Shown in pieces: positions 1 through 64,000 of a stretch of 64,000 nt of DNA. The notes under the pieces were generated by a model. It saw only the letters and a program-made list of their open reading frames with translations, was not told the DNA's origin and did no database searches. The stretch is from the NCBI GenBank assembly GCA_022565695.1, contig JAIUME010000006.1, forward strand, positions 62,001 through 126,000, written 5' to 3'. Within the stretch, counting starts at the first letter, position 1; each line of letters starts with the position of its first letter. Source of the DNA: Alcanivorax sp. Its GTDB lineage: Bacteria; Pseudomonadota; Gammaproteobacteria; Pseudomonadales; Alcanivoracaceae. A program made the translations under genes and the position numbers.

Positions 1-682
1 CACTTACTGAACTGAGCGGCATGCCGGGATAGTACGAGGGGAGATACATCAGCACGCCGCTCTGGACGCTGGTGTCGGATTCCTGCAGCAGGGTGACGGC
101 ATTGGAGAGTACGGCGACATTTTTGCTGACAGCCAGATCCATGGCGGTCCCTCGCACTGGATCGGAATACATGTCATAGCCAAAAGCGGCGAGATTACGG
201 CCGGAGAAAGGTTCGAGATAGACGATGCTGGTGTAGCGTGCTCGCTCTCCCTCGGGATGCACCTGGTAATCCGGGAAGCCCTCGGCGCGGACCGTGGCCT
301 CGTGCTCGGTGAGCGCATCGGGGTCGATCAGCAGACTGACGCCGACGCCCTGGAAGCCGGGATAATGCTCCGGCAGCGCCAGGCGTTCGATAAACCGGCG
401 CCAGGTCTCACGGCTGATCTCATCCCGGGATTCCAGCAGCGCCGCGCCAGCCCGCAGCACCTGCTTGTAGTCGTTCATGCGACTTTCGATCTGGTCCACT
501 GTCCTGCTGTTGAGCAGGCTGAACTCCCGGCTGGCCTGCTCCCGCGCCTGTTCGCGCAGCTGATGCCAGACCAGCAGGCTGACGATCACCGACGCCAATA
601 ACACCAGGAGGGTGACAGTCCACGCGTGGTTGCTGGCCCAGCCGGAGGCGCCAGAGGGCTTTCCTGATACGTCAGAACCCAT
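1..682 (-). CDS. CHASE-domain membrane sensor (partial, 3' end beyond window)
   Basis: The first 227 codons of a gene reading leftward off the window edge. It starts at ATG 682. A short cytoplasmic tail is followed by one membrane segment (about residues 20-41), then an extracytoplasmic region matching the CHASE ligand-binding domain: the stretch RYTSIVYLEPFSGRN and the following YDMYSDPVR (about residues 150-180) are family hallmarks. CHASE domains sense small extracellular ligands and are followed by a second membrane helix and a histidine kinase, GGDEF/EAL or cyclase module. That output module lies outside the window, so the signalling class cannot be stated. The open frame has no stop up to position 1. 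Confidence 0.85.
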   Translation of the reverse strand, partial: MGSDVSGKPSGASGWASNHAWTVTLLVLLASVIVSLLVWHQLREQAREQASREFSLLNSRTVDQIESRMNDYKQVLRAGAALLESRDEISRETWRRFIERLALPEHYPGFQGVGVSLLIDPDALTEHEATVRAEGFPDYQVHPEGERARYTSIVYLEPFSGRNLAAFGYDMYSDPVRGTAMDLAVSKNVAVLSNAVTLLQESDTSVQSGVLMYLPSYYPGMPLSSVS

Positions 683-875
683 GCAGTAATTCCCGTGGGG
701 CGCCCTTCTGTTTTTTGGCCGGCTGTTTGATGGCCGGGGCGCTGATCATGATTGCAGTCTGCCACCATCAGGCGCAAAGGTCATGCCTGCCACGGGATGC
801 CGTCGTCGTCAGCGGCGTCGGGCAATACGCCGCACAGGGCAGCAGGATCGCTCGCGAGCCCCTGCGAAGGCTGAT

Positions 876-1217
876 TTACTGCCCGCCGGCCAGTTGCCAG
901 AGGTTGGTGGAGCGCGCACCGGAGCGGCAGAAAGCCAGCACGGGCTTCTCGGCCTCCGCCAGGATGTCGCGCATGGCTGAGGCCTGTTCGGCAGTGATCT
1001 GCCCGGGCACCACCGGCAGGTGCACAAAAGCAATGCCCGCGCTTTCAGCGGCCTTGGCCAGCTCTTCGCTGAGTGGTTGCATCGCGCCGCCTTCACCGTC
1101 CGGGCGGTTGTTGATCAGCGTGCGGAAACCCTGTTCTGCGAACAGCGCGACATCTGCCGCGCTGATCTGGCCGCATGTAGCGAAGTCATCGGTGTGTTGT
1201 GTGATCGGGGTGTCCAT
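876..1217 (-). CDS. DUF442 / TIGR01244-type phosphatase-like protein
   Basis: A 113-residue soluble protein of the DUF442 (beta-lactamase-hydrolase-like N-terminal, TIGR01244 sulfur transferase/phosphatase) family. It opens with a conserved Q-I-S motif (about residues 17-19), continues with FRTLINNRPDGE (about 31-42), and ends with the dual-specificity-phosphatase-like loop CRSGARS, where Cys97 and Arg102 form the CX4R signature. In other bacteria the domain is alone or fused to a persulfide dioxygenase-like hydrolase that takes part in sulfide detoxification. Here it stands alone, 193 bp from the CHASE gene. Substrate is not known; a protein phosphatase or persulfide-handling role is inference from the family. 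Confidence 0.85.
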   Translation of the reverse strand: MDTPITQHTDDFATCGQISAADVALFAEQGFRTLINNRPDGEGGAMQPLSEELAKAAESAGIAFVHLPVVPGQITAEQASAMRDILAEAEKPVLAFCRSGARSTNLWQLAGGQ

Positions 1218-1274
1218 GAGCGCTCCGTCAATGCTGCCTGAATGAATGCTGCCTGCTGTCCGGGGTCCGGTCAG

Positions 1275-1327
1275 CTCGACAATTCATTGTAGGAGAGCGG
1301 CACTGGCGCGGCCAGCGTGTTGTCGAG
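1275..1327. repeat. Inverted repeat upstream of LuxR-type gene
   Basis: The arms CTCGACAA (1275-1282) and TTGTCGAG (1320-1327) are exact complements. Inside them lies a smaller dyad, CTGGC-GCG-GCCAG. The structure sits in the 181-bp gap between the DUF442 gene, transcribed leftward, and the LuxR-type gene, transcribed rightward. It could be an operator shared by both or a transcript hairpin; there is no adjoining T-run. Confidence 0.35.
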
Positions 1328-1398
1328 TGTCCTGTACTCACGCAACCCTGAGCAGTACCCTTTGACACTGGTGGACTGACTTGGCACAAGGACAAAAG

Positions 1399-2151
1399 AT
1401 GTCGCAGGGTAAGGTGTCTTCACTCCGCGCAGGCTTTCGGGAAGAGGCCGGTCTGGCGCGCCCGTTCCACTGCCTGGAAACCTGTACAGGATTGCTCCGC
1501 AGTAACGATCCGCAGGCAGCCGCGACAGTCATGGGCACCCTGCAGCACCACCTGGGCGCCGCCGAGATAGTGTGGTTGCGTTACCAGGCCGGCGTGCTGG
1601 AGGCCGTGGCCGCCAGTGGCAGCCTGGTGAGTGCCGGCACGCGCTACCCGATGCGCGCCGGCCTGCAGCCTTTTTTGTCGTGGCCCTGTAAAGCGCTGGT
1701 CCGTCCGCGCCCGGCGAGTAACTGGTTGGTGCATACACCGAATCCCGGGTTCGAATGGCTGGTGCCGTTGGCATTCGCTGGCCAGGTGACCGGCTTGCTG
1801 GGCATAGCGGGCCATGCCGATCAAGGCGTCCCGGCAAAGGCAGACCAGCAATTGCTTGAAATGCTGTCAGTCTTGTTGGCAGCGTGCGGCGGTGCCGCGC
1901 CGAGCGTCCGCCGTCCCGATGCTTTGGCGTCGGAGGACCTCAGCCGCCTGACACCGCGGGAGCGCGAAATAATGAGCCTGCTGCCGCGCGGCTACAGCAA
2001 TGCCCGCATCGCCGAGAGCCTTGGCATTGCCCCGGGCACGGTGAAGACCCACGTAGAGCGGATTCTCGGCAAGCTTCAGTTCGACGATCGTGCCCAGGCT
2101 GCCGCGCGGGCTGTCGAGCTGGGCATTGGTCACAGCGGCGTCGAGGGCTGA
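1399..2151 (+). CDS. LuxR-family transcriptional regulator with N-terminal GAF-like domain
   Basis: A protein of 250 residues. The C-terminal 65 residues form a LuxR (GerE) helix-turn-helix beginning LTPREREIMSLL and including the recognition-helix region VKTHVERILGKL. The N-terminal half resembles a GAF-type sensor fold (inference). It has no receiver domain. ATG 1399 is preferred because AAGGA lies six bases upstream; an in-frame TTG at 1381 would add six residues. The stop (2149-2151) is one base from the start of the histidine kinase gene, so the two are co-transcribed and probably belong to one signalling pathway. Confidence 0.85.
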   Translation: MSQGKVSSLRAGFREEAGLARPFHCLETCTGLLRSNDPQAAATVMGTLQHHLGAAEIVWLRYQAGVLEAVAASGSLVSAGTRYPMRAGLQPFLSWPCKALVRPRPASNWLVHTPNPGFEWLVPLAFAGQVTGLLGIAGHADQGVPAKADQQLLEMLSVLLAACGGAAPSVRRPDALASEDLSRLTPREREIMSLLPRGYSNARIAESLGIAPGTVKTHVERILGKLQFDDRAQAAARAVELGIGHSGVEG

Positions 2152-2152
2152 C

Positions 2153-4066
2153 ATGCTTCAGATGCGTTGGCCCCCATGGGGCGGTAATCTCGGTCAGCGC
2201 AGCCTGTTGCTGACCCTCGTGCCGCTGGTGCTGGCCGCCGCCACCGCAGGCATATTGTTGTATGTGTTGTCGCTGACGAGACAGGCCGATGACGAGGTGC
2301 AGCGCGGTTTGCGGGCGCTTGGCCAGATTCATGCCGTGCATGCGGCGCTTGCCGAGGCGGCCAGTGGCGTGCGTGGTTTTATCATTACCCACGATGAAAC
2401 GTTCCTGCGCCCCTACGAGCGAGCCGAACAGCAACTGCGCGAGGCGCTGCAGCACCTGGAGCGGGATATTGATGATCCGGTCCAGCGCGAGCAGCTGGCG
2501 GACATCTCCCGGCTGGTAGAGGTCAAGTTGTCCAATCTGGCGATCCTTGCGGCCCTGTCGCGGGAACTCAGTGGCGGACAGATGCTGGCCTACTCCAGAG
2601 ACAACAAGGAGCTGCTGGATCGGCTTCGACGGCGTATCGCCCTCATGGAAGAGCGTGAAAACCAGATCATTACGCAGCAGCGGCAACAGCAGCAGCGCAC
2701 TCGCCAGATCGGGCATATTGCGACACTGGCTGCGTTGCTGGCGACGTTTGTTCTGGCGTCGCTGTTATCCCGGAATTTCGCGACCAGCCTGATTCGCCGT
2801 ATTCGTCATCTGCGTGATAATGCTCGACGTATCAGTCGGCGTGACCCGTTGCAGGTTTACCCCGGGCAGCCCGCCGATGAGTTGGCAGAGCTGGATATGC
2901 TGCTGGTGCAGACCGGGAACACGCTTTATGAAAAGCTCGATGAGCTTGAGGCCGCGCGGCACACTGCCGAGCAGGCCAGTCAGTCGAAAACCCGATTCCT
3001 CTCGCGCACCAGTCACGAGTTGCGTACGCCACTCAATGCGGTCATCGGCTTCAGCACGTTGCTGCAGAAGGACATTGAGCAGCCAGCGCAACGGCGTCAA
3101 ATCGAGGCGATTCAGCACAGCGCCGAACATCTGTTGGCACTGGTCAACGACCTGCTGGACATGTCACGTATCGAGGCCGGGCAACTGACACTGAGCGATG
3201 AAGTGGTGGACCTGTCGCAGCAGATAAATCATGCACTCGAGATCGTTCAGGGACGTGCGGCGGCGCGGGATATTCGACTGTTCCGGGAAGGCTGTGACGA
3301 TCTGGCGCCGGTGCAGGGGGATGCCGGGCGTGTCTTGCAGGTCCTGATCAACGTGCTCGACAATGCCGTCAAGTTTTCCCCGGCGGGGAGCAGTGTGGTG
3401 CTGCGCGCCGAGCCGCCCGACGCGGCGCATGTGCGCTTGCATGTCATCGATGAAGGGCCAGGTATACCCGCGCATTTTCGTGCCGAGCTGTTTCGGCCTT
3501 TTTCACGTCAGGATGCGCAACAGGAAGGCGTCGGGCTGGGGCTGGCCATCAGCTACGGCCTCATGCAGGCCATGGGCGGCGAACTGACTTTCCAGCCGGC
3601 ACCACACGGCAGCAGCTGTTTCACGCTCTGCCTGCGGCGCAGTAGCGTTGCCTCGAAAATCACCAGCGGGACCCGCGAGGCTGCGCCGCCAAAGATAAAA
3701 CAGCCAACGATGTCGGCCGTAGCATGGCAAATGGTCATTCGCACAGACGACGACATGTTTGCGATGTTGATGGAAACCACCGCCCAGCGCCTCGGCATTC
3801 GATGCCACCGCATCAATGGGCAGACGCCTCTGTCGGCAGCCATCACATCCCGGCCGTGGCTGCTGGTGGAGGATGCACATGACAGCGTGCACAGTCTCCC
3901 CAGCCCTGATGCACCGCCTGTGTGTGTGCTTCGACGCGGCACTGGAGAGAGCACCGACCTGGGCTGGCTGCCCGTCCGTACGCTGCCCGGTGATGCCCCC
4001 GCCAGTGCCTGGCGTAACGCCCTTCAGGAGATCATTGATGAATACGCCACGTCCGGCCATGCGTGA
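2153..4066 (+). CDS. Membrane sensor histidine kinase with CHASE3-like sensor and degenerate C-terminal receiver-like tail
   Basis: A protein of 637 residues. A membrane helix at about 17-40 is followed by an all-helical periplasmic CHASE3-like region, a second helix near 187-205, a HAMP linker, then HisKA with the phospho-acceptor His288 in the motif SHELRTP. The HATPase domain has an N-box (NVLDNAVKFSP, near 400), a G1 box (DEGPGIP, near 433) and a G2 box (VGLGLAIS, near 460). After residue 500 comes a tail of about 135 residues that looks like a receiver fold without an obvious phospho-acceptor aspartate triad. The start is ATG 2153; a second ATG at 2162 is possible. The gene lies between the LuxR regulator and the receiver gene and overlaps the latter by 29 bp. 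Confidence 0.9.
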   Translation: MLQMRWPPWGGNLGQRSLLLTLVPLVLAAATAGILLYVLSLTRQADDEVQRGLRALGQIHAVHAALAEAASGVRGFIITHDETFLRPYERAEQQLREALQHLERDIDDPVQREQLADISRLVEVKLSNLAILAALSRELSGGQMLAYSRDNKELLDRLRRRIALMEERENQIITQQRQQQQRTRQIGHIATLAALLATFVLASLLSRNFATSLIRRIRHLRDNARRISRRDPLQVYPGQPADELAELDMLLVQTGNTLYEKLDELEAARHTAEQASQSKTRFLSRTSHELRTPLNAVIGFSTLLQKDIEQPAQRRQIEAIQHSAEHLLALVNDLLDMSRIEAGQLTLSDEVVDLSQQINHALEIVQGRAAARDIRLFREGCDDLAPVQGDAGRVLQVLINVLDNAVKFSPAGSSVVLRAEPPDAAHVRLHVIDEGPGIPAHFRAELFRPFSRQDAQQEGVGLGLAISYGLMQAMGGELTFQPAPHGSSCFTLCLRRSSVASKITSGTREAAPPKIKQPTMSAVAWQMVIRTDDDMFAMLMETTAQRLGIRCHRINGQTPLSAAITSRPWLLVEDAHDSVHSLPSPDAPPVCVLRRGTGESTDLGWLPVRTLPGDAPASAWRNALQEIIDEYATSGHA

Positions 4067-4517
4067 TGCGCGGCTACTGATTGTTGATGACGAGCCTGCG
4101 AATCTGGCGCTGCTGGAGCAGATATTCACCGCCGAGGGCTTCGAGGAAGTGCTGTCCACGGTGGATGCCACGCGCGTGCCGGGGCTGATCCAGGGCTACA
4201 AGCCCGACATCATTTTGCTGGACCTGCGTATGCCCGGTGTGGATGGCTACAGCCTGCTGACACTGATCGAGGAGCAGCGCAGAGCGGGCAACTGGATACC
4301 CACCCTGGTGTTGACGGCTGACGTGACCCGGGACGCACGTTACAAGGCGTTATCACTGGGGGCGTCAGATTTTCTGACCAAGCCCTTTGATCACGTCGAG
4401 GTCGTCCTCCGCGCCTGGAACTTGCTGGAGACACGTATGCTGTACAAGGCACTGGCAGCACTTGGCGAGATGCCAGACCTGGAGAGTGAGCGCCGTCCGT
4501 GGCAGCAGGAACGCTGA
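4038..4517 (+). CDS. Single-domain (receiver-only) response regulator, RpfG-like receiver
   Basis: A protein of 159 residues. The receiver has acidic pocket Asp17-Asp18, phospho-acceptor Asp62 in LLDLRMPGVDG, Thr93 and Lys115 (LTKPF), so it should be functional. The helix after the receiver (WNLLETRMLYKAL) resembles the linker that in RpfG-type regulators leads into an HD-GYP domain, but the protein stops there. ATG 4038 has AGGAG eight bases upstream and lies inside the kinase gene, giving translational coupling. It is probably the direct partner of that kinase. Without an output domain it would act by protein contact, possibly with the LuxR-type regulator (inference). Confidence 0.9.
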   Translation: MNTPRPAMRDARLLIVDDEPANLALLEQIFTAEGFEEVLSTVDATRVPGLIQGYKPDIILLDLRMPGVDGYSLLTLIEEQRRAGNWIPTLVLTADVTRDARYKALSLGASDFLTKPFDHVEVVLRAWNLLETRMLYKALAALGEMPDLESERRPWQQER

Positions 4518-4520
4518 GAT

Positions 4521-4547
4521 AAAAACCCCGCCGTGACAACGGCGGGG
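4521..4547 (-). terminator. Rho-independent terminator for the leftward exported-protein gene
   Basis: A perfect GC-rich hairpin, CCCCGCCGT-GACA-ACGGCGGGG (4526-4547), followed on the minus strand by a run of five T. It begins six bases after the stop of the leftward gene ending at 4554. It may also slow rightward transcription leaving the response regulator, although there is no T-run in that direction. Confidence 0.85.
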
Positions 4548-4553
4548 ATGGGT

Positions 4554-5027
4554 TCAACCCTCTGATTGCAGTCCATCGACGTGCAAAAGAGTGCGCGAGA
4601 CCTCCCTCATGTTGACGAAAAAGCCATTGTCTACCGGTTCGCGTGTGGTGACGGTTTCGATACGACAGTTTCCGGTGGCGCTTATGCGGTGACTGGTCAG
4701 GCCCAGAAAACGCTGCTCTCTCACCGTGGCACAGGTGACGTGTTGATCTGCCACGTTGAGAATGACCGCCATGTGTTCGGGATCAAAGAACAGACCCTCT
4801 ACCTGAACGCGTTCCGCGTGCACGTGGCCGCCATTGGGGTGAGGCATCAGATCGAAGCTCACCGCTACCCAGGCGCGACCGAGTGCCGGATTGATCTCGA
4901 ATCTTGCCGCCGGATAGTAGGCCCGCAGTGGATCATGGCGGGCCAGCTCGATCGTCACCGGTGCGGCGTGTGCCAATGCGCCGGCACCCAGAAACAGCCC
5001 ACCCGCGACAGCAATGCGTAATAGCAT
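4554..5027 (-). CDS. Exported protein of unknown function
   Basis: A protein of 157 residues with a clear signal peptide: hydrophobic core LLRIAVAGGLFLGAGAL and an AHA-A cleavage site near residue 22. The mature part is mostly beta-like, with two cysteines that could pair (VTCATV and GNCRIE). I do not recognise a family. ATG 5027 is chosen because GGGAG lies six bases upstream; a GTG at 5030 directly precedes it and is too close to that site. A strong terminator follows. The next gene upstream on the same strand also encodes an exported protein, so the two form a likely periplasmic operon. Confidence 0.75.
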   Translation of the reverse strand: MLLRIAVAGGLFLGAGALAHAAPVTIELARHDPLRAYYPAARFEINPALGRAWVAVSFDLMPHPNGGHVHAERVQVEGLFFDPEHMAVILNVADQHVTCATVREQRFLGLTSHRISATGNCRIETVTTREPVDNGFFVNMREVSRTLLHVDGLQSEG

Positions 5028-5051
5028 CACGTTCTCCCTTTGCCGAAGGCG

Positions 5052-5627
5052 TTACGGCTGATAGGGCAGCGAGGAGTGATGCAACACGATGCGCAGCGCG
5101 CCTTCGCTGTCCCGTGTGTAGCCCCAGGTCTTGTCTACCGTGGTGACGTTGCCGTCCTTGTCAGTAATGGAGACGTTGCCCATGCTCATGGCCGTGTTGC
5201 CATCAATGAACAGCGCTGCGTTGTCCACCTCGACACTGCGCCACCCTTTCAGGGCGAAGCCGCTGTCGTTGGGGAAATCGTCATCGTGACCCACGAAGTA
5301 CGCCAGCGCGCCTTCGGCAGTGGTGCGGAATGTTTGCGGCACGGATGTCAGGGTCGGCTTGAACAGAACAGGCCCGAGATTGTAGCCATAGGCCGCATCG
5401 ATCACGCTCTGTGCTGTGGTCCGCGCCTGGTCTATGCCGCCTTGTTCGAAATCCTTGCTGATCTGAACCAGCGCATTACCCCAGGCTTGCTGCGCGGCCA
5501 GCACATCGGCTTCCGTGACAGGCGCGGTGCCTGGCGCCGCACAGGCAGCCGTCGCGGTACCGGCGAGCACGGCAATGGCCAGCGGCTTGCGCAGAAAGGA
5601 CAGGGCAGACTTGGTATAAGCAGACAT
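5052..5627 (-). CDS. Exported NTF2/SnoaL-like protein
   Basis: A protein of 191 residues with an N-terminal signal peptide (FLRKPLAIAVLAGTATAACA; cleavage near residue 30). The mature sequence begins with a helical region (EADVLAAQQAWGNALVQIS) and continues with strands ending in DKTWGYTRDSEGALRIVLHHSS. This layout is typical of NTF2/SnoaL-like proteins often misnamed phosphoribosyl-AMP cyclohydrolase. The fold call is inference from motif layout; no catalytic function can be given. It lies 24 bases upstream of the other exported gene and is probably co-transcribed. A TGACCC/GGGTCA dyad lies in the upstream gap (5645-5667). Confidence 0.7.
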   Translation of the reverse strand: MSAYTKSALSFLRKPLAIAVLAGTATAACAAPGTAPVTEADVLAAQQAWGNALVQISKDFEQGGIDQARTTAQSVIDAAYGYNLGPVLFKPTLTSVPQTFRTTAEGALAYFVGHDDDFPNDSGFALKGWRSVEVDNAALFIDGNTAMSMGNVSITDKDGNVTTVDKTWGYTRDSEGALRIVLHHSSLPYQP

Positions 5628-5713
5628 GAAAACCTCCAGTTGATTGACCCGTTGAATTACAGGGTCATGGTGGCGTTTTCAGGTCGTGTTGGCGTCTGCC
5701 GCAGGGAAGAAGG

Positions 5714-5739
5714 GCGTGTATGCCGATCGGCATACACGC
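5714..5739. repeat. 26-bp perfect palindrome
   Basis: The half-site GCGTGTATGCCGA is followed directly by its exact complement with no loop. A second dyad (CGCGGC-AA-GCCGCG, 5737-5750) touches it. The palindrome lies between two leftward genes, just after the H-NS-like gene stop and about 90 bp before the exported NTF2-like gene start. No T-run adjoins it, so an operator for the exported-protein operon or a cruciform is as likely as a terminator. Confidence 0.7.
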
Positions 5740-5751
5740 GGCAAGCCGCGG

Positions 5752-5973
5752 TCAGCCTGGGTGGCTGTCACTTTTGCCTGGTCGTCGCAGCCCTTCGGCC
5801 AGTCTTGAGCGATCAATGGTGCGCGGCGCACTGGCCTGCGCTTGCGCCTGAGCGCGCGTCTCGGCTTCGGTTTCGCGCGCCAGCTGCTCTCTGCGTTTGC
5901 GCAGCAGCACTTCGGCGTCGGCGATCACTTCTTGCAATTGCGGTACGGTAAGGTGGTCCAGAACTATGGCCAT
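5752..5973 (-). CDS. Short H-NS-like oligomerisation-domain protein
   Basis: A protein of 73 residues. The N-terminal helices (LDHLTVPQLQEVIADAEVLLRKRREQL) resemble the oligomerisation part of H-NS/BpH3 histone-like proteins, followed by an Ala/Gln-rich linker. The DNA-binding motif of full H-NS proteins is absent. It could be a truncated paralogue that mixes with full-length H-NS, as H-NST proteins do, or simply a small coiled-coil protein. No strong ribosome-binding site is visible before ATG 5973. The upstream gap (5974-6257) is AT-richer than the surroundings. Confidence 0.55.
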   Translation of the reverse strand: MAIVLDHLTVPQLQEVIADAEVLLRKRREQLARETEAETRAQAQAQASAPRTIDRSRLAEGLRRPGKSDSHPG

Positions 5974-6257
5974 AAAGCGGTCTTGTCAGTGTGCGTGTCA
6001 GTATTCATGAATAAACGGCGTGCCGCGACATAGAGCGCAGGGCAGGAGAACACCGTTTCCCCGGTGATTGAAAAGTAAAAATGAATAAAACGTGAATGGG
6101 CGGTGCAGGTGGATATAAACCGCCGAATGCGTTTTATACCGCTAAAACCTTAAAATGGTCAAGAAGGTTATTATTGCAGGTTATGGCGGAGCCTGGTGTT
6201 AGGATGCTCTGGTCCCGGGTGCTATTCGCACCCTGACCGGATCATGGAGCCGTTCCG
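5974..6257. promoter_or_regulatory. AT-rich divergent intergenic region between H-NS-like gene and nnrS
   Basis: This 284-bp stretch has no credible gene. The part from about 6065 to 6190 is clearly AT-richer than its surroundings and should hold both divergent promoters. A sequence loosely like an FNR/Dnr box (GTCAA half-site near 6158) is present, but its other half matches poorly, so I do not annotate an operator. Confidence 0.4.
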
Positions 6258-7403
6258 ATGAACATTTTCGCCCTGTTTGCCTCGCCTTTCCGCATCTTCT
6301 TCCTGTCCTTGTCGTTGTGGGCGATTGCCGCGATGCTGCTCTGGGTCGCCAGCGTCACCGGGCTCGTATCGCTGTCGTTCTCCCTGTCGCCGCTGCGCTG
6401 GCATCAGCATGAAATGCTGTTCGCGATCCTCAATCCGGCCATCGCCGGCTTTCTGCTTACCGCAGTATGTGTCTGGACCAACAGCGAGCGATTGCACGGC
6501 CTGCCGTTGCTGCTGCTCTGGCTGGTGTGGCTGACAGGCCGCCTGGTCACTGGCGTACCTTTGCTGCCAGAGGCGCTCATGATCGCCATCAATTTGCTGT
6601 TTCTGCCGCTGGTAATGATAGATGCCGGGCGCCGCATTATCCGCGCCCGGCAAGCCCGCCATGCGCCGATTTTGCTGGTGCTGCTTCTGCTATGGCTGGC
6701 GCAAGCGGCGTTCCTGCTGCAGTGGAGCGGGCACGCCATGGCCATGGCATTGATCGCCGCCAGCGCGCTGATGCTGGTGGTCGGCGGCCGCATCACCCCG
6801 GCTTTTTCCGGCAACTGGCTGCGGGCCAACGGCGGCGACCCGCAGCGCATTCGTAACCCACTTTGGCTGGAGCGACTGACGCTGACGGCGATGCTGGTGC
6901 TGTGCCTCTCCTTGCCCTTCGGCAATAACGCACTGACAGCCATCCTGGCGCTGGTTGCCGCCCTCATCAGCCTGAGCCGCATCGCCCTGTGGCGCGGCTG
7001 GTTGGTCCGGCGCGAACCGATGCTGTGGATACTGCACCTGTCACTACTCTGGATCCCCGTCGGACTTGTCCTGCTGGCGGGCAGCCGCAGCGGGCTCTGG
7101 CCCGACAATGTCTGGATTCACGCCATCGGCATTGGTGCCATGGGCGCCCTGATTCTTGGCGTGATCAGCCGCGTGGGTCTCGGCCACACCGGCCGCCCCC
7201 TGACGCTGCCAGCCGGCATGGTCACCGCCTATGTGCTGCTTCATGCCAGCGCCCTGATTCGGGTGCTGACGGCATTGCAGATCCTGCCCTGGCAACGCGG
7301 GATTGAGATCAGCGCGGTGCTCTGGGTGGTTGCCTGGTTGTTGTTTCTGGTGCGTTACAGTGGGGTGCTGTGCAGCCCGCGGGTGGATGGGAAGCCGGGC
7401 TGA
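6258..7403 (+). CDS. nnrS: NnrS family haem-copper membrane protein
   Basis: A protein of 381 residues with about 12 membrane helices. NnrS hallmarks are present: PFRIFFLSLSLWA near the N-terminus, WHQHEMLF (about residue 51-58), PAIAGFLLTAVCVWT, then GRITPAFSGNWLR in the middle, and a C-terminal HTGRPLTLP motif. The histidines in these motifs are those thought to hold haem and copper. NnrS proteins protect cells against nitric oxide stress, usually under NO-responsive regulators. No denitrification gene lies nearby, so a stand-alone NO-protection role is likely. The start at ATG 6258 is certain from the conserved N-terminus. It marks the left border of the defence island. Confidence 0.92.
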   Translation: MNIFALFASPFRIFFLSLSLWAIAAMLLWVASVTGLVSLSFSLSPLRWHQHEMLFAILNPAIAGFLLTAVCVWTNSERLHGLPLLLLWLVWLTGRLVTGVPLLPEALMIAINLLFLPLVMIDAGRRIIRARQARHAPILLVLLLLWLAQAAFLLQWSGHAMAMALIAASALMLVVGGRITPAFSGNWLRANGGDPQRIRNPLWLERLTLTAMLVLCLSLPFGNNALTAILALVAALISLSRIALWRGWLVRREPMLWILHLSLLWIPVGLVLLAGSRSGLWPDNVWIHAIGIGAMGALILGVISRVGLGHTGRPLTLPAGMVTAYVLLHASALIRVLTALQILPWQRGIEISAVLWVVAWLLFLVRYSGVLCSPRVDGKPG

Positions 7404-7482
7404 ATCCGCCGATAAAGGTTTTTTCGTCCCCTCTCGGGATATTCTGGGGAGTCCGCTACTTATAATTAGCAAAAACAGGTTT

Positions 7483-8991
7483 ATGACCATGACGGCCAAG
7501 ATCGCGTGGGCAAAAAAGAGAGATTTGGGGGACGTCGTCCACATACTGCAAGTTTCGAACGGCAAGGCAGCGGACTGCGTATGCCTTGACTGTGGCGGTG
7601 AGCTTGTAGCCAAGCATGGAACGGGCAAGATGGCCCCTCATTTTGCTCACTCCGCGAATACGGAATGTAGAGGGGAGGGGGCCCTTCACTATGCTGCGAA
7701 GCACTTGCTGGCCGAAATTCTCCTTCAGCAAGGGCTAATACTGAGCTCATCTTCTGGGGAGGTATCGGAGTATATCCGGTCCGAAAGGGTGGTTTTTCCG
7801 TATCAAGTTCCGGATTTGATGCTTCGGGCGCATTGTATTTCTACTGAAAAGGATGTTTCTGATGACTGGCGTCCCGATCTTGTTGCTGTCGATAAAAATG
7901 GCAATTCCATTGCATTTGAAGTTGCTGTGACGCACTTCAAATCAGAGAAAGATATTATAAAAATTCGACGACATGGCATGGATTGCGTGGAGATTGATAT
8001 ATCAGATATTGGTTGGGATGCTGATCGTGCCAAGTTGACAGCCGAATTGCATGAAATTAAACGGCAGAAATGGTTGCATCGAAAGTCGGCTCTTGAGGCA
8101 AAATTTGAAGCCAGCGAGAAGCTGGCTTCAAGAATTTCACAATTGCATGATATCCATAATAAGAGAATAAGAAAATTTATCGCGAAAGGATGGAAGGATA
8201 AAGGAGTTGGTTTCCTTAATCCCGCCATTCCGAGTCTAAGTGCTCGTCATGAAGCGCGTGATGTTTTCGGCGGTATAGTTGTTGGGGAGGTGGTCAGGAC
8301 TCCCAGAATTGTTCGAATTGACTCTGAATGGAAACATGGTGATTCGGGGGCCGCTGTCACGGCAGTGCTGGAGAAAGGTGTCAAGATTAATTTATCCATA
8401 GTGGATGAGATGGTATTTTACCAGGATGAAGATTCATGTATGGAGGGGCCCGCATTGGTTCTTGTGGTTAGAGACTCTTCTGCGGGCAATATGGATTTGC
8501 GCGGCGAATGGTATGGAGTGGAGCGCTGGCAGGCCAAACTTGACGAATTGGCTAAGAAGGATGCTGTTGAGAAGCTGAATATCGCTAAAGAACGTCAGCG
8601 CGGCCTCGAAGATTTTGCTGCGGAATTTCGTAGAAAGAAGCCAGAAGAACAGCTGTCAATTATTCTGAGAAAGTTTGGTATCAGTGAGACATACTCTGTG
8701 GGGCGCTATGATCCAGAGTGGAATACCAGCGAGACCGTCTGGAAGCTTATAATCTGGCATTACAAGGTTCTCAAGAAGAGAAGTGTGAAGGTGGTTGATC
8801 TGGCTAATGATAGGTGGTTTGCCAAGATGCTTGGATTCTCGCAGGCAGATAGCAGGCGACGTTGCAATGGCCTTCAGCCATGGATGGATTTACTGGTCCG
8901 CAACAACATACTCAGACCCGGCTTGCATGGCGCCCTGGATATTATGGGGAAGCTAAGAGGACCAGTGCCGGGTGTCCCTTTGAGTGATTGA
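7483..8991 (+). CDS. CoiA-like zinc-ribbon / PD-(D/E)XK nuclease protein
   Basis: A protein of 502 residues. The N-terminus has a CoiA-type zinc ribbon: CVCLDCGGELVAKHG followed by APHFAHS, here CLDC with HFAH (about residues 33-60). A nuclease core follows: RPDLVAVDKNGNSIAFEVAVTH (about 127-148), where Asp, Glu and the trailing residues fit a PD-(D/E)XK/restriction-endonuclease-like site (E-x-A replaces ExK). The remaining 340 residues are helical and unrecognised. CoiA proteins act in competence, but no competence genes lie here and the neighbours are defence genes, so a defence nuclease is a better inference. Base composition is clearly AT-richer than flanking core genes. The start may be ATG 7483 or 7489; the ribosome-binding site is weak. 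Confidence 0.8.
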   Translation: MTMTAKIAWAKKRDLGDVVHILQVSNGKAADCVCLDCGGELVAKHGTGKMAPHFAHSANTECRGEGALHYAAKHLLAEILLQQGLILSSSSGEVSEYIRSERVVFPYQVPDLMLRAHCISTEKDVSDDWRPDLVAVDKNGNSIAFEVAVTHFKSEKDIIKIRRHGMDCVEIDISDIGWDADRAKLTAELHEIKRQKWLHRKSALEAKFEASEKLASRISQLHDIHNKRIRKFIAKGWKDKGVGFLNPAIPSLSARHEARDVFGGIVVGEVVRTPRIVRIDSEWKHGDSGAAVTAVLEKGVKINLSIVDEMVFYQDEDSCMEGPALVLVVRDSSAGNMDLRGEWYGVERWQAKLDELAKKDAVEKLNIAKERQRGLEDFAAEFRRKKPEEQLSIILRKFGISETYSVGRYDPEWNTSETVWKLIIWHYKVLKKRSVKVVDLANDRWFAKMLGFSQADSRRRCNGLQPWMDLLVRNNILRPGLHGALDIMGKLRGPVPGVPLSD

Positions 8992-8997
8992 TTTTTG

Positions 8998-9222
8998 TCA
9001 AAAGCTGTCGGTGTAGCCCATCTGCCTGAGCTGTCGCCTCAGGTCCGCACGGAACTGCCTTGAAGCACGCCAGTCGCCAGGCGTTGAAGGAACGACGAGA
9101 CGTATATCGCCGGTTGGCGACCTCAACTTGCCATGTTTGCCGCCTTTCACGTGGCTCCAGCCCAGTCGAATAAACTTCTTGACCATGTTGTTGATGGCGC
9201 TATCGCTTGAATACTTTTTCAT
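8998..9222 (-). CDS. Small HicA-like protein, pVip partner
   Basis: A protein of 74 residues. It starts at ATG 9222 with GGAGG five bases upstream, 17 bases after the viperin stop, so it is the second gene of that operon. Its core (GWSHVKGGKHGKLRSPTG, then VPSTPGDWRASRQFRADLRRQL) has the layout of the HicA mRNA-interferase fold: a short helix, a strand with Gly-Gly-Lys-His (His30), a hairpin, and a C-terminal basic helix. No HicB antitoxin is adjacent. It may be a nuclease or RNA-binding effector or regulator working with viperin (inference). The HicA relation is from pattern only and needs a structural check. Confidence 0.65.
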   Translation of the reverse strand: MKKYSSDSAINNMVKKFIRLGWSHVKGGKHGKLRSPTGDIRLVVPSTPGDWRASRQFRADLRRQLRQMGYTDSF

Positions 9223-9239
9223 GTCGGCCTCCGTGCCTG

Positions 9240-10121
9240 CTACCGATAGCGGCGCGCGAAGGCGTCGGCATTGAAGGGGATCTGCGAGAATGCCCTGGCG
9301 ACGCCCACCTTCAGGATCGGGTCGCTCTTGATATGGCCTTGGCCGGGGGCGCTGTTCTGGTAGAAGCGTCCCAGCGGGTTGACCATCAGGTACGACTGCC
9401 ACATCGCCTCGTTGTCCTCGACCACCACCATGGCGCCGGCAGAGTGGTGACGTGTCACATAGGCGTCGTACTGCTCATCGGTGATCACCTGCCGAACGTC
9501 ATGCACCGGCAGCACCCGCAACAACTTCCACTTGTCCGGCCTCACCGCTTCGATCACCGCCAACAGGTTCTCGCGCCAGTTGAACGGATTGACCACGGTG
9601 TTGATCTTCAGGGTGCCGGCCGGGTTCAACGCGCGATAGCCAGCTGCGATGGTGGCCAGGCGGGCAGGGCTCAGCCACTGACGGCGGCGGTCGGAGCGGC
9701 CAATGGAATGGGCGATCAGCTCATCGGCGGTATCAAAGCTGATACCCAGCATGTCCAGCATCGGTGCGACTTCGGCCAGCGTATCCTCGTGCAGGAAGTG
9801 GCCGTTGGTGATGATCGAGGTGGAGAACCCCAGTGCCTTGGCCTTTCGCAGGGCAGCGATAAACTGCTTGCCCAGCACCATCGGCTCACCGCCAGCGAAA
9901 TTGATACGCACGCCCTGGTAGCCCAGCTGGTCCTGGAGCGGGTTCGGGCTAAGGAAGTGCTCGGCGAGGCTGGTCAACAATTCATCAACCTTGCCTTCCT
10001 GGCGGTGCAGCTCGTTGCTCTGCGGGTCGTCATGCCATTTGGCGTAGCAGTAGGCACAGCGATAGTTACAGACTTCCGTCATGTGGAAGTTGATAACCAG
10101 ATTCTTCGGGAAAGTGCTCAT
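9240..10121 (-). CDS. Prokaryotic viperin (pVip), radical SAM ddhNTP synthase
   Basis: A protein of 293 residues of the viperin branch of radical SAM enzymes. The cluster motif is CNYRCAYC (Cys18, Cys22, Cys25), followed by NFAGGEP (74-80) for SAM binding. Viperin-specific parts are LGISFDTADE...IGRSDR, KINTVVNPFNWREN, KWKLLRVLPV, then the NSAPGQGHIKSDPILKVGV block and a final FNADAFARRYR; eukaryotic viperin has matching segments in this order. Known pVips convert a nucleoside triphosphate to its 3'-deoxy-3',4'-didehydro form, a chain terminator of phage RNA polymerase. The protein ends slightly earlier than many relatives, lacking the usual RGGxYxW tail. It is the first gene of a two-gene operon with a structured leader. 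Which NTP is used cannot be read from sequence. Confidence 0.92.
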   Translation of the reverse strand: MSTFPKNLVINFHMTEVCNYRCAYCYAKWHDDPQSNELHRQEGKVDELLTSLAEHFLSPNPLQDQLGYQGVRINFAGGEPMVLGKQFIAALRKAKALGFSTSIITNGHFLHEDTLAEVAPMLDMLGISFDTADELIAHSIGRSDRRRQWLSPARLATIAAGYRALNPAGTLKINTVVNPFNWRENLLAVIEAVRPDKWKLLRVLPVHDVRQVITDEQYDAYVTRHHSAGAMVVVEDNEAMWQSYLMVNPLGRFYQNSAPGQGHIKSDPILKVGVARAFSQIPFNADAFARRYR

Positions 10122-10201
10122 TGGATGTTGCCTCCGTATTTGTGGGTACGGAGGTCATCCTTTGTCAGTGCAGTGCACTACCAACCCTTATTTTCGGTTG
10201 G
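10122..10201 (-). promoter_or_regulatory. Structured leader of pVip: SD-sequestering hairpin plus two further dyads
   Basis: Three successive perfect inverted repeats precede the viperin start. Reading on the minus strand they are CCAACC/GGTTGG (10201-10181), AGTGCA-C-TGCACT (10179-10167), and CCTCCGTA/TACGGAGG with an 8-nt loop (10154-10131). The last arm contains GGAGG, the only good Shine-Dalgarno sequence, nine bases before ATG 10121. Folding of this stem would hide the ribosome-binding site. The middle dyad looks more like a repressor operator. Confidence 0.7.
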
Positions 10202-10211
10202 CGGGCATTTT

Positions 10212-10883
10212 TTAGCGAAAGCGGTCCAGCAGCTCGTCGAACTCCTGTGCCTCCCGGTAGCGGGCGCGAACCGCCTCGACCAGGGAACGACAGCCCACCG
10301 GGACCTCGCCGAGCCCCTCCAGCTCATCACAGAGCTGGCTGGCTCGCTCCCAGTCCTGAGCCAGATAGGCCGCCAGCAGCGAATCACCGGCATCCAGTGA
10401 GGCTGACTGCGCCAGCAAGGCACTCATCAGCATCATATTGCTGCTCAGCCCCAGTTGCGGCAGCACCTCGAAGGGGCTGGGCAGGCGGCTTTGTCTCAGG
10501 TTGAAGCTGTCCGTGGCCTGCAGACACTCCACCAGCTCGACGGCGGCCGGCTTGAGCAGTGCCACCCCGAGCAGGGCCTGCCGGTCGGTAAACAGGGCCT
10601 TGAGCTCTTCGGCGCTCTTCAGGCGGGTTGCCGGCTTGTCGAAGATGGCCTTGACGTACTTGGGGTCGGGGAAGAATGCACTCAGCAACAGTGCGTTATG
10701 CAGAATGGTGACGCCATCGGCATCGGTCACAAACCACTGCTTGCGCTGCACCGCCTGCTCGGCTTCCGCTGGCAACAGCCCATTGCGAACAAACGACATC
10801 GCCTTGTTCTTCAGGCAGGTGCTTTCGGCTCCGGTGTCGATCTGGAACAGATCGCGGATCAGTTCGGGGATCTTTCGGCGCAT
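10212..10883 (-). CDS. Unrecognised soluble helical protein upstream of pVip
   Basis: A protein of 223 residues, predicted mostly alpha-helical and soluble. I do not recognise a family. It has no signal peptide or membrane segment. The C-terminal half (FEVLPQLGLSSNMMLMSALLAQ onward, then DWERASQLCDELEGL) faintly recalls the HDOD part of EAL-HDOD proteins, but the usual motifs are missing. ATG 10883 lies one base beyond the stop of the preceding exported-protein frame, implying translational coupling; the nearest purine-rich site is 12 bases away. It is separated from viperin by the 90-bp leader and reads in the same direction, so co-transcription is possible. Confidence 0.7.
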   Translation of the reverse strand: MRRKIPELIRDLFQIDTGAESTCLKNKAMSFVRNGLLPAEAEQAVQRKQWFVTDADGVTILHNALLLSAFFPDPKYVKAIFDKPATRLKSAEELKALFTDRQALLGVALLKPAAVELVECLQATDSFNLRQSRLPSPFEVLPQLGLSSNMMLMSALLAQSASLDAGDSLLAAYLAQDWERASQLCDELEGLGEVPVGCRSLVEAVRARYREAQEFDELLDRFR

Positions 10884-10884
10884 A

Positions 10885-11253
10885 TCAGTGACAGACTTCC
10901 TGTTGGAGGAGACGGCTTATAGGGCGCTGCTGGTGTTCTGGAAGATTTTCATCCATAGAGGCGATTTGGCGGGCGGTATCGAATGCTGATCTGCTTCGTC
11001 GTATGCCTCTTGAACATTGAAATTGCTCCAGAGCACCCAGGCAGTAACCCGCGCGCAGAGCATCTGCGAGAGATGTTCTCTGAGAGGCAAGGAAGCGTTT
11101 CTCATTGTGTGCATTGAATATCTGTGTTGCTGTTTTGCAGGCCTGAATCAGAAAGCTCGCTTTATCTCCGCCGAAATCCGTGCGGGCACCGGCCGAGGAA
11201 GCACTGATGGCCAGGAGAACACATGACAGGAAAAGCAGGGTGGATCTAACCAT
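10885..11253 (-). CDS. Small exported protein, Rap1a/Tai-like; possible frameshift
   Basis: A protein of 122 residues with a signal peptide (LLFLSCVLLAISASSAGA). The mature part begins with an ACK-containing helix and an AGYCLGAL motif; two cysteines spaced this way recall the Rap1a/Tai immunity family (weak). After residue about 75 the frame becomes arginine-rich with rare codons, whereas the next frame (stop at 10917) reads more naturally as NFNVQEAYDEADQHSIPP. A one-base shift near 11020-11035 may have changed the C-terminus. Against this, the present stop lies one base before the next start, which fits coupling. ATG 11253 has GGAGAG upstream and overlaps the preceding stop by 8 bp. Confidence 0.55.
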   Translation of the reverse strand: MVRSTLLFLSCVLLAISASSAGARTDFGGDKASFLIQACKTATQIFNAHNEKRFLASQRTSLADALRAGYCLGALEQFQCSRGIRRSRSAFDTARQIASMDENLPEHQQRPISRLLQQEVCH

Positions 11254-11839
11254 TGGTCTCTCCATTCTCTGTTTTCTGAGCTTTATTCTCGACAGATATC
11301 GGTTGTGATGATGATGGCGGACTTGGATGGCGAAGCATGCCTTTCGGAGCGATGGAAAACAGGATGGCAAGCCACGTAAGCTCAGCCACAAGCTTGAAAG
11401 AATAAAGGTATTCTTGCTGTGCCATGTCCGGGTTCTCAGCCAAGGCGACGGCGATCAGGAAAAGGCAGATAAAGACCATTGCATTAATACCAAATGCAGT
11501 AATGTAGCGATGGGTGGCCCTGCCTCTATTCGCTTTGTGGAGCGAAACCTTTCTGATATATCTGAAAGTCAGAAATACCCACATAACATAGAAAAGGATC
11601 TCCATGGCATCGATATCATGCCAGCCGGCATTATTGGGAAAAACAGTGGCTGGAAGCATGATAAGCGCACCCAGGAGTGCTGCGAAGCAGATGCAGAAAA
11701 GAAAGGCTTTGGCTGACCATAGGATTGCGACGCCAAGCATGTCGTCAAACGACATGCGGAGATCGCCCTGAGCCAAGGGGCTTCTGCCACTGTTCTGCGA
11801 GGGAGATGGAAGCTTCCCTGCTTTGCTCGATTCTTCCAT
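11246..11839 (-). CDS. Inner-membrane protein of unknown function, four predicted helices
   Basis: A protein of 197 residues. A polar N-terminus of about 30 residues is followed by four membrane helices (LLGALIMLPATVF, ILFYVMWVFLTFRYI, INAMVFICLFLIAVAL, LVAELTWLAILFSIA) and a polar tail ending in Lys/Glu-rich sequence. No family is recognised. ATG 11839 is chosen for the strong AAGGGGGA site seven bases upstream; an earlier in-frame ATG at 11908 has no such site. It is the first gene of a leftward run of three unrecognised genes leading to viperin. Codon use and composition are AT-richer than core genes, suggesting transfer. Confidence 0.7.
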   Translation of the reverse strand: MEESSKAGKLPSPSQNSGRSPLAQGDLRMSFDDMLGVAILWSAKAFLFCICFAALLGALIMLPATVFPNNAGWHDIDAMEILFYVMWVFLTFRYIRKVSLHKANRGRATHRYITAFGINAMVFICLFLIAVALAENPDMAQQEYLYSFKLVAELTWLAILFSIAPKGMLRHPSPPSSSQPISVENKAQKTENGETNG

Positions 11840-11929
11840 TAGTATCCCCCTTGATTTGTTGTTGTGTTTACCCGCACTTTTTCTTTGCCGAACCAAGTTA
11901 TGCAACAAGCAGTTCGGCTCTTCTGATAA

Positions 11930-12085
11930 GCCGCTGTTCGCCAGCGGCCTGGCCTTGCCTTAGTTCCCCGCGGTACGGACATTGACCTCAAGATTGCCGG
12001 TGCCTCGGTGGTCGACCTAGGTGACTTCGCGGTTCAAGGTGTCGTCGCCCGACAGTTCGCCGGGTGGCCGAAGGTGTATCTGTAA
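11930..12085 (+). pseudogene. Orphan coding remnant
   Basis: The frame reads from 11930 to TAA 12083-12085 and gives a natural-looking 3' end: VPRGTDIDLKIAGASVVDLG, then DFAVQGVVARQF and GWPKVYL. There is no start codon at the head and an in-frame stop lies just upstream (11927-11929). It is probably the tail of a deleted gene whose body is lost. A perfect hairpin GCCGCTG/CAGCGGC (11930-11948) marks its left edge. The family is not recognised. Confidence 0.4.
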
Positions 12086-12130
12086 TCATCGGCCCTTGCC
12101 CGGCTGGAAGACGATTTAGCGGCTAAAGTC

Positions 12131-12334
12131 CTAGACGATGCAAATCGGCCGGGTGCGCTGCCACTCAATACTCCCGGCATTGGTCTTGCCGGCGTTGTAC
12201 TCGCTGGCAAAATAGCTCACACCAATCAGCGGGTCCAAATTGGCTTCGATATGATTCTGGAGATGCTTCTTCAGTTTGGCGCTTAGTTCGCTGTTGGTGT
12301 CGCCGGCGAGACGGAGCGGTTTGATTTCGCTCAT
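12131..12334 (-). pseudogene. Truncated N-terminus of a PD-(D/E)XK / DUF5655-type nuclease protein
   Basis: This 67-residue frame starts at ATG 12334, sharing ATGA with the hsdS stop, so it was the last gene of the hsd operon. Its sequence (MSEIKPLRLAGDT, then LIGVSYFASEYNAGKTNAG) matches the N-terminus of predicted-transport/PDDEXK proteins of the DUF5655 type, which continue IDxLG...EYK with the nuclease active site. Here the match stops at NAGSIE and the frame ends nine residues later, before any catalytic residue. It is therefore a broken gene. The adjoining orphan remnant at 11930-12085 suggests a deletion or recombination joint near 12086-12150. Confidence 0.6.
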
Positions 12335-13725
12335 GCCTTTGTGGCTTCCTTCTTTCGTCTTCCGCCCCTAGCTGGCTTCTGTTTGGCTCGCTCAGCCCTG
12401 ATCCGATCCAGCAAGGCCTCCGCACTGTTGCCGCCGCTGATCAATTCCGGGTTCTCCATGCGCCATTGCTCGGTCAGTTCGCCCCGGAAGGCTTTGGACA
12501 AGATGGATTGGGTGAGGTTGTTGACGCGGGTTAGGGCCGCGTTGACCTGTTGCTCGATGCGGTCGGCGTAGGCGAAGAGCTGGTCTGCCTTGCGGACGAT
12601 AACCGCCTGAGTTTGAATGGGCGGGACTGAAAACTCTAATGACTTCAATATTTTTAGATTGACTCTTGGTCTGGTTATGCCTTGTACGTGCTCTTTGATC
12701 TGCGCATAGGAGGCCTGTGAAGTGAGTAGATACAAAACAAACTCAGGTAGCGCTTCTTTCTGATTTATTCGTAAACAGAAGCAATCTGCTTTGTTTATGA
12801 AAGTAAGTTTATCGAATGGGAAGAGACAAGCACGCACTTCTTCGTCCACGAAGGAAGAGAATAGTATGTCATTCTTTTCAAGCTTATTCTTTGCCAGCGT
12901 CAGGTATTTATCTTCGCTGATGAACGTCTTCTTCGATTGGTCGAATCTGAGGTGTCTGATGTTCTCAAGACGGACCACGCCGACACCTCCGCCTGTGTAG
13001 TCTGACGATTTGAGTTTTGATCCAAAAGGCCCGTCGAAAGCAGTGGTGCATAGGTTGGCAAGCTTTGTTGCTGGACAACGCTCATCAACCGCTTCTCTAT
13101 CCCCAGTCAGTTGCCCGCTCGCCGCCGCAGCCAGTATGGACTGGCGGAAGCGTTTGAGAATTTTCGGGATGCGTTCGAGGCGGGATTTGGTGTTTTCCAC
13201 CTGGGCCAGCAGGATGCCGAGTTTGTCGGCGATGACTTTTTGTTCGGCGGCAGGCGGTAATGCGATGGGGAATGATTCAACAAATGCTCGCGGGACTCGA
13301 CGGAGGCCCACCGCGCCAGTCATGTTCTCTGCTCCCTGCTGCATGAATGCTTGCGTTTTGACAATTGCAAAGATCAGGTTAGGTGAAACCTCCTCGCAAG
13401 CAGGCCTGAGAACATAAAACTCGGAACTCCCGGCGCCGATTCCACTGGGCATATCCCGCACAATGGCAGCTTTTCCATTCTCGAAGCACGGGGTTACTTT
13501 GGCGAAAATGACGTCGCCATCAGCGAAGTTGGTATAGGATTTCTTGATCTCGCCCCACATCTTCTCTTCGTGCTGCAACGTGCCGTGATAATCGGTAGGC
13601 GCTAGTGCCATGGGAACAAAACCAGCCGTTTGCTCGGCACTTGCCTCATTCTTAGGGTTCAGTAAAACAATATCCGCCAATGTGCATTGAGCCCAGCTTT
13701 CAGGTGCGTCATTTTCTTCCGTCAC
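12331..13725 (-). CDS. hsdS: Type I restriction-modification specificity subunit
   Basis: A protein of 464 residues with the usual two target-recognition domains. Each is followed by a conserved helical spacer: LPPAAEQKVIADKLGILLAQVENTKSRLERI (written here only as landmarks LPPAAEQK and LLAQVEN, near residue 155) and VPPIQTQAVIVRKADQL (near 370). After the first spacer comes RFRQSILAAAASGQLTGD, after the second QSILSKAFRGEL, both typical of HsdS. It sets the bipartite DNA target for the M2S methylase and R2M2S nuclease. It overlaps hsdM by ATGA. Target-recognition domains are the AT-richer parts of the gene, as is usual after domain exchange. Confidence 0.93.
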   Translation of the reverse strand: MTEENDAPESWAQCTLADIVLLNPKNEASAEQTAGFVPMALAPTDYHGTLQHEEKMWGEIKKSYTNFADGDVIFAKVTPCFENGKAAIVRDMPSGIGAGSSEFYVLRPACEEVSPNLIFAIVKTQAFMQQGAENMTGAVGLRRVPRAFVESFPIALPPAAEQKVIADKLGILLAQVENTKSRLERIPKILKRFRQSILAAAASGQLTGDREAVDERCPATKLANLCTTAFDGPFGSKLKSSDYTGGGVGVVRLENIRHLRFDQSKKTFISEDKYLTLAKNKLEKNDILFSSFVDEEVRACLFPFDKLTFINKADCFCLRINQKEALPEFVLYLLTSQASYAQIKEHVQGITRPRVNLKILKSLEFSVPPIQTQAVIVRKADQLFAYADRIEQQVNAALTRVNNLTQSILSKAFRGELTEQWRMENPELISGGNSAEALLDRIRAERAKQKPARGGRRKKEATKA

Positions 13726-15290
13726 GCCGCACCCTCCAGTGCCGACGCCAAAGCTTCCAGTTCGCCTAACGCAGCTTTTAGTTCCCCCATCGCCTCGCCT
13801 GCCAACACACTCGGCTCCGGTAGGTTGGCGGCATCCACGCTGTCACTGTCCTTTAGCCAGGAGATATCCAGTGAATCGCCCTTGTGTTCGGCAATCCACT
13901 GGCGGCTAAAGCGGCGCCAGCGGCTGTGGGCCAGGCGTGGATCGACGCCCTGGTTTTCCTCTGCTTCCTTTGGTAGTTCTATTTTGTCCGAGTGGAAGCT
14001 GTATTCACCTTCAGTGCGCTTGCTGGTGCCATCAGGCTTCTTGCCGTACATCTTCTCGAACGGCTTGAGGTGCTGTTCGCCGAAGGGGGTGCGTTTGCCG
14101 AAGTTGGGCATGTTTGCGCGCAGGTCGTAGACCCAGACGTCTTTGGTGCAGTTTTCTTCCTGGTGTTTGTCTTTGGCGCTGCCTTTGGTGAAGAAGAGGA
14201 CATTGGTCTTGACGCCCTGGGCGTAGAAGATGCCGGTGGGCAGGCGCAGGATGGTGTGCAGGTTGCACTTGTTCATCAGGTCGCGGCGTACCTCGGTGCC
14301 GACGCCGGCTTCGAACAGCACGTTATCCGGCAGCACCACGGCGGCGCGACCGCCGGGTTTCAGGTTGCGGTAGATATGCTGTAGGAAGGCCAGTTGCTTG
14401 TTGCTGGTCTTGTAGGTGAGGTCGTCGCGGGTGATGCTGGCGTCGCCGCCCTTGCTGGTGCCGAAGGGCGGGTTGGCGAGGATCACGTCGGCTTTTTCCA
14501 GAGTGGCGCCGGCCTGGCCGAGGGCGTTGCCCAGGTGCACCACGCCTTCGGCGTCACCTTCCATGCCGTGCAGCAGGCAGTTCATCAGGGCCAGGCGGCG
14601 GGTGCCAGGCACCAGTTCGATGCCCACATAGGCTTTGGTGCTCTGGAAAGTTTTCTGTTTTGCGGTCAGGTCGTAGAGTTCGTCGGTCTGGCTCTTGATG
14701 TATTCGTGGGCGGCAATCAGAAAGCCCGCGGTGCCGGCGGCCGGGTCCTGGATGCGTTCGCCGGGTTGTGGTTTCAGGCAGTACACCATGGTGTTGATCA
14801 GGGCGCGTGGGGTGAAGTACTGGCCGGCGCCGGATTTGGTTTCGTTGGCGTTCTTTTCCAGCAGGCCTTCGTAGAGATCGCCGAGGCCGTCTTTCTGGGC
14901 GCTGAACCAGTCGATCTGATCCAGTGTCTTGATCATCTGTTCCAGATGGCGCGGCTCGCGCAGGCGGGTCTGGGCGTCGGCATAGATGGCGCTGATCAGC
15001 GGGTCGTCATGCACCGGCTTGCCGTTGGCGTCCTTGCCGGTGGACAGGCTGAGCAGGATGCGCTTGTAGTCGTTGAGCAGGTTGATGCCGGAGCGATTGT
15101 TCAGATCGGTCCAGCGGCAGCCTTCGGGCAGCGGGTGTTTCTTGAGGGTGCCGGCCTCTGTGCTCTCGTGCACCATCTTGATAAACAGCAGCAGCACCAG
15201 CTCGGTGACATAGTCGGAATAGTTGATGCCGTCGTCGCGCAGGACGTCGCAGAGGTTCCAGAGTTTCTGAACGATGTCGTTGTTGGTCAT
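13722..15290 (-). CDS. hsdM: Type I restriction-modification DNA N6-adenine methyltransferase subunit
   Basis: A protein of 522 residues. The N-terminal helical HsdM domain begins NNDIVQKLWNLCDVLRDDGI. The SAM-binding motif I is DPAAGTAGFL (near residue 180) and the catalytic motif IV is NPPFG (near 275), the signature of N6-adenine methylases. It transfers methyl groups to the host copies of the HsdS target. The start ATG 15290 has GAGAG upstream and lies 21 bp after the fic stop. A C-terminal helical tail follows for contact with HsdS. Confidence 0.95.
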   Translation of the reverse strand: MTNNDIVQKLWNLCDVLRDDGINYSDYVTELVLLLFIKMVHESTEAGTLKKHPLPEGCRWTDLNNRSGINLLNDYKRILLSLSTGKDANGKPVHDDPLISAIYADAQTRLREPRHLEQMIKTLDQIDWFSAQKDGLGDLYEGLLEKNANETKSGAGQYFTPRALINTMVYCLKPQPGERIQDPAAGTAGFLIAAHEYIKSQTDELYDLTAKQKTFQSTKAYVGIELVPGTRRLALMNCLLHGMEGDAEGVVHLGNALGQAGATLEKADVILANPPFGTSKGGDASITRDDLTYKTSNKQLAFLQHIYRNLKPGGRAAVVLPDNVLFEAGVGTEVRRDLMNKCNLHTILRLPTGIFYAQGVKTNVLFFTKGSAKDKHQEENCTKDVWVYDLRANMPNFGKRTPFGEQHLKPFEKMYGKKPDGTSKRTEGEYSFHSDKIELPKEAEENQGVDPRLAHSRWRRFSRQWIAEHKGDSLDISWLKDSDSVDAANLPEPSVLAGEAMGELKAALGELEALASALEGAA

Positions 15291-15311
15291 GGGGCTCTCA
15301 GGTTGCTGAAT

Positions 15312-16418
15312 TCAGTGATAAGGCTGTAACTGGTTGCTGTCGCTAGTCATCAGGCGTAGCAGCCTCGGGTTGAGAAACAGCTTTTCATTGCCGGCGGTCT
15401 GTTCTTGCAGTACGCCGATTTCTGTCAGTTGCTTGAGATACACCGAGGCGGTTTGCCGCTTGGCAATATCTTTATCGACCAGGTTGCTGATGCGGCAGTA
15501 GGGCTGCTCGAAGATAATCTGTAGCAGCTCGTGGCTGTAGACTTTTGGCAGCTTTTCTCTTATGTGTTGTCCGGTCTGCGTCATGAGTTCGCGCATGGCG
15601 GCGATTTTATCGCAAGTCCAGGCGGATACCTGTTCCACCCCCTTGAGCATGAATATGATCCATTCCTCCCAGTCACCGGTACGGGTGACCTGGGTCAGGA
15701 GGCGATAGTAATCATTTTTGTGCTGAACAATGTACCGGCTCAGATACAGGATGGGCAGGGTCAACAACTGTTGTTCCAGCAGATACAGCACGTTGATGAT
15801 GCGTCCGGTTCGGCCATTGCCGTCGTGGAAGGGGTGAATAGCCTCAAACTGGTAATGGCTGATGGCCAGCTTGATCAGCGGGTCTGTGTCGTCTTCGCCG
15901 TGCAGGTAGTTTTCCCAGTTGGCGAGTAGGTCGCGGAGCAGTTTCTCGCCACAGGGCGGGGTGTAGATGGTTTCGCCGGTCGCCTGGTTGCCGATAATGG
16001 TGCCGGGGACTTTACGGATATCCATGTCCACACCCTTGAGGGTGCTGCATATCTCCACGGCGGTATTGGTACAAAGCGGCTTGCGTTGGAGGTGGACGAA
16101 GCCATCGTAAAGTGCCGTCCGGTATCTCAGGGCCTCCCGGGTTGCCGGGTCGGCCCCCCGGTCTTCCTGCAAGTAACGGAAAAGCTTGTCGGTGGTGGTG
16201 ACGATATTCTCAATCTCGGAGCTGTCCTTGGCTTCCAGCAGGGGTAGCAGATTGATCAGCAGGGTCTGGTTGGGAATGAGCTCTCCGGCCTGCTTTAGCT
16301 CGGCCAGCGCCGCACGGGCGGGAATGCATGCCTTGAGGATAGCTACCGTTTCGGTGGTTTCCCGGGCCGGTGGAAGGGGCGGCAACAGGTTGTAGGGCTC
16401 GTCAGGTTTCCATGCCAT
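15312..16418 (-). CDS. Fic-domain AMPylase with autoinhibitory helix and C-terminal winged helix
   Basis: A protein of 368 residues. The Fic core motif HPFHDGNGRTGR starts at His195, with the full HPFx(D/E)GNGRxxR signature, so AMP transfer is expected. The N-terminal part contains SSEIEN (Ser66-Asn71), matching the (S/T)xxxE(G/N) inhibitory helix of self-restrained class II Fic proteins. The last 90 residues resemble a winged helix (RISNLVDKDIAKRQTASVYLKQLTEIGVL) followed by a short wing. MAWKPDEPYN is taken as the start (ATG 16418) because AAGGA is eight bases upstream; ATG 16445 would add nine residues. It sits between hsdR and hsdM. An array of TGTCGAT boxes lies upstream. Confidence 0.92.
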   Translation of the reverse strand: MAWKPDEPYNLLPPLPPARETTETVAILKACIPARAALAELKQAGELIPNQTLLINLLPLLEAKDSSEIENIVTTTDKLFRYLQEDRGADPATREALRYRTALYDGFVHLQRKPLCTNTAVEICSTLKGVDMDIRKVPGTIIGNQATGETIYTPPCGEKLLRDLLANWENYLHGEDDTDPLIKLAISHYQFEAIHPFHDGNGRTGRIINVLYLLEQQLLTLPILYLSRYIVQHKNDYYRLLTQVTRTGDWEEWIIFMLKGVEQVSAWTCDKIAAMRELMTQTGQHIREKLPKVYSHELLQIIFEQPYCRISNLVDKDIAKRQTASVYLKQLTEIGVLQEQTAGNEKLFLNPRLLRLMTSDSNQLQPYH

Positions 16419-16468
16419 GTACAAATTCCTTAATAATTTCGACATAGGTCGTGATTCTGGCCAGTCTA

Positions 16469-16559
16469 TGTCGATGCGATAAACATGGCAATGATCTGTG
16501 TCGATAAAGCGCTAAAAAATCGACACTTATAGGTGTCTGTGTCGATGCAATCAACATGG
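16469..16559 (-). promoter_or_regulatory. TGTCGAT box array upstream of fic
   Basis: Between hsdR and fic lie two 20-bp direct repeats 71 bp apart (16469-16488 and 16540-16559; 18 of 20 bases identical; shared core TGTCGATGC with a trailing AACATGG). Between them are another TGTCGAT (16499-16505) and its inverse ATCGACA (16519-16525), forming a dyad spaced by 13 bp. The stretch is AT-richer than the flanking genes and ends 24 bp before the longer possible fic start. It looks like an operator/promoter region. Confidence 0.6.
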
Positions 16560-16578
16560 TCTGGGCAGGGGGGCCGGA

Positions 16579-19500
16579 TCAGGCACTCTCCTGGGGCCAG
16601 ATGGTCTCATTCAGCTCTTCCAGCACGGTATCCAGCTGCTCGCCCAGCACCTTGTCGAGCCGCTTGGCGCCGCCGTCTTCGGAGAAGCGAGTGTTCACAA
16701 ACTCCCTGTCGATGATGACCTCGTGCACCAGTTGCCTGGCCAGGCGATCCAGCCATTTGCGCTGGGCCGGGGTCCAGGTGTGCTGGCTGAGGATGTTGTC
16801 CATGGCCCGGGCGACCCGTTGCTCGAACGGGACCAGGGCTTCGCCCAGGGCGGCGCGGCGGATATGGCCGAGGATGCTGGCGGCGATATCCCGGTTGGTC
16901 TGGTCGCGCACGGCGCTGCGCAGCTTGGCTTCCGAGTAGCCATTGGCGTCGAGCAGTAGTTTCACTTCGCGCAGTTGTTCGCGGGTCAGGTCCCGTGGGC
17001 GGTTGACCACCACGGCCAGGGCGGCGGACTGGTTGATCTGTGCGCGGATAAAGTGGTTGAAGCTGTCCAGGTAGTCTTCCGGCCGCTTGTGGTCGCCGTA
17101 GCTCTGGGCGCGATCGCGGATCTCGTCTTCGTGTTCGGAGATGACCGGCAGGTTGTCGCTGCCCACCAGGGCCCGCACTTCAGTGAGCTGGTTGAGCAGG
17201 CCGCTGTGTTCGCGCAGGAAGTCGGCGGCCCGGCGTGGGCCGAGCTGGTGCAGGTGCTGGTGCAGGGATTTCGGTTCCACGCCCCAGAGCTGCTGCAGTT
17301 CATCGAGCTTGGCCTTGAGTGCTGGCCGGCTTTCGGCCTTGTGGTCGGCCTTGCGCAGGATGCGCATCAGTTTCTGGCTGAGCTGGCTGAGCACCACGTC
17401 GGCCTGGCTTTCGTCGGCCTGTTCGCCGGGGCTGTGCAGGGCCTTTTCCAGCTGCTGTGCGTCGCTGAGTTCGTCGACCAGTTGTTCCAGGGTGATATTC
17501 GGGTCGCGCACCAGCGGCTTCATGGTGTTCACATCCTGCAGGGCGGCATAGATGTCCACCGGGTCGTAGATGCGGAACACGGTCTTGCCGATGTCGTCGC
17601 AGCGGCGGGTGGCGCGGCCGATCATCTGTTCGTAGAGGATGCGCGAGCGCACCCGGCGCAGGAACACCAGGTGGCAGATGGGCGGCACGTCGATGCCGGT
17701 GGTGAGCAGGTCCACGGTGATGGCGATGCTCGGGTAGCGTTCGTTCTTGTAGCGGCGGATCAGTTGGTCGACCTTGTCGCTCTGGCCGGTGATTTTGGCC
17801 ACGGCGGCCTGGTTGTAGTCGCCGTTGTAGAGTGCTTTGAAGGCGTCGTCGAGCAGCCGCTTGACCATGTCGGCGTGCAGGTCGGTGGCGCAGAAGATCA
17901 GGGCCTTCTCGTCGCCGAACGGGTCCAGTTCGTTAACCAGCTGTTCGCAGATGACCCGGTTGAAGTTTTCGTTGATCACGCGGCGGTTGAAGGCCTCGAC
18001 ATCAAAATTGAGTTCGTCTTCCAGCTCGGTGGTGTCGACTTCACCGGTCTGGGTGTTGATGACGCTGACCGGGGAGCCTTTCTCGAAACGGATCCCCTCC
18101 TGGGTGAGCAGGGTTTCATAGCGGATGGGGGGCTCGTGGTCGATCAGCCAGTCGTCCGCCACGGCTTCGCGGTAGGAGTAGGTGAAAACCGGTTTGCCGA
18201 AGATTTCTGTGGTGTGTCGGGCCGGGGTGGCGGTCAGGCCGATGCGCACGGCATCGAAGTAGTCGAGCACCCGGCGGTAGCTGGAGATGTACTGGCTGGC
18301 GTCGCGGGTGGCCAGTTCGCCTTCGGTCATGTCCTGGTCGAGGGTATAGCCGCGGTGGGCCTCGTCGATAATGATGCAGTCGAACTGATCAATTGGCGGC
18401 GGTTCGTCGCTCATAAACAGGCGCTTCACCATGGCCTGCACGGTGGCGACCTGGATGCGGGTTTCCGCAGCGGCTGCCATATCGCCCAGCTCGGCGACGT
18501 TATAAATCTTGCTCAGGGTCTGGTTCTGTTCCAGCGGTGCTTCGTTGAAGGCGTCGATGGCTTGCTGGCCCAGAGCGGTACGGTCTACCAGAAACAGGAT
18601 GCGGTGGAAGCGCTCTGTTTTCAGAAAGCGGTACATCAGGCCGATGATGGTGCGGGTCTTGCCTGTGCCGGTGGCCATGGCCAGCAGGGCGCTGCGTACG
18701 CCGTGTGCCAGGGCGGTTTCCGTAGCAAGAATCGCTTGCTCCTGATAGCCGCGCAGCTTCAGGTAGCCGAAGGGTTCGTGCTTGAGCAGCTTGTCAGCGT
18801 TTTCCTGGTCGCGTTCCAGCAACTGGAGCAGGCCGCCAGGGGTATGGAAGTGGGGCAGGGCACGACGAGTGTTACTCGGACGGCGAACGTCACGGAACCA
18901 TGTGCCGGACTGTTCCGCCAGCTGCGGCACGTAGGGCCTGCCGTTGCAGGAGTACACAAACGGCACTATGAAATGCCCCGTCTCTTCCGCAGGCCAGGCG
19001 ATGGTGCGGCCAGCCAGCGTCCAGGCGCCCACCAGTGGCGGTTCGACCTTGAAGCCCTGGCTGTACCGCTCTGCCTGGATGATCTTGCCTGCGACGTTGG
19101 TGTTTTCTTTCTTGGCTTCGACTACCGCAATGGGGGTGAGGCCGGCGAACAGCACGTAATCGGCGCGGCCCTTGTTGCCATTGTGATCGGTCGGCCATTC
19201 GGCGATGGCGCGGTTGATGCCTTTCTCCGGGCGAGCACCTTTCTGCCAGGTCAGCTCCTGACTGTCCGCTTCCCAGCCCATTGTAACCAGCTGCTGGTCG
19301 ATCAGGATGCGAGTCAGTTCCTCATTGAGCACCAGTGTATCGCTGGCGGCGCGAGTTTGGCGGGCCACGGTGCGGCGTTGCTCGCCAAGGGTTTGTTCGC
19401 CCTTGGTGCTGAGCTGTCGTTGCAGCGCCTGGATTTTCTGCTCGTAGGCCTGCTGTTGCTGCGCCAGGGCCTGCTCATGCTGACGGGCCTGTTCGGCCAG

Positions 19501-20106
19501 GGTCCGGGACTCCTCGTCCATGGCCAGCGCCAGCGCTTCGTATTCGGCCTTTTCCTGCTCGATAAGCTTGCTGAGTTGCTGGCTGCTGTCGAGCTCCAGA
19601 TTGGCTTGCTGAAGCTCATGGCGCAGCTTCTCGATATCAGTATGCAGCTGCCGCAGCTGGGCGCTGGGGTCGGCGGGTGGCGCAAAGGGGCCGGACTTGA
19701 AGCTGGCCCCTGCCTTGCCGAAGGAGCGGTGGAACCAGATTGCCAATTCGCGGGCCAGCTTGAGCCCATCCATGGCTTCTCTGTGACGGGTGCGAAACTG
19801 GTGGGTGGCGCGGTTGCCCTCGACGCGCAGGGTATGGAACAGCTCCTTGATCTGCGGCTCCAGCCGCAATTCGCGGTTCAGCCGATACAGAAGGTCGGTC
19901 TGGCTGGTCTGTTGATCGAATTCGACACCGGCCTGGACGGCCAGATGTTGCGCCAGAGCCTCACCAAGCTGACGCAGTTTGATCAGGGTGGTGTTGGGGT
20001 CACTGGCAAAGGCTCGCTCGGCGGCACCGGCCAGCTCCACGAACAGCATGTCGTGCTCCGCCAGAAAGCCGAAATTGGATGATGCCGCGCCGGTGTGTCC
20101 TTCCAC
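16579..20106 (-). CDS. hsdR: Type I restriction endonuclease subunit R
   Basis: A protein of about 1175 residues. An N-terminal helical domain (SNFGFLAEHD, then DPNTTLIKLRQLGE) is followed by a coiled coil rich in Gln and Glu. The PD-(D/E)XK nuclease (GRADYVLFAGLTPIAVVEAKK) comes next, then a superfamily 2 motor with Walker A MATGTGKTRT and motif II IDEAHR, motif VI in GRATRRC, and a C-terminal helical domain. It translocates DNA and cleaves unmodified DNA as part of HsdR2M2S. GTG 20106 is preferred for GGGGAG six bases upstream and because the conserved start lies just after it; an ATG at 20253 would add 49 residues with no family likeness. It is the first gene of the hsd run. Confidence 0.93.
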   Translation of the reverse strand: MEGHTGAASSNFGFLAEHDMLFVELAGAAERAFASDPNTTLIKLRQLGEALAQHLAVQAGVEFDQQTSQTDLLYRLNRELRLEPQIKELFHTLRVEGNRATHQFRTRHREAMDGLKLARELAIWFHRSFGKAGASFKSGPFAPPADPSAQLRQLHTDIEKLRHELQQANLELDSSQQLSKLIEQEKAEYEALALAMDEESRTLAEQARQHEQALAQQQQAYEQKIQALQRQLSTKGEQTLGEQRRTVARQTRAASDTLVLNEELTRILIDQQLVTMGWEADSQELTWQKGARPEKGINRAIAEWPTDHNGNKGRADYVLFAGLTPIAVVEAKKENTNVAGKIIQAERYSQGFKVEPPLVGAWTLAGRTIAWPAEETGHFIVPFVYSCNGRPYVPQLAEQSGTWFRDVRRPSNTRRALPHFHTPGGLLQLLERDQENADKLLKHEPFGYLKLRGYQEQAILATETALAHGVRSALLAMATGTGKTRTIIGLMYRFLKTERFHRILFLVDRTALGQQAIDAFNEAPLEQNQTLSKIYNVAELGDMAAAAETRIQVATVQAMVKRLFMSDEPPPIDQFDCIIIDEAHRGYTLDQDMTEGELATRDASQYISSYRRVLDYFDAVRIGLTATPARHTTEIFGKPVFTYSYREAVADDWLIDHEPPIRYETLLTQEGIRFEKGSPVSVINTQTGEVDTTELEDELNFDVEAFNRRVINENFNRVICEQLVNELDPFGDEKALIFCATDLHADMVKRLLDDAFKALYNGDYNQAAVAKITGQSDKVDQLIRRYKNERYPSIAITVDLLTTGIDVPPICHLVFLRRVRSRILYEQMIGRATRRCDDIGKTVFRIYDPVDIYAALQDVNTMKPLVRDPNITLEQLVDELSDAQQLEKALHSPGEQADESQADVVLSQLSQKLMRILRKADHKAESRPALKAKLDELQQLWGVEPKSLHQHLHQLGPRRAADFLREHSGLLNQLTEVRALVGSDNLPVISEHEDEIRDRAQSYGDHKRPEDYLDSFNHFIRAQINQSAALAVVVNRPRDLTREQLREVKLLLDANGYSEAKLRSAVRDQTNRDIAASILGHIRRAALGEALVPFEQRVARAMDNILSQHTWTPAQRKWLDRLARQLVHEVIIDREFVNTRFSEDGGAKRLDKVLGEQLDTVLEELNETIWPQESA

Positions 20107-20408
20107 CCCTGTCTCCCCGTTTCGTTGCACCGCTAATTGTTTTTGAGCGACCTGTTGGACATACGGTGCAAGTCGGATGGTAAGTGGCTGGCATCGGCAG
20201 AACAACTCCGGCGTCATCCTGGCCGATGCGCCGCGATTCGGTAGTTGCATCATGTTGCGTGGTCAGCGGCGCGACCAGGAGAGTCGCCCCGGTCGGGGCG
20301 GGGCATCGGCTTGCAGCACGACGACAGGCCTCACCTTGCCCAACTTGCGACCCAGATCGGGATTCGGGCGTACCCGGATTTCGCCAAGGCGGGGTGCCAC
20401 CAGCAAAG
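20107..20408. other. Non-coding gap upstream of hsdR
   Basis: The 302 bases between the preferred hsdR start and the abiE operator region hold no credible gene in either direction. The stretch should contain the leftward hsdR promoter. An in-frame extension of hsdR (to ATG 20253) is open here but unlike relatives. No convincing -35/-10 pair was found for the minus strand. Confidence 0.4.
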
Positions 20409-20517
20409 GTTTATATAAACGTTCCAAGGCGGCGATTTGCGCCGTTTATAGCTGCTCTAATAAACCTTGAGGGTCGCCCCGGTTTACTATAATCTGAATA
20501 TCCGGCGATAATCGCCG
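20409..20517 (+). promoter_or_regulatory. abiE promoter flanked by paired operators
   Basis: The -10 is TATAAT (20488-20493), with a TTGAGG-like -35 at 20467-20472 (15-bp spacer, short). Two 15-bp elements bracket it: CGGCGATTTGCGCCG (20430-20444) and the perfect dyad CGGCGATAATCGCCG (20503-20517), 12 of 15 bases identical. Further upstream is a 12-bp palindrome GTTTATATAAAC (20409-20420). AbiEi proteins are known to repress their own promoter by binding inverted repeats, so these are likely AbiEi operators. Confidence 0.65.
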
Positions 20518-20539
20518 TAATTTAAGAGATTTCCAAACT

Positions 20540-21316
20540 ATGGCTGGTACTCCTCCTCGATCCGAATGGTTGGAAAAGGTGCATTTCGGTCAGTTTGTCA
20601 CGCGCCAGTGGTTGCTGGGGCGGGGCGTGTCCCTGCATGCCCTGGATAACGCGCTGAAGTCGGGCAAGCTCGAGGCTTTGGCTCGGGGGGTGGTGGCTCG
20701 CCCGGGCGTTGCCATTACATGGGAAGCTGCAGTGGCATCGCTGGACCGGTTGTTGCCGGAGCCGGTTTATGTCGGCGGCCTGTCCGCGCTTGCCGAGGCA
20801 GGGCTTGGACACTACCTGGATGTCTCGGAGAGCCTGCATCTTTATTCTCCGGCGCGTGCGCCAGCCTGGCTGGGGAAATTGCCTTTGCAGACACGGTTTG
20901 TCTGGCACAACACTGCGAGATTGTGGGACATGCAGGCACTATTGGCCGCAGACAGCCTGCGCCGGCACAGCCTGTCGAAGAACACCGGATGGATGATGGC
21001 ATCGCCGGAGCAGGCGTTCATGGAGGTGTTGTCGGGTGTGCCAAACGTGGTCAGCTTCGAGCATGCTGACAACCTCATGCAGGGGATGAGCGCCTTGTCC
21101 CCGCGCAGACTGGACGTCCTGCTCAGGGCAAGTCGTCATATTCAGGTCAAAAGGTTGTTCTTTTTCTTCGCAGACCGCTATGGCTATGCATGGCGAAAAC
21201 GCCTTGATCCGGAGCATTACGATCTGGGCTCGGGAAAGCGCAGTATTGTTGCGGGAGGAAAGCTGGACAGGACCTATCTGATTACAGTCCCCAGGAGCTT
21301 CCATGGATCGGAATAG
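20540..21316 (+). CDS. abiEi: AbiEi antitoxin (type IV toxin-antitoxin)
   Basis: A protein of 258 residues. The N-terminal winged-helix region (FGQFVTRQWLLGRGVSLHALDNAL, then KLEALARGVVARPG) is the DNA-binding part of AbiEi, and the following AbiEi C-terminal domain includes a YVGGLSALAEAG block and a late basic stretch. AbiEi counteracts AbiEii without binding it (type IV) and represses the operon. The start ATG 20540 lies 23 bp after the promoter-proximal dyad, fitting autoregulation. It overlaps abiEii by 14 bp. The gene order and overlap are typical. Confidence 0.88.
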   Translation: MAGTPPRSEWLEKVHFGQFVTRQWLLGRGVSLHALDNALKSGKLEALARGVVARPGVAITWEAAVASLDRLLPEPVYVGGLSALAEAGLGHYLDVSESLHLYSPARAPAWLGKLPLQTRFVWHNTARLWDMQALLAADSLRRHSLSKNTGWMMASPEQAFMEVLSGVPNVVSFEHADNLMQGMSALSPRRLDVLLRASRHIQVKRLFFFFADRYGYAWRKRLDPEHYDLGSGKRSIVAGGKLDRTYLITVPRSFHGSE

Positions 21317-22226
21317 CCCTTATTACAAGCAGGTGAAACTTCTGGTACGAGTGCTACCTTTTGTTGCGGAGCATGAGTGTTTTGCATTAAAAGGCGGAAC
21401 TGCCATAAACCTGTTTGTGCGAAACATGCCAAGACTGTCGGTAGATATCGACCTGGTTTATCTGCCTGATAATGATCGAGAAGCCGCTCTGCATGACATT
21501 GCGGCCACGCTGGATCGACTTGCAAGTAGCCTTGAAAAATCGCTTGCCGGGGCAAGGGTGACGAGAAGCTATCAGGACAAGGCGGACAGATTGTGTCTGG
21601 TGCTCGCGCAAGACGGGGTCACGATCAAGATAGAGCTTTCTCCTGTGCTGCGAGGGGTGGTTTACCCTCCGGAAGTCAGGCAAGTGGTGGAAGGGGTCGA
21701 GAGCGAGTTCGGCTATGCGGAGATCAAAGTCGTTGCACTGGAGGATCTCTACGCCGGCAAGCTGTGCGCCGCTTTTGACAGGCAGCACCCCCGTGATTTT
21801 TTTGATGTGCTGTTGCTGCTTGAAAATGAAGGCATTACCGACGGAATACGAAAAGCCTTTCTTGTCTATCTGGTAAGTCATCAGCGGCCCATGGAGGAAT
21901 TACTGAAAACGCAATGGGCGTCGCTGGAGCCCTCTTTTGAGGCAGAATTCAAAGGTATGTCATCACTGGATGTCAGTGTTGACGATCTCTTTGCTGCTGC
22001 TCAGCGGGCGCAGGAGTCGCTGCTGTCAGACTTTACTGATGATGAACGGATGTTCCTTTGCAGCATATATGAGGCGCGCCCTGACTGGACGCTGCTTGGC
22101 GTAGATGGTGTGGAGGGGCTGCCGGCTGTGAAGTGGAAGCTTCATAATATAGCTAAGATGGGTGCTCCCAAACGAGAGGCATCCTTGAGCGCGCTCAAGC
22201 GCGTCCTGGCATTGAAGCCATCATGA
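21303..22226 (+). CDS. abiEii: AbiEii nucleotidyltransferase toxin
   Basis: A protein of 307 residues of the DUF1814/AbiEii fold. Motif I is FALKGGTAINLF (near residue 32-43), followed by RLSVDIDLVY with the two metal-binding aspartates, then KIELSPV (motif III-like) and LEDLYAGKLCAAFDRQHPRD with the conserved Lys and Asp of motif IV. AbiEii toxins transfer nucleotides, in relatives to tRNA, and cause growth arrest during phage infection. All catalytic motifs are present. The start ATG 21303 lies within abiEi. It is the last gene of the defence island; core-like genes follow. Confidence 0.9.
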   Translation: MDRNSPYYKQVKLLVRVLPFVAEHECFALKGGTAINLFVRNMPRLSVDIDLVYLPDNDREAALHDIAATLDRLASSLEKSLAGARVTRSYQDKADRLCLVLAQDGVTIKIELSPVLRGVVYPPEVRQVVEGVESEFGYAEIKVVALEDLYAGKLCAAFDRQHPRDFFDVLLLLENEGITDGIRKAFLVYLVSHQRPMEELLKTQWASLEPSFEAEFKGMSSLDVSVDDLFAAAQRAQESLLSDFTDDERMFLCSIYEARPDWTLLGVDGVEGLPAVKWKLHNIAKMGAPKREASLSALKRVLALKPS

Positions 22227-22410
22227 TGCGCACTCTCCCTTGTTTCGAGGTTCGCGCCTGACCCCTCGATTGCTGGTCAAACGTTCAGGAGTCGGATTGA
22301 CCGTATAGCTCACCACAAGCGCCGGTTGTTGGCTGGGGTCATGGTGCCCCGGCATGGGTGCACTAGAATCCTCCGCATGTATCCCTTCTGTACAAAACAG
22401 GATCAACAGC

Positions 22411-23313
22411 ATGATTGACCCCAAGGCTGCGGTGCCCAACCGCTTCATTCTGGAAAACCTGCCGGTGGCCTGGGCCATGGCCAGTGGCGGCCTGCGCTCG
22501 GTGCTGCCGCTGCCGAAGAAGACCGGGCTGGATACCACGCCGCTGGACGTCACCATGAAAGGCCCGTCGCCGGCGCTGCTGGCCACCTACGACAGCTGGA
22601 GCGGCCTGGACACCGGTCGTTTTGGCGGCACCCTGGCGCCGCACTTCGCGGCGGCGCGCATGGCCATGGGCATGATCTCGCGGCTGACGGCGCGGGCGCC
22701 GTATCCGCTTTTGAGCGTGCTGAACCAGGGTGTGAGCCTGCGCATCAACACACCCTTGCCGCGCACCGGCCCGTTCCAGCTGCACGGTGAGTTGCTGGAC
22801 GCCAGCGATGATGGCTACCGGGCGCGTATCCACAGCCGTATCAGCATCGGGCCGAAGGATGCGCCGCAGGCGATGATCATCGATGCCTATGCGGCGGTGA
22901 TGATCAAGTCGCGCCCGAAGGGCAGCAAGGAAAAGGCACCCGCAGAGCGGGATTTCGCCACCATTGGCCAGTGGCAGGCGGGGGCGAAGGAGGGCGTGAC
23001 CTTCTTCAAGCTGACCGGGGATTTCAATCCGATTCATACCTTGCCGATCATGGCGAAGCGCACGCAGTTCAAGGGTTGCATCATGCATGGCTACGGCTGC
23101 TTCGCGCAGGTGTTCGAGACCATCCGTAATCAGGGCCACGACATTGCTGAAATCGATGTTCGCTTTATCCGGCCGTTGCCACTGCCGAGCCCGTTGCTGT
23201 CGATCCAGATGACGCAGACGAAAGACGACAAGGGCCGTTACGGCGTGCGTCTGATTGATGATGCGGGCAATACCTATCAGGCCGGTGATGTGTTGTTGCG
23301 AGGTGATGTATGA
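22411..23313 (+). CDS. MaoC-like double hot-dog (enoyl-CoA hydratase-type) protein
   Basis: A protein of 300 residues. The C-terminal half is a MaoC hot-dog domain: FFKLTGDFNPIHTLPIMAK contains the NPIH hydratase motif, followed by FKGCIMHGYG. The N-terminal half looks like a second, degenerate hot-dog domain (a conserved G-P-F-Q-L-H-G-E strand around residue 120). Such proteins hydrate or dehydrate acyl-CoA thioesters. ATG 22411 has AGGA eight bases upstream. It shares ATGA with the thiolase gene, so the two act on the same acyl-CoA pathway. Confidence 0.8.
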   Translation: MIDPKAAVPNRFILENLPVAWAMASGGLRSVLPLPKKTGLDTTPLDVTMKGPSPALLATYDSWSGLDTGRFGGTLAPHFAAARMAMGMISRLTARAPYPLLSVLNQGVSLRINTPLPRTGPFQLHGELLDASDDGYRARIHSRISIGPKDAPQAMIIDAYAAVMIKSRPKGSKEKAPAERDFATIGQWQAGAKEGVTFFKLTGDFNPIHTLPIMAKRTQFKGCIMHGYGCFAQVFETIRNQGHDIAEIDVRFIRPLPLPSPLLSIQMTQTKDDKGRYGVRLIDDAGNTYQAGDVLLRGDV

Positions 23314-24638
23314 GCCAGTCCATATCGCGCCAGGCGAATACAACGCCTGAAGCACTGCAGCCCGTCATTGCTGCGGGGACGCGCACGCCCTTCCTGGACA
23401 GTGCCGGGCTGTATGCCGACATGATGAGCTACGAGCTTGGCGCCGAAGCCCTGCGGGGGCTGCTGGATCGCGCTGGTGTGCCAGCGGCGGATATCGAGCT
23501 GGTGATCATGGGTACAGTGTTGCACGAAGTGGAAACCACCAACGTCGCCCGCGAAGCGATGCTGGCGGCGGGCATGGCCAGCCGCACGCCGGCCTACACG
23601 GTGGCGATGGCCGGTATTTCGCCGAACGTGGGGGTGATGAACCTGTGCGACCAGATTCGTCTGGGTCGTCTCAAGCTGGGTATCGCCAGCGGCACGGAAA
23701 ATTTTTCCGATGTGCCGGTGCGGCTGGGGCAGGGCATTCGCCGTGCCCTGATGAAGCTGCGCCAGCGCAAGGATTTCGGCGAGCGCATGAAGGTGCTGGG
23801 TGGCCTGCGGCTGCGGGATCTGGGGCTGGATATCCCCGATGGCAGCGACTACACCACCGGCATGACCATGGGCGTGTCCTGCGAGCGTATGGTGAAAGGC
23901 ACGCCGGTTTCCCGCGAAGCCTGCGATGCCTATGCCGCAGAAAGTCATGCTCGCGCTGTAGGTGCTGCGCAGGCGGGCTATCTGGCCACCCAGATCACCC
24001 CTGTGACCAACAAGGCGGGCGCGACCGCCGAGGTGGACAACACCCCGCGCGCGGATGCCACGGCAGAGCGTTTGGGCAAGCTGGCGCCGATCTTTGATCG
24101 GGAAAACGGTGTTATCACCCCGGGCAATGCGTCGCGCTTTACCGATGGCGCTGGGGCGCTGCTGCTGGCCAGCCGCGAGGAAGCCACGCGTCGCGGCCTG
24201 AAGCCGTTGGCGATCTTGCGCGATTACTTGCTCACGGGGGTGGACACCCTTCAGGACGAAATGCTGCTCGGCCCGGCAATGGCGATCCCGCCACTGCTGG
24301 CGCGTAATGGTTTGACCTTCGCCGACGTCGGCGTGTGGGAAATCCATGAAGCCTTCGCTGCACAGATGCTGGTGAACATGGCCTGCATGGCCGATGCCGA
24401 TTTCGTCCGTGCCCGCCATGGTGAGGGCATGCCCCACGGCGAGATCCCTCGCGAAGCGCTGAACACCTGGGGCGGTTCCCTGTCCCTGGGCAATCCTTTT
24501 GCCGCCACTGGCTGCCGCCTGCTGCTGACTGCGGCCCAGCGCCTCCAGCGGGAAGGCAAGCGCTTTGCGGTGGTCTCCACCTGCGCAGGCGGTGGCCTGG
24601 GCGCCGGCCTGCTGCTGGAAAACCCCGAGGTGGCCTGA
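23310..24638 (+). CDS. FadI-family thiolase-like protein lacking nucleophilic cysteine
   Basis: A protein of 442 residues aligning end to end with the FadI (anaerobic/trifunctional beta-subunit) thiolases: RTPFLDSAG near the N-terminus, LRLRDLGLDIPD, EYSTG-like DYTTGMTMG, MLLGPAMAIPP, and the HEAFAAQ active-site histidine. The place of the acyl-binding cysteine (family: SxACATSFQA) reads AMAGISPNVGV, so Cys is Gly. The usual GHPFAATG reads GNPFAATG. The C-terminal Cys in STCAGGGLGAG is kept. The frame is intact with no sign of decay. Ordinary thiolysis or Claisen condensation through a thioester enzyme is therefore unlikely. The overlapping MaoC gene suggests a CoA-linked role. Confidence 0.85.
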   Translation: MSQSISRQANTTPEALQPVIAAGTRTPFLDSAGLYADMMSYELGAEALRGLLDRAGVPAADIELVIMGTVLHEVETTNVAREAMLAAGMASRTPAYTVAMAGISPNVGVMNLCDQIRLGRLKLGIASGTENFSDVPVRLGQGIRRALMKLRQRKDFGERMKVLGGLRLRDLGLDIPDGSDYTTGMTMGVSCERMVKGTPVSREACDAYAAESHARAVGAAQAGYLATQITPVTNKAGATAEVDNTPRADATAERLGKLAPIFDRENGVITPGNASRFTDGAGALLLASREEATRRGLKPLAILRDYLLTGVDTLQDEMLLGPAMAIPPLLARNGLTFADVGVWEIHEAFAAQMLVNMACMADADFVRARHGEGMPHGEIPREALNTWGGSLSLGNPFAATGCRLLLTAAQRLQREGKRFAVVSTCAGGGLGAGLLLENPEVA

Positions 24639-24751
24639 GCCTGATGTCCGGGATGCAGGCAGTGCCCCGGATGCGGAAGCAGCGCATGGAAATATAACGT
24701 GGCCGATGGTAAACAAGGGAAGACAAATGGGGGCAGGGAGCCAGAACGGTC

Positions 24752-25756
24752 ATGAAACACTATAGCAATGCCATCGCGGCAGCAGCGCTCTTGCTGGTGA
24801 CAATGATGGCGGCTGCCTCGGAGCCGGGGCAGGATAATCCGCTGGTCAGTCGCTTCGCTGGCGCCATTATGCAGGGGTATATGGAGCGCGAGTATGACCA
24901 GGTCGTCGTGCCTGTCGGCCGACTCTCCGCCAATACCTACCATCGCCGTGACGGATGGGATCAGGAGGTGTTGCAGCCGCTGCAGAAGGTGCTTGAGGGG
25001 CGCGTGACCTGGATAACCTATGAGGCGCCGGAAAATCGCAGCACTCTGGAAATACTGCGCAATTATCAGGATGCGCTGTCGGCCGACGGTTTCGCCGTAC
25101 GCTTCGAGTGCGCCGAGCAGGCAGGTTGTGGCCGCCAGATCGGCATGTACGTCAGAAACCAGGTGTACCCCGATGCGTACTGGCGCGATGTGCGTAACGC
25201 ATTGCACCCCACCGTGCTGGTGCGGGGCGGCACCCGCGCCATGTTAGCCGAACGCGAAAATGAAACGGGGCGCACGCACGTCTTCTTGTATATCCAGGAT
25301 CAGCAGGCCGCACCGGTCATCCATCAGGTGGTTGTGGAAGGGCAGCCCATGCAGGGCGGACAGGTGCAAACAGGTGTGCGCAGCGCGGATGAGCTTCAGG
25401 CCTCGTTGGCCGCCGACGGCCATGCGGTGGTAGATGGCATCTTCTTTGATCACGACAGCGCGGCGTTGCGACCGGAGTCTTCAGAAGCGTTGACGCAGAT
25501 GGCGCGGCTGCTGGAAGCGAATCCTGATTTCGACGTGCTGGTGGTCGGGCATACCGACAATCAGGGCAGTTTCGACTACAACGCGGCGCTGTCGCAACGC
25601 CGCGCGTCGGCGGTGCGTCAGGCACTGATCAGGGATTTCGGGATTGCTGCAGGGCGTATGACGCCCAAGGGCGCGAGCTTCATGGCGCCCCGTGCCAGCA
25701 ATGCCAGTGAGGCGGGGCGCGAACAGAACCGCCGGGTGGAGCTGGTGCTGCGATGA
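24752..25756 (+). CDS. OmpA-family protein with DUF4892-like N-terminal domain
   Basis: A protein of 334 residues with a signal peptide (AIAAAALLLVTMMAAAS). The middle (MEREYDQVVVPVGRL through the paired-cysteine segment FECAEQAGCGRQIG) resembles DUF4892. The C-terminal 115 residues form an OmpA peptidoglycan-binding domain: IFFDHDSAALRPES, then VVGHTDNQGSFDYN and NRRVELVL at the end; the binding Asp and Arg are present. It likely links the outer membrane or periplasm to the cell wall. The start lies after GGGAG at a long spacing. It overlaps the next lipoprotein gene by ATGA. Confidence 0.85.
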   Translation: MKHYSNAIAAAALLLVTMMAAASEPGQDNPLVSRFAGAIMQGYMEREYDQVVVPVGRLSANTYHRRDGWDQEVLQPLQKVLEGRVTWITYEAPENRSTLEILRNYQDALSADGFAVRFECAEQAGCGRQIGMYVRNQVYPDAYWRDVRNALHPTVLVRGGTRAMLAERENETGRTHVFLYIQDQQAAPVIHQVVVEGQPMQGGQVQTGVRSADELQASLAADGHAVVDGIFFDHDSAALRPESSEALTQMARLLEANPDFDVLVVGHTDNQGSFDYNAALSQRRASAVRQALIRDFGIAAGRMTPKGASFMAPRASNASEAGREQNRRVELVLR

Positions 25757-26427
25757 ATGGCGCTGCCGATACGCTACGCGGGGGTCTGCTCGCAGGGCTG
25801 TTGGCCCTGAGTGGCTGCGGTGTGATTAGTGGTGCGGATGAGCAAATCGGTTTCTCACAGCCCCGTGAGCCCGATGCGGTCGAATTCCAGTTTCTTTATC
25901 TCGCCCGCCATCTTGATTCGCCCAAACCCTGCTATCTGATTCACCCGAAGAGCCTCACCCGGTCGGCGTTCAATGCGCAGGGTACTCGGGTGCGTTATGT
26001 CCGTAGTGGTTGCTTTCGCGATGTGGCGTTTCATACCGGAGATGCTGCCCTGTGCCAGCATGTCCGTTCAGTGAGTACGCTGTTCCTGTCTGGCGCCCGG
26101 CTCGATGCGGCGGCATGCCGGGACAGTGCAACGGGAAACGGGCGCGTGTCCAACAGCCTGAATGTGCCGGCCATCGTCGCGCTGGCGGGCTACACGGATG
26201 AGGAGGTCGACAGGTTTCTGGTGGCGCGGGAGCGCTTCCCTTCCGTGGCCGAGGCCGCCGAGGCGCGGCGTCAGGATGCCGCGCGCCATGAGTATGAAGT
26301 CAGGGATGTTTTGCTGCACTCCCGGGCGTTTTTCGAGCGCATCGATAGCTTGCCGGGATTTGCCGATGCGGATGACCGGGCAGCGATTGCAGCAGTGCCG
26401 TGGCAGCCACGCCGCTTCCCGGATTGA
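25753..26427 (+). CDS. Putative lipoprotein of unknown function
   Basis: A protein of 224 residues. The N-terminus has a lipoprotein signal with the lipobox LSGC (Cys22). The mature part contains four more cysteines (CYLIHP, SGCFRD, LCQHV, AACRDS) that could form two disulfides. No family is recognised. The four-base overlap with the OmpA-type gene shows translational coupling, so the two are probably partners in the envelope. The gene converges on selO, 20 bp away. Confidence 0.7.
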   Translation: MNGAADTLRGGLLAGLLALSGCGVISGADEQIGFSQPREPDAVEFQFLYLARHLDSPKPCYLIHPKSLTRSAFNAQGTRVRYVRSGCFRDVAFHTGDAALCQHVRSVSTLFLSGARLDAAACRDSATGNGRVSNSLNVPAIVALAGYTDEEVDRFLVARERFPSVAEAAEARRQDAARHEYEVRDVLLHSRAFFERIDSLPGFADADDRAAIAAVPWQPRRFPD

Positions 26428-26447
26428 CCAGCGTCTTCGGATGCGTC

Positions 26448-27938
26448 TCAGGTGCCGCAGAATGTCTGACACACCCGCTCTTCTGGCGCAGGGGGTGTCT
26501 TGTAAGCCGCTTTGTCCGGTCCGTCCTCGTAGGGTGATGCCAGCACGGCCAGCAACTGTCTGGCAGGTGCCAGATCCTGTCGCGTGCTGGCCGCCTCCAG
26601 GGCTTTTTCCACCTGATGGTTGCGCGGAATGATCGCCGGGTTGGTGTTGCGCATCAGGCACAGCGATGACGCGAGTGGTTTGGTGTTGCGTGCAAGGCGC
26701 GCCTGCCAGCGTTCATGCCAGCGGCGGAAATCCGCGCTGTCGTAGGGTGCCGTTTCGGGGCGGCTTTCGCTGATCAGATCGCGGAACGTATTGGTGTAAT
26801 CTGCGGCTTGTGATTGCATCCACTTCAGCAGGTCTGTGGCCAGGGCTTCATCTTCCGGCTCTTCGCCGAACAGCCCCAGTTTCTTGCGCATCATCGCCAG
26901 CCATTTCTGTTCATAGCGTTGTGGGAACGACCGAATCAATGCGGTGGCCGGGCCCACGGCCTGCTCGGGATCATCGGCGATCAGCGGCAGCAGGGTTTCC
27001 GCGAAGCGCGCCAGGTTCCACTGAGTGATGGCGGGCTGGTTGGCGTAGGCATAGCGGCCCTGGCGGTCGATGGAGCTGAATACGGTTTCCGGGTGATAGC
27101 TGTCGAGGAAGGCACAGGGGCCATAATCGATGGTCTCGCCGGATAGCGTCACATTGTCGGTGTTGAGCACGCCATGAATGAAACCGACACGCATCCAGCC
27201 CACCACCAGATCAATCTGCTTTTCCATCACTGCCTCGATCAAGGCCAGCGCGGGTGTTTGTCCAGCCAAATTCGACTGGGCCAAATCTGACAAATATGAA
27301 TAGTGCCGCGCAATCACGAAATCCACCAACGCCTGCAACAGCCCCTTGTCCTCACGACTGGCCGCAAACTGGAAGGTGCCAACGCGCACATGAGAGCTGG
27401 CGACGCGCGGCAGAATGGCGCCGGGCAACGCTGCTTCGCGGTAGACGGGCTCACCAGTGCTGACCACGGCCAGGCTGCGCGTCGTCGGGATGCCAAGCGC
27501 ATGCATGGCTTCACTCATCAGATATTCGCGGAGCATCGGTCCCATGGCCGCCCGGCCATCGCCGCCACGTGAATAGGGCGTGCGCCCGGCGCCTTTTAAC
27601 TGGATATCGTAAAGGCGACCGTCGGGCGCCACCTGCTCGCCCAACAGAATCGCGCGGCCATCGCCGAGCATATTGGGGTGACCGAACTGGTGCCCGGCGT
27701 AGGCCTGGGCGATGGGTGTGCTGTTCTCCGGCAGGCTATTGCCGGCGAGCAGTGCGGCACCGTCGGGGCTGTCCAGAGTGGCGCCGTTGAGCCCCAGCAT
27801 GTCTGCCAGCGCATGATTGAACAGCATGATCTCCGGGGCCTTGACCGCAGTGGGCGCGCAGCCTGAAAACAGCGGCGCAGGCAGCAGGGCATAGCGGTTC
27901 TCGAGGCGAAAGCCGTACGGGTCAGCGGTGAGGGTCAT
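26448..27938 (-). CDS. selO: Protein adenylyltransferase SelO (YdiU/UPF0061)
   Basis: A protein of 496 residues, normal family length. Hallmarks: ENRYALLPAPLFSG near the start, AQAYAGHQFGHPNMLGDGRA (about residue 80-100), QLKGAGRTPYSRGGDGRA, MSEAMHALGIPTTRSLAVV, and HGVLNTDNVTLSGETIDYGPCAF, which holds the metal- and ATP-binding residues of this pseudokinase-fold enzyme. SelO transfers AMP to Ser, Thr or Tyr of target proteins and takes part in redox stress response. It ends CQTFCGT; the Cys replaces the selenocysteine of eukaryotic forms. No operon partner. Confidence 0.95.
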   Translation of the reverse strand: MTLTADPYGFRLENRYALLPAPLFSGCAPTAVKAPEIMLFNHALADMLGLNGATLDSPDGAALLAGNSLPENSTPIAQAYAGHQFGHPNMLGDGRAILLGEQVAPDGRLYDIQLKGAGRTPYSRGGDGRAAMGPMLREYLMSEAMHALGIPTTRSLAVVSTGEPVYREAALPGAILPRVASSHVRVGTFQFAASREDKGLLQALVDFVIARHYSYLSDLAQSNLAGQTPALALIEAVMEKQIDLVVGWMRVGFIHGVLNTDNVTLSGETIDYGPCAFLDSYHPETVFSSIDRQGRYAYANQPAITQWNLARFAETLLPLIADDPEQAVGPATALIRSFPQRYEQKWLAMMRKKLGLFGEEPEDEALATDLLKWMQSQAADYTNTFRDLISESRPETAPYDSADFRRWHERWQARLARNTKPLASSLCLMRNTNPAIIPRNHQVEKALEAASTRQDLAPARQLLAVLASPYEDGPDKAAYKTPPAPEERVCQTFCGT

Positions 27939-28003
27939 GGTCGGGCTCCGGCAAGGGCAGGCGGTGCATCTCTGTCAGCACAAGGGTAACAGAGATGGCC
28001 GCG

Positions 28004-29047
28004 TCAGCCTGCTTCGGCCGCTTTTCTCGAGGACACAAGGCGCAGTACATCAAGGTAGCCGGGTGGTGCTGCCACGGCGCCACGCTCACGCAGCATGCGA
28101 TGCATCAACGGCAGACGAAAATAAGGTACGGATGCCATGACATGATGCTCGATATGGTAATTGACGTTGAGCGGCGCCACGGTGGCACGGGCCAGCAGTC
28201 CGGCTCGGGTGGTCCGGGTATTCAGGAACATGTCCGGGCTGCGCTGCGTGCAGGCATGCTCGGCCATGGAGCGGATACGGACGAATACCGAGAAGGTGGT
28301 CATGTAGGCCAGTATCCAGACAAGGAACAGCCACGGGTGGCCAGCGGCCCAGAGTACGGCAAACAGGATGCCGTTGACGATCAGGGTGGGCGTCACGTTC
28401 CGTACCAGCATGGCGAGACGGCGCGGCAACGTCATGCCGTCTCTCGGCAATCGCTCCACATCGTTGGCCACCGTCCATTTGATATAGCCAGCGTCCATGA
28501 GAAAGCGGCCGATAAAAAATTTCACGCCGGTGATGCCCACGGCGTCACGCAGCAGCTTGCGTGCCAGGGACGCGCGGGTTGTCGGGAACGCCGCCACCAG
28601 GGACAGATCGCTGTCGATGTCCTGGCCGGTATGGGTGTGATGGATGATGTGATGGGCGCGATACTTGTGCAGGTCATTCCAGATGGGGCGTGCGCACACC
28701 CAGTCAGCGAAGACATGGTTCAGCCATTTGTGTTTGAACAGGGAGCCATGGGAGGCGTCATGCATCTGGATAGCCAGGCTCAGTTGTCGGCCGCCCAGTA
28801 TGCACAGCGCCAGCAGAAACACCGGCACGAAAACGAGCAAAGACTGTGTGCTGGCCCAGGCCAGTGCAACGAAGCACAGGCCGATGGTCAGCCAGGTAAA
28901 ACACACGGCAATAAAGCCCCGGATGTCAGAACGTGCGGTGAGCATTCTGATCTCGTCACGGGTGAATATCTCCGTGACTTTGCGCCGGGTGTCGCCCGGC
29001 AGGGTGGCGGGCGCTGTGTCATTCTGCGCTGGAATAGCGTTACTCAT
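28004..29047 (-). CDS. Membrane fatty-acid desaturase
   Basis: A protein of 347 residues with four or more membrane helices. The three histidine boxes are HDASHG, HKYRAHHIIHH and HIEHH near the C-terminus, which ligand the di-iron centre of membrane desaturases. It should introduce a double bond into an acyl chain or a related lipid. ATG 29047 is chosen because MSNAIPAQ follows; upstream in-frame codons look non-coding and overlap the next gene. It follows the crotonase gene by 31 bp on the same strand, so both belong to one operon, divergent from a PaaX regulator. Confidence 0.88.
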   Translation of the reverse strand: MSNAIPAQNDTAPATLPGDTRRKVTEIFTRDEIRMLTARSDIRGFIAVCFTWLTIGLCFVALAWASTQSLLVFVPVFLLALCILGGRQLSLAIQMHDASHGSLFKHKWLNHVFADWVCARPIWNDLHKYRAHHIIHHTHTGQDIDSDLSLVAAFPTTRASLARKLLRDAVGITGVKFFIGRFLMDAGYIKWTVANDVERLPRDGMTLPRRLAMLVRNVTPTLIVNGILFAVLWAAGHPWLFLVWILAYMTTFSVFVRIRSMAEHACTQRSPDMFLNTRTTRAGLLARATVAPLNVNYHIEHHVMASVPYFRLPLMHRMLRERGAVAAPPGYLDVLRLVSSRKAAEAG

Positions 29048-29078
29048 GGTGTGTCTCTGTGTGTCTCTCAAAAAAGAT

Positions 29079-29993
29079 TCAGCCCTTGAACGTCGACAGG
29101 CCGAAGTCGCCGCACGGCTCATCGCGCTCGCGTACGGCCTGCTTGAATCCGGCTTCGGCAGCGCGTTGCTGGAATGCATAACCCTCCGGCGTGTGGCGGG
29201 TGATACCGTCAAATACCGTGCCCAGTATCTGGGTGGTATGCAGCCCCTGCTGCGTGACCGACTGATTCAGCAGCAGCTTCATCATCACCAGTTGATTGAT
29301 GGGCATGCGGGCGATGCGTGCGAGCAGGATTTCAACGCGTTCATCCAGCAGCTCGGGCGGTGCAGATTCGATCGCCAACCCCCATTCCTGTGCTTCCTTG
29401 CCCGAGAGGCAGTCGCCGGTGAACAGCAGGCGTTTGGCCTTTTCCAGACCCAGACGGTGGAACCAGAGCGATGTGGTGGGGGAACCCCATACCCGCGCCG
29501 GTGGATACCCGATCTTGGCATCATCCGCGATCACCAGCAGGTCAGAGCACAACGCCATATCAGTACCGCCAGCGACGCAAAAGCCGTGCACCTTGCACAC
29601 CACCGGCTTCTCGGAATGGAACAGGCTCATGAAGCCACGCATATTGCGGCTCATCATGGCGTAGTCGGTCATCGGGTCCCAGGCGCTGCCGGGCCGGTGA
29701 TTTTCGCGTTGCACGTTCGGATCCAGCGGGGAGCCGGCAGGCCTGCCGGGATCGTCGTCGCCGAGCTGCATGTCCTGCGCACTCTCCACCAGGTCATAGC
29801 CGCCACAAAAGCCCGAGCCGTTGCCCGCCAGGGCAATCACATGTACCGCCGGGTCCAGGTTGGCGCGCTCCACACAGGCGGCCAGTTCGCGTGGCATGTC
29901 CAGGGTGATGCCATTCCCGCGCGCAGGGCGATTCAGTGTGATCCGGGCAATACGGCCTGTGACCTCGTAGGTCATGGTGTTCAGTGCATCCAT
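29079..29993 (-). CDS. Crotonase-family enoyl-CoA hydratase/isomerase
   Basis: A protein of 304 residues. Crotonase features: ITLNRPARGNGIT near residue 18-30, the first oxyanion-hole motif GNGSGFCGGYDL (about 57-68), the second around VHGFCVAGGTDMALCSDLLV (about 136-155), and IGYPPARVWGSP. The catalytic glutamates of true enoyl-CoA hydratases are not clearly present (the Gly-Gly-Thr-Asp context fits isomerase/hydrolase-like members), so the exact reaction is open. It heads an operon with the desaturase. The start faces PaaX across a 182-bp gap. Confidence 0.85.
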   Translation of the reverse strand: MDALNTMTYEVTGRIARITLNRPARGNGITLDMPRELAACVERANLDPAVHVIALAGNGSGFCGGYDLVESAQDMQLGDDDPGRPAGSPLDPNVQRENHRPGSAWDPMTDYAMMSRNMRGFMSLFHSEKPVVCKVHGFCVAGGTDMALCSDLLVIADDAKIGYPPARVWGSPTTSLWFHRLGLEKAKRLLFTGDCLSGKEAQEWGLAIESAPPELLDERVEILLARIARMPINQLVMMKLLLNQSVTQQGLHTTQILGTVFDGITRHTPEGYAFQQRAAEAGFKQAVRERDEPCGDFGLSTFKG

Positions 29994-30029
29994 CGTTGCC
30001 GCCCTGCAGTGTGACGTGATGCTTGAGTT

Positions 30030-30092
30030 TCATTCAATGTTACGCGAATTGTCAATAGTATTATTATGGAGTAACTTTTATGAAGTAACTTT
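30030..30092. promoter_or_regulatory. Divergent crotonase/PaaX control region with tandem AGTAACTTT
   Basis: In the 182-bp gap, the minus strand has TTGACA (plus complement TGTCAA near 30050) in front of the crotonase start. Two direct copies of AGTAACTTT lie at 30070-30078 and 30084-30092, 14 bp apart. The region is AT-rich. PaaX-type regulators repress nearby catabolic promoters and release on a CoA thioester, so these repeats are a candidate operator. Confidence 0.4.
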
Positions 30093-30175
30093 GCAGTTGC
30101 CGAGGGGCGACACGCGAGACGCTGTTCGCATGGAGACCTCAAGGGGATAATGGCCGACCTGTGGCGGAGATGATG

Positions 30176-31000
30176 ATGCAGCTCAACCCGAAAGATCTGA
30201 TCCTGACACTGCTGCTGGCGGCAGAGGGCGACGAGTTGGAAGCGCGTGAGGCAGTGTCTGCCTGCGCATTGTTCGGTGTGCGCGCCAACAGCGTGCGTGT
30301 GGCGCTGGTTCGCTTGAATGCGGCGGGGCTGGTTGAGGCGGCCGGGCGCGGTAGCTACCGCCTCGGGCCCCAGGCGGTGGCGCTGGCCGGAGAGCTGGGC
30401 CTGTGGAAGCAGGCCGAAGCGCGCATCAGGCCCTGGCAGGGTGACTGGGCGATGGTCTATACCGGCGAACTGAAGCGCAGCGACAAGCCTGCCTTGGGTC
30501 GCCGCCTGCGTGCGCTGAATCTGGCGGGCTTCCAGGCACTGAGTCGGGATATCTACATCCGCCCCGATAATCTGGTGGAAAGCATGGCCGATTTGCGACA
30601 GCGCCTGCGGCGTTTGGGGCTGGATACCGAGGCCATGCTGTGGCGGGCGCAGGCTCTGGAGCCGTCCTGTGAGGAGCAGGCGCGTGCCCTCTGGGCGGGG
30701 ATGGGATTGAATGCGCGATACCGCGATACCACCGAGAAAATTCGGCGGTGGCTGGAAAAAATGCCCGAGCTGGACATGGAGGAGGCTGCCCGCGAGTCGT
30801 TTCTTCTGGGCAATGCGGCAATCCGGCAGATGATCTATGATCCCCTGTTGCCTGAACCCCTGGTGGACGTCGTCGCACGTCGGGCCTGTCTGGATGCGGT
30901 GCACGAGATTGATCAGGTGGGCCATGCCATATGGCGGCGATTGAGAGAAACACAATTTCCCGCCGTGCCAGACAGGGCTGATACGGCATCGCTGCACTGA
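30176..31000 (+). CDS. PaaX-family transcriptional regulator
   Basis: A protein of 274 residues matching PaaX (phenylacetate operon repressor) family architecture: an N-terminal winged helix (LFGVRANSVRVALVRLNAAGLVE, cited here by LFGVRANSVRVAL), a middle segment WAMVYTGELKRSD, and a helical C-terminal domain. Three ATG codons occur in a row (30170, 30173, 30176); the last sits six bases from GGAG. Family members bind aryl- or acyl-CoA thioesters. Given the divergent crotonase and desaturase, it probably represses those genes in response to an acyl-CoA. No phenylacetate genes are near. Confidence 0.85.
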   Translation: MQLNPKDLILTLLLAAEGDELEAREAVSACALFGVRANSVRVALVRLNAAGLVEAAGRGSYRLGPQAVALAGELGLWKQAEARIRPWQGDWAMVYTGELKRSDKPALGRRLRALNLAGFQALSRDIYIRPDNLVESMADLRQRLRRLGLDTEAMLWRAQALEPSCEEQARALWAGMGLNARYRDTTEKIRRWLEKMPELDMEEAARESFLLGNAAIRQMIYDPLLPEPLVDVVARRACLDAVHEIDQVGHAIWRRLRETQFPAVPDRADTASLH

Positions 31001-31086
31001 GATTCTGCTCCGTCTTGTCGAAATGCCTCGCTGTACGACGACCACAGGGTGTTCATTTCGAGCATGTTCAAGACAGGAGAATCCAG

Positions 31087-31533
31087 ATGCCCCATATCAT
31101 TCGTCTTCACCGTGTCTTCCAGGCGCCGCCCGAGCGTGTCTATCGCGCGTTTCTTGATCCGGAAGCCAAGGTCAAATGGCTGCCGCCGAATGGTTTTACC
31201 GGCAAGGTGCATCACATCGACGCCCGCGTGGGCGGCACCTACAAGATGTCCTTCACCAACTTCACCACCGGGCAGAGCCATATGTTCGGCGGCGAGTACA
31301 TCGAGCTCACGCCCAATGAGCGTCTTCGGTACACCGATCAGTTTGATGACCCCAATCTGCCCGGCACGATCGAGGTGACGGTGCTGTTGAAGGAAGTGTC
31401 GATGGGCACCGAGCTGCATATCACTCAGGACGGCGTGCCAGATGTGATTCCGGCAGAAGCGTGTTATGTGGGTTGGCAGGAATCGTTGAACCAGTTGGCG
31501 AAGCTGGTCGAGCCGGAAATTCAGGAAGGGTAA
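31087..31533 (+). CDS. SRPBCC / AHSA1-type protein
   Basis: A protein of 148 residues with the START-like helix-grip fold typical of AHSA1 polyketide cyclase/Hsp90-activator-like proteins: RVFQAPPERVYRAFLDPEAK, then the loop KWLPPNGFTG, GGTYKMSF and GTELHITQDG. It likely binds a small hydrophobic ligand; no enzyme activity can be assigned. ATG 31087 has GGAGA upstream. It follows PaaX by 86 bp and may share its transcript, and it converges on ptxD. Confidence 0.85.
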   Translation: MPHIIRLHRVFQAPPERVYRAFLDPEAKVKWLPPNGFTGKVHHIDARVGGTYKMSFTNFTTGQSHMFGGEYIELTPNERLRYTDQFDDPNLPGTIEVTVLLKEVSMGTELHITQDGVPDVIPAEACYVGWQESLNQLAKLVEPEIQEG

Positions 31534-31639
31534 ATCACAGCGGTACGCTGAGAGAACATTTTATCGGGAGTAATCCGGCCAGCGCTATGCGCCGCCGGAG
31601 GACCCCGTCGTTACGCCATGACGCCATACTCGGCGCCGC

Positions 31640-32650
31640 TCAGCCACTGCTGGCCGAGAGTATTGGCGGTAATGCACTATCCAGTCGGTCTCGGGGCGGG
31701 CGGCCTTGCAGCACATCAATGATGTTGTCCGCAGCCCGGTGCTCGATCGCCAGACGGACGCTGTGCACCGCCGAACCCAGGTGAGGCGTGAACAGGGTAT
31801 TGTGGGCTCGCAGTAGCGCTTCGGGGATATCGCGGGGGCGATTGTCCAGGGCCCAGTCCTCGCAATTGAACACATCTGCGGCGTAGCCACCGAGATGCCC
31901 GGCCTGCAACGCGGCAGCGATAGCCTGCTCATCCACCACCGAACCGCGTCCCACATTGATAATCAATTGCCCGGGCTTGCTGCGTGGCAATGTCCGGGCA
32001 TTCAGCATGTGGATCGACGATGGCGTCAGTGGCGCGGCGAGGAACAGGATGTCGGTCTGCGCCTGGGCAATGTCCGCTGTCACGGATTCGATGCCCGGCA
32101 GTGTGATGCCGGGATCGACACCCAGCAGTCGTGCGCAACCAAACCCCTGCAAGCGCGCGAGTATGGCGCGGCCCACAGCGCCGAGGCCCACCACCGCTAC
32201 CGTGGCGTTGTTCAGACCGGTGCCATACAGCTGCGGGCGCCAACCCTTATACGGGCGACTGCGGATCAGATGATCGCCTTGCCGCATATGACGGCCGAGG
32301 CCGATACACAAACCAATGGCAAGTTCTGCAGTGGGTTCCGTCAGCAAATCGGGCACGATGCTCAGCCATACACCGGCTTCCTCGCAGGCTGCCACGTCAT
32401 AGCTGTCATAGCCTTTCAGCGCGCAGGCAATGATTTTCAGACGAGGTGCGCCATCGAGGAACGGCATGTCCACCCGGTCCGTCATGAAGCCCATCATGGC
32501 GCTGGCATCGGCGGCACGTGCGCAGATTTCTGCGTAGGGCCAGGGCTCGACATCCATGTTCATATCCAGCTCACCGACGGCACGCAACCGGTCAGCGACT
32601 TCATCGTGCACACGATGTGTGATCAGTATTTTCGTGTTTTTCTGAGTCAT
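31640..32650 (-). CDS. ptxD: Phosphite dehydrogenase
   Basis: A protein of 336 residues of the D-2-hydroxyacid dehydrogenase fold. It resembles PtxD beyond the general family: ITHRVHDE at the start, CALKGYDSYDV, VPDLLTEPTAELAIGL, PQLYGTGLNNATV, GRGSVVDEQA, GGYAADVFNCEDW and TPHLGSAV. The catalytic set Arg (GRGS), Glu (CEDW) and His (TPHL) is intact, and the Rossmann strand ends in Asp (GVDPG), favouring NAD+. It oxidises phosphite to phosphate, giving NADH. It is the last gene of the ptxABCD operon, five bases after ptxC. A glyoxylate-type reductase is the alternative, but the adjacent transporter makes PtxD much likelier. Confidence 0.92.
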   Translation of the reverse strand: MTQKNTKILITHRVHDEVADRLRAVGELDMNMDVEPWPYAEICARAADASAMMGFMTDRVDMPFLDGAPRLKIIACALKGYDSYDVAACEEAGVWLSIVPDLLTEPTAELAIGLCIGLGRHMRQGDHLIRSRPYKGWRPQLYGTGLNNATVAVVGLGAVGRAILARLQGFGCARLLGVDPGITLPGIESVTADIAQAQTDILFLAAPLTPSSIHMLNARTLPRSKPGQLIINVGRGSVVDEQAIAAALQAGHLGGYAADVFNCEDWALDNRPRDIPEALLRAHNTLFTPHLGSAVHSVRLAIEHRAADNIIDVLQGRPPRDRLDSALPPILSASSG

Positions 32651-32655
32651 GGTAA

Positions 32656-33462
32656 TTAACGCAGCCTTTTTCTGAGTTTTGCGCCAATGCCGTCAACAAT
32701 CACGACACAGGCCAGGATGGCCAGCAGGATGGCGGCGACTTCGTCGTACTTGATCAGGCGCAGTGCGGCCATCAATTCGAAGCCGATCCCCCCGGCGCCA
32801 ACGATGCCGAGTACCGCTGAGGCGCGGAAATGGTATTCCCACCGATAGATGGTGATGTCCGCGAGCTGCGGCAGCACCTGTGGCATCACGGCATGGCTGA
32901 TCACCTGAAAGCGGCTACCGCCTGCGGCGCTGGCGGCCTCCAGCGGCTTCGGATCAACATGTTCGATGGCTTCTGCATAGAACTTGGCCACCATACCAAC
33001 CGAGTGCAGCGCCAGCGCCAGCACACCAGGCAGCGCACCGAAACCGACAGCCGCCACGAACAGAATGCCGAGGATGATTTCCGGCACGGAGCGCAGCGCG
33101 GCCAGCAGGGTGCGCGTGGAGTGATAGACCACGCCATTTGGTGTGGTGTTTGGCGCTGCGAGTAGCGCTAACGGCAGCGACAGCAGCACAGCCAGAGCCG
33201 TACCAGCGATGGACATGGCCAGCGTATCGAGCAGCGGTTTCATCCAGTGCCGCCAGCGACCGAAATCAGGCGGCACCATTTCGGACGCCAGCTGGGCGAT
33301 GGCTGGCCCGCCCTCGACAAAGCGCGTCATGTCGAAGAAGCCGGTGATGGCGAGCGAGGCGATACAGATCATCACCACCACGCCGACCAGCCGCAGCTGC
33401 CTGCCGCCCTGGCGGCGGGCAGCAAGCAGGATGTCGTCGTAACGGGCAGACGTACTCATCAC
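32656..33462 (-). CDS. ptxC: Phosphite ABC transporter permease
   Basis: A protein of 268 residues of the PhnE/PtxC permease family with about six membrane helices. The EAA loop reads EAASAAGGSRFQVISHAVMPQ. The ATGA overlap with ptxB and position between the binding protein and the dehydrogenase identify it as the phosphite transporter channel. It forms the inner-membrane pore with PtxA as ATPase. Confidence 0.9.
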   Translation of the reverse strand: MMSTSARYDDILLAARRQGGRQLRLVGVVVMICIASLAITGFFDMTRFVEGGPAIAQLASEMVPPDFGRWRHWMKPLLDTLAMSIAGTALAVLLSLPLALLAAPNTTPNGVVYHSTRTLLAALRSVPEIILGILFVAAVGFGALPGVLALALHSVGMVAKFYAEAIEHVDPKPLEAASAAGGSRFQVISHAVMPQVLPQLADITIYRWEYHFRASAVLGIVGAGGIGFELMAALRLIKYDEVAAILLAILACVVIVDGIGAKLRKRLR

Positions 33463-34325
33463 ATACGGCCCAGATCGAGATCCAGCACCTTGGCGGTGTC
33501 GCGCAGGATGTCGTAAGCGCTGTCATCCGTTGCGGCAAAGCCCTCGACGCGGAAGGCACTCAGGACTTCTTCGTCTTCCATATTCAGGAAGGCGTCACGG
33601 ATCGCCTGTTTCAGTTCCGCATTCAGGTCGCCTTGCATGACGATCGGATAGTTGGGGATCGGTGCGGTCAGTTCGAGCTCTACCAGCCGGTCTGCATCGA
33701 TGGTGCCGCGCTCGATCAGCACATCGTAGATGGCTTTTGACAGTGCGCCCGCCGGAATCTGCCCAGCCTGCACCGCACGTGCCACCGCATCATGGGTGCC
33801 GAGATGCACCGGGCGATAATCGCTTTCGCCGTCCAGGCCGGCGTTGCGCAGCAGATGCGCGCGCGGCGCCAGATGGCTGGAGGTAGAAGCCTGGTCACCA
33901 AAACCGAAGGAGGTGCCGCGGATGTCCTCCAGGGTTTTTACCGGGCTGTCGACGCCCGCGATCAACACGGAATTGTAGGTCGGCGAGCCCCGCTCAATAC
34001 CGACGGCAAACGCCTCGATGTCCGGCGCGCGCGACTTGGCCAGCACGTAAGAGAAGGGACCGAAGTAGGCGACTTCGATGCGGCCAAAGCGCATGGCTTC
34101 GATCATGGATGAGTAGTCAGTGGTGACGATAATTTCGATTTGCTTGCCCAGGGTCTTTTCGAGATAGGCCTTGAGCGGCTGCGCGTTCTGAATCAGGGTC
34201 GAGGCATTCTCGTCCGGCAACAACGCCACACGCAGACGCGAGGGATCTTTACCGTCGGCAACAGTCATGCCGGAAACAGTCAGCAGTATGGCGGTCAATG
34301 CCGCCGCAAACAGAGTGCGAATCAT
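33459..34325 (-). CDS. ptxB: Phosphite-binding periplasmic protein
   Basis: A protein of 288 residues of the PhnD/PtxB/HtxB family with a signal peptide (LFAAALTAILLTVSGMTVA). Ligand-binding landmarks: LPDENAST near residue 37, DYSSMIEAMRFGRIEVAYFG (helix and the Tyr-Phe-Gly pocket), and SFGFGDQASTSSHLAPR. Neighbouring ptxD makes phosphite the likely ligand rather than aminoethylphosphonate. It begins three bases after the ptxA stop. Confidence 0.9.
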   Translation of the reverse strand: MIRTLFAAALTAILLTVSGMTVADGKDPSRLRVALLPDENASTLIQNAQPLKAYLEKTLGKQIEIIVTTDYSSMIEAMRFGRIEVAYFGPFSYVLAKSRAPDIEAFAVGIERGSPTYNSVLIAGVDSPVKTLEDIRGTSFGFGDQASTSSHLAPRAHLLRNAGLDGESDYRPVHLGTHDAVARAVQAGQIPAGALSKAIYDVLIERGTIDADRLVELELTAPIPNYPIVMQGDLNAELKQAIRDAFLNMEDEEVLSAFRVEGFAATDDSAYDILRDTAKVLDLDLGRM

Positions 34326-34328
34326 GGT

Positions 34329-35222
34329 TCAGTGCTCCAGTGCAGGTACGGATGAAGGACGGGTTTTGGCCCGGGCGGGGGAAGCCGCGGCGGGCTGTTG
34401 ATACAGGCTGTCAGCTTGTTGATTAGTCAGTGCGTCGGGCGTGCCATCGAACACGACATCGCCGGCTTTCAGCCCGACGATGCGGTCAGCAAAACGTCGT
34501 GCGAAGGCGACCTGATGCAAACTGATGATGGCGGTGAGGCCATCTTTCTTGCAGATATCGTGAATCAGCGTTAGTAGCTGTTCGGCGGTGGCCGGGTCCA
34601 GGCTGGCGACCGGCTCATCGGCGAGCAGCACCGTGGGTTGCTGGATCAGCGCCCGGGCCACGCCGACACGCTGTTGCTGGCCGCCAGAAAGCTGGTCAGC
34701 CCGCTGCAGGGCGCGATCCAGCAGGCCAACACGTTCGATGGCCGCCAGCGCCATGTCTTTCTCTTCCCGGGTGACCGGCCACAGCGAGCGCAAGCTGCCG
34801 TGGTAACCGATGCGCCCCATCAGCACATTCTGCAGCACCGTCAGGCGGCCGATCAGATGGTGCTGTTGGAAGATCATGCCGGTGCGCCGGCGGTGCGCAC
34901 GTAGGGTGGCGCGGCTGACACGGCCCGCCTCGCTGCCACACACCACGCGCCCCAGCCCCTCGGCATGAATCTCGCCGTGGCTCGGCAGAGCCAGTCCATT
35001 CAATGAGCGTAGCAACGTTGACTTGCCTGCCCCCGAAGCGCCCAGCAGCACGATCACGTCGCCCTGGGTAAAGGTCAGGCTTTGCGGCTGCAGCCCGACG
35101 ACGCCATTGGGATAGGTGACACCCAACGCGCGGGTTTCCAGAGCAATACGGACCGGGGCCTGCCCGGATAAGGGCGCTGGCGCGTCGTTCGCGGGCAGCG
35201 GCTGGGTGGCGTGCTGTGACAT
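34329..35222 (-). CDS. ptxA: Phosphite ABC transporter ATPase
   Basis: A protein of 297 residues of the PhnC/PtxA ATPase family: Walker [11 protein letters not shown]-loop [12 protein letters not shown], signature [15 protein letters not shown], Walker [15 protein letters not shown]-loop SLHQV. The C-terminal 30 residues are a low-complexity Ala/Pro-rich tail. ATG 35222 is chosen over the in-frame GTG 35228 for its better spacing from GAGG. It is the first gene of the ptx operon, divergent from ptxE. Confidence 0.92.
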
Positions 35223-35315
35223 GGGCACCTCGTCGGATCATTCATCTGATGTCCGCGCAGTATCGATGCCCATCGTGACGGCGGTATTAATAAAACCGAC
35301 ATGTAAGATGATCAA

Positions 35316-35348
35316 TCTATAGGTCCAGTCTATAGGCCCACTCTACGG
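35316..35348. promoter_or_regulatory. Tandem 13-bp repeats in ptxA-ptxE divergent region
   Basis: TCTATAGGTCCAG (35316-35328) is followed at once by TCTATAGGCCCAC (35329-35341; 11 of 13 identical) and a partial third copy TCTACGG. Each full copy holds the palindrome CTATAG, spaced 13 bp. The last copy runs into the ptxE ribosome-binding site. These are good candidates for PtxE binding sites controlling both directions, though they do not fit the plain T-N11-A LysR form. Confidence 0.55.
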
Positions 35349-35356
35349 AGGCGACT

Positions 35357-36229
35357 ATGCATGGATCATCCACCGCTGAGCTGAAGGCGTTCGAGGCCAC
35401 AGCCCGCACCGGCAGCATGTCAGCGGCCGCGCGCCTGCTGGGCCTGCGTCAGCCCACCGTATCCGCGCACCTGGCGAGCCTGGAGCAGCGCTATGGCGTG
35501 GAACTTTTTCATCGCAAAGGGCGGGGTGTAGAGCTGAGCGAATTCGGGCGCTTGCTCCACGAGGTCACTGCGCGTTTGTATCAGGCCGAGGAGCAGGCAC
35601 GGTTGTTACTGCTGAGCGCCAAGTGCCAATACCAGGGGCATCTGCACATCGGTGCGGTGGGGCCTTACAACATCTTGCCGTTGATCAAGCGCTTCCGCGC
35701 GCAGTACAGCAATATTCGCGTTTCTGTGGCACTGGGCGATTCGCGTCAGATAACCCAGCGCGTGCTCGCCCATCAGGATGATATCGGGCTGGTGCTGCAT
35801 TCTGTGGATGATCCTGCCGTGCACTGCGTGCCGTATCGGCGTCAGAAGCTGGTGGTGTTCGCCCCGGTGTCGCATCCGCTGGCGCAACGCACAGGGCTGC
35901 GGCTTGCTGATCTGTCGGGTCAGGAGTTCGTGCTTCGAGAAGATGGCTCACGCACGCGTACGGTATTCGCGGCAGGGCTCGCTGCTGCCGACATCAGTGT
36001 GCGCACGTCTGTTGAAATGGGCAGCCGCGAGGCGGTGCGTGAAGCTGTAGCGCAAGGCCTGGGGCTGGGTGTGGTGGCGCACACTGCGTTTGTGCCGGAT
36101 GCCCGTCTGGCATTGCTGGATATCCAGGACATGCAGCTGTATACCCATGCGCATCTGATTTGTCTGCAAGAACGGCTGGGCGCTTCCCTGATCAACCGGT
36201 TCTTTGATGAAGTGGCTGGTGCGACGTAA
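35357..36229 (+). CDS. ptxE: LysR-family regulator of phosphite genes
   Basis: A protein of 290 residues. LysR helix-turn-helix at the N-terminus (FEATARTGSMSAAARLLGLRQPTVSAHL, cited by GSMSAAARLLGL), followed by the substrate-binding domain starting LHIGAVGPYNILPL. ATG 35357 has GGAGG upstream. Divergent orientation to ptxA-D and similarity to the LysR regulators found with phosphonate and phosphite transporters identify it as the likely regulator. In the Pseudomonas stutzeri cluster ptxE lies downstream of ptxD; here it is divergent. The inducer is unknown. Confidence 0.82.
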   Translation: MHGSSTAELKAFEATARTGSMSAAARLLGLRQPTVSAHLASLEQRYGVELFHRKGRGVELSEFGRLLHEVTARLYQAEEQARLLLLSAKCQYQGHLHIGAVGPYNILPLIKRFRAQYSNIRVSVALGDSRQITQRVLAHQDDIGLVLHSVDDPAVHCVPYRRQKLVVFAPVSHPLAQRTGLRLADLSGQEFVLREDGSRTRTVFAAGLAAADISVRTSVEMGSREAVREAVAQGLGLGVVAHTAFVPDARLALLDIQDMQLYTHAHLICLQERLGASLINRFFDEVAGAT

Positions 36230-36326
36230 TGCGGTTTCTCTGCTGTCTGTTATGCTGCCAGAGCAGGGTGTGTCGCCAGAAGGTAATCATTGGCACACCA
36301 TTCATTGGCACAGGGAGTCTATCGCT

Positions 36327-36542
36327 ATGAATACGCAGCAAATTATTGGTGTTCTGCTACTGGTCGGCGGTGTGGTACTGCTGTATTTCGGTTATCAGGC
36401 CTCTCAGAGCCTGGGCGAGCAAGTGTTTGAGACATTCGCAGGCCGCTTTACGGATGAAACAACCTGGTATCTGGTTGGTGGTGCTGCCGCTGCGCTGGGT
36501 GGTCTGGTCATGATTCTTGCGGGGCGGGGCAGTCGCTCTTGA
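36327..36542 (+). CDS. DUF3185 family small membrane protein
   Basis: A protein of 71 residues with two membrane helices (IIGVLLLVGGVVLLYFGY and WYLVGGAAAALGGLVMILAG). The sequence FGYQASQSLGEQ and the loop GRFTDETTWYLVGG match DUF3185. GGGAG precedes ATG 36327 at a slightly long spacing. Function unknown; such genes often lie near stress genes, as here with a CsbD-family gene following. Confidence 0.88.
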   Translation: MNTQQIIGVLLLVGGVVLLYFGYQASQSLGEQVFETFAGRFTDETTWYLVGGAAAALGGLVMILAGRGSRS

Positions 36543-36691
36543 TGGGGTGCTCTTTGATTGGGGCTTCTTTGTAAAAGAGCGCGAAGATATGCGCTGCCGT
36601 ATAGACCTGCTGCCGTGGGAGGTCCACTGTCTGTCGTAGCCAATGCGCAGTTCGAGTTGGTTTTGATAGTTAATCATGCTGGGAGTACGGT

Positions 36692-36862
36692 ATGAACAAG
36701 GACCAGATCAAGGGCACTGCCAAACAGGTTGAAGGCAAAGTCAAAGAACAGGCTGGCAAGGTGCTGGATGACAAGACAATGGAAGTCAAAGGGAAATTGA
36801 AAAACCAGGAAGGGAAAATCCAGAGCGCTTACGGCGACGCGAAAAAAGATCTGAAGAAGTAA
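36692..36862 (+). CDS. CsbD-family stress protein
   Basis: A protein of 56 residues, nearly a third Lys, with the CsbD repeats MNKDQIKGTAKQVEGKVKEQ (first half) and EVKGKLKNQEGKIQ (second half). CsbD family members are small charged proteins induced by general stress; in E. coli YjbJ is the relative. GGGAG lies seven bases before ATG 36692. A terminator follows at 36909. The gene was found by direct translation because it is short. Confidence 0.92.
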   Translation: MNKDQIKGTAKQVEGKVKEQAGKVLDDKTMEVKGKLKNQEGKIQSAYGDAKKDLKK

Positions 36863-36908
36863 AGACGCAGAGTCATCGCGAAGCGCGAGAACAGGCACAA
36901 GTATCAAG

Positions 36909-36941
36909 GCCGGGTGGGCGTTATTGCCTGTCCGGCTTTTT
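36909..36941 (+). terminator. Rho-independent terminator after csbD-like gene
   Basis: GCCGG (36909-36913) pairs with CCGGC (36932-36936), with further inner pairs GGGC/GCCT around GTTATT, and is followed by TTTTT. It ends transcription from the csbD-like gene just before the convergent PIN gene. Confidence 0.85.
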
Positions 36942-36952
36942 GGTACGTTTCG

Positions 36953-37459
36953 TTATCGGCCCCGGGGTGTGAGCCGCCATAGCCTGAGACGTTTATCACA
37001 CTCGGCCTGTGGCAGACGAGCGCCCCTGTCCAGCATGGTTTGCAGCGCTATGGCCAGATCCTCCCCGTCAAGAACCTTCTCCGCAAATAGCTGATCCAGA
37101 ATCCAGATAACGCCCCGAACCTCAACGCCATGTATCTGGCATGCGGCGCGGACTGCCTTGTCGCCCGTCAGCAGTGTCCACTTGTTGGAGGCTGCCAAGT
37201 GGAAGCACGACAGGTCCGCCAGGGAAGTATTGCCAAGCTCAACTCTCAGGTGTGTGAGCTCAATAATGCTGTCGGCCCCCAATGACTCAACCCGCAAGCC
37301 AAGCTCTATCAAGCTATTTGGTTGCGGGGCCCTTAGCTCTCGATAAACAAAGTCAGTGACAACGAACTCATAGGGCAATTGAAAAGCCGCCGAGAGGATG
37401 TTGGCCCGATGCAGATCAATCCAGATGTTGGTATCAGAAACCAGTATTTTTATCGGCAT
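36953..37459 (-). CDS. PIN-domain protein, likely ribonuclease toxin
   Basis: A protein of 168 residues. PIN landmarks: VSDTNIWIDLHRAN at the N-terminus (first catalytic Asp), a VYREL glutamate near residue 40, and SLADLSCFHLAAS followed by LLTGDKAVRAAC, containing the later acidic residues. VapC-like ribonucleases use this site to cut RNA. It overlaps the upstream XRE-ImmA gene by 26 bp. That partner is not a VapB-type antitoxin but has the layout of a metallopeptidase-linked repressor, so the pair is best called a toxin-antitoxin-like module. Confidence 0.8.
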   Translation of the reverse strand: MPIKILVSDTNIWIDLHRANILSAAFQLPYEFVVTDFVYRELRAPQPNSLIELGLRVESLGADSIIELTHLRVELGNTSLADLSCFHLAASNKWTLLTGDKAVRAACQIHGVEVRGVIWILDQLFAEKVLDGEDLAIALQTMLDRGARLPQAECDKRLRLWRLTPRGR

Positions 37460-38522
37460 CCTTGCCCTCGCTATACTGATTTGCCAGCAGACTTTCCACG
37501 TCGGAGAGAGAGACCTGTAGTAGCTCCGCTGCGCGTGATGGCGTTACCAAGTCCTCAGCCAGCGCATGATAGGCCAGATGCTCCATGCGGTAAGCGGTCT
37601 CGGTAGCAACTACGCCTGGCTCTTTTCTGGCTATTCCGCGTGCGTTCATCATTCGGCAGAATCCGGTGTAATAAGAGTGCGAAATAACCCCGAGATCCAC
37701 CAGACGGCGTACGATCGCTTGAATCGAAAGGCCCCATTCTTTCTTGGCAAGGATGAGTTCATTCAGAACCAGCCGGCTTCTGCTTCCGCCGAAGGTACTT
37801 ATCACCTGCTCGCCGGGGAAAAGGAAGGCGCTAGCAAAACGGTGGCAGAGATACTCCTCCTCTTTGGTGTCTTCCAACTCGTCCGGGATGTCCATCACCA
37901 GATGGCCCAGCTCATGGGCAAGATTGAAACGCTGCCGATCTCCCGGCCGCTCCGAGTTGCTCACGATGACCGCATCTTCCCCGCCATTTACCAGAGCGCA
38001 GAGCCCATCAAACTTCTCATGCGCGGCAAAACTGATCACCTTGATGTCATGATCTTCCAACACTTCGGTCAAGTTGGAGATGGGGTTGGTGCCCAGCTTC
38101 CAATCATCCCGAAGGATATTAGCGGCAACCTCGGCTTCGTCCCGGTTTGACGCCTTATATTTGTTTTGCCACTGGCAAAACTGACTGCCCAGGCGCTCTT
38201 GCGGGAAGCAGGCTTCAATGGCCAGGTAGCGCTCCAGCTGCTCCCGAACCTTCTCCTTGATGGCGTTCTCTTCCTTCTTTCGAAGGCTGGAATGCTTGCG
38301 GAAATCCACGCTGCCGAGGTCGACCGTATCGCTACGGAAGAAGTACTCCGGCTCCACCCCGAAAACCTCGGCCAGACGGATCAGGCGGGTGGAGTTGGGG
38401 GTGTCCTTGCCTTTTTCGTACTTTGAGAGAGCCTGCTTGGTGATGTCGCCAAGCTCGTCGGCAACCTCCTGGAGGGAAAGTCCCTTGAGCACGCGGGCGC
38501 GACGAATACGCTCGTTCAGCAT
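37434..38522 (-). CDS. XRE regulator fused to ImmA/IrrE metallopeptidase
   Basis: A protein of 362 residues. The XRE helix-turn-helix (RARVLKGLSLQEVADELG, then KQALSKYEKGKDTP) occupies residues 8-60; the ImmA/IrrE gluzincin-type domain carries HELGH near residue 205, followed by a Glu-rich CHRFASAFLFP segment with the third metal ligand. Such proteins repress promoters and relieve repression by proteolysis. The start ATG 38522 has AAAGGAG six bases upstream; an earlier in-frame ATG (38558) lacks one. It is the first gene of a two-gene operon with the PIN gene. The promoter is bracketed by GTTGACA/TGTCAAC arms. Confidence 0.88.
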   Translation of the reverse strand: MLNERIRRARVLKGLSLQEVADELGDITKQALSKYEKGKDTPNSTRLIRLAEVFGVEPEYFFRSDTVDLGSVDFRKHSSLRKKEENAIKEKVREQLERYLAIEACFPQERLGSQFCQWQNKYKASNRDEAEVAANILRDDWKLGTNPISNLTEVLEDHDIKVISFAAHEKFDGLCALVNGGEDAVIVSNSERPGDRQRFNLAHELGHLVMDIPDELEDTKEEEYLCHRFASAFLFPGEQVISTFGGSRSRLVLNELILAKKEWGLSIQAIVRRLVDLGVISHSYYTGFCRMMNARGIARKEPGVVATETAYRMEHLAYHALAEDLVTPSRAAELLQVSLSDVESLLANQYSEGKDADKNTGF

Positions 38523-38550
38523 GGCGAACTCCTTTGCTTTTGTTATGCGG

Positions 38551-38586
38551 GTTGACATTTTGAAGTTTTATTTGATTTTTGTCAAC
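38551..38586 (-). promoter_or_regulatory. Promoter with bracketing operator arms for XRE-ImmA/PIN
   Basis: On the minus strand, -35 TTGACA (38585-38580), a 17-bp spacer and -10 CAAAAT (38562-38557). The arms GTTGACA (38551-38557) and TGTCAAC (38580-38586) are exact inverse complements, one over the -35 and one just beyond the -10. A further dyad ACTCCT-TC-AGGAGT lies just upstream (38585-38598). This is the layout of an autoregulated promoter. Confidence 0.65.
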
Positions 38587-38791
38587 TCCTTCAGGAGTAG
38601 GAATCGCGCATGCCCGTTCCAGCCTGTTTACGGTATGGCTCCATTTCGCAGCGGTCGGATAGAGCAGTCGAGAAGATAAAGCTGAGATATCAATATCAGG
38701 ACCGTGTGGCCTTAATGGGCTATCCGGTTTTTTCTGATGAGTTCTGGCGCTGTGCGGGGCGAGGAGTGACTTGCAGCAGGGAGCTGGAATT

Positions 38792-38868
<77 letters not shown>

Positions 38869-38929
38869 GGAAAGCTGAAACTTGGAAAAGCTGCGTTAAT
38901 GCTTTGTTATCTTGCTGATGCCTTGAACG

Positions 38930-38960
38930 CGCCAGCCGCTGAATAATGCAGCGGCTGGCG
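38930..38960 (-). terminator. Strong hairpin downstream of rpoD
   Basis: A perfect 12-bp stem, CGCCAGCCGCTG with CAGCGGCTGGCG, around a 7-base loop. It lies 29 bp after the rpoD stop. Neither side has a proper T-run, so it may stabilise the rpoD message or end transcription with help. The tRNA gene follows. Confidence 0.55.
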
Positions 38961-38988
38961 GTGTCTTTCAAGTGTTTCAATTATTTAA

Positions 38989-40863
<1,875 letters not shown>

Positions 40864-41098
40864 GTCGCGGCCCGTGGTTGGATTGCCAAACGGCGGATTA
40901 TACTGGAAGCCCGTGTTTATTCCTACACGCAGGCCGCTGAAAGACGGCGCTGGCGTGGCTGCAGACGCTGTGGAAGCGCTGCCTCGCGCAATGTGAAAAC
41001 GGCGTCATCAGGTGCCTGAGGCAGGCAGAAACGTGCTCTGATGTAAGCAGATATCGGGCCGATACGGCGGATTTCAAGGTGTCTGGTCTGGCGGTCGG

Positions 41099-43123
41099 TC
41101 AGCCCATGGGGGCCTGGTCCAGCGGCGCGGACAGGCTCATGCGCGCGGTGCTCAGGGCCCGGGTCAGTTCGGAGAGGCGCCGGGCGTCAGGTTTCGTCTG
41201 CGCGACTTCCCGGGCGATGGCGGCCTCCAGGCGGCGCACTTCCAGTTGCTGAATGGCATCGTGCCAGTAGCGCCGGGTGGTGTTCTCGTCCATGGGCGCG
41301 CGCAGGGTCTCGCGCAGCAGGCGGGCCAGTGCCTCACCCTGTTCCAGGGCCATCAGGCTGCCCATCAGGGCGGCCGGGGGCTGGTCGGGATTGTCCCGCA
41401 CCAGGGCGCTGACCTGGAACAGCAGATCGAGCTGTGGCAGCTCCAGCTCTTCCACGCCCTCTGGCAGGGGCTTCTCGCGGATCAGTGCCGGGGTGTTGAG
41501 CAGCATCAGGGTCATGCGCTCGCCGAGGCTCAGGGCGCTGCCCCGGGGGCGCTGGGCCGGTGCCCGTGGGGCAGGTCGGGATTGCCTGTCCGTGCCGGCG
41601 CGCGGCGGCGGCGTGCGTTGGCCTGCCGGTGAATCATAGGCATCAGGAGGGGGCGCATCGCCAGGTGGATAGCTCTGGTCTGCATACTGACCCGGGTAGT
41701 CGTCATAACCGTGGGCATAGGCTTCCGGTGGCGGGCCGGGGGGCGTGTTGTGGGACGAGTTATGTTGCCCCGATGATGCTTCACGACGCGTGCTGTCGCC
41801 GGCCGTCGGGCGCGGCGCAGGGGCCGGGGTCAGCCGTTCCAGCTCTTCTTCGGTGAGCCGGGTGCGGTCGGCCAGTTCGCGGCGCAGCAGGCTGCGGTAA
41901 AAATCCCCGCGCACTTTCTGGATATAGGGCAGGGCGAGGCGAGCCAGGCGGGCGCGGCCATCCACGGTGCGCACATCCAGCCCTTCTTCCAGGTGCCGGA
42001 ACAGGAACTCGGACAGGCTGGGGGCCTCGGCGGCCATGGCCAGCAGGGCTTCGCGGCCCTGGGTGCGTACCAGGGTGTCCGGGTCTTCGCCGTCGGGCAG
42101 GAACAGGAAGCGCGCCTGCTTGCCGTCTTCCAGGGTGGCCAGGGCGGATTCCAGGGCGCGCCAGGCGGCGTTGCGGCCGGCGTTGTCGCCGTCGAAGCAG
42201 AACACCACTTCATCCACTTGCCGGAACAGCTTCTGGGCATGGTCTTCGGTGGTGGCGGTGCCGAGGGTGGCGACGGCATTGTCGATGCCGTGCTGGGCCA
42301 GGGCGATGACGTCCATGTAGCCCTCCACCACGAACAGCTGCGGGGACTTGTCGCGGCTCTGGCGCCATTCCCACAGGCCGTAGAGTTCGCGGCCCTTGTG
42401 GAAGACCGGTGTTTCCGGGGAGTTCAGGTATTTGGGTTTGCCGTCGCCGAGCAGGCGCCCGCCGAAGCCGATGGTGCGGCCACGGGTGTCGCGGATCGGG
42501 AACATGATGCGGTCGCGGAATTTGTCATAGGTGCGGCCGGTATCCTCGCGGCGCACCAGCAGGCCCGCTTCCAGGGCCAGGTCCAGCCCCGCCTGATCCA
42601 GGGACAGGCTGGACATCAGATTATCAAAGCCCGGTGGGGCGAAGCCCAGGCCGAAACGTGCCGCGACCGTGCCGCTCAGGCCACGGCCCTTGAGGTAGGT
42701 CACCGCGCTCTGGCGTTCCGGGGCGCTCTTGAGCTGTTGACGGTAGTAGCGGTCAGCGCGGGACAGCAGATCAAGCACACGCTGGACATGGTCCTTGCGC
42801 GCGACGTCCTGGGCGGTCTCCGGGCGCTCCTGGGGCACTTCCACGCCGGCCTTGTCAGCCAGCTGTTTGACGGCCTCCGGGAAGCTCAGGTGCTCATACT
42901 CCATCAGGAAGCCCACGGCGTTGCCCTTGGCGCCACAGCCGAAGCAGTAGTAGAACTGCTTGTCCGGGGCCACGGTAAACGAGGGGGTCTTTTCGTTATG
43001 AAACGGGCAGCAGGCACTGTAGTTGCGGCCGGTCTTTTTCAGGGGCACGCGGGCATCGATCAGTTCCACCAGATCAGTGCGGGCGAGCAGGTCCTGAACA
43101 AAAGAATCGGGGATGCGTGACAT
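41099..43123 (-). CDS. dnaG: DNA primase
   Basis: A protein of 674 residues. The CHC2 zinc finger is CPFHNEKTPSF with YYCFGCGAKG; the TOPRIM centre reads VVEGYMDVIAL and later FCFDGDNAGR. A Pro/Tyr-rich linker of about 100 residues (near 440-540) precedes the helicase-binding C-terminal domain, longer than in E. coli. It makes RNA primers at the replication fork with DnaB. Lies between yqeY (231 bp upstream) and rpoD. Confidence 0.97.
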   Translation of the reverse strand: MSRIPDSFVQDLLARTDLVELIDARVPLKKTGRNYSACCPFHNEKTPSFTVAPDKQFYYCFGCGAKGNAVGFLMEYEHLSFPEAVKQLADKAGVEVPQERPETAQDVARKDHVQRVLDLLSRADRYYRQQLKSAPERQSAVTYLKGRGLSGTVAARFGLGFAPPGFDNLMSSLSLDQAGLDLALEAGLLVRREDTGRTYDKFRDRIMFPIRDTRGRTIGFGGRLLGDGKPKYLNSPETPVFHKGRELYGLWEWRQSRDKSPQLFVVEGYMDVIALAQHGIDNAVATLGTATTEDHAQKLFRQVDEVVFCFDGDNAGRNAAWRALESALATLEDGKQARFLFLPDGEDPDTLVRTQGREALLAMAAEAPSLSEFLFRHLEEGLDVRTVDGRARLARLALPYIQKVRGDFYRSLLRRELADRTRLTEEELERLTPAPAPRPTAGDSTRREASSGQHNSSHNTPPGPPPEAYAHGYDDYPGQYADQSYPPGDAPPPDAYDSPAGQRTPPPRAGTDRQSRPAPRAPAQRPRGSALSLGERMTLMLLNTPALIREKPLPEGVEELELPQLDLLFQVSALVRDNPDQPPAALMGSLMALEQGEALARLLRETLRAPMDENTTRRYWHDAIQQLEVRRLEAAIAREVAQTKPDARRLSELTRALSTARMSLSAPLDQAPMG

Positions 43124-43353
43124 GGGTGCCGTATCTGTTGTGGTTGCGTGTGGCCGAGTGGATCAGCTGCTGGCGCTATCGCGATCTGTTGCGGGCCGGC
43201 AGGTTCAGGCACGAGTGTAGCGTGCACAGCGCAATGCGCCCAGCACGGATAGCCAGCAAGGCCATACAGCAAGATATGTAGCGGACAATGAACGTCAGGA
43301 CATCAGGGGTGCCGCAGGCGCGGCCGGAACATACGGGCGAAACAGGGGGAGAC

Positions 43354-43800
43354 TTACTGCAGTCGGGCGCGGATCTTGCCGCTGACGGCGCCCATGTCGG
43401 CGCGGCCCTGCAATTGCGGCTTCAGCAGGCCCATGACCTTGCCCATGTCCTGCATGCCAGCGGCGCCGCTGTCGGCAATGGCCTGGGTGATCAGGGTCTC
43501 GATCTCGTCATCCGAGAGTGGCTGCGGCATGAATTCCCGCAGCACCTCGATCTCTGCCAGCTCGATGTCGGCCAGTTCCTGACGGCCCGCGTCGGTGTAT
43601 TGGCGGGCGGCGTCCTGACGCTGTTTGAGCTGCTTGTCGAAAATGGCGAGCACGCGGCTGTCATCCAGCTCGATGCGCTCGTCCACTTCCACCTGCTTGA
43701 GCGCAGCCAGCACCATGCGGATAGTGCCCAGACGGACACTGTCTCTGGCTCGCATGGCATCTTTCATGGCGTCCGTAAGACGGGCCTTGATGGCGCTCAT
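43354..43800 (-). CDS. yqeY: GatB/YqeY domain protein
   Basis: A protein of 148 residues, normal for YqeY: SAIKARLTDAMKDAMRARDSVRLGTIRMVLAALKQ (cited by KARLTDAMKDAMRARD) at the start and IGLLKPQLQGRADM-type C-terminal (VMGLLKPQLQGRADMG). The family shares the tail domain of GatB and is thought to act in tRNA-linked amidation or translation fidelity; a precise role is unknown. It lies 19 bp downstream of rpsU, between rpsU and dnaG. Confidence 0.93.
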   Translation of the reverse strand: MSAIKARLTDAMKDAMRARDSVRLGTIRMVLAALKQVEVDERIELDDSRVLAIFDKQLKQRQDAARQYTDAGRQELADIELAEIEVLREFMPQPLSDDEIETLITQAIADSGAAGMQDMGKVMGLLKPQLQGRADMGAVSGKIRARLQ

Positions 43801-43819
43801 GGCAGGAATCCGGCAGGGA

Positions 43820-44035
43820 TCAGTACAGACGCTTGCGGATCAGCTGCTCGCGGGACACCTTCTTCAGGTGGCGCTTGACGGCGGCCGCACGCTTGCGCTT
43901 GCGTTCCTGGGTGGGCTTCTCGTAGAACTCGCGGCGACGCACTTCGGCCAGGATGCCGGCCTTCTCGCAGGAGCGCTTGAAGCGGCGCAGTGCCACGTCA
44001 AACGGTTCGCCTTCCTTTACTCGTACTTGCGGCAT
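43820..44035 (-). CDS. rpsU: 30S ribosomal protein bS21
   Basis: A protein of 71 residues, the standard length: [20 protein letters not shown] at the N-terminus and a Lys/Arg-rich tail. ATG 44035 has AAAGGTGA upstream; an in-frame codon at 44041 is ignored. Binds the 16S rRNA 3' region near the anti-Shine-Dalgarno. It heads the rpsU-yqeY-dnaG-rpoD run under the promoter at 44137-44164. Confidence 0.97.
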
Positions 44036-44136
44036 GCACAATCACCTTTGTATAGCGGGGCGCGTGGGCGACCCGTTTAAGTAGTCAATCATGCCCGAAG
44101 CGGCCTGGATCAGGTCTGCGGGGCAAAGAGCGCGGC

Positions 44137-44164
44137 ATTCTACCGGAGCCGGAGGGATTTGCAA
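44137..44164 (-). promoter_or_regulatory. Sigma-70 promoter for rpsU operon
   Basis: On the minus strand, TTGCAA (44164-44159) and TAGAAT (44142-44137) are 16 bp apart. The predicted start lies about 95 bp before the rpsU ATG. The pair is divergent from tsaD, which starts at 44260. Confidence 0.7.
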
Positions 44165-44259
44165 AGGTACGTTTCATCCGTCAGACGCGGTGATCGGGCG
44201 CGCCGCTGGCGCCGCCCGGGCTGCCGCTTTATCATCCGCTCGCCATTTTCGGAGGTTCC

Positions 44260-45294
44260 ATGCGCGTTCTGGGTATCGAAACCAGCTGTGACGAGACCGG
44301 CATTGCCCTGTATGACACGGATCGGGGCCTGCTGGCGGAAGCGCTGTACAGTCAGGTGAGCATGCATGCCGAGTATGGCGGCGTGGTGCCCGAGCTCGCC
44401 AGCCGCGACCATATCCGCCGCTTGCTGCCGCTGTTGCAGCAGGTGCTGGATGAGGCGGGCTGCACGGCGCAGCAGATTGATGCCATCGCCTATACCGCCG
44501 GCCCGGGGCTGGCGGGGGCATTGCTGGTCGGCGCGGCCACGGCCCAGTCGCTGGCCTTCGCCTGGGACATTCCGGCACTGCCGGTACACCATATGGAGGG
44601 CCACTTGCTGGCCCCCCTGCTGGAGGACAATCCGCCGGCCTTTCCGTTTGTGGCGCTGCTGGTCAGTGGGGGCCACACCATGCTGCTGGATGCCCGTGCC
44701 CTGGGGGATTACCACCTGCTCGGGGAATCCCTGGATGATGCCGCCGGGGAGGCGTTCGACAAGGCCGCCAAGATGATGGGCCTGGGGTACCCCGGTGGGC
44801 CACGCATCAGCGCGCTGGCGCAGCAGGGCGACCCGGCCCGCTTCACCTTTCCGCGGCCGATGACCGATCGCCCGGGGCTGGATATGAGTTTCTCCGGCCT
44901 GAAGACCTATTGCCTCAACACCATCGCCGCCTGCGGCGGCAAGGACGCGCTCACGGAACAGGATCGTGCGGACATTGCCCTGGCGTTCGAGACGGCGGTG
45001 GTGGAAACCCTGGTGATCAAATGTCGCCGGGCGATGCAGGAGACAGGGCATAGCACGTTGGTTATGGCCGGTGGGGTCAGCGCCAATACCCACCTGCGGG
45101 CGCGGTTGAATGAGGCGTTGGGCAAGCAGGGTGTGCGGGTGTGTTATCCCCGGCATGACTTGTGTACGGATAATGGCGCGATGATCGCCTACGCTGGCGC
45201 GCTGCGCCTGCTGGCGGGTGAGCGGCACGAGGGGTTGGGGATCAGTGTGCGGGCGCGGTGGCCGTTGATGGAGTTGGCGCCGATTGGGGGGTGA
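44260..45294 (+). CDS. tsaD: tRNA N6-adenosine threonylcarbamoyltransferase
   Basis: A protein of 344 residues. The start [16 protein letters not shown] is invariant in TsaD. Metal ligands sit in HHMEGHL (near residue 109-115); ASKH-fold ATP/ligand motifs are [25 protein letters not shown] and [13 protein letters not shown]. With TsaB, TsaC and TsaE it makes the t6A37 modification of tRNAs reading ANN codons. Divergent from rpsU as in many gammaproteobacteria. Confidence 0.97.
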
Positions 45295-45355
45295 TGGATT
45301 TGGGGGAGTGATGCGAGGAGGGATGTGAGGAGCGATTTGGGCGTGATGGGGGGGC

Positions 45356-45456
45356 ATGGTGCGCTTCGCTTTGCTCAGCACACCCTACGTCTGGTGCACC
45401 CTCCGCGCTTGACGTCCGCCCCCGTAGGGTGTGCTGAGCAAAGCGAAGCGCACCAT
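45356..45456. repeat. 34-bp perfect inverted repeat (REP-like hairpin)
   Basis: The arms 45356-45389 and 45423-45456 are exact inverse complements over 34 bases; one arm contains GGTGCGCTTCGCTTTGCTCA. The 33-base spacer holds another small dyad GGTGCACC. It lies between the convergent tsaD and plsY genes. Similar GTAGGGTG...GAGCAAAGCGAAGCGCACC units recur between genes in many proteobacterial genomes, so this is probably a dispersed palindromic element also acting as a bidirectional terminator. Confidence 0.85.
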
Positions 45457-45499
45457 CACTCCCGGCTACCACCCAACTTGCTTATCTTTCCCACCGGCC

Positions 45500-46111
45500 T
45501 CACCGCTTCCGAAACCCCAACTCCTTCCCACTCACCAGATTCCGAATATTACTGTGATGCCGCGCCAACAACATGGCCGTAAGCAGCAACATCGGCCAGA
45601 AGGCCGCCGGCAACCACATATGAATCGCCACCGGCATGGCAATGAATGCCAGCATCGACGCGATGGACGACACGCGGAACACGCCGAACACCATTAACCA
45701 CACCGCCCCGGTGACCAGCCCGGCAGGCCAGTGCAGGGCAAAAACCAGGCCGAAGGCCGTGGCCACGCCCTTGCCGCCGCGCAGCTGGAAAAACGCCGGG
45801 AACAGGTGGCCCAGGAAGGCGCAGAAGCCGGCCAGTGCTGCGACGGTCATGCTCTGGTTCAGCAGCACGGCAGCCAGCACCGGCAGCACACCCTTGAGGA
45901 CATCCCCGGCCAGGGTCATGGCTGCCGCCGGCTTGCCAGCGATGCGCAGCACATTGGTGGCGCCCGGGTTACTGGAGCCTTCCGTGCGCGGGTCCGGATA
46001 GCCGAGGGCCTTGCAGATGAGGATGGCGCTGGAGACGGAGCCGAGCAGGTAGCCGCCGAGACAGAGCAGCAGTATCAGCCACCAGGCTTCCTGTAATGTG
46101 CTGAAATCCAC
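45500..46111 (-). CDS. plsY: Glycerol-3-phosphate acyltransferase PlsY
   Basis: A protein of 203 residues with five to six membrane helices. Conserved cytoplasmic loops: GSVSSAILICKALGYPDPR, EGSSNPGATNVLR, LGHLFPAFFQLRGGKGVAT and RHHSNIRNL. It transfers acyl groups from acyl-phosphate to glycerol-3-phosphate. The start is GTG 46111 with AGGA nine bases upstream. Divergent from folB. Confidence 0.96.
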   Translation of the reverse strand: MDFSTLQEAWWLILLLCLGGYLLGSVSSAILICKALGYPDPRTEGSSNPGATNVLRIAGKPAAAMTLAGDVLKGVLPVLAAVLLNQSMTVAALAGFCAFLGHLFPAFFQLRGGKGVATAFGLVFALHWPAGLVTGAVWLMVFGVFRVSSIASMLAFIAMPVAIHMWLPAAFWPMLLLTAMLLARHHSNIRNLVSGKELGFRKR

Positions 46112-46331
46112 AGGTTATAATCCTCATCCATTGATTGAAGCAGGTGTCCGTGACGCCCCGTTCTCCCGCGTCGCAGTATAACAAGGCCGCGTGAAGTGTG
46201 GATGACATCCGTCGCCAGTAGCGGGCGGGCCGGGGTGTATCCTTGACCAAAACGCATTACCCTTGCGCATCCGGCGGCATAGCGGTGGCAGGCTGGTGTG
46301 CAAGATTCGCACGATTGCATGGGGATTGGAA

Positions 46332-46688
46332 ATGGACATCGTCTATATACGTGATCTGAAAGTGGACACGGTGATCGGTATCTTCGACTGGGAACGCCGC
46401 ATTCGCCAGACCGTCAGCCTGGACCTGGAAATGGCCGCTGACATTCGTCGTGCCGCCGCCACGGACAGCATTGAGGACACGCTGGATTACAAATCGGTGG
46501 GCAAGCGCCTCATTGCGTTTATCCAGGCCGCCGAGTTCCAGCTGGTGGAAACCTTGTGCGAACGCTGTGCCGAAATCGTGCTGACGGAATTCGACGTGCC
46601 CTGGTGCCGTCTGCGGGTCTCCAAGCCCGGTGCGTTGCGCGGGTCCCAGGACGTGGGTGTGATTATTGAGCGAGGTGAACGTCCCTGA
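46332..46688 (+). CDS. folB: Dihydroneopterin aldolase
   Basis: A protein of 118 residues: MDIVYIRDLKVDTVIGIFDW at the start with the catalytic region (EDTLDYKSVGKRL) and ETLCERCAEIVL typical of FolB. Converts dihydroneopterin to 6-hydroxymethyl-dihydropterin in folate synthesis. The stop shares a base with the folK start (TGATG), so the two consecutive folate steps are translationally coupled. Confidence 0.95.
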   Translation: MDIVYIRDLKVDTVIGIFDWERRIRQTVSLDLEMAADIRRAAATDSIEDTLDYKSVGKRLIAFIQAAEFQLVETLCERCAEIVLTEFDVPWCRLRVSKPGALRGSQDVGVIIERGERP

Positions 46689-47179
46689 TGCTGGTTTACC
46701 TGAGTCTCGGGTCGAATATCGACCGTGAGCATAATATCCGTTCCGGTCTGGATGCATTGGCGGCCGGTTTCGGCACGGTGCAGATCAGCCCGGTGTACGA
46801 AAGTGAGGCTGTGGGGTTTGAGGGTGAAGCGTTCCTCAACCTGGTGGCCTGCATCGAGACGACGTTGCCGGTGGGCACTCTGGCGGAACGGTTGCGGGAC
46901 ATTGAAGCGGCCCACGGCCGGGTACGCGGGCAGAAGAAATTTTCCAGCCGGACGCTGGATATTGATGTGCTGACCTACGGGGATGCGGTGGGCGTGATTG
47001 ATGGCGTCGAGTTGCCCCGGGATGAAATACTCAAACATGCTTTTGTGCTGCAGCCGCTGGCGGATCTGGCACCGGATGAACGCCATCCGGTGCTGGGCAA
47101 GCGTTATGCCGCGTTACTGGCGGAGAAGGATTTTTCCCGTCAGGTGTTGTGGCAAATCACCTTTCCCTGGCCTCTCTGA
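46688..47179 (+). CDS. folK: 6-hydroxymethyl-7,8-dihydropterin pyrophosphokinase
   Basis: A protein of 163 residues. HPPK motifs: YLSLGSNIDREHNIRSGLDAL (start), the region ETTLPVGTLAERLRDIEAAHGR, and RTLDIDVLTYGD with the two metal-binding aspartates. It transfers pyrophosphate from ATP to the pterin made by FolB. It converges on the pteridine reductase gene; a 12-bp palindrome CAAAGCGCTTTG at 47180 lies just after the stop. Confidence 0.95.
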   Translation: MLVYLSLGSNIDREHNIRSGLDALAAGFGTVQISPVYESEAVGFEGEAFLNLVACIETTLPVGTLAERLRDIEAAHGRVRGQKKFSSRTLDIDVLTYGDAVGVIDGVELPRDEILKHAFVLQPLADLAPDERHPVLGKRYAALLAEKDFSRQVLWQITFPWPL

Positions 47180-47198
47180 CAAAGCGCTTTGCTGGCGG

Positions 47199-47933
47199 TC
47201 AGCCGCCATGGAAGGACAGCGATCGGCCACCGTCTACCGCAAGAATCTGCCCCGTGACATACGGGGCATCCAGCGCCAGCCAGGCGACGGCGCCGGCGAT
47301 ATCATCCGGTTGGCCGCAGCGGCCCATGGCGGTGGCGTTGAGAATGTCCGCCTGATTTCCCTGGCCGCCTTCCGGCCACAAGATAGGGCCCGGTGACACG
47401 CCATTGATGCGCACCTCTGGCCCCAGTTCCCGCGCCATGCTGCGGGTCAGGCTGGCCAGCGCCGCTTTCGCCATGCAGTAAATGCTGTGTTGCGCCAGGG
47501 GTTTCTCGGCATACACATCGACCAGGTTGACGACGCTGCCGCCATGTTTGCGCAGTGTGGTTTCCAGTGCCTGGATCAACAGAAACGGCGCGCGCAGGTT
47601 GCTGTGCATCAGCGCATCCCAGTCATCGTCGCTGGCCTGGCTCAACGGGGTCGGGTAAAAGCTGGAGGCGTTGTTGACCAGTACATCAATACCGCCCCAC
47701 TGGGCCAGCGCCTGCCGGGCCAGATCGCGCACTGCATCCGGGTCATTCAGGTTGGCCACCAGCACCCGCGCGGAATCCGGTTGCAGGCGGTTCAATTCCT
47801 CCGCCAGTTCTTCCGCTTCCACGGTGCTGCGCCGGCAATGGATGATGATGTTCAGGCCACGCTTGTGCAGCGTGCGGGCAATCTCTGCGCCGATGCGGCG
47901 CGCAGCGCCGGTGACTAATGCGACTTTTGCCAT
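47199..47933 (-). CDS. folM: Pteridine reductase-like short-chain dehydrogenase
   Basis: A protein of 244 residues, SDR fold. The cofactor motif is TGAARRIG, the TGxxxRxG form typical of pteridine reductases, with HCRRS following (NADPH preference). [11 protein letters not shown] and the catalytic YCMAK (Tyr-x3-Lys) complete the active site. It likely reduces dihydrobiopterin or dihydrofolate. Position beside folB and folK supports this. It overlaps cca by 19 bp. Confidence 0.88.
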
Positions 47934-49159
47934 GCTGACTGATACTCCCTGATCGCCTTGATACGGGCCTGCTCGATGGCGTCGCCCAGTGCCTTGCCGG
48001 TCTTGCCGCTGTGGCGCACCGCGTCAATATCCACATCGCTGGCGGCGGCAGCCGCCCCCGTCAGAAACGTGCGTTGGGGGTAGGGCTGTTGTGCCAGCCC
48101 TTCCCGTCCCCGGGCATCGGCCTCACACGCGGCAAGGAACAGCGGGAAGCGTTCCGGGCGGCGCAGAATGTCGAATGCGCGCAACAGTTTCCATATTGTT
48201 GCGGGGCGCAGCGTCAAGGCGCGATGGGCATGGGTATGCCATGTTGCCGTCAACTCGCCCAGCGCACGGAACTCGGTCGGCACCCGCAGGCGCTCGGCCA
48301 GCGCACTGACCAGCCGGGCGCCACGCACTTCATGGGCAATGTGCTGCGGCCAGTCGGCCGGCGAGGTGCTCGCCTTGCCCAGATCATGCACCAGCACCGC
48401 AAACCGGGCGACCACCGGCAAGCCCATCTCGGCAGCCACCCGCAGCGCAAGATACTGATGCGTGAGCGTGTCGACTTCCGGATGATGGGCCGCGGGTTGC
48501 GGCACCCCGCGCAGGGCGGCCAGCTCCGGGAACAGCGCCGCCAATGCGCCGCAGGCCTCCAGCACCTGAAAATAGACCTGGGGGTCCTGTTCTGTCAGTG
48601 CCTTTTCTGTTTCTTTCCAGATACGTTCGGGGGCCAGTGTGGTCAGTTCGCCGGATTCGGACAGCTGGCGCATCAGGGCCAGCGTCTCGTCAGCGATGGT
48701 AAAGCCCAGCCAGTGGTAGCGGGCGGCGAAGCGGGCGACCCGCAATACCCGCAGCGGATCCTCGGCGAAGGCCGGTGACACATGGCGCAGCCGCCGGGCC
48801 TTGAGGTCTTCGAGACCGCCATGAGGATCGACAAGCGGGCCGCCGCGCTGGCGGGCCATGGCATTGATGGTGAGGTCCCGGCGTATCAGGTCGTCTTCCA
48901 GGGTGACGTCGGGCGAGGCGTTGAAGGCAAAGCCATGATAGCCGGTGCCGGACTTGCGTTCGGTGCGGGCGAGGGCATATTCCTCTTTGCTCTGCGGGTG
49001 CAGGAATACCGGAAAATCGCGACCCACAGGGGTGTAGCCCAGCCCATGAAGCTGTTCCGGTGTCGCGCCCACAACCACCCAGTCCCGCTCTTTGATCGGC
49101 AGGCCGAGCAGGTCGTCGCGGACGGCTCCGCCGACCAGGTACACAGCAAAATCTGTCAT
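47915..49159 (-). CDS. cca: Multifunctional CCA-adding tRNA nucleotidyltransferase
   Basis: A protein of 414 residues. Nucleotidyltransferase motifs: [16 protein letters not shown] and [13 protein letters not shown], followed by [10 protein letters not shown] and [15 protein letters not shown]. The C-terminal HD domain ([11 protein letters not shown]) shows the multifunctional class 1 form with phosphohydrolase and phosphatase activities. Start ATG 49159 begins MTDFAVYL; upstream in-frame codons are not conserved. It repairs and completes the CCA ends of tRNAs. Confidence 0.96.
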
Positions 49160-49200
49160 GGCGTCTTGCGCTTCATTGCCCGGATACGCATCATGTTCGC

Positions 49201-49380
49201 ATGATGACGCTAACCGATACATCACTTAACGCAAAGGCTGCTGAAGCAACAGCTCCCGAAGCAACAGCACCGTACGCTGCACTGCAGCCGTCCGCGGTGG
49301 TGCTGCCTGTGGCCAAGCCGGTGATGTGCCTGCGAGCACGCGTATGGCGTACGCGCCAGATGCTGCAGGGTGACGGTTGA
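49201..49380 (+). CDS. Short (59-residue) putative protein with own terminator
   Basis: The frame opens at ATG 49201 (or 49204) and ends in TGA 49378-49380; a rho-independent terminator follows 20 bp later. The N-terminal half holds an Ala/Thr/Pro repeat ([10 protein letters not shown]); the C-terminal end is basic and more conserved-looking ([18 protein letters not shown]). No family is recognised. It starts 41 bp from the cca start in the opposite direction. No good ribosome-binding site is visible. It could be a small protein or a leader/small RNA. Confidence 0.5.
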
Positions 49381-49400
49381 CAGATTCTCTGATTACCGAA

Positions 49401-49435
49401 AAGCCGCAGTGTCGTCCTGACCCTGCGGCTTTTTT
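49401..49435 (+). terminator. Rho-independent terminator upstream of DMT transporter gene
   Basis: AAGCCGCAG (49401-49409) pairs with CTGCGGCTT (49423-49431), followed by a six-base T-run. The nearest upstream rightward unit is the 59-residue open frame, which supports its transcription. Confidence 0.88.
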
Positions 49436-49471
49436 CGTTTTACCGGGGCAGGTTTTTACAAGGAAACTACC

Positions 49472-50434
49472 ATGTCTACCGGTCTCGCTTATCTGACCGT
49501 GGTGCTCGTCTGGGCCACCACGCCACTGGCCATCAACTGGAGCGCTGAAGCCGGCGCGCCGATCGGCAGTGTCTGGCTGCGTATGCTGCTGGCCACATTG
49601 CTCGGCATGATGCTGCTGCGTGCGCTGGGCGGCCGCATGCGCTGGCACCGTGACGCGTTGCGCAGCTATGGGGCGGCGGTGCCAGGTGTGTTTGGTGCCA
49701 TGAGCCTGTCCTATGCGGCATCGTTGCATGTGCCGTCCGGCCTGATCTCGGTGATGTTCGGGCTGGCGCCGCTGATTTCCGGGATGATGATGCAGATGCT
49801 GCCGGGCAGCGTGCGGCTGCGCTTCTGGCACTGGGTGGGTTGCGGGCTCGGCGTGCTGGGGCTGCTGGTGATATTCAGTGATGCGCTGGTGCCGGGCAGT
49901 ACCGCCCTGCGCGGGGTGCTGATGCTGCTGGGCGCGGTGATCTGTTTCTGTGGTAGCGGCATTGCCGTGCAGCGTGTGGCCGCCGGGCTGCCGCCATTGA
50001 ATCAGACGCTGGGTGCGCTGACGCTGAGCCTGCCGTTGTATGGCGTGCTGTGGCTGATCAGCGGTGAGCCATTGGCGGTGCCCCTGACACCACGGGGTAT
50101 GGCGGCGGTGATCTACCTGGCCCTGTTTGGCTCGTTGCTGGGATTCCTGTGCTACTTTCTGATTCTGTCCCGGCTCAGTGCGGCGACCGTGGCGCTGGTG
50201 ACACTGATCACACCGGTGCTGGCGCTGACGCTGGGCATGCTGCTCAACAACGAACAGCCCGGGCCGGCGTTGTTTGTCGGGGCAGGGCTGATTCTGGTGG
50301 CGCTCGGCGCATACCTGTTCGCTGACCGGGGAATGCGTGCGCGCAAAGCGCCAGAGCCAGGCCAGGCCGGGGCACATGTTGCGACACATGTTGCGACAAG
50401 AGCATCGTACCGAAGCGATCAATCCGTTGATTGA
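49472..50434 (+). CDS. EamA/DMT-family transporter
   Basis: A protein of 320 residues with ten predicted membrane helices in two EamA repeats. The first repeat starts LTVVLVWATTPLAINWS; the second begins about residue 148 and ends FVGAGLILVALGAYLFAD. The family exports amino acids, nucleotides or other metabolites; the substrate here is not known. AAGGA precedes ATG 49472. The tail after residue 290 is a charged low-complexity stretch. Confidence 0.9.
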   Translation: MSTGLAYLTVVLVWATTPLAINWSAEAGAPIGSVWLRMLLATLLGMMLLRALGGRMRWHRDALRSYGAAVPGVFGAMSLSYAASLHVPSGLISVMFGLAPLISGMMMQMLPGSVRLRFWHWVGCGLGVLGLLVIFSDALVPGSTALRGVLMLLGAVICFCGSGIAVQRVAAGLPPLNQTLGALTLSLPLYGVLWLISGEPLAVPLTPRGMAAVIYLALFGSLLGFLCYFLILSRLSAATVALVTLITPVLALTLGMLLNNEQPGPALFVGAGLILVALGAYLFADRGMRARKAPEPGQAGAHVATHVATRASYRSDQSVD

Positions 50435-50512
50435 TTTGGCCATTGTTGCCTGCCGGAGAGCATGTTGTAGTGATGCGCTTTCCGGTCAGGTGCCAATTCA
50501 GGAGCGCACATC

Positions 50513-51493
50513 ATGAAAACCCGTATCACCGAGTTGCTCGGTATCCGTTATCCCATTGTCCAGGGTGGCATGCAGAATGTGGGCTACGCAGAATTGGCCG
50601 CCGCCGTATCCAATGCCGGCGCGTTGGGCATCATCACTGCACTGACGCAACCGACGCCCGAAGATCTGGACAAGGAAATTCGTCGCTGCAAGGAAATGAC
50701 CGACAAGCCTTTTGGCGTCAACCTGACGATTCTGCCGACCATCAAGCCGGTGCCTTACGAAGAGTATGCGCGGGTGATCTGCGAATCCGGGGTCAAGGTC
50801 GTGGAAACAGCGGGCCGCAATCCGGAACCGTTCATGCCCTACTTCAAGGACTATGACGTCAAGGTGGTGCACAAGTGCACATCAGTGCGGCATGCACTGA
50901 AAGCCGAGAAAGTGGGCGTGTCGGCGGTGAGTGTGGATGGCTTCGAATGTGCCGGCCACCCGGGTGAGGATGACATTCCCAATCTGGTACTGCTGCCGGC
51001 AGCGGCCGCCAAGCTGACCATTCCGATGCTGGCTTCCGGTGGTATCGGCACGGGCGCGCAAATGGCGGCCTGTCTGGCGCTGGGTGCCGACGGTATCAAC
51101 ATGGGCACGCGTTTCATGGCAACGCTGGAAGCGCCGATTCATGACAAGATCAAGCAGGCGGTGGTGGCGGCGTCGGAACTGGATACAGCGCTGATTTTCC
51201 GGCCCCTGAAAAACACCGCCCGCGTGTACAAGAACAAGGTGGCTGTGTCGGTCAACGAGATCGAGCGCGAGCAGGGCGCGGGCATGGAGTTCGAGCTGAT
51301 CCGTGACATGGTGGCTGGTGCCAAGGGTAAAGTGGCGCTCACCGATGGTGACGTTGATTACGGCATCTGGACCGCCGGCATGGTGCAGGGGCTGATCCAC
51401 AGCATCCCCAGCTGCGAAGATCTGGTGCAGGAAATCATCAACGAATGTGAGGCCGTGATTCGTCAGCGGCTGAACGGTTTCCTGGCCGGATAA
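50513..51493 (+). CDS. Nitronate monooxygenase family flavoenzyme
   Basis: A protein of 326 residues. NMO TIM-barrel motifs: IRYPIVQGGMQNVGY (start, FMN binding), AGALGIITAL, DGFECAGHPGE near residue 142-152, ASGGIGTGAQMAACLALGADGINMGTRF (FMN phosphate site, cited by ASGGIGTGAQ). The Gly-His near the active site fits a class II-type or related NMO. It oxidises alkyl nitronates such as propionate-3-nitronate, or is a related oxidase. A good GGAG lies ahead of ATG 50513. Confidence 0.9.
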   Translation: MKTRITELLGIRYPIVQGGMQNVGYAELAAAVSNAGALGIITALTQPTPEDLDKEIRRCKEMTDKPFGVNLTILPTIKPVPYEEYARVICESGVKVVETAGRNPEPFMPYFKDYDVKVVHKCTSVRHALKAEKVGVSAVSVDGFECAGHPGEDDIPNLVLLPAAAAKLTIPMLASGGIGTGAQMAACLALGADGINMGTRFMATLEAPIHDKIKQAVVAASELDTALIFRPLKNTARVYKNKVAVSVNEIEREQGAGMEFELIRDMVAGAKGKVALTDGDVDYGIWTAGMVQGLIHSIPSCEDLVQEIINECEAVIRQRLNGFLAG

Positions 51494-51520
51494 CGGATCA
51501 GGTTTCAGGGCTCTCAGTGA

Positions 51521-53068
51521 TCAGGGCTGAGGCTCTTCAGTGGCCGCGGGGATGGACAGACGTTCCACCACGCGGCCCTGATCAACACTTTCCAGATGCA
51601 CATCAAACTGCCACAGCCGATGCAGGTGCCGCAGCACGTCTGCGGCCTTGTCCCGGGCCAACGGACGGCGGTCCTGACGCACATGCTGCAACGTCAGTGA
51701 CCGGTCACCGCGCACAGCGGCTTCATAGACCTGAATATTGGGTTCGTGGATGCTGAGATTGTATTGCTCGGACAGCATCTGCCGTACCTGCTGATAGCCG
51801 CGTTCGTTGTGAATGGCGCGGATCTCCAGATTGGCCTCCTCGTCATCATCCAGCACGGCAAACAGCTTCAGGTCGCGTATCACGCTGGGTGACAGGAACT
51901 GCTGAATGAAGCTTTCATCCTTGAAACTTTGCATGGCGAATTTCAGCGTGCCCAGCCAATCGCTGCCGGCAATATCAGGGAACCAGATGCGATCCTCTTC
52001 CGTCGGATGTTCGCAGATACGGCGCAGATCCCGAAACATGGCGAAGCCCAGTGCATAAGGGTTGATGCCGCTGTACTGGGGGCTGTCGAACGGCGGCTGG
52101 TAGACCACCTGGGCATGGCTCTGCAGGAACTCCAGCATAAAGCCTTCAGTCACCAGGCCTTCGTCATACATCTCGTGCAGCAGCGTGTAATGCCAGAAGG
52201 TGGCCCAGCCCTCATTCATCACCTTGGTCTGACGTTGCGGGTAGAAATACTGCGCCATCTTGCGCACGATACGCACGATCTCGCGCTGCCATGGCTCCAG
52301 CAGCGGGGCATTTTTCTCGATGAAGTACAGCAGATTTTCCTGCGGCTCGGACGGGTAACGTTGCGTTGACTTGCGCCGCTTGATGTCGGGCTGCATGGCG
52401 GGGAAGGTCTTCCACAGCTCTGACACCTGTTTCTGCAGCGACTCCTCTCTCTCCTGTTGGCGATTGCGCTCGGTCTCGGCGGATACCGGATTGGGCCGTT
52501 TGTAGCGATCGACGCCGTAATTCATCAGCGCATGGCAGGAGTCGAGTATCTGCTCCACGGCCTCAACGCCATGACGTTCCTCGCACTCGGCGATGTAATG
52601 CCGGGCAAACACCAGGTAATCGATGATGGCCGAGGCGTCTGTCCAGGTGCGGAACAGATAATTGCCCTTGAAGAACGAATTGTGGCCGTAGCAGGCATGG
52701 GCAATCACCAGTGCCTGCATCGGCATGGTGTTTTCTTCCATCAGATAGGCAATGCAGGGGCTGGAGTTGATCACGATTTCATAGGCCAGGCCCATCTGGC
52801 CACGCCGATACAGATTTTCTACCTCAACGAACTGCTTGCCGAAGGACCAGTGGTTGTAGCCTACCGGCATGCCGACGGACGAGTAGGCGTCCATCATCTG
52901 CTCTGAAGAAATGACCTCGATCTGATTGGGGAAGGTGTCCAGGCCGAAACGATCATGGGCGATGCGCGCAATCTCCCGATCGTACAGGGCGATAAGGTCG
53001 AAGTTCCACTCCGAGGTTTCGGAGAGCGGCGCTTTGCGAGCTGGTCGAGCGGTATCATGATCGGCCAT
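51521..53068 (-). CDS. SpoVR family protein
   Basis: A protein of 515 residues, end to end similar to SpoVR/YcgB: MPVGYNHWSFGKQF and MEENTMPMQALVIAHACYGHNSF (cited by AHACYGHNSF), then EGWATFWHYTLLH and NPYALGFAMFRDL. His and Glu residues in these stretches suggest a metal site. It is the third gene after prkA and yeaH; this trio is widely conserved and is induced by starvation and stationary phase. Biochemical role unknown. Confidence 0.93.
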   Translation of the reverse strand: MADHDTARPARKAPLSETSEWNFDLIALYDREIARIAHDRFGLDTFPNQIEVISSEQMMDAYSSVGMPVGYNHWSFGKQFVEVENLYRRGQMGLAYEIVINSSPCIAYLMEENTMPMQALVIAHACYGHNSFFKGNYLFRTWTDASAIIDYLVFARHYIAECEERHGVEAVEQILDSCHALMNYGVDRYKRPNPVSAETERNRQQEREESLQKQVSELWKTFPAMQPDIKRRKSTQRYPSEPQENLLYFIEKNAPLLEPWQREIVRIVRKMAQYFYPQRQTKVMNEGWATFWHYTLLHEMYDEGLVTEGFMLEFLQSHAQVVYQPPFDSPQYSGINPYALGFAMFRDLRRICEHPTEEDRIWFPDIAGSDWLGTLKFAMQSFKDESFIQQFLSPSVIRDLKLFAVLDDDEEANLEIRAIHNERGYQQVRQMLSEQYNLSIHEPNIQVYEAAVRGDRSLTLQHVRQDRRPLARDKAADVLRHLHRLWQFDVHLESVDQGRVVERLSIPAATEEPQP

Positions 53069-53071
53069 GGG

Positions 53072-54352
53072 TTAGTGCTCCTCCAGTCGTTGCCGGAAAA
53101 GCTCGCGGAAGACAGGGTAGATGTCACCGGGGCCATCAATCTGTTGCAATGCAAATACTTTGGGCATGCTTTGCTGCAGCTGCTTGTAGCTCTCCCACAG
53201 TGCCTGATGCCGGCGTGGCATGATTTCCACGTAGGAGAAATACTGCATTTTCGGCAGAAGTTCTTCCAGCAGGATTTTTGTGCAGGCAGGTGAGTCATCG
53301 TTCCAGTTGTCGCCATCCGACGCCTGGGCCGCATAGATGTTCCAGCGGTCTTCGGGATAGCGTTCGCGGATGATGTCCGCTGTCAGTCTCAGTGCGCTGG
53401 AGACGATGGTGCCGCCGGTTTCCCGAGAGTAAAAGAACTCCTCCTCATCCACTTCCTTTGCACTGGTGTGGTGCCGCACAAAAACCACTTCGGTGTGTTG
53501 ATAGTTGCGTTGCAGAAAAAGATAGAGCAACAGGAAGAAACGCTTGGCCAGTTCCTTCATCTCCTGGCTCATGGAGCCTGAGACATCCATGATGCAGAAC
53601 ATCACGGCGCGTGTCATGGGGACGGGTTGGCGTACCGTATGGTTGTAGCGCAAATCCACGGTATCAAGATAGGGAATGCCCTTGATACGGCGCTCCAGGC
53701 GCTCGATCTGTTCCTTCAACTCTCCCAGTCGTGCCTGGCGCGTAATGGATTGCTCCTCATTCAGCAGCTTGTCGTACTCTGCCTGAAGATCGCGCAGGCG
53801 TCGGCGCGCCGCAGCCGAGAGCGCGCGGCGGCGCATGGAGGCCTGGCGCATGGAGCGCACAATATTGATCTTGGAGGGGTTTCCCTGGCTGACAATGCCG
53901 CCGTGTACGATGCGGGAATGGGTGTCGCCTTGCAGTTGGCGCTTGACCAGATTGGGCAGGGCCAGGCCTTCGAACAGGAAGTTGAGAAATTCACCCGGGT
54001 CCAGCTCGAAGGCAAAATCATCCATGCCGTCGCCCTGGTTGCTTGCCTTGTCACCGCCGTCACCACCGCCACTGCCGGGTGGGCGAGCAATGGTGTCGCC
54101 CTGCTGGAACTCCCGATTACCGGGATGCACGATGGTGCGCCGACCTCCGGCGCCATGGTGGAACTGCGGCTCGTTGAGGTTCTTGCGGGGAATGATGATG
54201 CGTTCACCACGCTCCATGTCGCGAATGGAGCGCTGGTTGACAGCATCGTCTACGGCATCGCGGATATGCTCACGGTAGCGCTTGAGGAAGCGCTGCCGGT
54301 TGATGGTGCTTTTGTTCTTGCCGTTGAGTCTGCGGTCGACAATGAAGCTCAT
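53072..54352 (-). CDS. yeaH: DUF444 / YeaH von Willebrand-like protein
   Basis: A protein of 426 residues. The N-terminus is basic and Gln/Asn-rich ([23 protein letters not shown] cited by [10 protein letters not shown]), the middle has an [17 protein letters not shown] helix, and the C-terminal half is a VWA-like domain with the metal site DVSGSMSQE (MIDAS). It works with PrkA kinase in a stress pathway; the exact link is unknown. It starts 25 bp after prkA. Confidence 0.93.
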
Positions 54353-54377
54353 GTCGCACTCCTGATACCAGCCCGAT

Positions 54378-56300
54378 CTATTGCGCCTTGCGCACGCGCA
54401 GATACCATTCTGACAGCAATCTCACCTGTTTCTCTGTATAGCCTCGATCCATCATGCGCTGAACAAAATCGCCATGTTTCTTCTGGTCGTCCTTCGAGCC
54501 CTTGGCATTGAAGGAAATCACCGGCAGCAGATCCTCCGTATTGGAGAACATCTTTTTCTCGATGACATTGCGCAGCTTCTGGTAGCTGGACCAGGTGGGG
54601 TTACGGCCTTCGTTGTTGGCGCGTGCGCGCAGCACGAAGTTGACCACCTCGTTGCGGAAGTCCTTGGGATTGGAGATGCCTGCCGGTTTTTCGATCTTCT
54701 CCAGCTCTTCGTTGAGCGACTGCCGGTCGAATATCTCGCCGGTATCCGGGTCACGGAATTCCTGATCCTGAATCCAGAAGTCGGCATAGGTGACGTAGCG
54801 GTCGAATATGTTCTGCCCATACTCGGAGTAAGACTCAAGGTAGGCGGTCTGGATTTCCTTGCCGATGAATTCGACATAGCGTGGCACCAGGAATTCCTTG
54901 ATGTAGCGACGTAGCTGCTCCTGCCGTTCCTGGGCAAACTGCTCCTGCTCTATCTGCTGTTCAAGCACATGCATCAGATGGACGGGGTTGGCCGCCACCT
55001 CGCCATGATCAAAGTTGAACACCCGGGACAGGATCTTGAAGGCAAAGCGTGTGGAGATGCCGCTCATGCCCTCGTCAACGCCCGCGTTGTCGCGGTACTC
55101 CTGCAGGGATTTTGCTTTCGGGTCCACGTCCTTGAGATTGTCACCGTTGTAGATGCGCATCTTGGAGTAGATGCTCGAATTCTCCGGCTCCTTGAGGCGC
55201 GTCAACACGGAAAACTGCGCCAGCATTTCCAGCGTGTCAGGGGCGCACTGGGCATCACGCAAGCTGCTGTTGAAGAGCAGCTTTTCGTAGATCTTGACCT
55301 CCTCGTCGAAGCGCAGGCAGTAGGGCACCTTGACAATAAAGACACGGTCTATGAAAGCTTCGTTGTTCTTGTTGTTACGGAAGGTCTGCCACTCTGCTTC
55401 GTTGGAGTGGGCGAGGACGATGCCCTCGTAAGGGATGGCGCCCATATGTTCGGTGCCGTTGTAGTTGCCTTCCTGGGTTGCTGTCAGCAAGGGATGCAGC
55501 ACCTTGATGGGCGCCTTGAACATCTCGACGAATTCCAGCAGGCCCTGATTGGCGCGACACAGGCCGCCGGAGAAGCTGTAAGCGTCCGGGTCGTTCTGGG
55601 CGAAATCCTCGAGTTTGCGGATGTCGACCTTGCCGACCAGTGCGGAGATATCCTGGTTGTTCTCGTCGCCGGGTTCCGTCTTGGCCAGTGCCACCTGATC
55701 CAGGATCGATGGATACAGTTTGACGACGCGGAACTGCGACAGGTCGCCGCCGCTTTCATGCAGTCGTTTGACGGCCCAGGGCGACATGATGGTGCGCACA
55801 TAGCGGCGTGGTATGCCGTACTCTTCTTCCAGTATCGGACCATCTTCTTCGGCGTCGAACAGCGCCAGGGGCGATTCGTAGACTGGCGATCCCTTGATGG
55901 CATAGAACGGCACCCGCTGCATCAGCGCCTTGAGCTTTTCTGCGAGGGAGGATTTGCCGCCGCCTACAGGGCCCAGCAGGTACAGAATCTGCTTTTTCTC
56001 TTCCAGGCCCTGAGCGGCATGGCGGAAGTAGGACACGATGTTCTCGATCGCATCCTCCATGCCATAAAAATCGCTGAACGCCGGATAACGGCGAATCATC
56101 TTGTTGGAAAATATGCGTGACAGGCGCGGGTCTTTTGATGTGTCGATCAGTTCGGGCTCGCCGATAGCCATAAGCATGCGCTCAGAGGCTGTGGCGTAAC
56201 AGGCCGGGTCAGACTTGCAGAGCTGCAGGTACTCCTCAAGCGAGTACTCTTCATGCTGTGTGGCTTCATAGCGGGTTTGATAGTGGCTGATGATACTCAT
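54378..56300 (-). CDS. prkA: PrkA AAA+ serine protein kinase (YeaG)
   Basis: A protein of 640 residues, normal size. The AAA+ part carries Walker [10 protein letters not shown] near residue 111 and the sensor region; the C-terminal part resembles a PrkA kinase domain ([12 protein letters not shown]-like [14 protein letters not shown]). E. coli YeaG is a stress kinase induced by nitrogen starvation and RpoS. It heads prkA-yeaH-spoVR. GGGAG precedes ATG 56300 at eight bases. Confidence 0.95.
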
Positions 56301-56590
56301 GCCTGGACTCCCTCACTCACTGCTTGCCGGCAATGTCTGGACCGGTGGTTACATGGATAGATTCCCGTGCCTGTTTACGAATGCATGTTGTGGATGCATG
56401 TGATGAATACATATTGTGAACGCTTTCGAGTCTGTATCTAGAATGGACACGAAGCGCTGCGAAAGTCAAAAAAATAATGACGCAGGTTTTCGTGAAAGTG
56501 ACGCTTCGGGTGCAAGGGCAGAGGTGGTGCTTCTGTGTCAGGAAGAGGTGATGACGGAGAGGTAAGAGGAGAGGTAAACAGTGTGTGAAA
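56301..56590. other. Gap between prkA and apaH
   Basis: This 290-bp stretch has no gene. It should hold the leftward prkA promoter. Two ATGCATGT copies lie 13 bp apart (56381-56388, 56394-56401), and the part near 56460-56480 is A-rich. I found no convincing sigma-54 box and no clear sigma-70 pair. The apaH terminator stem closes its right side. Confidence 0.4.
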
Positions 56591-56612
56591 TTGCCGCCCT
56601 CAAAGGCGGCAA
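56591..56612 (-). terminator. Terminator hairpin overlapping apaH stop
   Basis: TTGCCGCC (56591-56598) pairs perfectly with GGCGGCAA (56605-56612) around a six-base loop that contains the apaH stop. On the minus strand it is followed by only three T, so it is a weak intrinsic terminator for the lptD-to-apaH operon. Confidence 0.6.
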
Positions 56613-57415
56613 TCGCGGCAGAAGCGGCGGTTATCCTCAAGGCGCAGTGCGGTCAGTGACCCGCCCCAGACACAGCCGGTATCCAGTGCCTCCAGATTAG
56701 CACCCTGAACCTGCCCGGCCAGCGCCGCCCAGTGCCCGAAAAGTATCCGTACATCGGTTGCCCGACGGTGAGGGTGCTGGAACCACGGCATGAACCCTGG
56801 CGGCGGCTCATCCGCTTCACCTTTGGTACTCAGTTCCAGTGCGCCCGCTTCGTCCACGAAACGCATGCGCGTGAGGTGGTTGGTGATCACGCGCAGGCGG
56901 GTCATGCCGGTGAGCTGATCATCCCAGCTGGCGGGCGTGTTGCCGTACATGGCATGGAAGAACTCATCGGCATTGTCGCCTGAGATGACGGCGGCCACCT
57001 CAGCAGCCCGCGCCAGTGTTTCATCAGCGCTCCACAGGGGCGGTATACCCGCGTGCACCAGGATGGCGCCGAAGGCGGGCAGGTCTACCGCCAGGGGCTG
57101 GTGGCGCAGCCAGTCCAGCAGGGTGTCGCAGTCGTCTGCCGCCAGTATCTCGGCGAGATCGCGCTCTTTGGGGCGCACCCTGGCCGCACCGGCAGCCAGT
57201 GCCAGCAGGTGGAGATCATGGTTGCCCAGTACGCACGTGATGTTGTCGCGCAGGGCGTAGATCCGGCGCAGTGTGCCGAGGGAGTCCTCGCCCCGGCTGA
57301 CCAGATCGCCGGCCAGCAGCAGGTGATCCCGGGCGGGGTCAAAGGCAATGTCTGCCAGCAGGGCGTTGAACGCCCCCAGGCAGCCCTGGATGTCACCTAT
57401 CGCATACGTGCTCAT
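56600..57415 (-). CDS. apaH: Symmetrical bis(5'-nucleosyl)-tetraphosphatase
   Basis: A protein of 271 residues. Metallophosphatase motifs: GDIQGCLGAF, GDLVSRGEDS, GNHDLHLL, and LVHAGIPPLW, with all metal ligands present. It hydrolyses Ap4A and removes Np4 caps from RNA. It is the last gene of the lptD-surA-pdxA-rsmA-apaG-apaH series, three bases after apaG. Confidence 0.96.
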   Translation of the reverse strand: MSTYAIGDIQGCLGAFNALLADIAFDPARDHLLLAGDLVSRGEDSLGTLRRIYALRDNITCVLGNHDLHLLALAAGAARVRPKERDLAEILAADDCDTLLDWLRHQPLAVDLPAFGAILVHAGIPPLWSADETLARAAEVAAVISGDNADEFFHAMYGNTPASWDDQLTGMTRLRVITNHLTRMRFVDEAGALELSTKGEADEPPPGFMPWFQHPHRRATDVRILFGHWAALAGQVQGANLEALDTGCVWGGSLTALRLEDNRRFCRDCRL

Positions 57416-57418
57416 CTG

Positions 57419-57811
57419 TCAGTGCAGGGCGTGGGGTGGTGCTAGCGTGAATACGGGGATGTTGGCGTCAAAACAGGTGCCATCTTCGGCCAGCATCTGG
57501 TAACTCCCGCGCATGCTGCCTACGCTGGTTTCCAGAACGGCGCCGCTGCTGTAGGAGAATTCCTGGCCCGGTGCCAGCCGCGGCTGTTCGCCGATGACGC
57601 CCTCGCCATGGACTTCCTGAACCCGCTCCTCGCCATCGGTGATGACCCAGTGACGTGTCAGCAGGCGCGCAGACACCTCACCTTCATTGCGGATGGTGAC
57701 GTGATAGGCATAGACCCAGCGGTGGATGTCGGAGTCGCTCTGCTCGGCAAGAAACTCCGTCTCCACCTCGACATTGATGCGGTAGCGGGAATCTTCAGTG
57801 ACATGCGTCAT
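57419..57811 (-). CDS. apaG: ApaG/CorD beta-sandwich protein
   Basis: A protein of 130 residues of the DUF525 fold: YAYHVTIRNEGEVSARLLTRHWVITDG (cited by YHVTIRNEG and TRHWVITDG), then GEGVIGEQPRLAPGQEFSYSSG and GSMRGSYQM. ApaG is thought to bind nucleotides; linked to Co2+ resistance in enterics. It overlaps rsmA by ATGA. Confidence 0.95.
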   Translation of the reverse strand: MTHVTEDSRYRINVEVETEFLAEQSDSDIHRWVYAYHVTIRNEGEVSARLLTRHWVITDGEERVQEVHGEGVIGEQPRLAPGQEFSYSSGAVLETSVGSMRGSYQMLAEDGTCFDANIPVFTLAPPHALH

Positions 57812-58620
57812 GGTGCAGTTTCCTGAGATGGTGAGCCCTCCGGCGGCGGAGCGGCATTGGCCAGGCTGACAAAGTCGGCCAGGGACAGTTGATCTGGCCG
57901 CAAACCCGGATCCACACCTGCGGCCTCGATGTCCGCCATCGTCATGAGTGATTTTAGCCCATTTCGGATTGCCTTGCGTCGTTGCGTGAAGACCTGGTTC
58001 ACCAGCCCGGCAAAAAAGCGGTAGTCCTTCGCCGGGTGCGGCAGTGTGGCATGAGGGGTCAGGCGCACAATGGCGGAATCCACACGCGGTGGCGGGCTGA
58101 AGGCCTCCGGCGGCACGGTGAACAGGAAGTCGGTGTCGCAGTGGTACTGGATCATCACGCTCAGGCGGCCCCAGTCACTGGTGCCGGGGCTGGCCACCAG
58201 CCGGTCCACCATCTCTTTCTGCAGCATGAAGTGCATGTCCCGGATCACATCCATCTGGCTGATCAGGTGGAACATCAACGGGGTGGAGATGTTGTAGGGC
58301 AGGTTGCCCACCACGCGCAGCGGTTTGTCGTCGGTGGCCAGGGTGCGGAAGTCGAAGCGCAGGGCGTCGGCAGCGTGCACAGTCAGCCGCTCCGGGGCAA
58401 TCTGGCGCTCCAGCAGGCGGATCAGGTCACGGTCCAGTTCCACGGCATGGAGGTGGTCGACAGCGTCCAGCAAGGGCCGCGTCAGCGCACCCTGACCCGG
58501 GCCGATTTCCACCATGCGATCATCCCGTGCGGGCGCAATGCTGCGGACCAGACGGTGGATCAGGTTGGTATCGGTGAGAAAGTGCTGGCCAAAGCGCTTG
58601 CGCGCCTGATGTCGGGCCAT
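57808..58620 (-). CDS. rsmA: 16S rRNA dimethyladenosine methyltransferase
   Basis: A protein of 270 residues: RKRFGQHFLTD at the start, SAM motif EIGPGQGALTRPLL, and catalytic NLPYN. It dimethylates A1518 and A1519 of 16S rRNA. Start ATG 58620 lies 69 bp after pdxA. Core gene. Confidence 0.97.
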   Translation of the reverse strand: MARHQARKRFGQHFLTDTNLIHRLVRSIAPARDDRMVEIGPGQGALTRPLLDAVDHLHAVELDRDLIRLLERQIAPERLTVHAADALRFDFRTLATDDKPLRVVGNLPYNISTPLMFHLISQMDVIRDMHFMLQKEMVDRLVASPGTSDWGRLSVMIQYHCDTDFLFTVPPEAFSPPPRVDSAIVRLTPHATLPHPAKDYRFFAGLVNQVFTQRRKAIRNGLKSLMTMADIEAAGVDPGLRPDQLSLADFVSLANAAPPPEGSPSQETAP

Positions 58621-58689
58621 GAGAGCTCCGTACCGGAAGACAGGGGGCGGCAGTGTAGCGCGAGTGGCGCCCGTGAGCCACGGGCTGCG

Positions 58690-59658
58690 TCAGGCGAGCG
58701 TCAGCGCCAGACGCGTGGCGGCGATCAGGCTGCCCGGGTCGGCCTTGCCGGTACCGGCGAGGTCAAAGGCGGTGCCGTGGTCCACGGAGGTACGCACGAA
58801 GGGCAGGCCGAGGGTGATGTTCACGGCTTCACCGAACCCGGCATATTTCAGCACTGGCAGCCCCTGGTCGTGGTACATCGCCAGTACCGCGTCATGCCCG
58901 GCCAGATGGCGCGGGGTAAAGGCAGTATCGGCGGGTAGCGGGCCGGTAAGCTGCATGCCCCGGGCCCGGAGCACGCCGAGCACGGGCTCGATCACCTCGA
59001 TTTCTTCCCGTCCGAGATGCCCGCTTTCACCGGCATGGGGATTCAGGCCCAGCACCAGTATGCGGGGAGCCGGGATGCCGAAGTGCTGGCGCAGATCCAG
59101 GTCCAGAATTTCCAGCGTTCGGGTTAGTGAGGCGCTGCGGATCGCGTCGGGTACATCCCGCAAGGGCAGGTGAGTAGTCGCCAGGGCGACGCGCAGATCG
59201 CCCGCCACCAGCATCATCACGACTCGCTTGGTATTGCTGTGTTCAGCGAGATATTCGGTGTGGCCAGTGAAGAAGGGATCGACACCGTCGCAGATCACGG
59301 ATTTGGCCAGTGGGGCGGTCACCATGCCGGCGAAGGTGCCTGCCATGCAGCCCTGCAGTGCCCGATCAAGCAGCGCCAATGTGCCCCGGGCGGTCGCCGG
59401 ATCAGGCTTGCCGGGCACCACGGCGGCGCCTGCCGGGCTGTGCCACACGGCCAGGCCCGCGTCCGGCAGTGCCTGCCCGGGCTGCCAGTCGTGCAGCGTC
59501 AGTGACAGCCCCAGCAGGGCGGCACGCTCCCGGAGTACCTGGCGGTCTCCGAGCGCCACCAGCGGCGTGCCGGCCAGGTGCTCCGGCAGGCGCAATACGA
59601 TATCCGGGCCGATGCCGGCCGGATCGCCGCAGGTGATGGCCAGCGGCAGGGTGGCCAT
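58690..59658 (-). CDS. pdxA: 4-hydroxythreonine-4-phosphate dehydrogenase
   Basis: A protein of 322 residues. Start MATLPLAITCGDPAGIGPD is the PdxA signature; metal-binding histidines occur in VTAPLAKSVICD-FFTGHTEYL (about 130-150), LGLNPHAGE and MYHDQGLPVLK. It makes the pyridoxine precursor. ATG 59658 is one base after the surA stop; upstream in-frame sequence is inside surA and ignored. Confidence 0.96.
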   Translation of the reverse strand: MATLPLAITCGDPAGIGPDIVLRLPEHLAGTPLVALGDRQVLRERAALLGLSLTLHDWQPGQALPDAGLAVWHSPAGAAVVPGKPDPATARGTLALLDRALQGCMAGTFAGMVTAPLAKSVICDGVDPFFTGHTEYLAEHSNTKRVVMMLVAGDLRVALATTHLPLRDVPDAIRSASLTRTLEILDLDLRQHFGIPAPRILVLGLNPHAGESGHLGREEIEVIEPVLGVLRARGMQLTGPLPADTAFTPRHLAGHDAVLAMYHDQGLPVLKYAGFGEAVNITLGLPFVRTSVDHGTAFDLAGTGKADPGSLIAATRLALTLA

Positions 59659-59659
59659 A

Positions 59660-60949
59660 TCAGATCCGCACGTCCACGTAGGCTTCGGTGCGGGTTTCCC
59701 GCAGCCACTGCTGCAGCTCTTCTTCGAAGCGCCGCTGGTGCAGGGCCTGGCGTGCTCGCAAACGACGGAACTCGGCACTCATGTCAGCAGTGCGTTGTTC
59801 ATCGACGCGCAGGAAGTGCCAGCCGAACTCGGTCTGGAATACGGGGGACAGCTCACCGATGGCCGCATTGCGGAAGGTGTTCTCGAATTCACCCACCATT
59901 TCCCCCGGGGAGACCCAGCCCAGATCCCCGCCGTTGCGGGCGCTGCCGGGATCATCGGAATGCTCACGGGCGACGGTGGCAAAATCTTCACCGCTATCAA
60001 CGCGCTGGTGCAACTGCACGATCAGGCGCTCGGCCTGGCTTTCACTGCGTACCGCGCTGGTGCGTACCAGAACATGCCGTACACGGTGCTGCTGAACGAT
60101 CTGCGTCGCGCCACCCCGGCGGTCGACCAGCAGCAGGATGTGATAGCCGTTGCCGGCGCGTATCGGATCTGAAATCTCGCCGGGCTGCATGTCTATGGCG
60201 CGCTCGGAGAACAGGGTCGGCAACTGGGCGGCTTCACGCCAGCCCAGATCGCCACCTTCCAGTGCCTGGGGGCCATCCGAATAGCTCACCGCCATTTCAT
60301 GGAAGCTGTCGCCGGCACGAATGCGGTTCACCAGCGCTTCGGCACGCTCGCGCGCCTCGTCCACTTCGTTGGGCGAGGCGCCATCAGGCAGCCCGATCAG
60401 GATATGCCCGAGACGGAACTCGGATTCGAACAGCTGGCGGCCCATTTCCGATTCCAGGAAGCGATCCACTTCACGGTCGGTGATCCGCACGCGGCGGCCC
60501 ACCTGGCGCTGGTGCAGCTGATTGATGACCATTTCGCTGCGAATCTGCTCGCGGAAGTCCGCCCAGTTGTAGCCGTCTTCCCGCAGTGCCGCGACAAACT
60601 CGTCCAGGGTCATGCCGTTCTGGCGGGCAACCCCGGTGAGGGTCTGGTTCAGCGAGCTGTCATCCACCCGGATGCCGCCGCGCTCGGCCATGTCCAGCTG
60701 CAGCTTCTCCATCACCATGCGCTCCAGCACCTGGGGCCGCAGTATGTTGCGTGGAGGCAACTGCTGGCCTTCAGACATGAACTGCCGTGCCAGGTCATCC
60801 ACGCGCTGGTCGAGCTCGCTTTCCATGATCACGTTGTCGTTGACCACCGCGGCAATGCGGTCCAGCACCTGAAGCGCCTGAGGCACGCCAGGAATGACCA
60901 GAGCCGCCAGCAGCGCCATGCGCAGGGCGGGTTTAATAATTCGTACCAT
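59660..60949 (-). CDS. surA: Periplasmic chaperone SurA (peptidyl-prolyl isomerase)
   Basis: A protein of 429 residues with a signal peptide (ALRMALLAALVIPGVPQA). A SurA_N domain (VLDRIAAVVNDNVIMESELDQR, cited by VVNDNVIMESEL) is followed by two parvulin domains, near residues 170-270 (HILIGLPDGAS) and 285-380 (RHVLVRTSAV). It helps fold outer-membrane proteins including LptD. Start ATG 60949 has GGGAG upstream and overlaps lptD by 17 bp. Confidence 0.96.
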   Translation of the reverse strand: MVRIIKPALRMALLAALVIPGVPQALQVLDRIAAVVNDNVIMESELDQRVDDLARQFMSEGQQLPPRNILRPQVLERMVMEKLQLDMAERGGIRVDDSSLNQTLTGVARQNGMTLDEFVAALREDGYNWADFREQIRSEMVINQLHQRQVGRRVRITDREVDRFLESEMGRQLFESEFRLGHILIGLPDGASPNEVDEARERAEALVNRIRAGDSFHEMAVSYSDGPQALEGGDLGWREAAQLPTLFSERAIDMQPGEISDPIRAGNGYHILLLVDRRGGATQIVQQHRVRHVLVRTSAVRSESQAERLIVQLHQRVDSGEDFATVAREHSDDPGSARNGGDLGWVSPGEMVGEFENTFRNAAIGELSPVFQTEFGWHFLRVDEQRTADMSAEFRRLRARQALHQRRFEEELQQWLRETRTEAYVDVRI

Positions 60950-63218
60950 ACTGTCTCCCATAGCCCGGAATGGACCGTTCCAGCAAGCTTTCCACGCGGC
61001 CGCTGAAGCCACCCAATCCGAGCATCTGAACTTGCAGGAATACGCGGCGATCGGCCTCCAGCAGGCCGTCACCAGTGCGGTCGCTCAGCTCACGCAGGCT
61101 GACCAGGCGCAACTGCCAGCAGCAGTCACGATATTCAACGCCAACAAGGCTCTCCAGCGAGCGGCTTTCTTCGAGGTCGTAGAGCCATCGCCCGATCATG
61201 CTCCAGTTCCGGTGGACAGGCCAAAGTGCCGCCAGTTCCGTCTGGGCGATGTCATCACGGTCGCGATAGCGGTATCCCACATGGGCAACCCGCCGCTCAC
61301 CGTCGACATAGCCTACGCGCAGGCTGTTCTGTTCGCGACGATCATTTTCGCTGTCCCACTGGGTTTCGGCAAACAGCTGCCAGTAGCGGTTGAGGTACCA
61401 GGTGGCATCGGCGACCACGGGCGACCAGGTGCGGTCGTCAACGGGATCGCCATCAACCTGCACTTCCCGGTCGCGGAAAAAGTAGGCCTGGCCGACCCGG
61501 GCACGCAGCGCCTCGCGCCCGGATTGCTGATCCAGCAGCCGGGAGGTGAGCCCGACGGCGAGCTTTTCCTCGTCACCAATACGGTCGTAACCGGTGAAGC
61601 GGTTTTCCCGGAACAGGCTGTTATAGCCGAATGTCAGCGTGCCAGCGTCAAAATTGGGCAGATCGTCCTGTTCCTCATGCTCAATGCGGCTGTAGAACAA
61701 ACGCGGCTCGAGCGTCTGTTGCCATTGTCTCTCGCCGACCTCGAAAGGTCGCTCCAGGAACAGGCCGCTGTCCACGCTCAGGCCCCACAGATCACGTTCC
61801 GGCGTTTCGCTGTTACCGGGGGCGACACCGTCGAGGTCATAGCGGGTGTAGTAGAGCCGGGCACGGGGCTCGATATAGCCCCAGGACCGCGTCAGCGGCA
61901 GCGTCAGGGCAGGCTGGAGGTGCAATCGATCCCCGGTGATGTTCAGTGGCGCGAGATCCGCAGTACGATCAAAGCGACTGAAATCACTGACCCAGAGGCC
62001 TTTCAGGGGGCCGTAGATTTGCGGCTGGCCGGTGAGCGCAAATTGCGGCAGACGCCGGTAGGGTAATTCTTCATCTGGCAGTGTCGGATCGATGGTCTGC
62101 CAGGCTTGTACGCGTGTCAGGAAATGCCAGGTACGTCCGCGGTACAGGGCTTCCGCCTGACGCGGCAGGTTGGTCTGGGAGCGCACATCCAGGCCGGATT
62201 CCAGATCCTTGAAGTAGAAATCGTCGGAGACGTAGTTGACGTCCGAGCTCAGTGTCCAGGGGCCAACCTGGCCCTCATGGCGCCAGTTGGCGAGAACGCG
62301 ATCCTCATCATCGAAGCGCCGGTCGTTGCTGATCAGACCGTAATTGAGCGTGCCTTCGCCGAAGCCGGTCAGGTAGCGCAGTTGGCTGTCAAAGCCGTTG
62401 CCGCGGTTCTGGATGTGTCGGGGGGCCAGGGTCGCGTCGAATTGCGGATGCAGGTTCAGGTAAACCGGTTGCGAAAAATCAAAACCGCCATCGTCGGTCA
62501 GGCTGAAGCTCGGGAACAGCAGCCCGGTCTTGCGCCGGTCGTCGATGGGGAAGGTCATCCAGGGCAAATACAGCGCTGGCACATCTCTGACGCGCAGTGT
62601 GATGTGGCGAGCGGAACCCCAGCCTTCCTCGCGGTTCAATTCTATGCGTCGGGCATGCAGCGACCAGCCGCGCTGATCCGGCGGGCAGGTGGTATAGCTG
62701 CCGTCTTCGATATACACCAACTCGTCTTGCTGGGACACACTGCTGGCGCTGCCCCGGGCATGGATGTCGAACAGCGCGTAGCGCACATTGCCCAGGGTGG
62801 CCTGTTCACGTCGGGTATTGCCCTGCATGCTGTCGGCGCGGAAGCTGAACAGGCTGGAATCAGCGCGCACACCGCCCTCCACGGCGAAGTCGCCGCTGTC
62901 CTGGTCGAACCATGCCCGTTCAGCCGCGATACTGCGGCCGGGTTGCTCGATACGTACGTCGCCCAGCAGCTCCGCCAGCCCGTCCGGCGTCAGCCGGGAC
63001 CTGTCTGCGGTAATGACAGTGTCGGCAGACGGGTCGGGCTCGCCCAGTTCGGGGTTGTAGTAGGTGCCGTGGCACCAGGCGGGGATGTCTTTCTGCTGCT
63101 CAGCCGGAAGGGCCGCCATTTCGTCGCGGGTGATCCAGCCGAGCGTCTCGGCATGGGTCATTGCCGGCGCCACTGCGGCGGCCAGCAACCAGGGATAAAA
63201 GCGGAGGCGCAGTGGCAT
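60933..63218 (-). CDS. lptD: LPS-assembly protein LptD
   Basis: A protein of 761 residues. A signal peptide (WLLAAAVAPAMTHA) is followed by an N-terminal OstA/LptA-like jellyroll (ITADRSRLTPDGLAELLGDVRIEQ, cited by LLGDVRIEQPGR) and a 26-strand type beta-barrel domain. Cysteine pairs (AWCHGTY, TTCPPDQ and DCCWQLR near the end) fit the family disulfides. It inserts LPS into the outer membrane with LptE. Head of the operon, divergent from amgK. Confidence 0.95.
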   Translation of the reverse strand: MPLRLRFYPWLLAAAVAPAMTHAETLGWITRDEMAALPAEQQKDIPAWCHGTYYNPELGEPDPSADTVITADRSRLTPDGLAELLGDVRIEQPGRSIAAERAWFDQDSGDFAVEGGVRADSSLFSFRADSMQGNTRREQATLGNVRYALFDIHARGSASSVSQQDELVYIEDGSYTTCPPDQRGWSLHARRIELNREEGWGSARHITLRVRDVPALYLPWMTFPIDDRRKTGLLFPSFSLTDDGGFDFSQPVYLNLHPQFDATLAPRHIQNRGNGFDSQLRYLTGFGEGTLNYGLISNDRRFDDEDRVLANWRHEGQVGPWTLSSDVNYVSDDFYFKDLESGLDVRSQTNLPRQAEALYRGRTWHFLTRVQAWQTIDPTLPDEELPYRRLPQFALTGQPQIYGPLKGLWVSDFSRFDRTADLAPLNITGDRLHLQPALTLPLTRSWGYIEPRARLYYTRYDLDGVAPGNSETPERDLWGLSVDSGLFLERPFEVGERQWQQTLEPRLFYSRIEHEEQDDLPNFDAGTLTFGYNSLFRENRFTGYDRIGDEEKLAVGLTSRLLDQQSGREALRARVGQAYFFRDREVQVDGDPVDDRTWSPVVADATWYLNRYWQLFAETQWDSENDRREQNSLRVGYVDGERRVAHVGYRYRDRDDIAQTELAALWPVHRNWSMIGRWLYDLEESRSLESLVGVEYRDCCWQLRLVSLRELSDRTGDGLLEADRRVFLQVQMLGLGGFSGRVESLLERSIPGYGRQYGTNY

Positions 63219-63400
63219 TCGTTATCCGGAACAGGTAAAAAGCGCTGCAACAGTGCCGGATTCGACGTGGCGACTGTTGAAAGGCGCAAGATTACCGCTC
63301 GCAGCGCCTGATGTCAGTCCGGATATTGTGTAAGAAAATGTCACGCCGCTTTGGTGGCGCTGTTGATCACCCCACTGACCCACACAAGGGAGACGCCCGC

Positions 63401-64000
63401 ATGACCCCTGCCGAGCCTTCAGTTCCAGAGCAGGCGGATGCCCGATTGCTTGCCCTGACCGCCTGGGCATCGGCGCAGCTGGGGCAGCAGGTGAGCCTGT
63501 TTCCCGCCTCTGCGGATGCCAGCTTTCGCCGCTATTTTCGCTGCCAGGCCCTGCGTGGTGGGCTGCCGCAAAGCCTGATCCTGATGGATGCGCCGCCGGA
63601 GCAGGAAGATTCACGGCCCTTTGTGGATGTGGCGGGGCGGCTGCAGCGCGCCGGAGTGGCCGTGCCGGAGATCATCGCGGTGGACCTTGAGCAGGGCTTC
63701 ATGCTGCTGTCCGACCTCGGCCGTCAGACCTGGCTCGAAGCGCTGAGCGTGGATAACGCCGACGCCTGGTTCAGCGATGCCATGAATACCCTGATCCGTA
63801 TCCAGCAGGCGGATGTTCAGGGGCTACCGCCTTATGACGAGGCGTTGCTGCGTCGCGAGCTGGACCTGTTTCCCGAGTGGTATCTGGGGCGTCATCTCGG
63901 GCTGGCGGAGGATGCCGGGCTGCAGGCCGCGCTGGCCGAGGTAAATGACCTGCTGGTGGCGCGTGCCCTGGCACAGCCCCGGGTGTTCGTGCACCGGGAT
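63401..64000 (+). CDS. amgK: AmgK-type sugar kinase (partial)
   Basis: The first 200 codons of a phosphotransferase of the aminoglycoside/choline kinase fold. It starts at ATG 63401 after AAGGGAG. ASFRRYFRC, ILMDAPPEQED, FMLLSDLG and the incoming catalytic loop VFVHRD (last visible residues) match AmgK, the anomeric MurNAc/GlcNAc kinase of cell-wall recycling. In related genomes murU follows, and lptD is divergent as here. The ending lies beyond the window. Confidence 0.9.
   Translation, partial: MTPAEPSVPEQADARLLALTAWASAQLGQQVSLFPASADASFRRYFRCQALRGGLPQSLILMDAPPEQEDSRPFVDVAGRLQRAGVAVPEIIAVDLEQGFMLLSDLGRQTWLEALSVDNADAWFSDAMNTLIRIQQADVQGLPPYDEALLRRELDLFPEWYLGRHLGLAEDAGLQAALAEVNDLLVARALAQPRVFVHRD

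Follow-up and report, generated by a model that had tools for sequence, protein, structure and literature searches.

A conserved three-gene module and leader ahead of a prokaryotic viperin operon and of exchangeable cargo genes

Prokaryotic viperins (pVips), reportedly described by Bernheim et al. in 2021, have a radical SAM motif, viperin segments and a defence-island setting in common with the pVip encoded in the window, as we call the whole 64,000-nucleotide stretch of Alcanivorax sp. DNA analysed here; the window's pVip differs from them in having no kinase neighbour and in lying behind a module of three genes, TM, EXP and u223, and a leader. Among hicA genes, those of class 10 are found downstream of pVip (Gerdes 2024 mBio, PMC10865869), and hicA lies directly downstream of pVip both there and in the window, but the available part of that paper describes no upstream module or leader, unlike what we see here. 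The same part reports relE beside pVip, which recalls the ParE-like genes of u223 loci in Marinomonas, and asks how the production and activity of pVip-adjacent RNases are regulated. An earlier note on this DNA had remarked that a HicA-like gene takes the second place and that a nucleotide kinase is absent; this is true, and has already been described, in the available part of PMC10865869 and in the PADLOC model 'Viperins not associated with kinases'. The pVip, the HicA-like gene and their pairing are of published kinds, and the unusual part of the locus is the upstream module with its leader.

We propose that u223 regulates the promoter of the genes that follow it, its cargo, and regulators with likenesses to this proposal are known. 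The BrxR-family WYL repressors and CapW (PMC9122601) are DNA-binding regulators found beside diverse defence systems and acting on inverted repeats; compared with the available part of that account, u223 differs in having no WYL domain, in its proposed short odd palindrome within a promoter spacer, and in its membrane and exported partners. CapK/CapS (PMC13373217) are encoded with diverse immune operons and repress the adjacent promoter, and RptR (PMC12255303), often beside type I restriction-modification (R-M) genes, represses an adjacent promoter and uses a palindrome. Both are set apart by description in the available parts of these papers: CapS is STAS-domain-like and works with a kinase, whereas 20 u223 members give no STAS match in Pfam; RptR, which has TAGCTA sites, is a four-helix protein of one domain, whereas u223 has about 220 aa and another palindrome; and for neither do those parts describe a TM/exported pair or a hairpin over a ribosome-binding site. 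The TM-EXP-u223 control module is apparently undescribed so far. Our analysis of it is computational throughout.

The viperin operon and its neighbourhood

By its profile match, which the tree fits, the pVip ORF belongs beyond reasonable doubt to the prokaryotic viperin family. NF038283 'viperin_w_prok', a curated equivalog model of NCBIfam, gives it 327.8 bits (cut-off 180), the sole match above that cut-off in its genome, and the PADLOC pVip model matches at E=6e-92; a MoaA/PqqE-type enzyme was rejected, the two best MoaA models scoring it at 43 bits where their cut-offs are 325 and 284, and the earlier note's choice of viperin over MoaA is borne out. The CX3CX2C cluster (CNYRCAYC) and the viperin segments that it named are all present and in the order it gave (NFAGGEP, SFDTADE...IGR, KINTVVNPFN, KWKLLRVLPV, DPILKVGV). 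In the PDB it has nine matches at E<=1e-3: five are named viperin, viperin-like or RSAD2, and four carry only the name 'radical SAM core domain-containing protein'. In a phylogeny, the check that had been suggested, the window protein belongs to a starred clade that comprises 15 pVips, and lies closest to those of Nitrincola and Idiomarina/Pseudidiomarina; the outgroup consisted solely of three other radical SAM matches of its own genome, which sit on very long branches, and since one of them groups at an open fork with distant pVips, the tree does not fix the root. The C-terminus, FARRYR, does lack the animal-type RGGxY tail, as had been pointed out, but this is ordinary and not a special trait of the window protein: RGG is absent there in 26 of the 29 pVips compared.

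The HicA-like protein matches the PADLOC HicA-like model at 7.2e-23, and Pfam HicA scores it at 21.4 bits, short of that family's gathering score (27); a longer, GTG-started form of its ORF overlaps pVip. The histidine of its KGGKHGKL motif, which we take to be the catalytic one of HicA, is kept in all nine aligned HicA-like sequences, the window's included, and the protein may be an RNase. Beside its gene, with pVip upstream and a convergent CoiA_N-domain ORF downstream, no hicB was recognised, and no kinase among the nine neighbouring proteins scanned.

These two genes end a five-gene row in the order TM, EXP, u223, pVip, HicA (Table 1). The pVip operon of the earlier note therefore holds as a pVip/HicA-like pair but not in its extent: three further same-strand genes upstream of pVip (10212-11839) were missed, as was the regulatory leader (10119-10184), which lies within the interval that the note covered (8998-10201). 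The defence-island setting that it proposed is real: in the same orientation as the row and upstream of it lie hsdR, a SoFic-like gene, hsdM and hsdS, and AbiEi/AbiEii are found farther out, beyond the type I R-M genes.

Table 1. Features of the locus, in window coordinates
Feature	Position	Strand	Description
HicA-like gene	8998..9222	-	74 aa from ATG; PADLOC HicA-like; Pfam HicA under cut-off
pVip (prokaryotic viperin)	9240..10121	-	293 aa; NF038283 profile, PADLOC pVip, tree
Hairpin	10130..10155	-	predicted by folding; 3' arm with pVip Shine-Dalgarno GGAG (10135-10132)
Promoter-like element	10157..10184	-	-35-like TTGGTA 10184-10179; 16-bp spacer with palindrome; -10-like AAGGAT 10162-10157
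Palindrome AGTGCANTGCACT, proposed operator	10167..10179	.	directly after u223 in related loci
u223	10212..10883	-	223 aa; predicted winged-helix-like N-domain; proposed cargo-promoter regulator
EXP	10885..11265	-	small exported-looking protein; signal-peptide-like start (by eye); four conserved Cys
TM	11246..11839	-	membrane protein, at least two hydrophobic segments (hydropathy); start codon uncertain; homologues in the same place
hsdS, hsdM, hsdR, SoFic-like gene between	12331..20253	-	type I restriction-modification, upstream of row

A conserved module and leader with changing cargo

Comparison of loci at the level of sequence establishes that the module and leader are conserved and that cargo is swapped behind them. 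TM, EXP and u223 are neighbours at each of the 28 u223 loci examined, mostly in marine gammaproteobacteria. EXP profile matches occur in 28/28; the membrane-segment protein ahead of EXP, always in the same order, was recognised by hydropathy in 26 and by blastp to the window TM in the other two (L055 and L059), which failed the crude hydropathy rule, and at several other loci TM is assigned from hydropathy and position alone. An alignment of 14 EXP sequences has C43, C75 and C84 invariant and C125 nearly so. EXP has a Rap1a/Tai-like look, but 14 members gave no match of that kind in Pfam. The cargo is pVip at 17 of the 28 loci (a figure that counts two Pseudoalteromonas loci reached via pVip; u223 searches alone give 15/26), a B12-radical SAM protein at three, a beta-CASP RNase at three, radical SAM3 with HicA at one and X/ParE-like at four, the labels coming from Pfam/PADLOC for representatives and from blastp for the remainder. 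The starred branches of the u223 tree require at least three changes of the pVip label.

Among 390 genomes of the order sample, pVip occurs in seven, u223 in 12 and both in five (Fisher 2e-7, relatedness not corrected); in the class sample u223 is found in the window's own genome only, along with a fragment of 54 residues in G714 that carries a stop. A u223 match is missing from 2/7 pVip genomes of the order sample and from all four other pVip genomes of the class sample, so pVip can do without u223, and 7/12 u223 genomes of the order are without pVip. This is what would be expected if pVip-HicA were an ordinary stand-alone defence unit and u223, TM and EXP an unrelated system sharing the type I R-M hotspot. 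We think that quite unlikely, because the leader accompanies u223 and in every case immediately precedes the cargo, whose ribosome-binding site lies inside it except at L058; because a second copy of the leader precedes the second cargo at L047 and L074; and because pVip and u223 are adjacent in 17 loci despite divergence of u223 to the point of detection by profile only.

No u223 was found in viral contigs, where pVip gave two weak matches, nor in phages and plasmids by tblastn. Eight of 14 plasmid pVip records were examined. A divergent module was reached via pVip on two Pseudoalteromonas plasmids by profile search over neighbouring genes only (u223, E 7e-4 and 2e-3; EXP, 3e-9 and 7e-9). Moraxella/Acinetobacter plasmid pVips were rejected as carriers, the gene ahead of pVip (hypothetical in L076, LRAT-family in L077, the two alike by eye) having no u223 match.

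Palindrome, hairpin and the u223 protein

At every u223 locus the leader between u223 and cargo has a promoter-like element whose 16-bp spacer contains an odd palindrome, and in most leaders, not all, a hairpin downstream of the palindrome holds the ribosome-binding site. With positions numbered from the palindrome centre, all 29 leaders (near-copy L059 of L055 being omitted from this alignment and from the stability and accessibility sets below) have T at -11, A at +12 and T at +16, and the GTG and CAC arms of the palindrome are invariant in sequence. The promoter-like element fails a consensus scan for canonical sigma-70 promoters; the -10-like hexamers match TATAAT reliably at A2 and T6 only, which makes an activator role for u223 possible.

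The core GTGCANTGCAC follows u223 in 24/26 loci, with altered palindromes in the other two. In the 20 loci of a genome scan (315 kb; here including L063, a second contig of L062's genome that is excluded from the 28 loci) no more than 120 nt separate it from the u223 stop in 20/20, the only other copy being ahead of the second cargo in L047; none lies ahead of the TM gene, so there is no sign of autoregulation through that site. TTAGTGCANTGCACT is present in 4/381 genomes, directly after u223 in three of these, and its reversed control in three; the unrelated match, in G005, has neither u223 nor EXP within the 3 kb examined. The window's own 3.5-Mb genome has a single copy of the palindrome, on which ground a genome-wide regulator site was rejected, and at 12 pVip loci without u223 there is no palindrome upstream of pVip, over a stretch of 330 nt at six of them and of 200 nt at the other six, which are on plasmids. 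A known riboswitch or leader was likewise rejected, Rfam giving for 9950-10350 one match, the S15 leader, at 15.1 bits (E 0.41), where the gathering score is 39.5. Because cargo differs directly downstream of the leader, and each cargo of L047 and L074 has its own copy, the leader could be taken for chiefly a recombination site, integron- or attachment-site-like, for exchange of cargo cassettes; we hold this to be very improbable, since no recombinase is seen in the module (in gene lists partly annotated by family) and the ribosome-binding site and promoter-like bases, needless for a crossover site, are conserved.

The u223 protein has no family match in Pfam, NCBIfam, PADLOC or PHROGs, and 20 members share no consistent Pfam match, nor is WYL among the 12 Pfam families listed for them at E<=1. 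Its N-domain is predicted to be winged-helix-like: the model (pLDDT 92.2) has the topology H-H-H-wing-H, and about 40 of the 50 Foldseek matches listed, classed by title or family, are regulators (winged-helix, mostly MarR/PadR-type), none of the matches being significant (best E 0.14); full-length u223 has no Foldseek match at E<=0.001 (best E 1.3). In alignments the predicted recognition-helix motif and the palindrome change together: Ser30 and Arg33 of the SxxRN motif are kept in all 24 loci with a GTGCA core, and the four with other cores (GTGGA, GTGGG, GTGAA/GTGAC) have u223 proteins with neither Ser30 nor Arg33, a covariation based on two or three lineages. These observations suggest that u223 may bind the palindrome and repress the cargo promoter, from which transcription would start downstream of the palindrome.

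A hairpin is predicted over the pVip ribosome-binding site. The window leader folds with a z of -6.1 as a whole and -7.6 for the part without the palindrome, and the Shine-Dalgarno (SD) site of pVip has an unpaired probability of 0.00 in the read-through form versus 0.27 for a start at +22..+24. Mean z is -4.6 for 25 leaders versus -0.7 for 66 control leaders; the SD unpaired probability is 0.14 in read-through form and 0.40 for a start at +22..+24 in 28 leaders, and 0.35 and 0.41 respectively in 46 controls (L058, whose cargo start is not beside the hairpin, is omitted from both leader sets). At least three of the four SD bases are paired in the minimum-energy fold in 18/25 leaders versus 32/66 controls (P=0.06). 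The part after the palindrome has a z above -2 in 3/25 (L041, L044, L065); in 6/28 the read-through form already leaves the SD half open (0.36-0.51), truncation makes the SD less accessible by >0.1 in 2/28, and in L056 and L078 its accessibility stays near zero after truncation.

In a pairing alignment of 16/29 leaders, which covers helix 2 and the palindrome pairs, the hairpin pairs fall out of register (45% of helix 2 cells paired), the second hairpin shifting register between leader groups; RNAalifold predicts the palindrome alone as structure. The palindrome might be an RNA hairpin and not a DNA operator, with u223, or HicA, which the literature describes as a dsRNA-binding domain, binding two tandem mRNA hairpins and so controlling translation; it speaks for this that palindrome and hairpin both fold strongly as RNA and that two palindrome pairs are changed on both sides. 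However, the palindrome covaries by symmetry, as DNA or RNA alike, its GTG/CAC arms are invariant in 29/29, as expected of a protein site, further bases are invariant at the places that -35 and -10 elements would occupy, and u223 has a predicted winged helix; control at the RNA level alone strikes us as unlikely.

A DNA operator joined to a hairpin that would lock read-through RNA is the reading we prefer. Hairpins burying the ribosome site block read-through expression of the IS10 and IS50 transposase genes, and the window hairpin, as proposed, would similarly silence transcripts entering from outside; it differs from them in standing ahead of antiviral effectors and in being paired with a proposed operator.

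A proposed inducible defence operon

We consider it rather probable that u223 represses the cargo promoter and that the hairpin silences read-through RNA, the whole forming an inducible defence operon, so that toxic antiviral enzymes would be made only on demand. pVip and HicA would be its toxic or antiviral cargo, and the control module ahead of them would consist of a membrane protein, an exported disulphide-type protein and the cytosolic winged-helix u223. Bound to the palindrome in the spacer, u223 would keep the cargo promoter off, while the hairpin, lying across the expected transcription start, would hide the ribosome-binding site in RNA reading through from the upstream R-M and control genes; a transcript begun at the cargo promoter would be without part of the 5' arm and hence translatable. 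On infection a signal, possibly passing via the TM/EXP membrane pair, would free u223, and pVip would be made; like the pVips already characterised, it may then yield ddh-nucleotides that end phage transcripts, and HicA would cut RNA.

More tentatively, and with somewhat less than even confidence, we suggest that TM, EXP and u223 together make up a new alarm module linked to the envelope, one that senses phage at or through the membrane and governs an exchangeable effector by a double lock, namely the operator in the promoter spacer and the hairpin silencing read-through RNA. Its effector would mostly be viperin, and otherwise a B12-radical SAM protein, a beta-CASP RNase, antitoxin-less HicA/ParE-like toxins, or another radical SAM protein with a kinase/phosphoribosyltransferase-like protein.

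The module and leader are a candidate answer, and a compact one (regulator, operator and translation lock), to the question raised in the available part of PMC10865869, how antitoxin-less pVip/HicA operons are controlled. Since they also stand ahead of other enzymes, they offer a handle for finding new effectors, a gene that follows the leader being likely antiviral; and if TM-EXP-u223 is indeed such an alarm module, the non-viperin radical SAM proteins among its cargo would be candidates for new makers of antiviral nucleotides.

The viperin gene and its HicA-like neighbour

The earlier note had read a viperin gene with a HicA-like gene behind it, and both genes are there. The window's prokaryotic viperin (pVip) scores 327.8 bits with the NCBI viperin equivalog profile, whose cut-off is 180; a MoaA identity was rejected, the two best MoaA profiles giving only 43 bits. 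PADLOC names the ORF pVip (6e-92), its with-kinase and without-kinase viperin models scoring about equally, and nine PDB sequences match at E≤1e-3, five of them under the names viperin, viperin-like or RSAD2, the other four just as 'radical SAM core domain-containing protein'. No second pVip exceeds the profile cut-off in the window's own genome. Phylogeny, proposed as a check, was run on 29 pVips with three other radical SAM proteins from the same genome as outgroup rows: the protein falls within a starred clade of 15 pVips (100/97), nearest to those of Nitrincola (68% identity) and Idiomarina/Pseudidiomarina, but the very long outgroup branches leave the root unfixed. The RGGxY tail is absent, as had been pointed out, but this is not special, because RGG is missing at the same place in 26 of the 29 pVips compared, including all 17 linked to u223, the 223-residue protein described below.

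The HicA-like protein keeps the histidine of the KGGKHGKL motif, as do all nine aligned sequences. The pairing is already known: Gerdes 2024 (PMC10865869) assigns hicA upstream or downstream of pVip to HicA classes 9 and 10, and names its reference 4, Bernheim et al., as the source of the prior observation. One compared locus (L023, genome G019) has two pVip sequences about 11 kb apart: an intact one, followed by a HicA-like gene, and a truncated fragment that has a HicA-like gene of its own.

Coordinates of the features in the window and in compared loci (L numbers)
Feature	Locus	Position	Strand	Remarks
pVip	window	9240-10121	-	293 aa; NCBI viperin equivalog profile, PADLOC, PDB matches, tree
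HicA-like gene	window	8998-9222	-	74 aa; PADLOC 7e-23; Pfam HicA 21.4 bits, under gathering score
u223	window	10212-10883	-	223 aa
EXP	window	10885-11265	-	small, exported-looking; four conserved cysteines (alignment)
TM	window	11246-11839	-	membrane protein; start uncertain
CoiA_N-domain protein	window	7303-8991	+	Pfam 27.4 bits, cut-off 26.3
AbiEi/AbiEii pair	window	20540-22226	+	
Truncated pVip fragment	L023	586-1151		
B12-radical SAM	L053	9023-10396		
B12-radical SAM	L057	9088-10428		
B12-radical SAM	L046	3350-4606		
Three-gene cargo	L058	8875-11128		HicA-like, radical SAM, P-loop/phosphoribosyltransferase-like
X	L047	8718-9341		first cargo
X	L049	8713-9321		first cargo
X	L045	7702-8238		first cargo
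X	L043	7485-7976		second gene
X	L044	9471-9986		second gene
NYN + OST-HTH (LOTUS) protein	L054	9660-10586		a Shewanella; directly behind pVip
Stretch with short ORF	L074	3811-3980		between leader and pVip
Stretch with short ORF	L078	3811-3980		between leader and pVip
222-aa protein	L076	3204-3872		directly upstream of pVip
222-aa protein	L077	3252-3920		directly upstream of pVip

A shared module with differing cargo

The operon is larger than the pVip-HicA pair: three more genes, u223, EXP and TM, lie directly upstream on the same strand, followed beyond TM by hsdS, hsdM, a SoFic-like gene and hsdR. Convergent with this row is the gene of a CoiA_N-domain protein, for which PADLOC has no match; the defence island ends, past hsdR, with the AbiEi/AbiEii pair.

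No match to u223 was found in Pfam, NCBIfam, PADLOC, PHROGs or among PDB sequences, nor in 45 other genomes of the window's family. Among 390 genomes of the order, u223 occurs in 12, pVip in 7 and the two together, adjacent, in 5 (Fisher 2e-7, a guide only because the genomes are related); in a class-wide sample of 369, u223 is confined to the window's own genome plus one doubtful fragment, and none of the four other genomes with pVip has it. Scanning 84,980 species genomes with a u223 alignment yielded 20 loci. One belongs to a planktonic gammaproteobacterial MAG; the other 19 come from named genera: Marinomonas (5), Shewanella (3), Pseudidiomarina (2), Nitrincola (2, in one genome), and one each from Ferrimonas, Oceanobacter, Idiomarina, Marinobacterium, Parathalassolituus, Reinekea and Marinobacter. 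Adding the loci from the order search and two plasmids of Pseudoalteromonas, reached via pVip, brought the total to 28. All have EXP, the gene order TM, EXP, u223, and u223 and EXP overlapping or at most 22 nt apart; the membrane-segment protein ahead of EXP was recognized by hydropathy in 26 and by blastp in L055 and L059. The literature searched, with subscription papers mostly outside its reach, yielded no description of this module; an earlier one is possible.

The genes downstream of u223, its cargo, differ. pVip is present in 17 of the 28 loci (15 of the 26 found by u223 alone), coming after another leader-borne gene in L047 and L074. A B12-binding radical SAM protein (Pfam, homology) is found in L046, L053 and L057, behind the small protein labelled Y or behind small ORFs; three more, L041, L060 and L066, have a beta-CASP metallo-RNase (Pfam for two, homology for the third); L058 has a HicA-like gene together with a further radical SAM and a P-loop/phosphoribosyltransferase-like protein; and X (a second labelled protein), Y or ParE-like cargo occurs in L043, L044, L045 and L049. 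Behind pVip itself stand HicA-like genes (the window, L052, L055, L059, L062, L064, L065 and, by tblastn, L061) or, in four loci of Marinomonas, ParE-like genes; an NYN/OST-HTH protein occurs there once (L054), a DUF4145 protein twice (L074, L078), and L050 has a thymidylate-kinase-like gene after its ParE gene. On the u223 tree, the starred branches by themselves require the pVip label to change at least three times; the module is thus reused, with exchange of its cargo.

The B12-radical SAM proteins, with the same module and leader ahead, are candidate makers of other antiviral nucleotides; they are accompanied by Y (L053, L057), thymidylate-kinase-like (L053, L046) and ParE-like (L046) proteins, and that of L053 matches PADLOC candidate PDC-M51A (3e-171). 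The L058 radical SAM, behind the same module, has weak pVip similarity (PADLOC 4e-7), and a possible short GTG ORF was seen by eye between the leader hairpin and hicA. X gives a weak GRDP-like match, below cut-off; the four copies inspected, that of L047 among them, contain WHxHILDT as a motif and have a cysteine-rich C-terminus whose last residues are CACRxxxACK. On the Pseudoalteromonas plasmids a short ORF, about 36 codons by eye, separates the leader from pVip; it starts MYHLILFSLL or MHHLILFSLL. On Moraxella and Acinetobacter plasmids (L076, L077) the 222-aa protein, LRAT-family by annotation on the latter and similar by eye on the former, is possibly another pVip partner.

The leader palindrome and u223

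In 24 of 26 loci the stretch separating u223 from its cargo contains GTGCANTGCAC, in the other two altered, odd palindromes; on the Pseudoalteromonas plasmids the sequence is GTGAATTTCAC, with an additional GTGACTTTCAC preceding a kinase gene in L074. All 20 scan loci have the core no more than 120 nt from the u223 stop; elsewhere in their 315 kb it occurs just once, before the second cargo gene of L047. It is single-copy in the window's own genome. The longer form TTAGTGCANTGCACT occurs in 4 of 381 genomes (reversed control: 3), right after u223 in three of the four, and the remaining u223 genomes from the order have palindrome forms with different flanks. This palindrome was not found upstream of pVip in any of 12 pVip loci without u223 (six over 330 nt, six over 200 nt). 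By these sequence comparisons, the leader ties module to cargo.

When 29 leaders were aligned gap-free on the palindrome, three bases beyond it proved invariant, T at -11, A at +12 and T at +16; positions -12 to -6 are mostly CTT[GT][GT]T[AT], and the bases in between vary. This conservation has the spacing of -35-like and -10-like hexamers 16 bp apart, with the palindrome filling the spacer, where an operator would lie. The element does not match a consensus sigma-70 promoter, which is either a real weakness of the promoter/operator reading or a sign of an activator.

The N-terminal 103 residues of u223 are confidently predicted to fold as helix-helix-helix-beta hairpin-helix (pLDDT 92.2). 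About 40 of the 50 Foldseek matches listed are, by title or family, winged-helix regulators of the MarR, PadR, HxlR and related types; none is significant (best E 0.14). Ser30 and Arg33, which belong to the SxxRN motif of the third helix, are both retained in all 24 loci with a GTGCA core and both missing from the four with GTGGA, GTGGG or GTGAA/GTGAC cores: across the aligned loci the palindrome changes together with u223, in two or three lineages.

The hairpin and a possible mode of action

After the promoter-like element, most leaders are predicted to form a stem that encloses the ribosome-binding site. Measured against their shuffles, whole leaders are far more stable (mean z -4.6, 24 of 25 below -2) than leaders of other genes in the same loci (mean z -0.7, 13 of 66 below -2), and the part after the palindrome alone gives z below -2 in 22 of 25. 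A start at +22 to +24, as predicted from the -10-like element, would remove part of the hairpin 5' arm: on average, the probability that Shine-Dalgarno bases are unpaired rises from 0.14 in read-through transcripts to 0.40 (28 leaders; 0.00 to 0.27 in the window), against 0.35 to 0.41 for 46 control genes. The change exceeds 0.1 in the expected direction in 20 of 28 leaders and in the opposite one in two; six are half open already in read-through form. At least three of the four Shine-Dalgarno bases are paired in 18 of 25 minimum-energy folds versus 32 of 66 controls, a weak difference (P=0.06), and column-by-column alignment of the helix across groups fails. These predictions give moderate support to the hairpin as a lock on read-through transcripts.

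Known parallels to u223 are the BrxR family (PMC9122601), RptR (PMC12255303) and CapK/CapS (PMC13373217); Pfam finds in u223 neither a WYL domain, as in BrxR, nor a STAS domain, the kind that CapS resembles.

The simplest reading would be that the row is an inducible defence operon. By binding the palindrome, u223 would keep the cargo promoter off and the hairpin would prevent leakage; an infection signal, perhaps via TM and EXP, would free cargo expression, after which pVip, through its presumed product, and HicA would act. A read-through lock would suit toxic genes lying downstream of restriction-modification and control genes.
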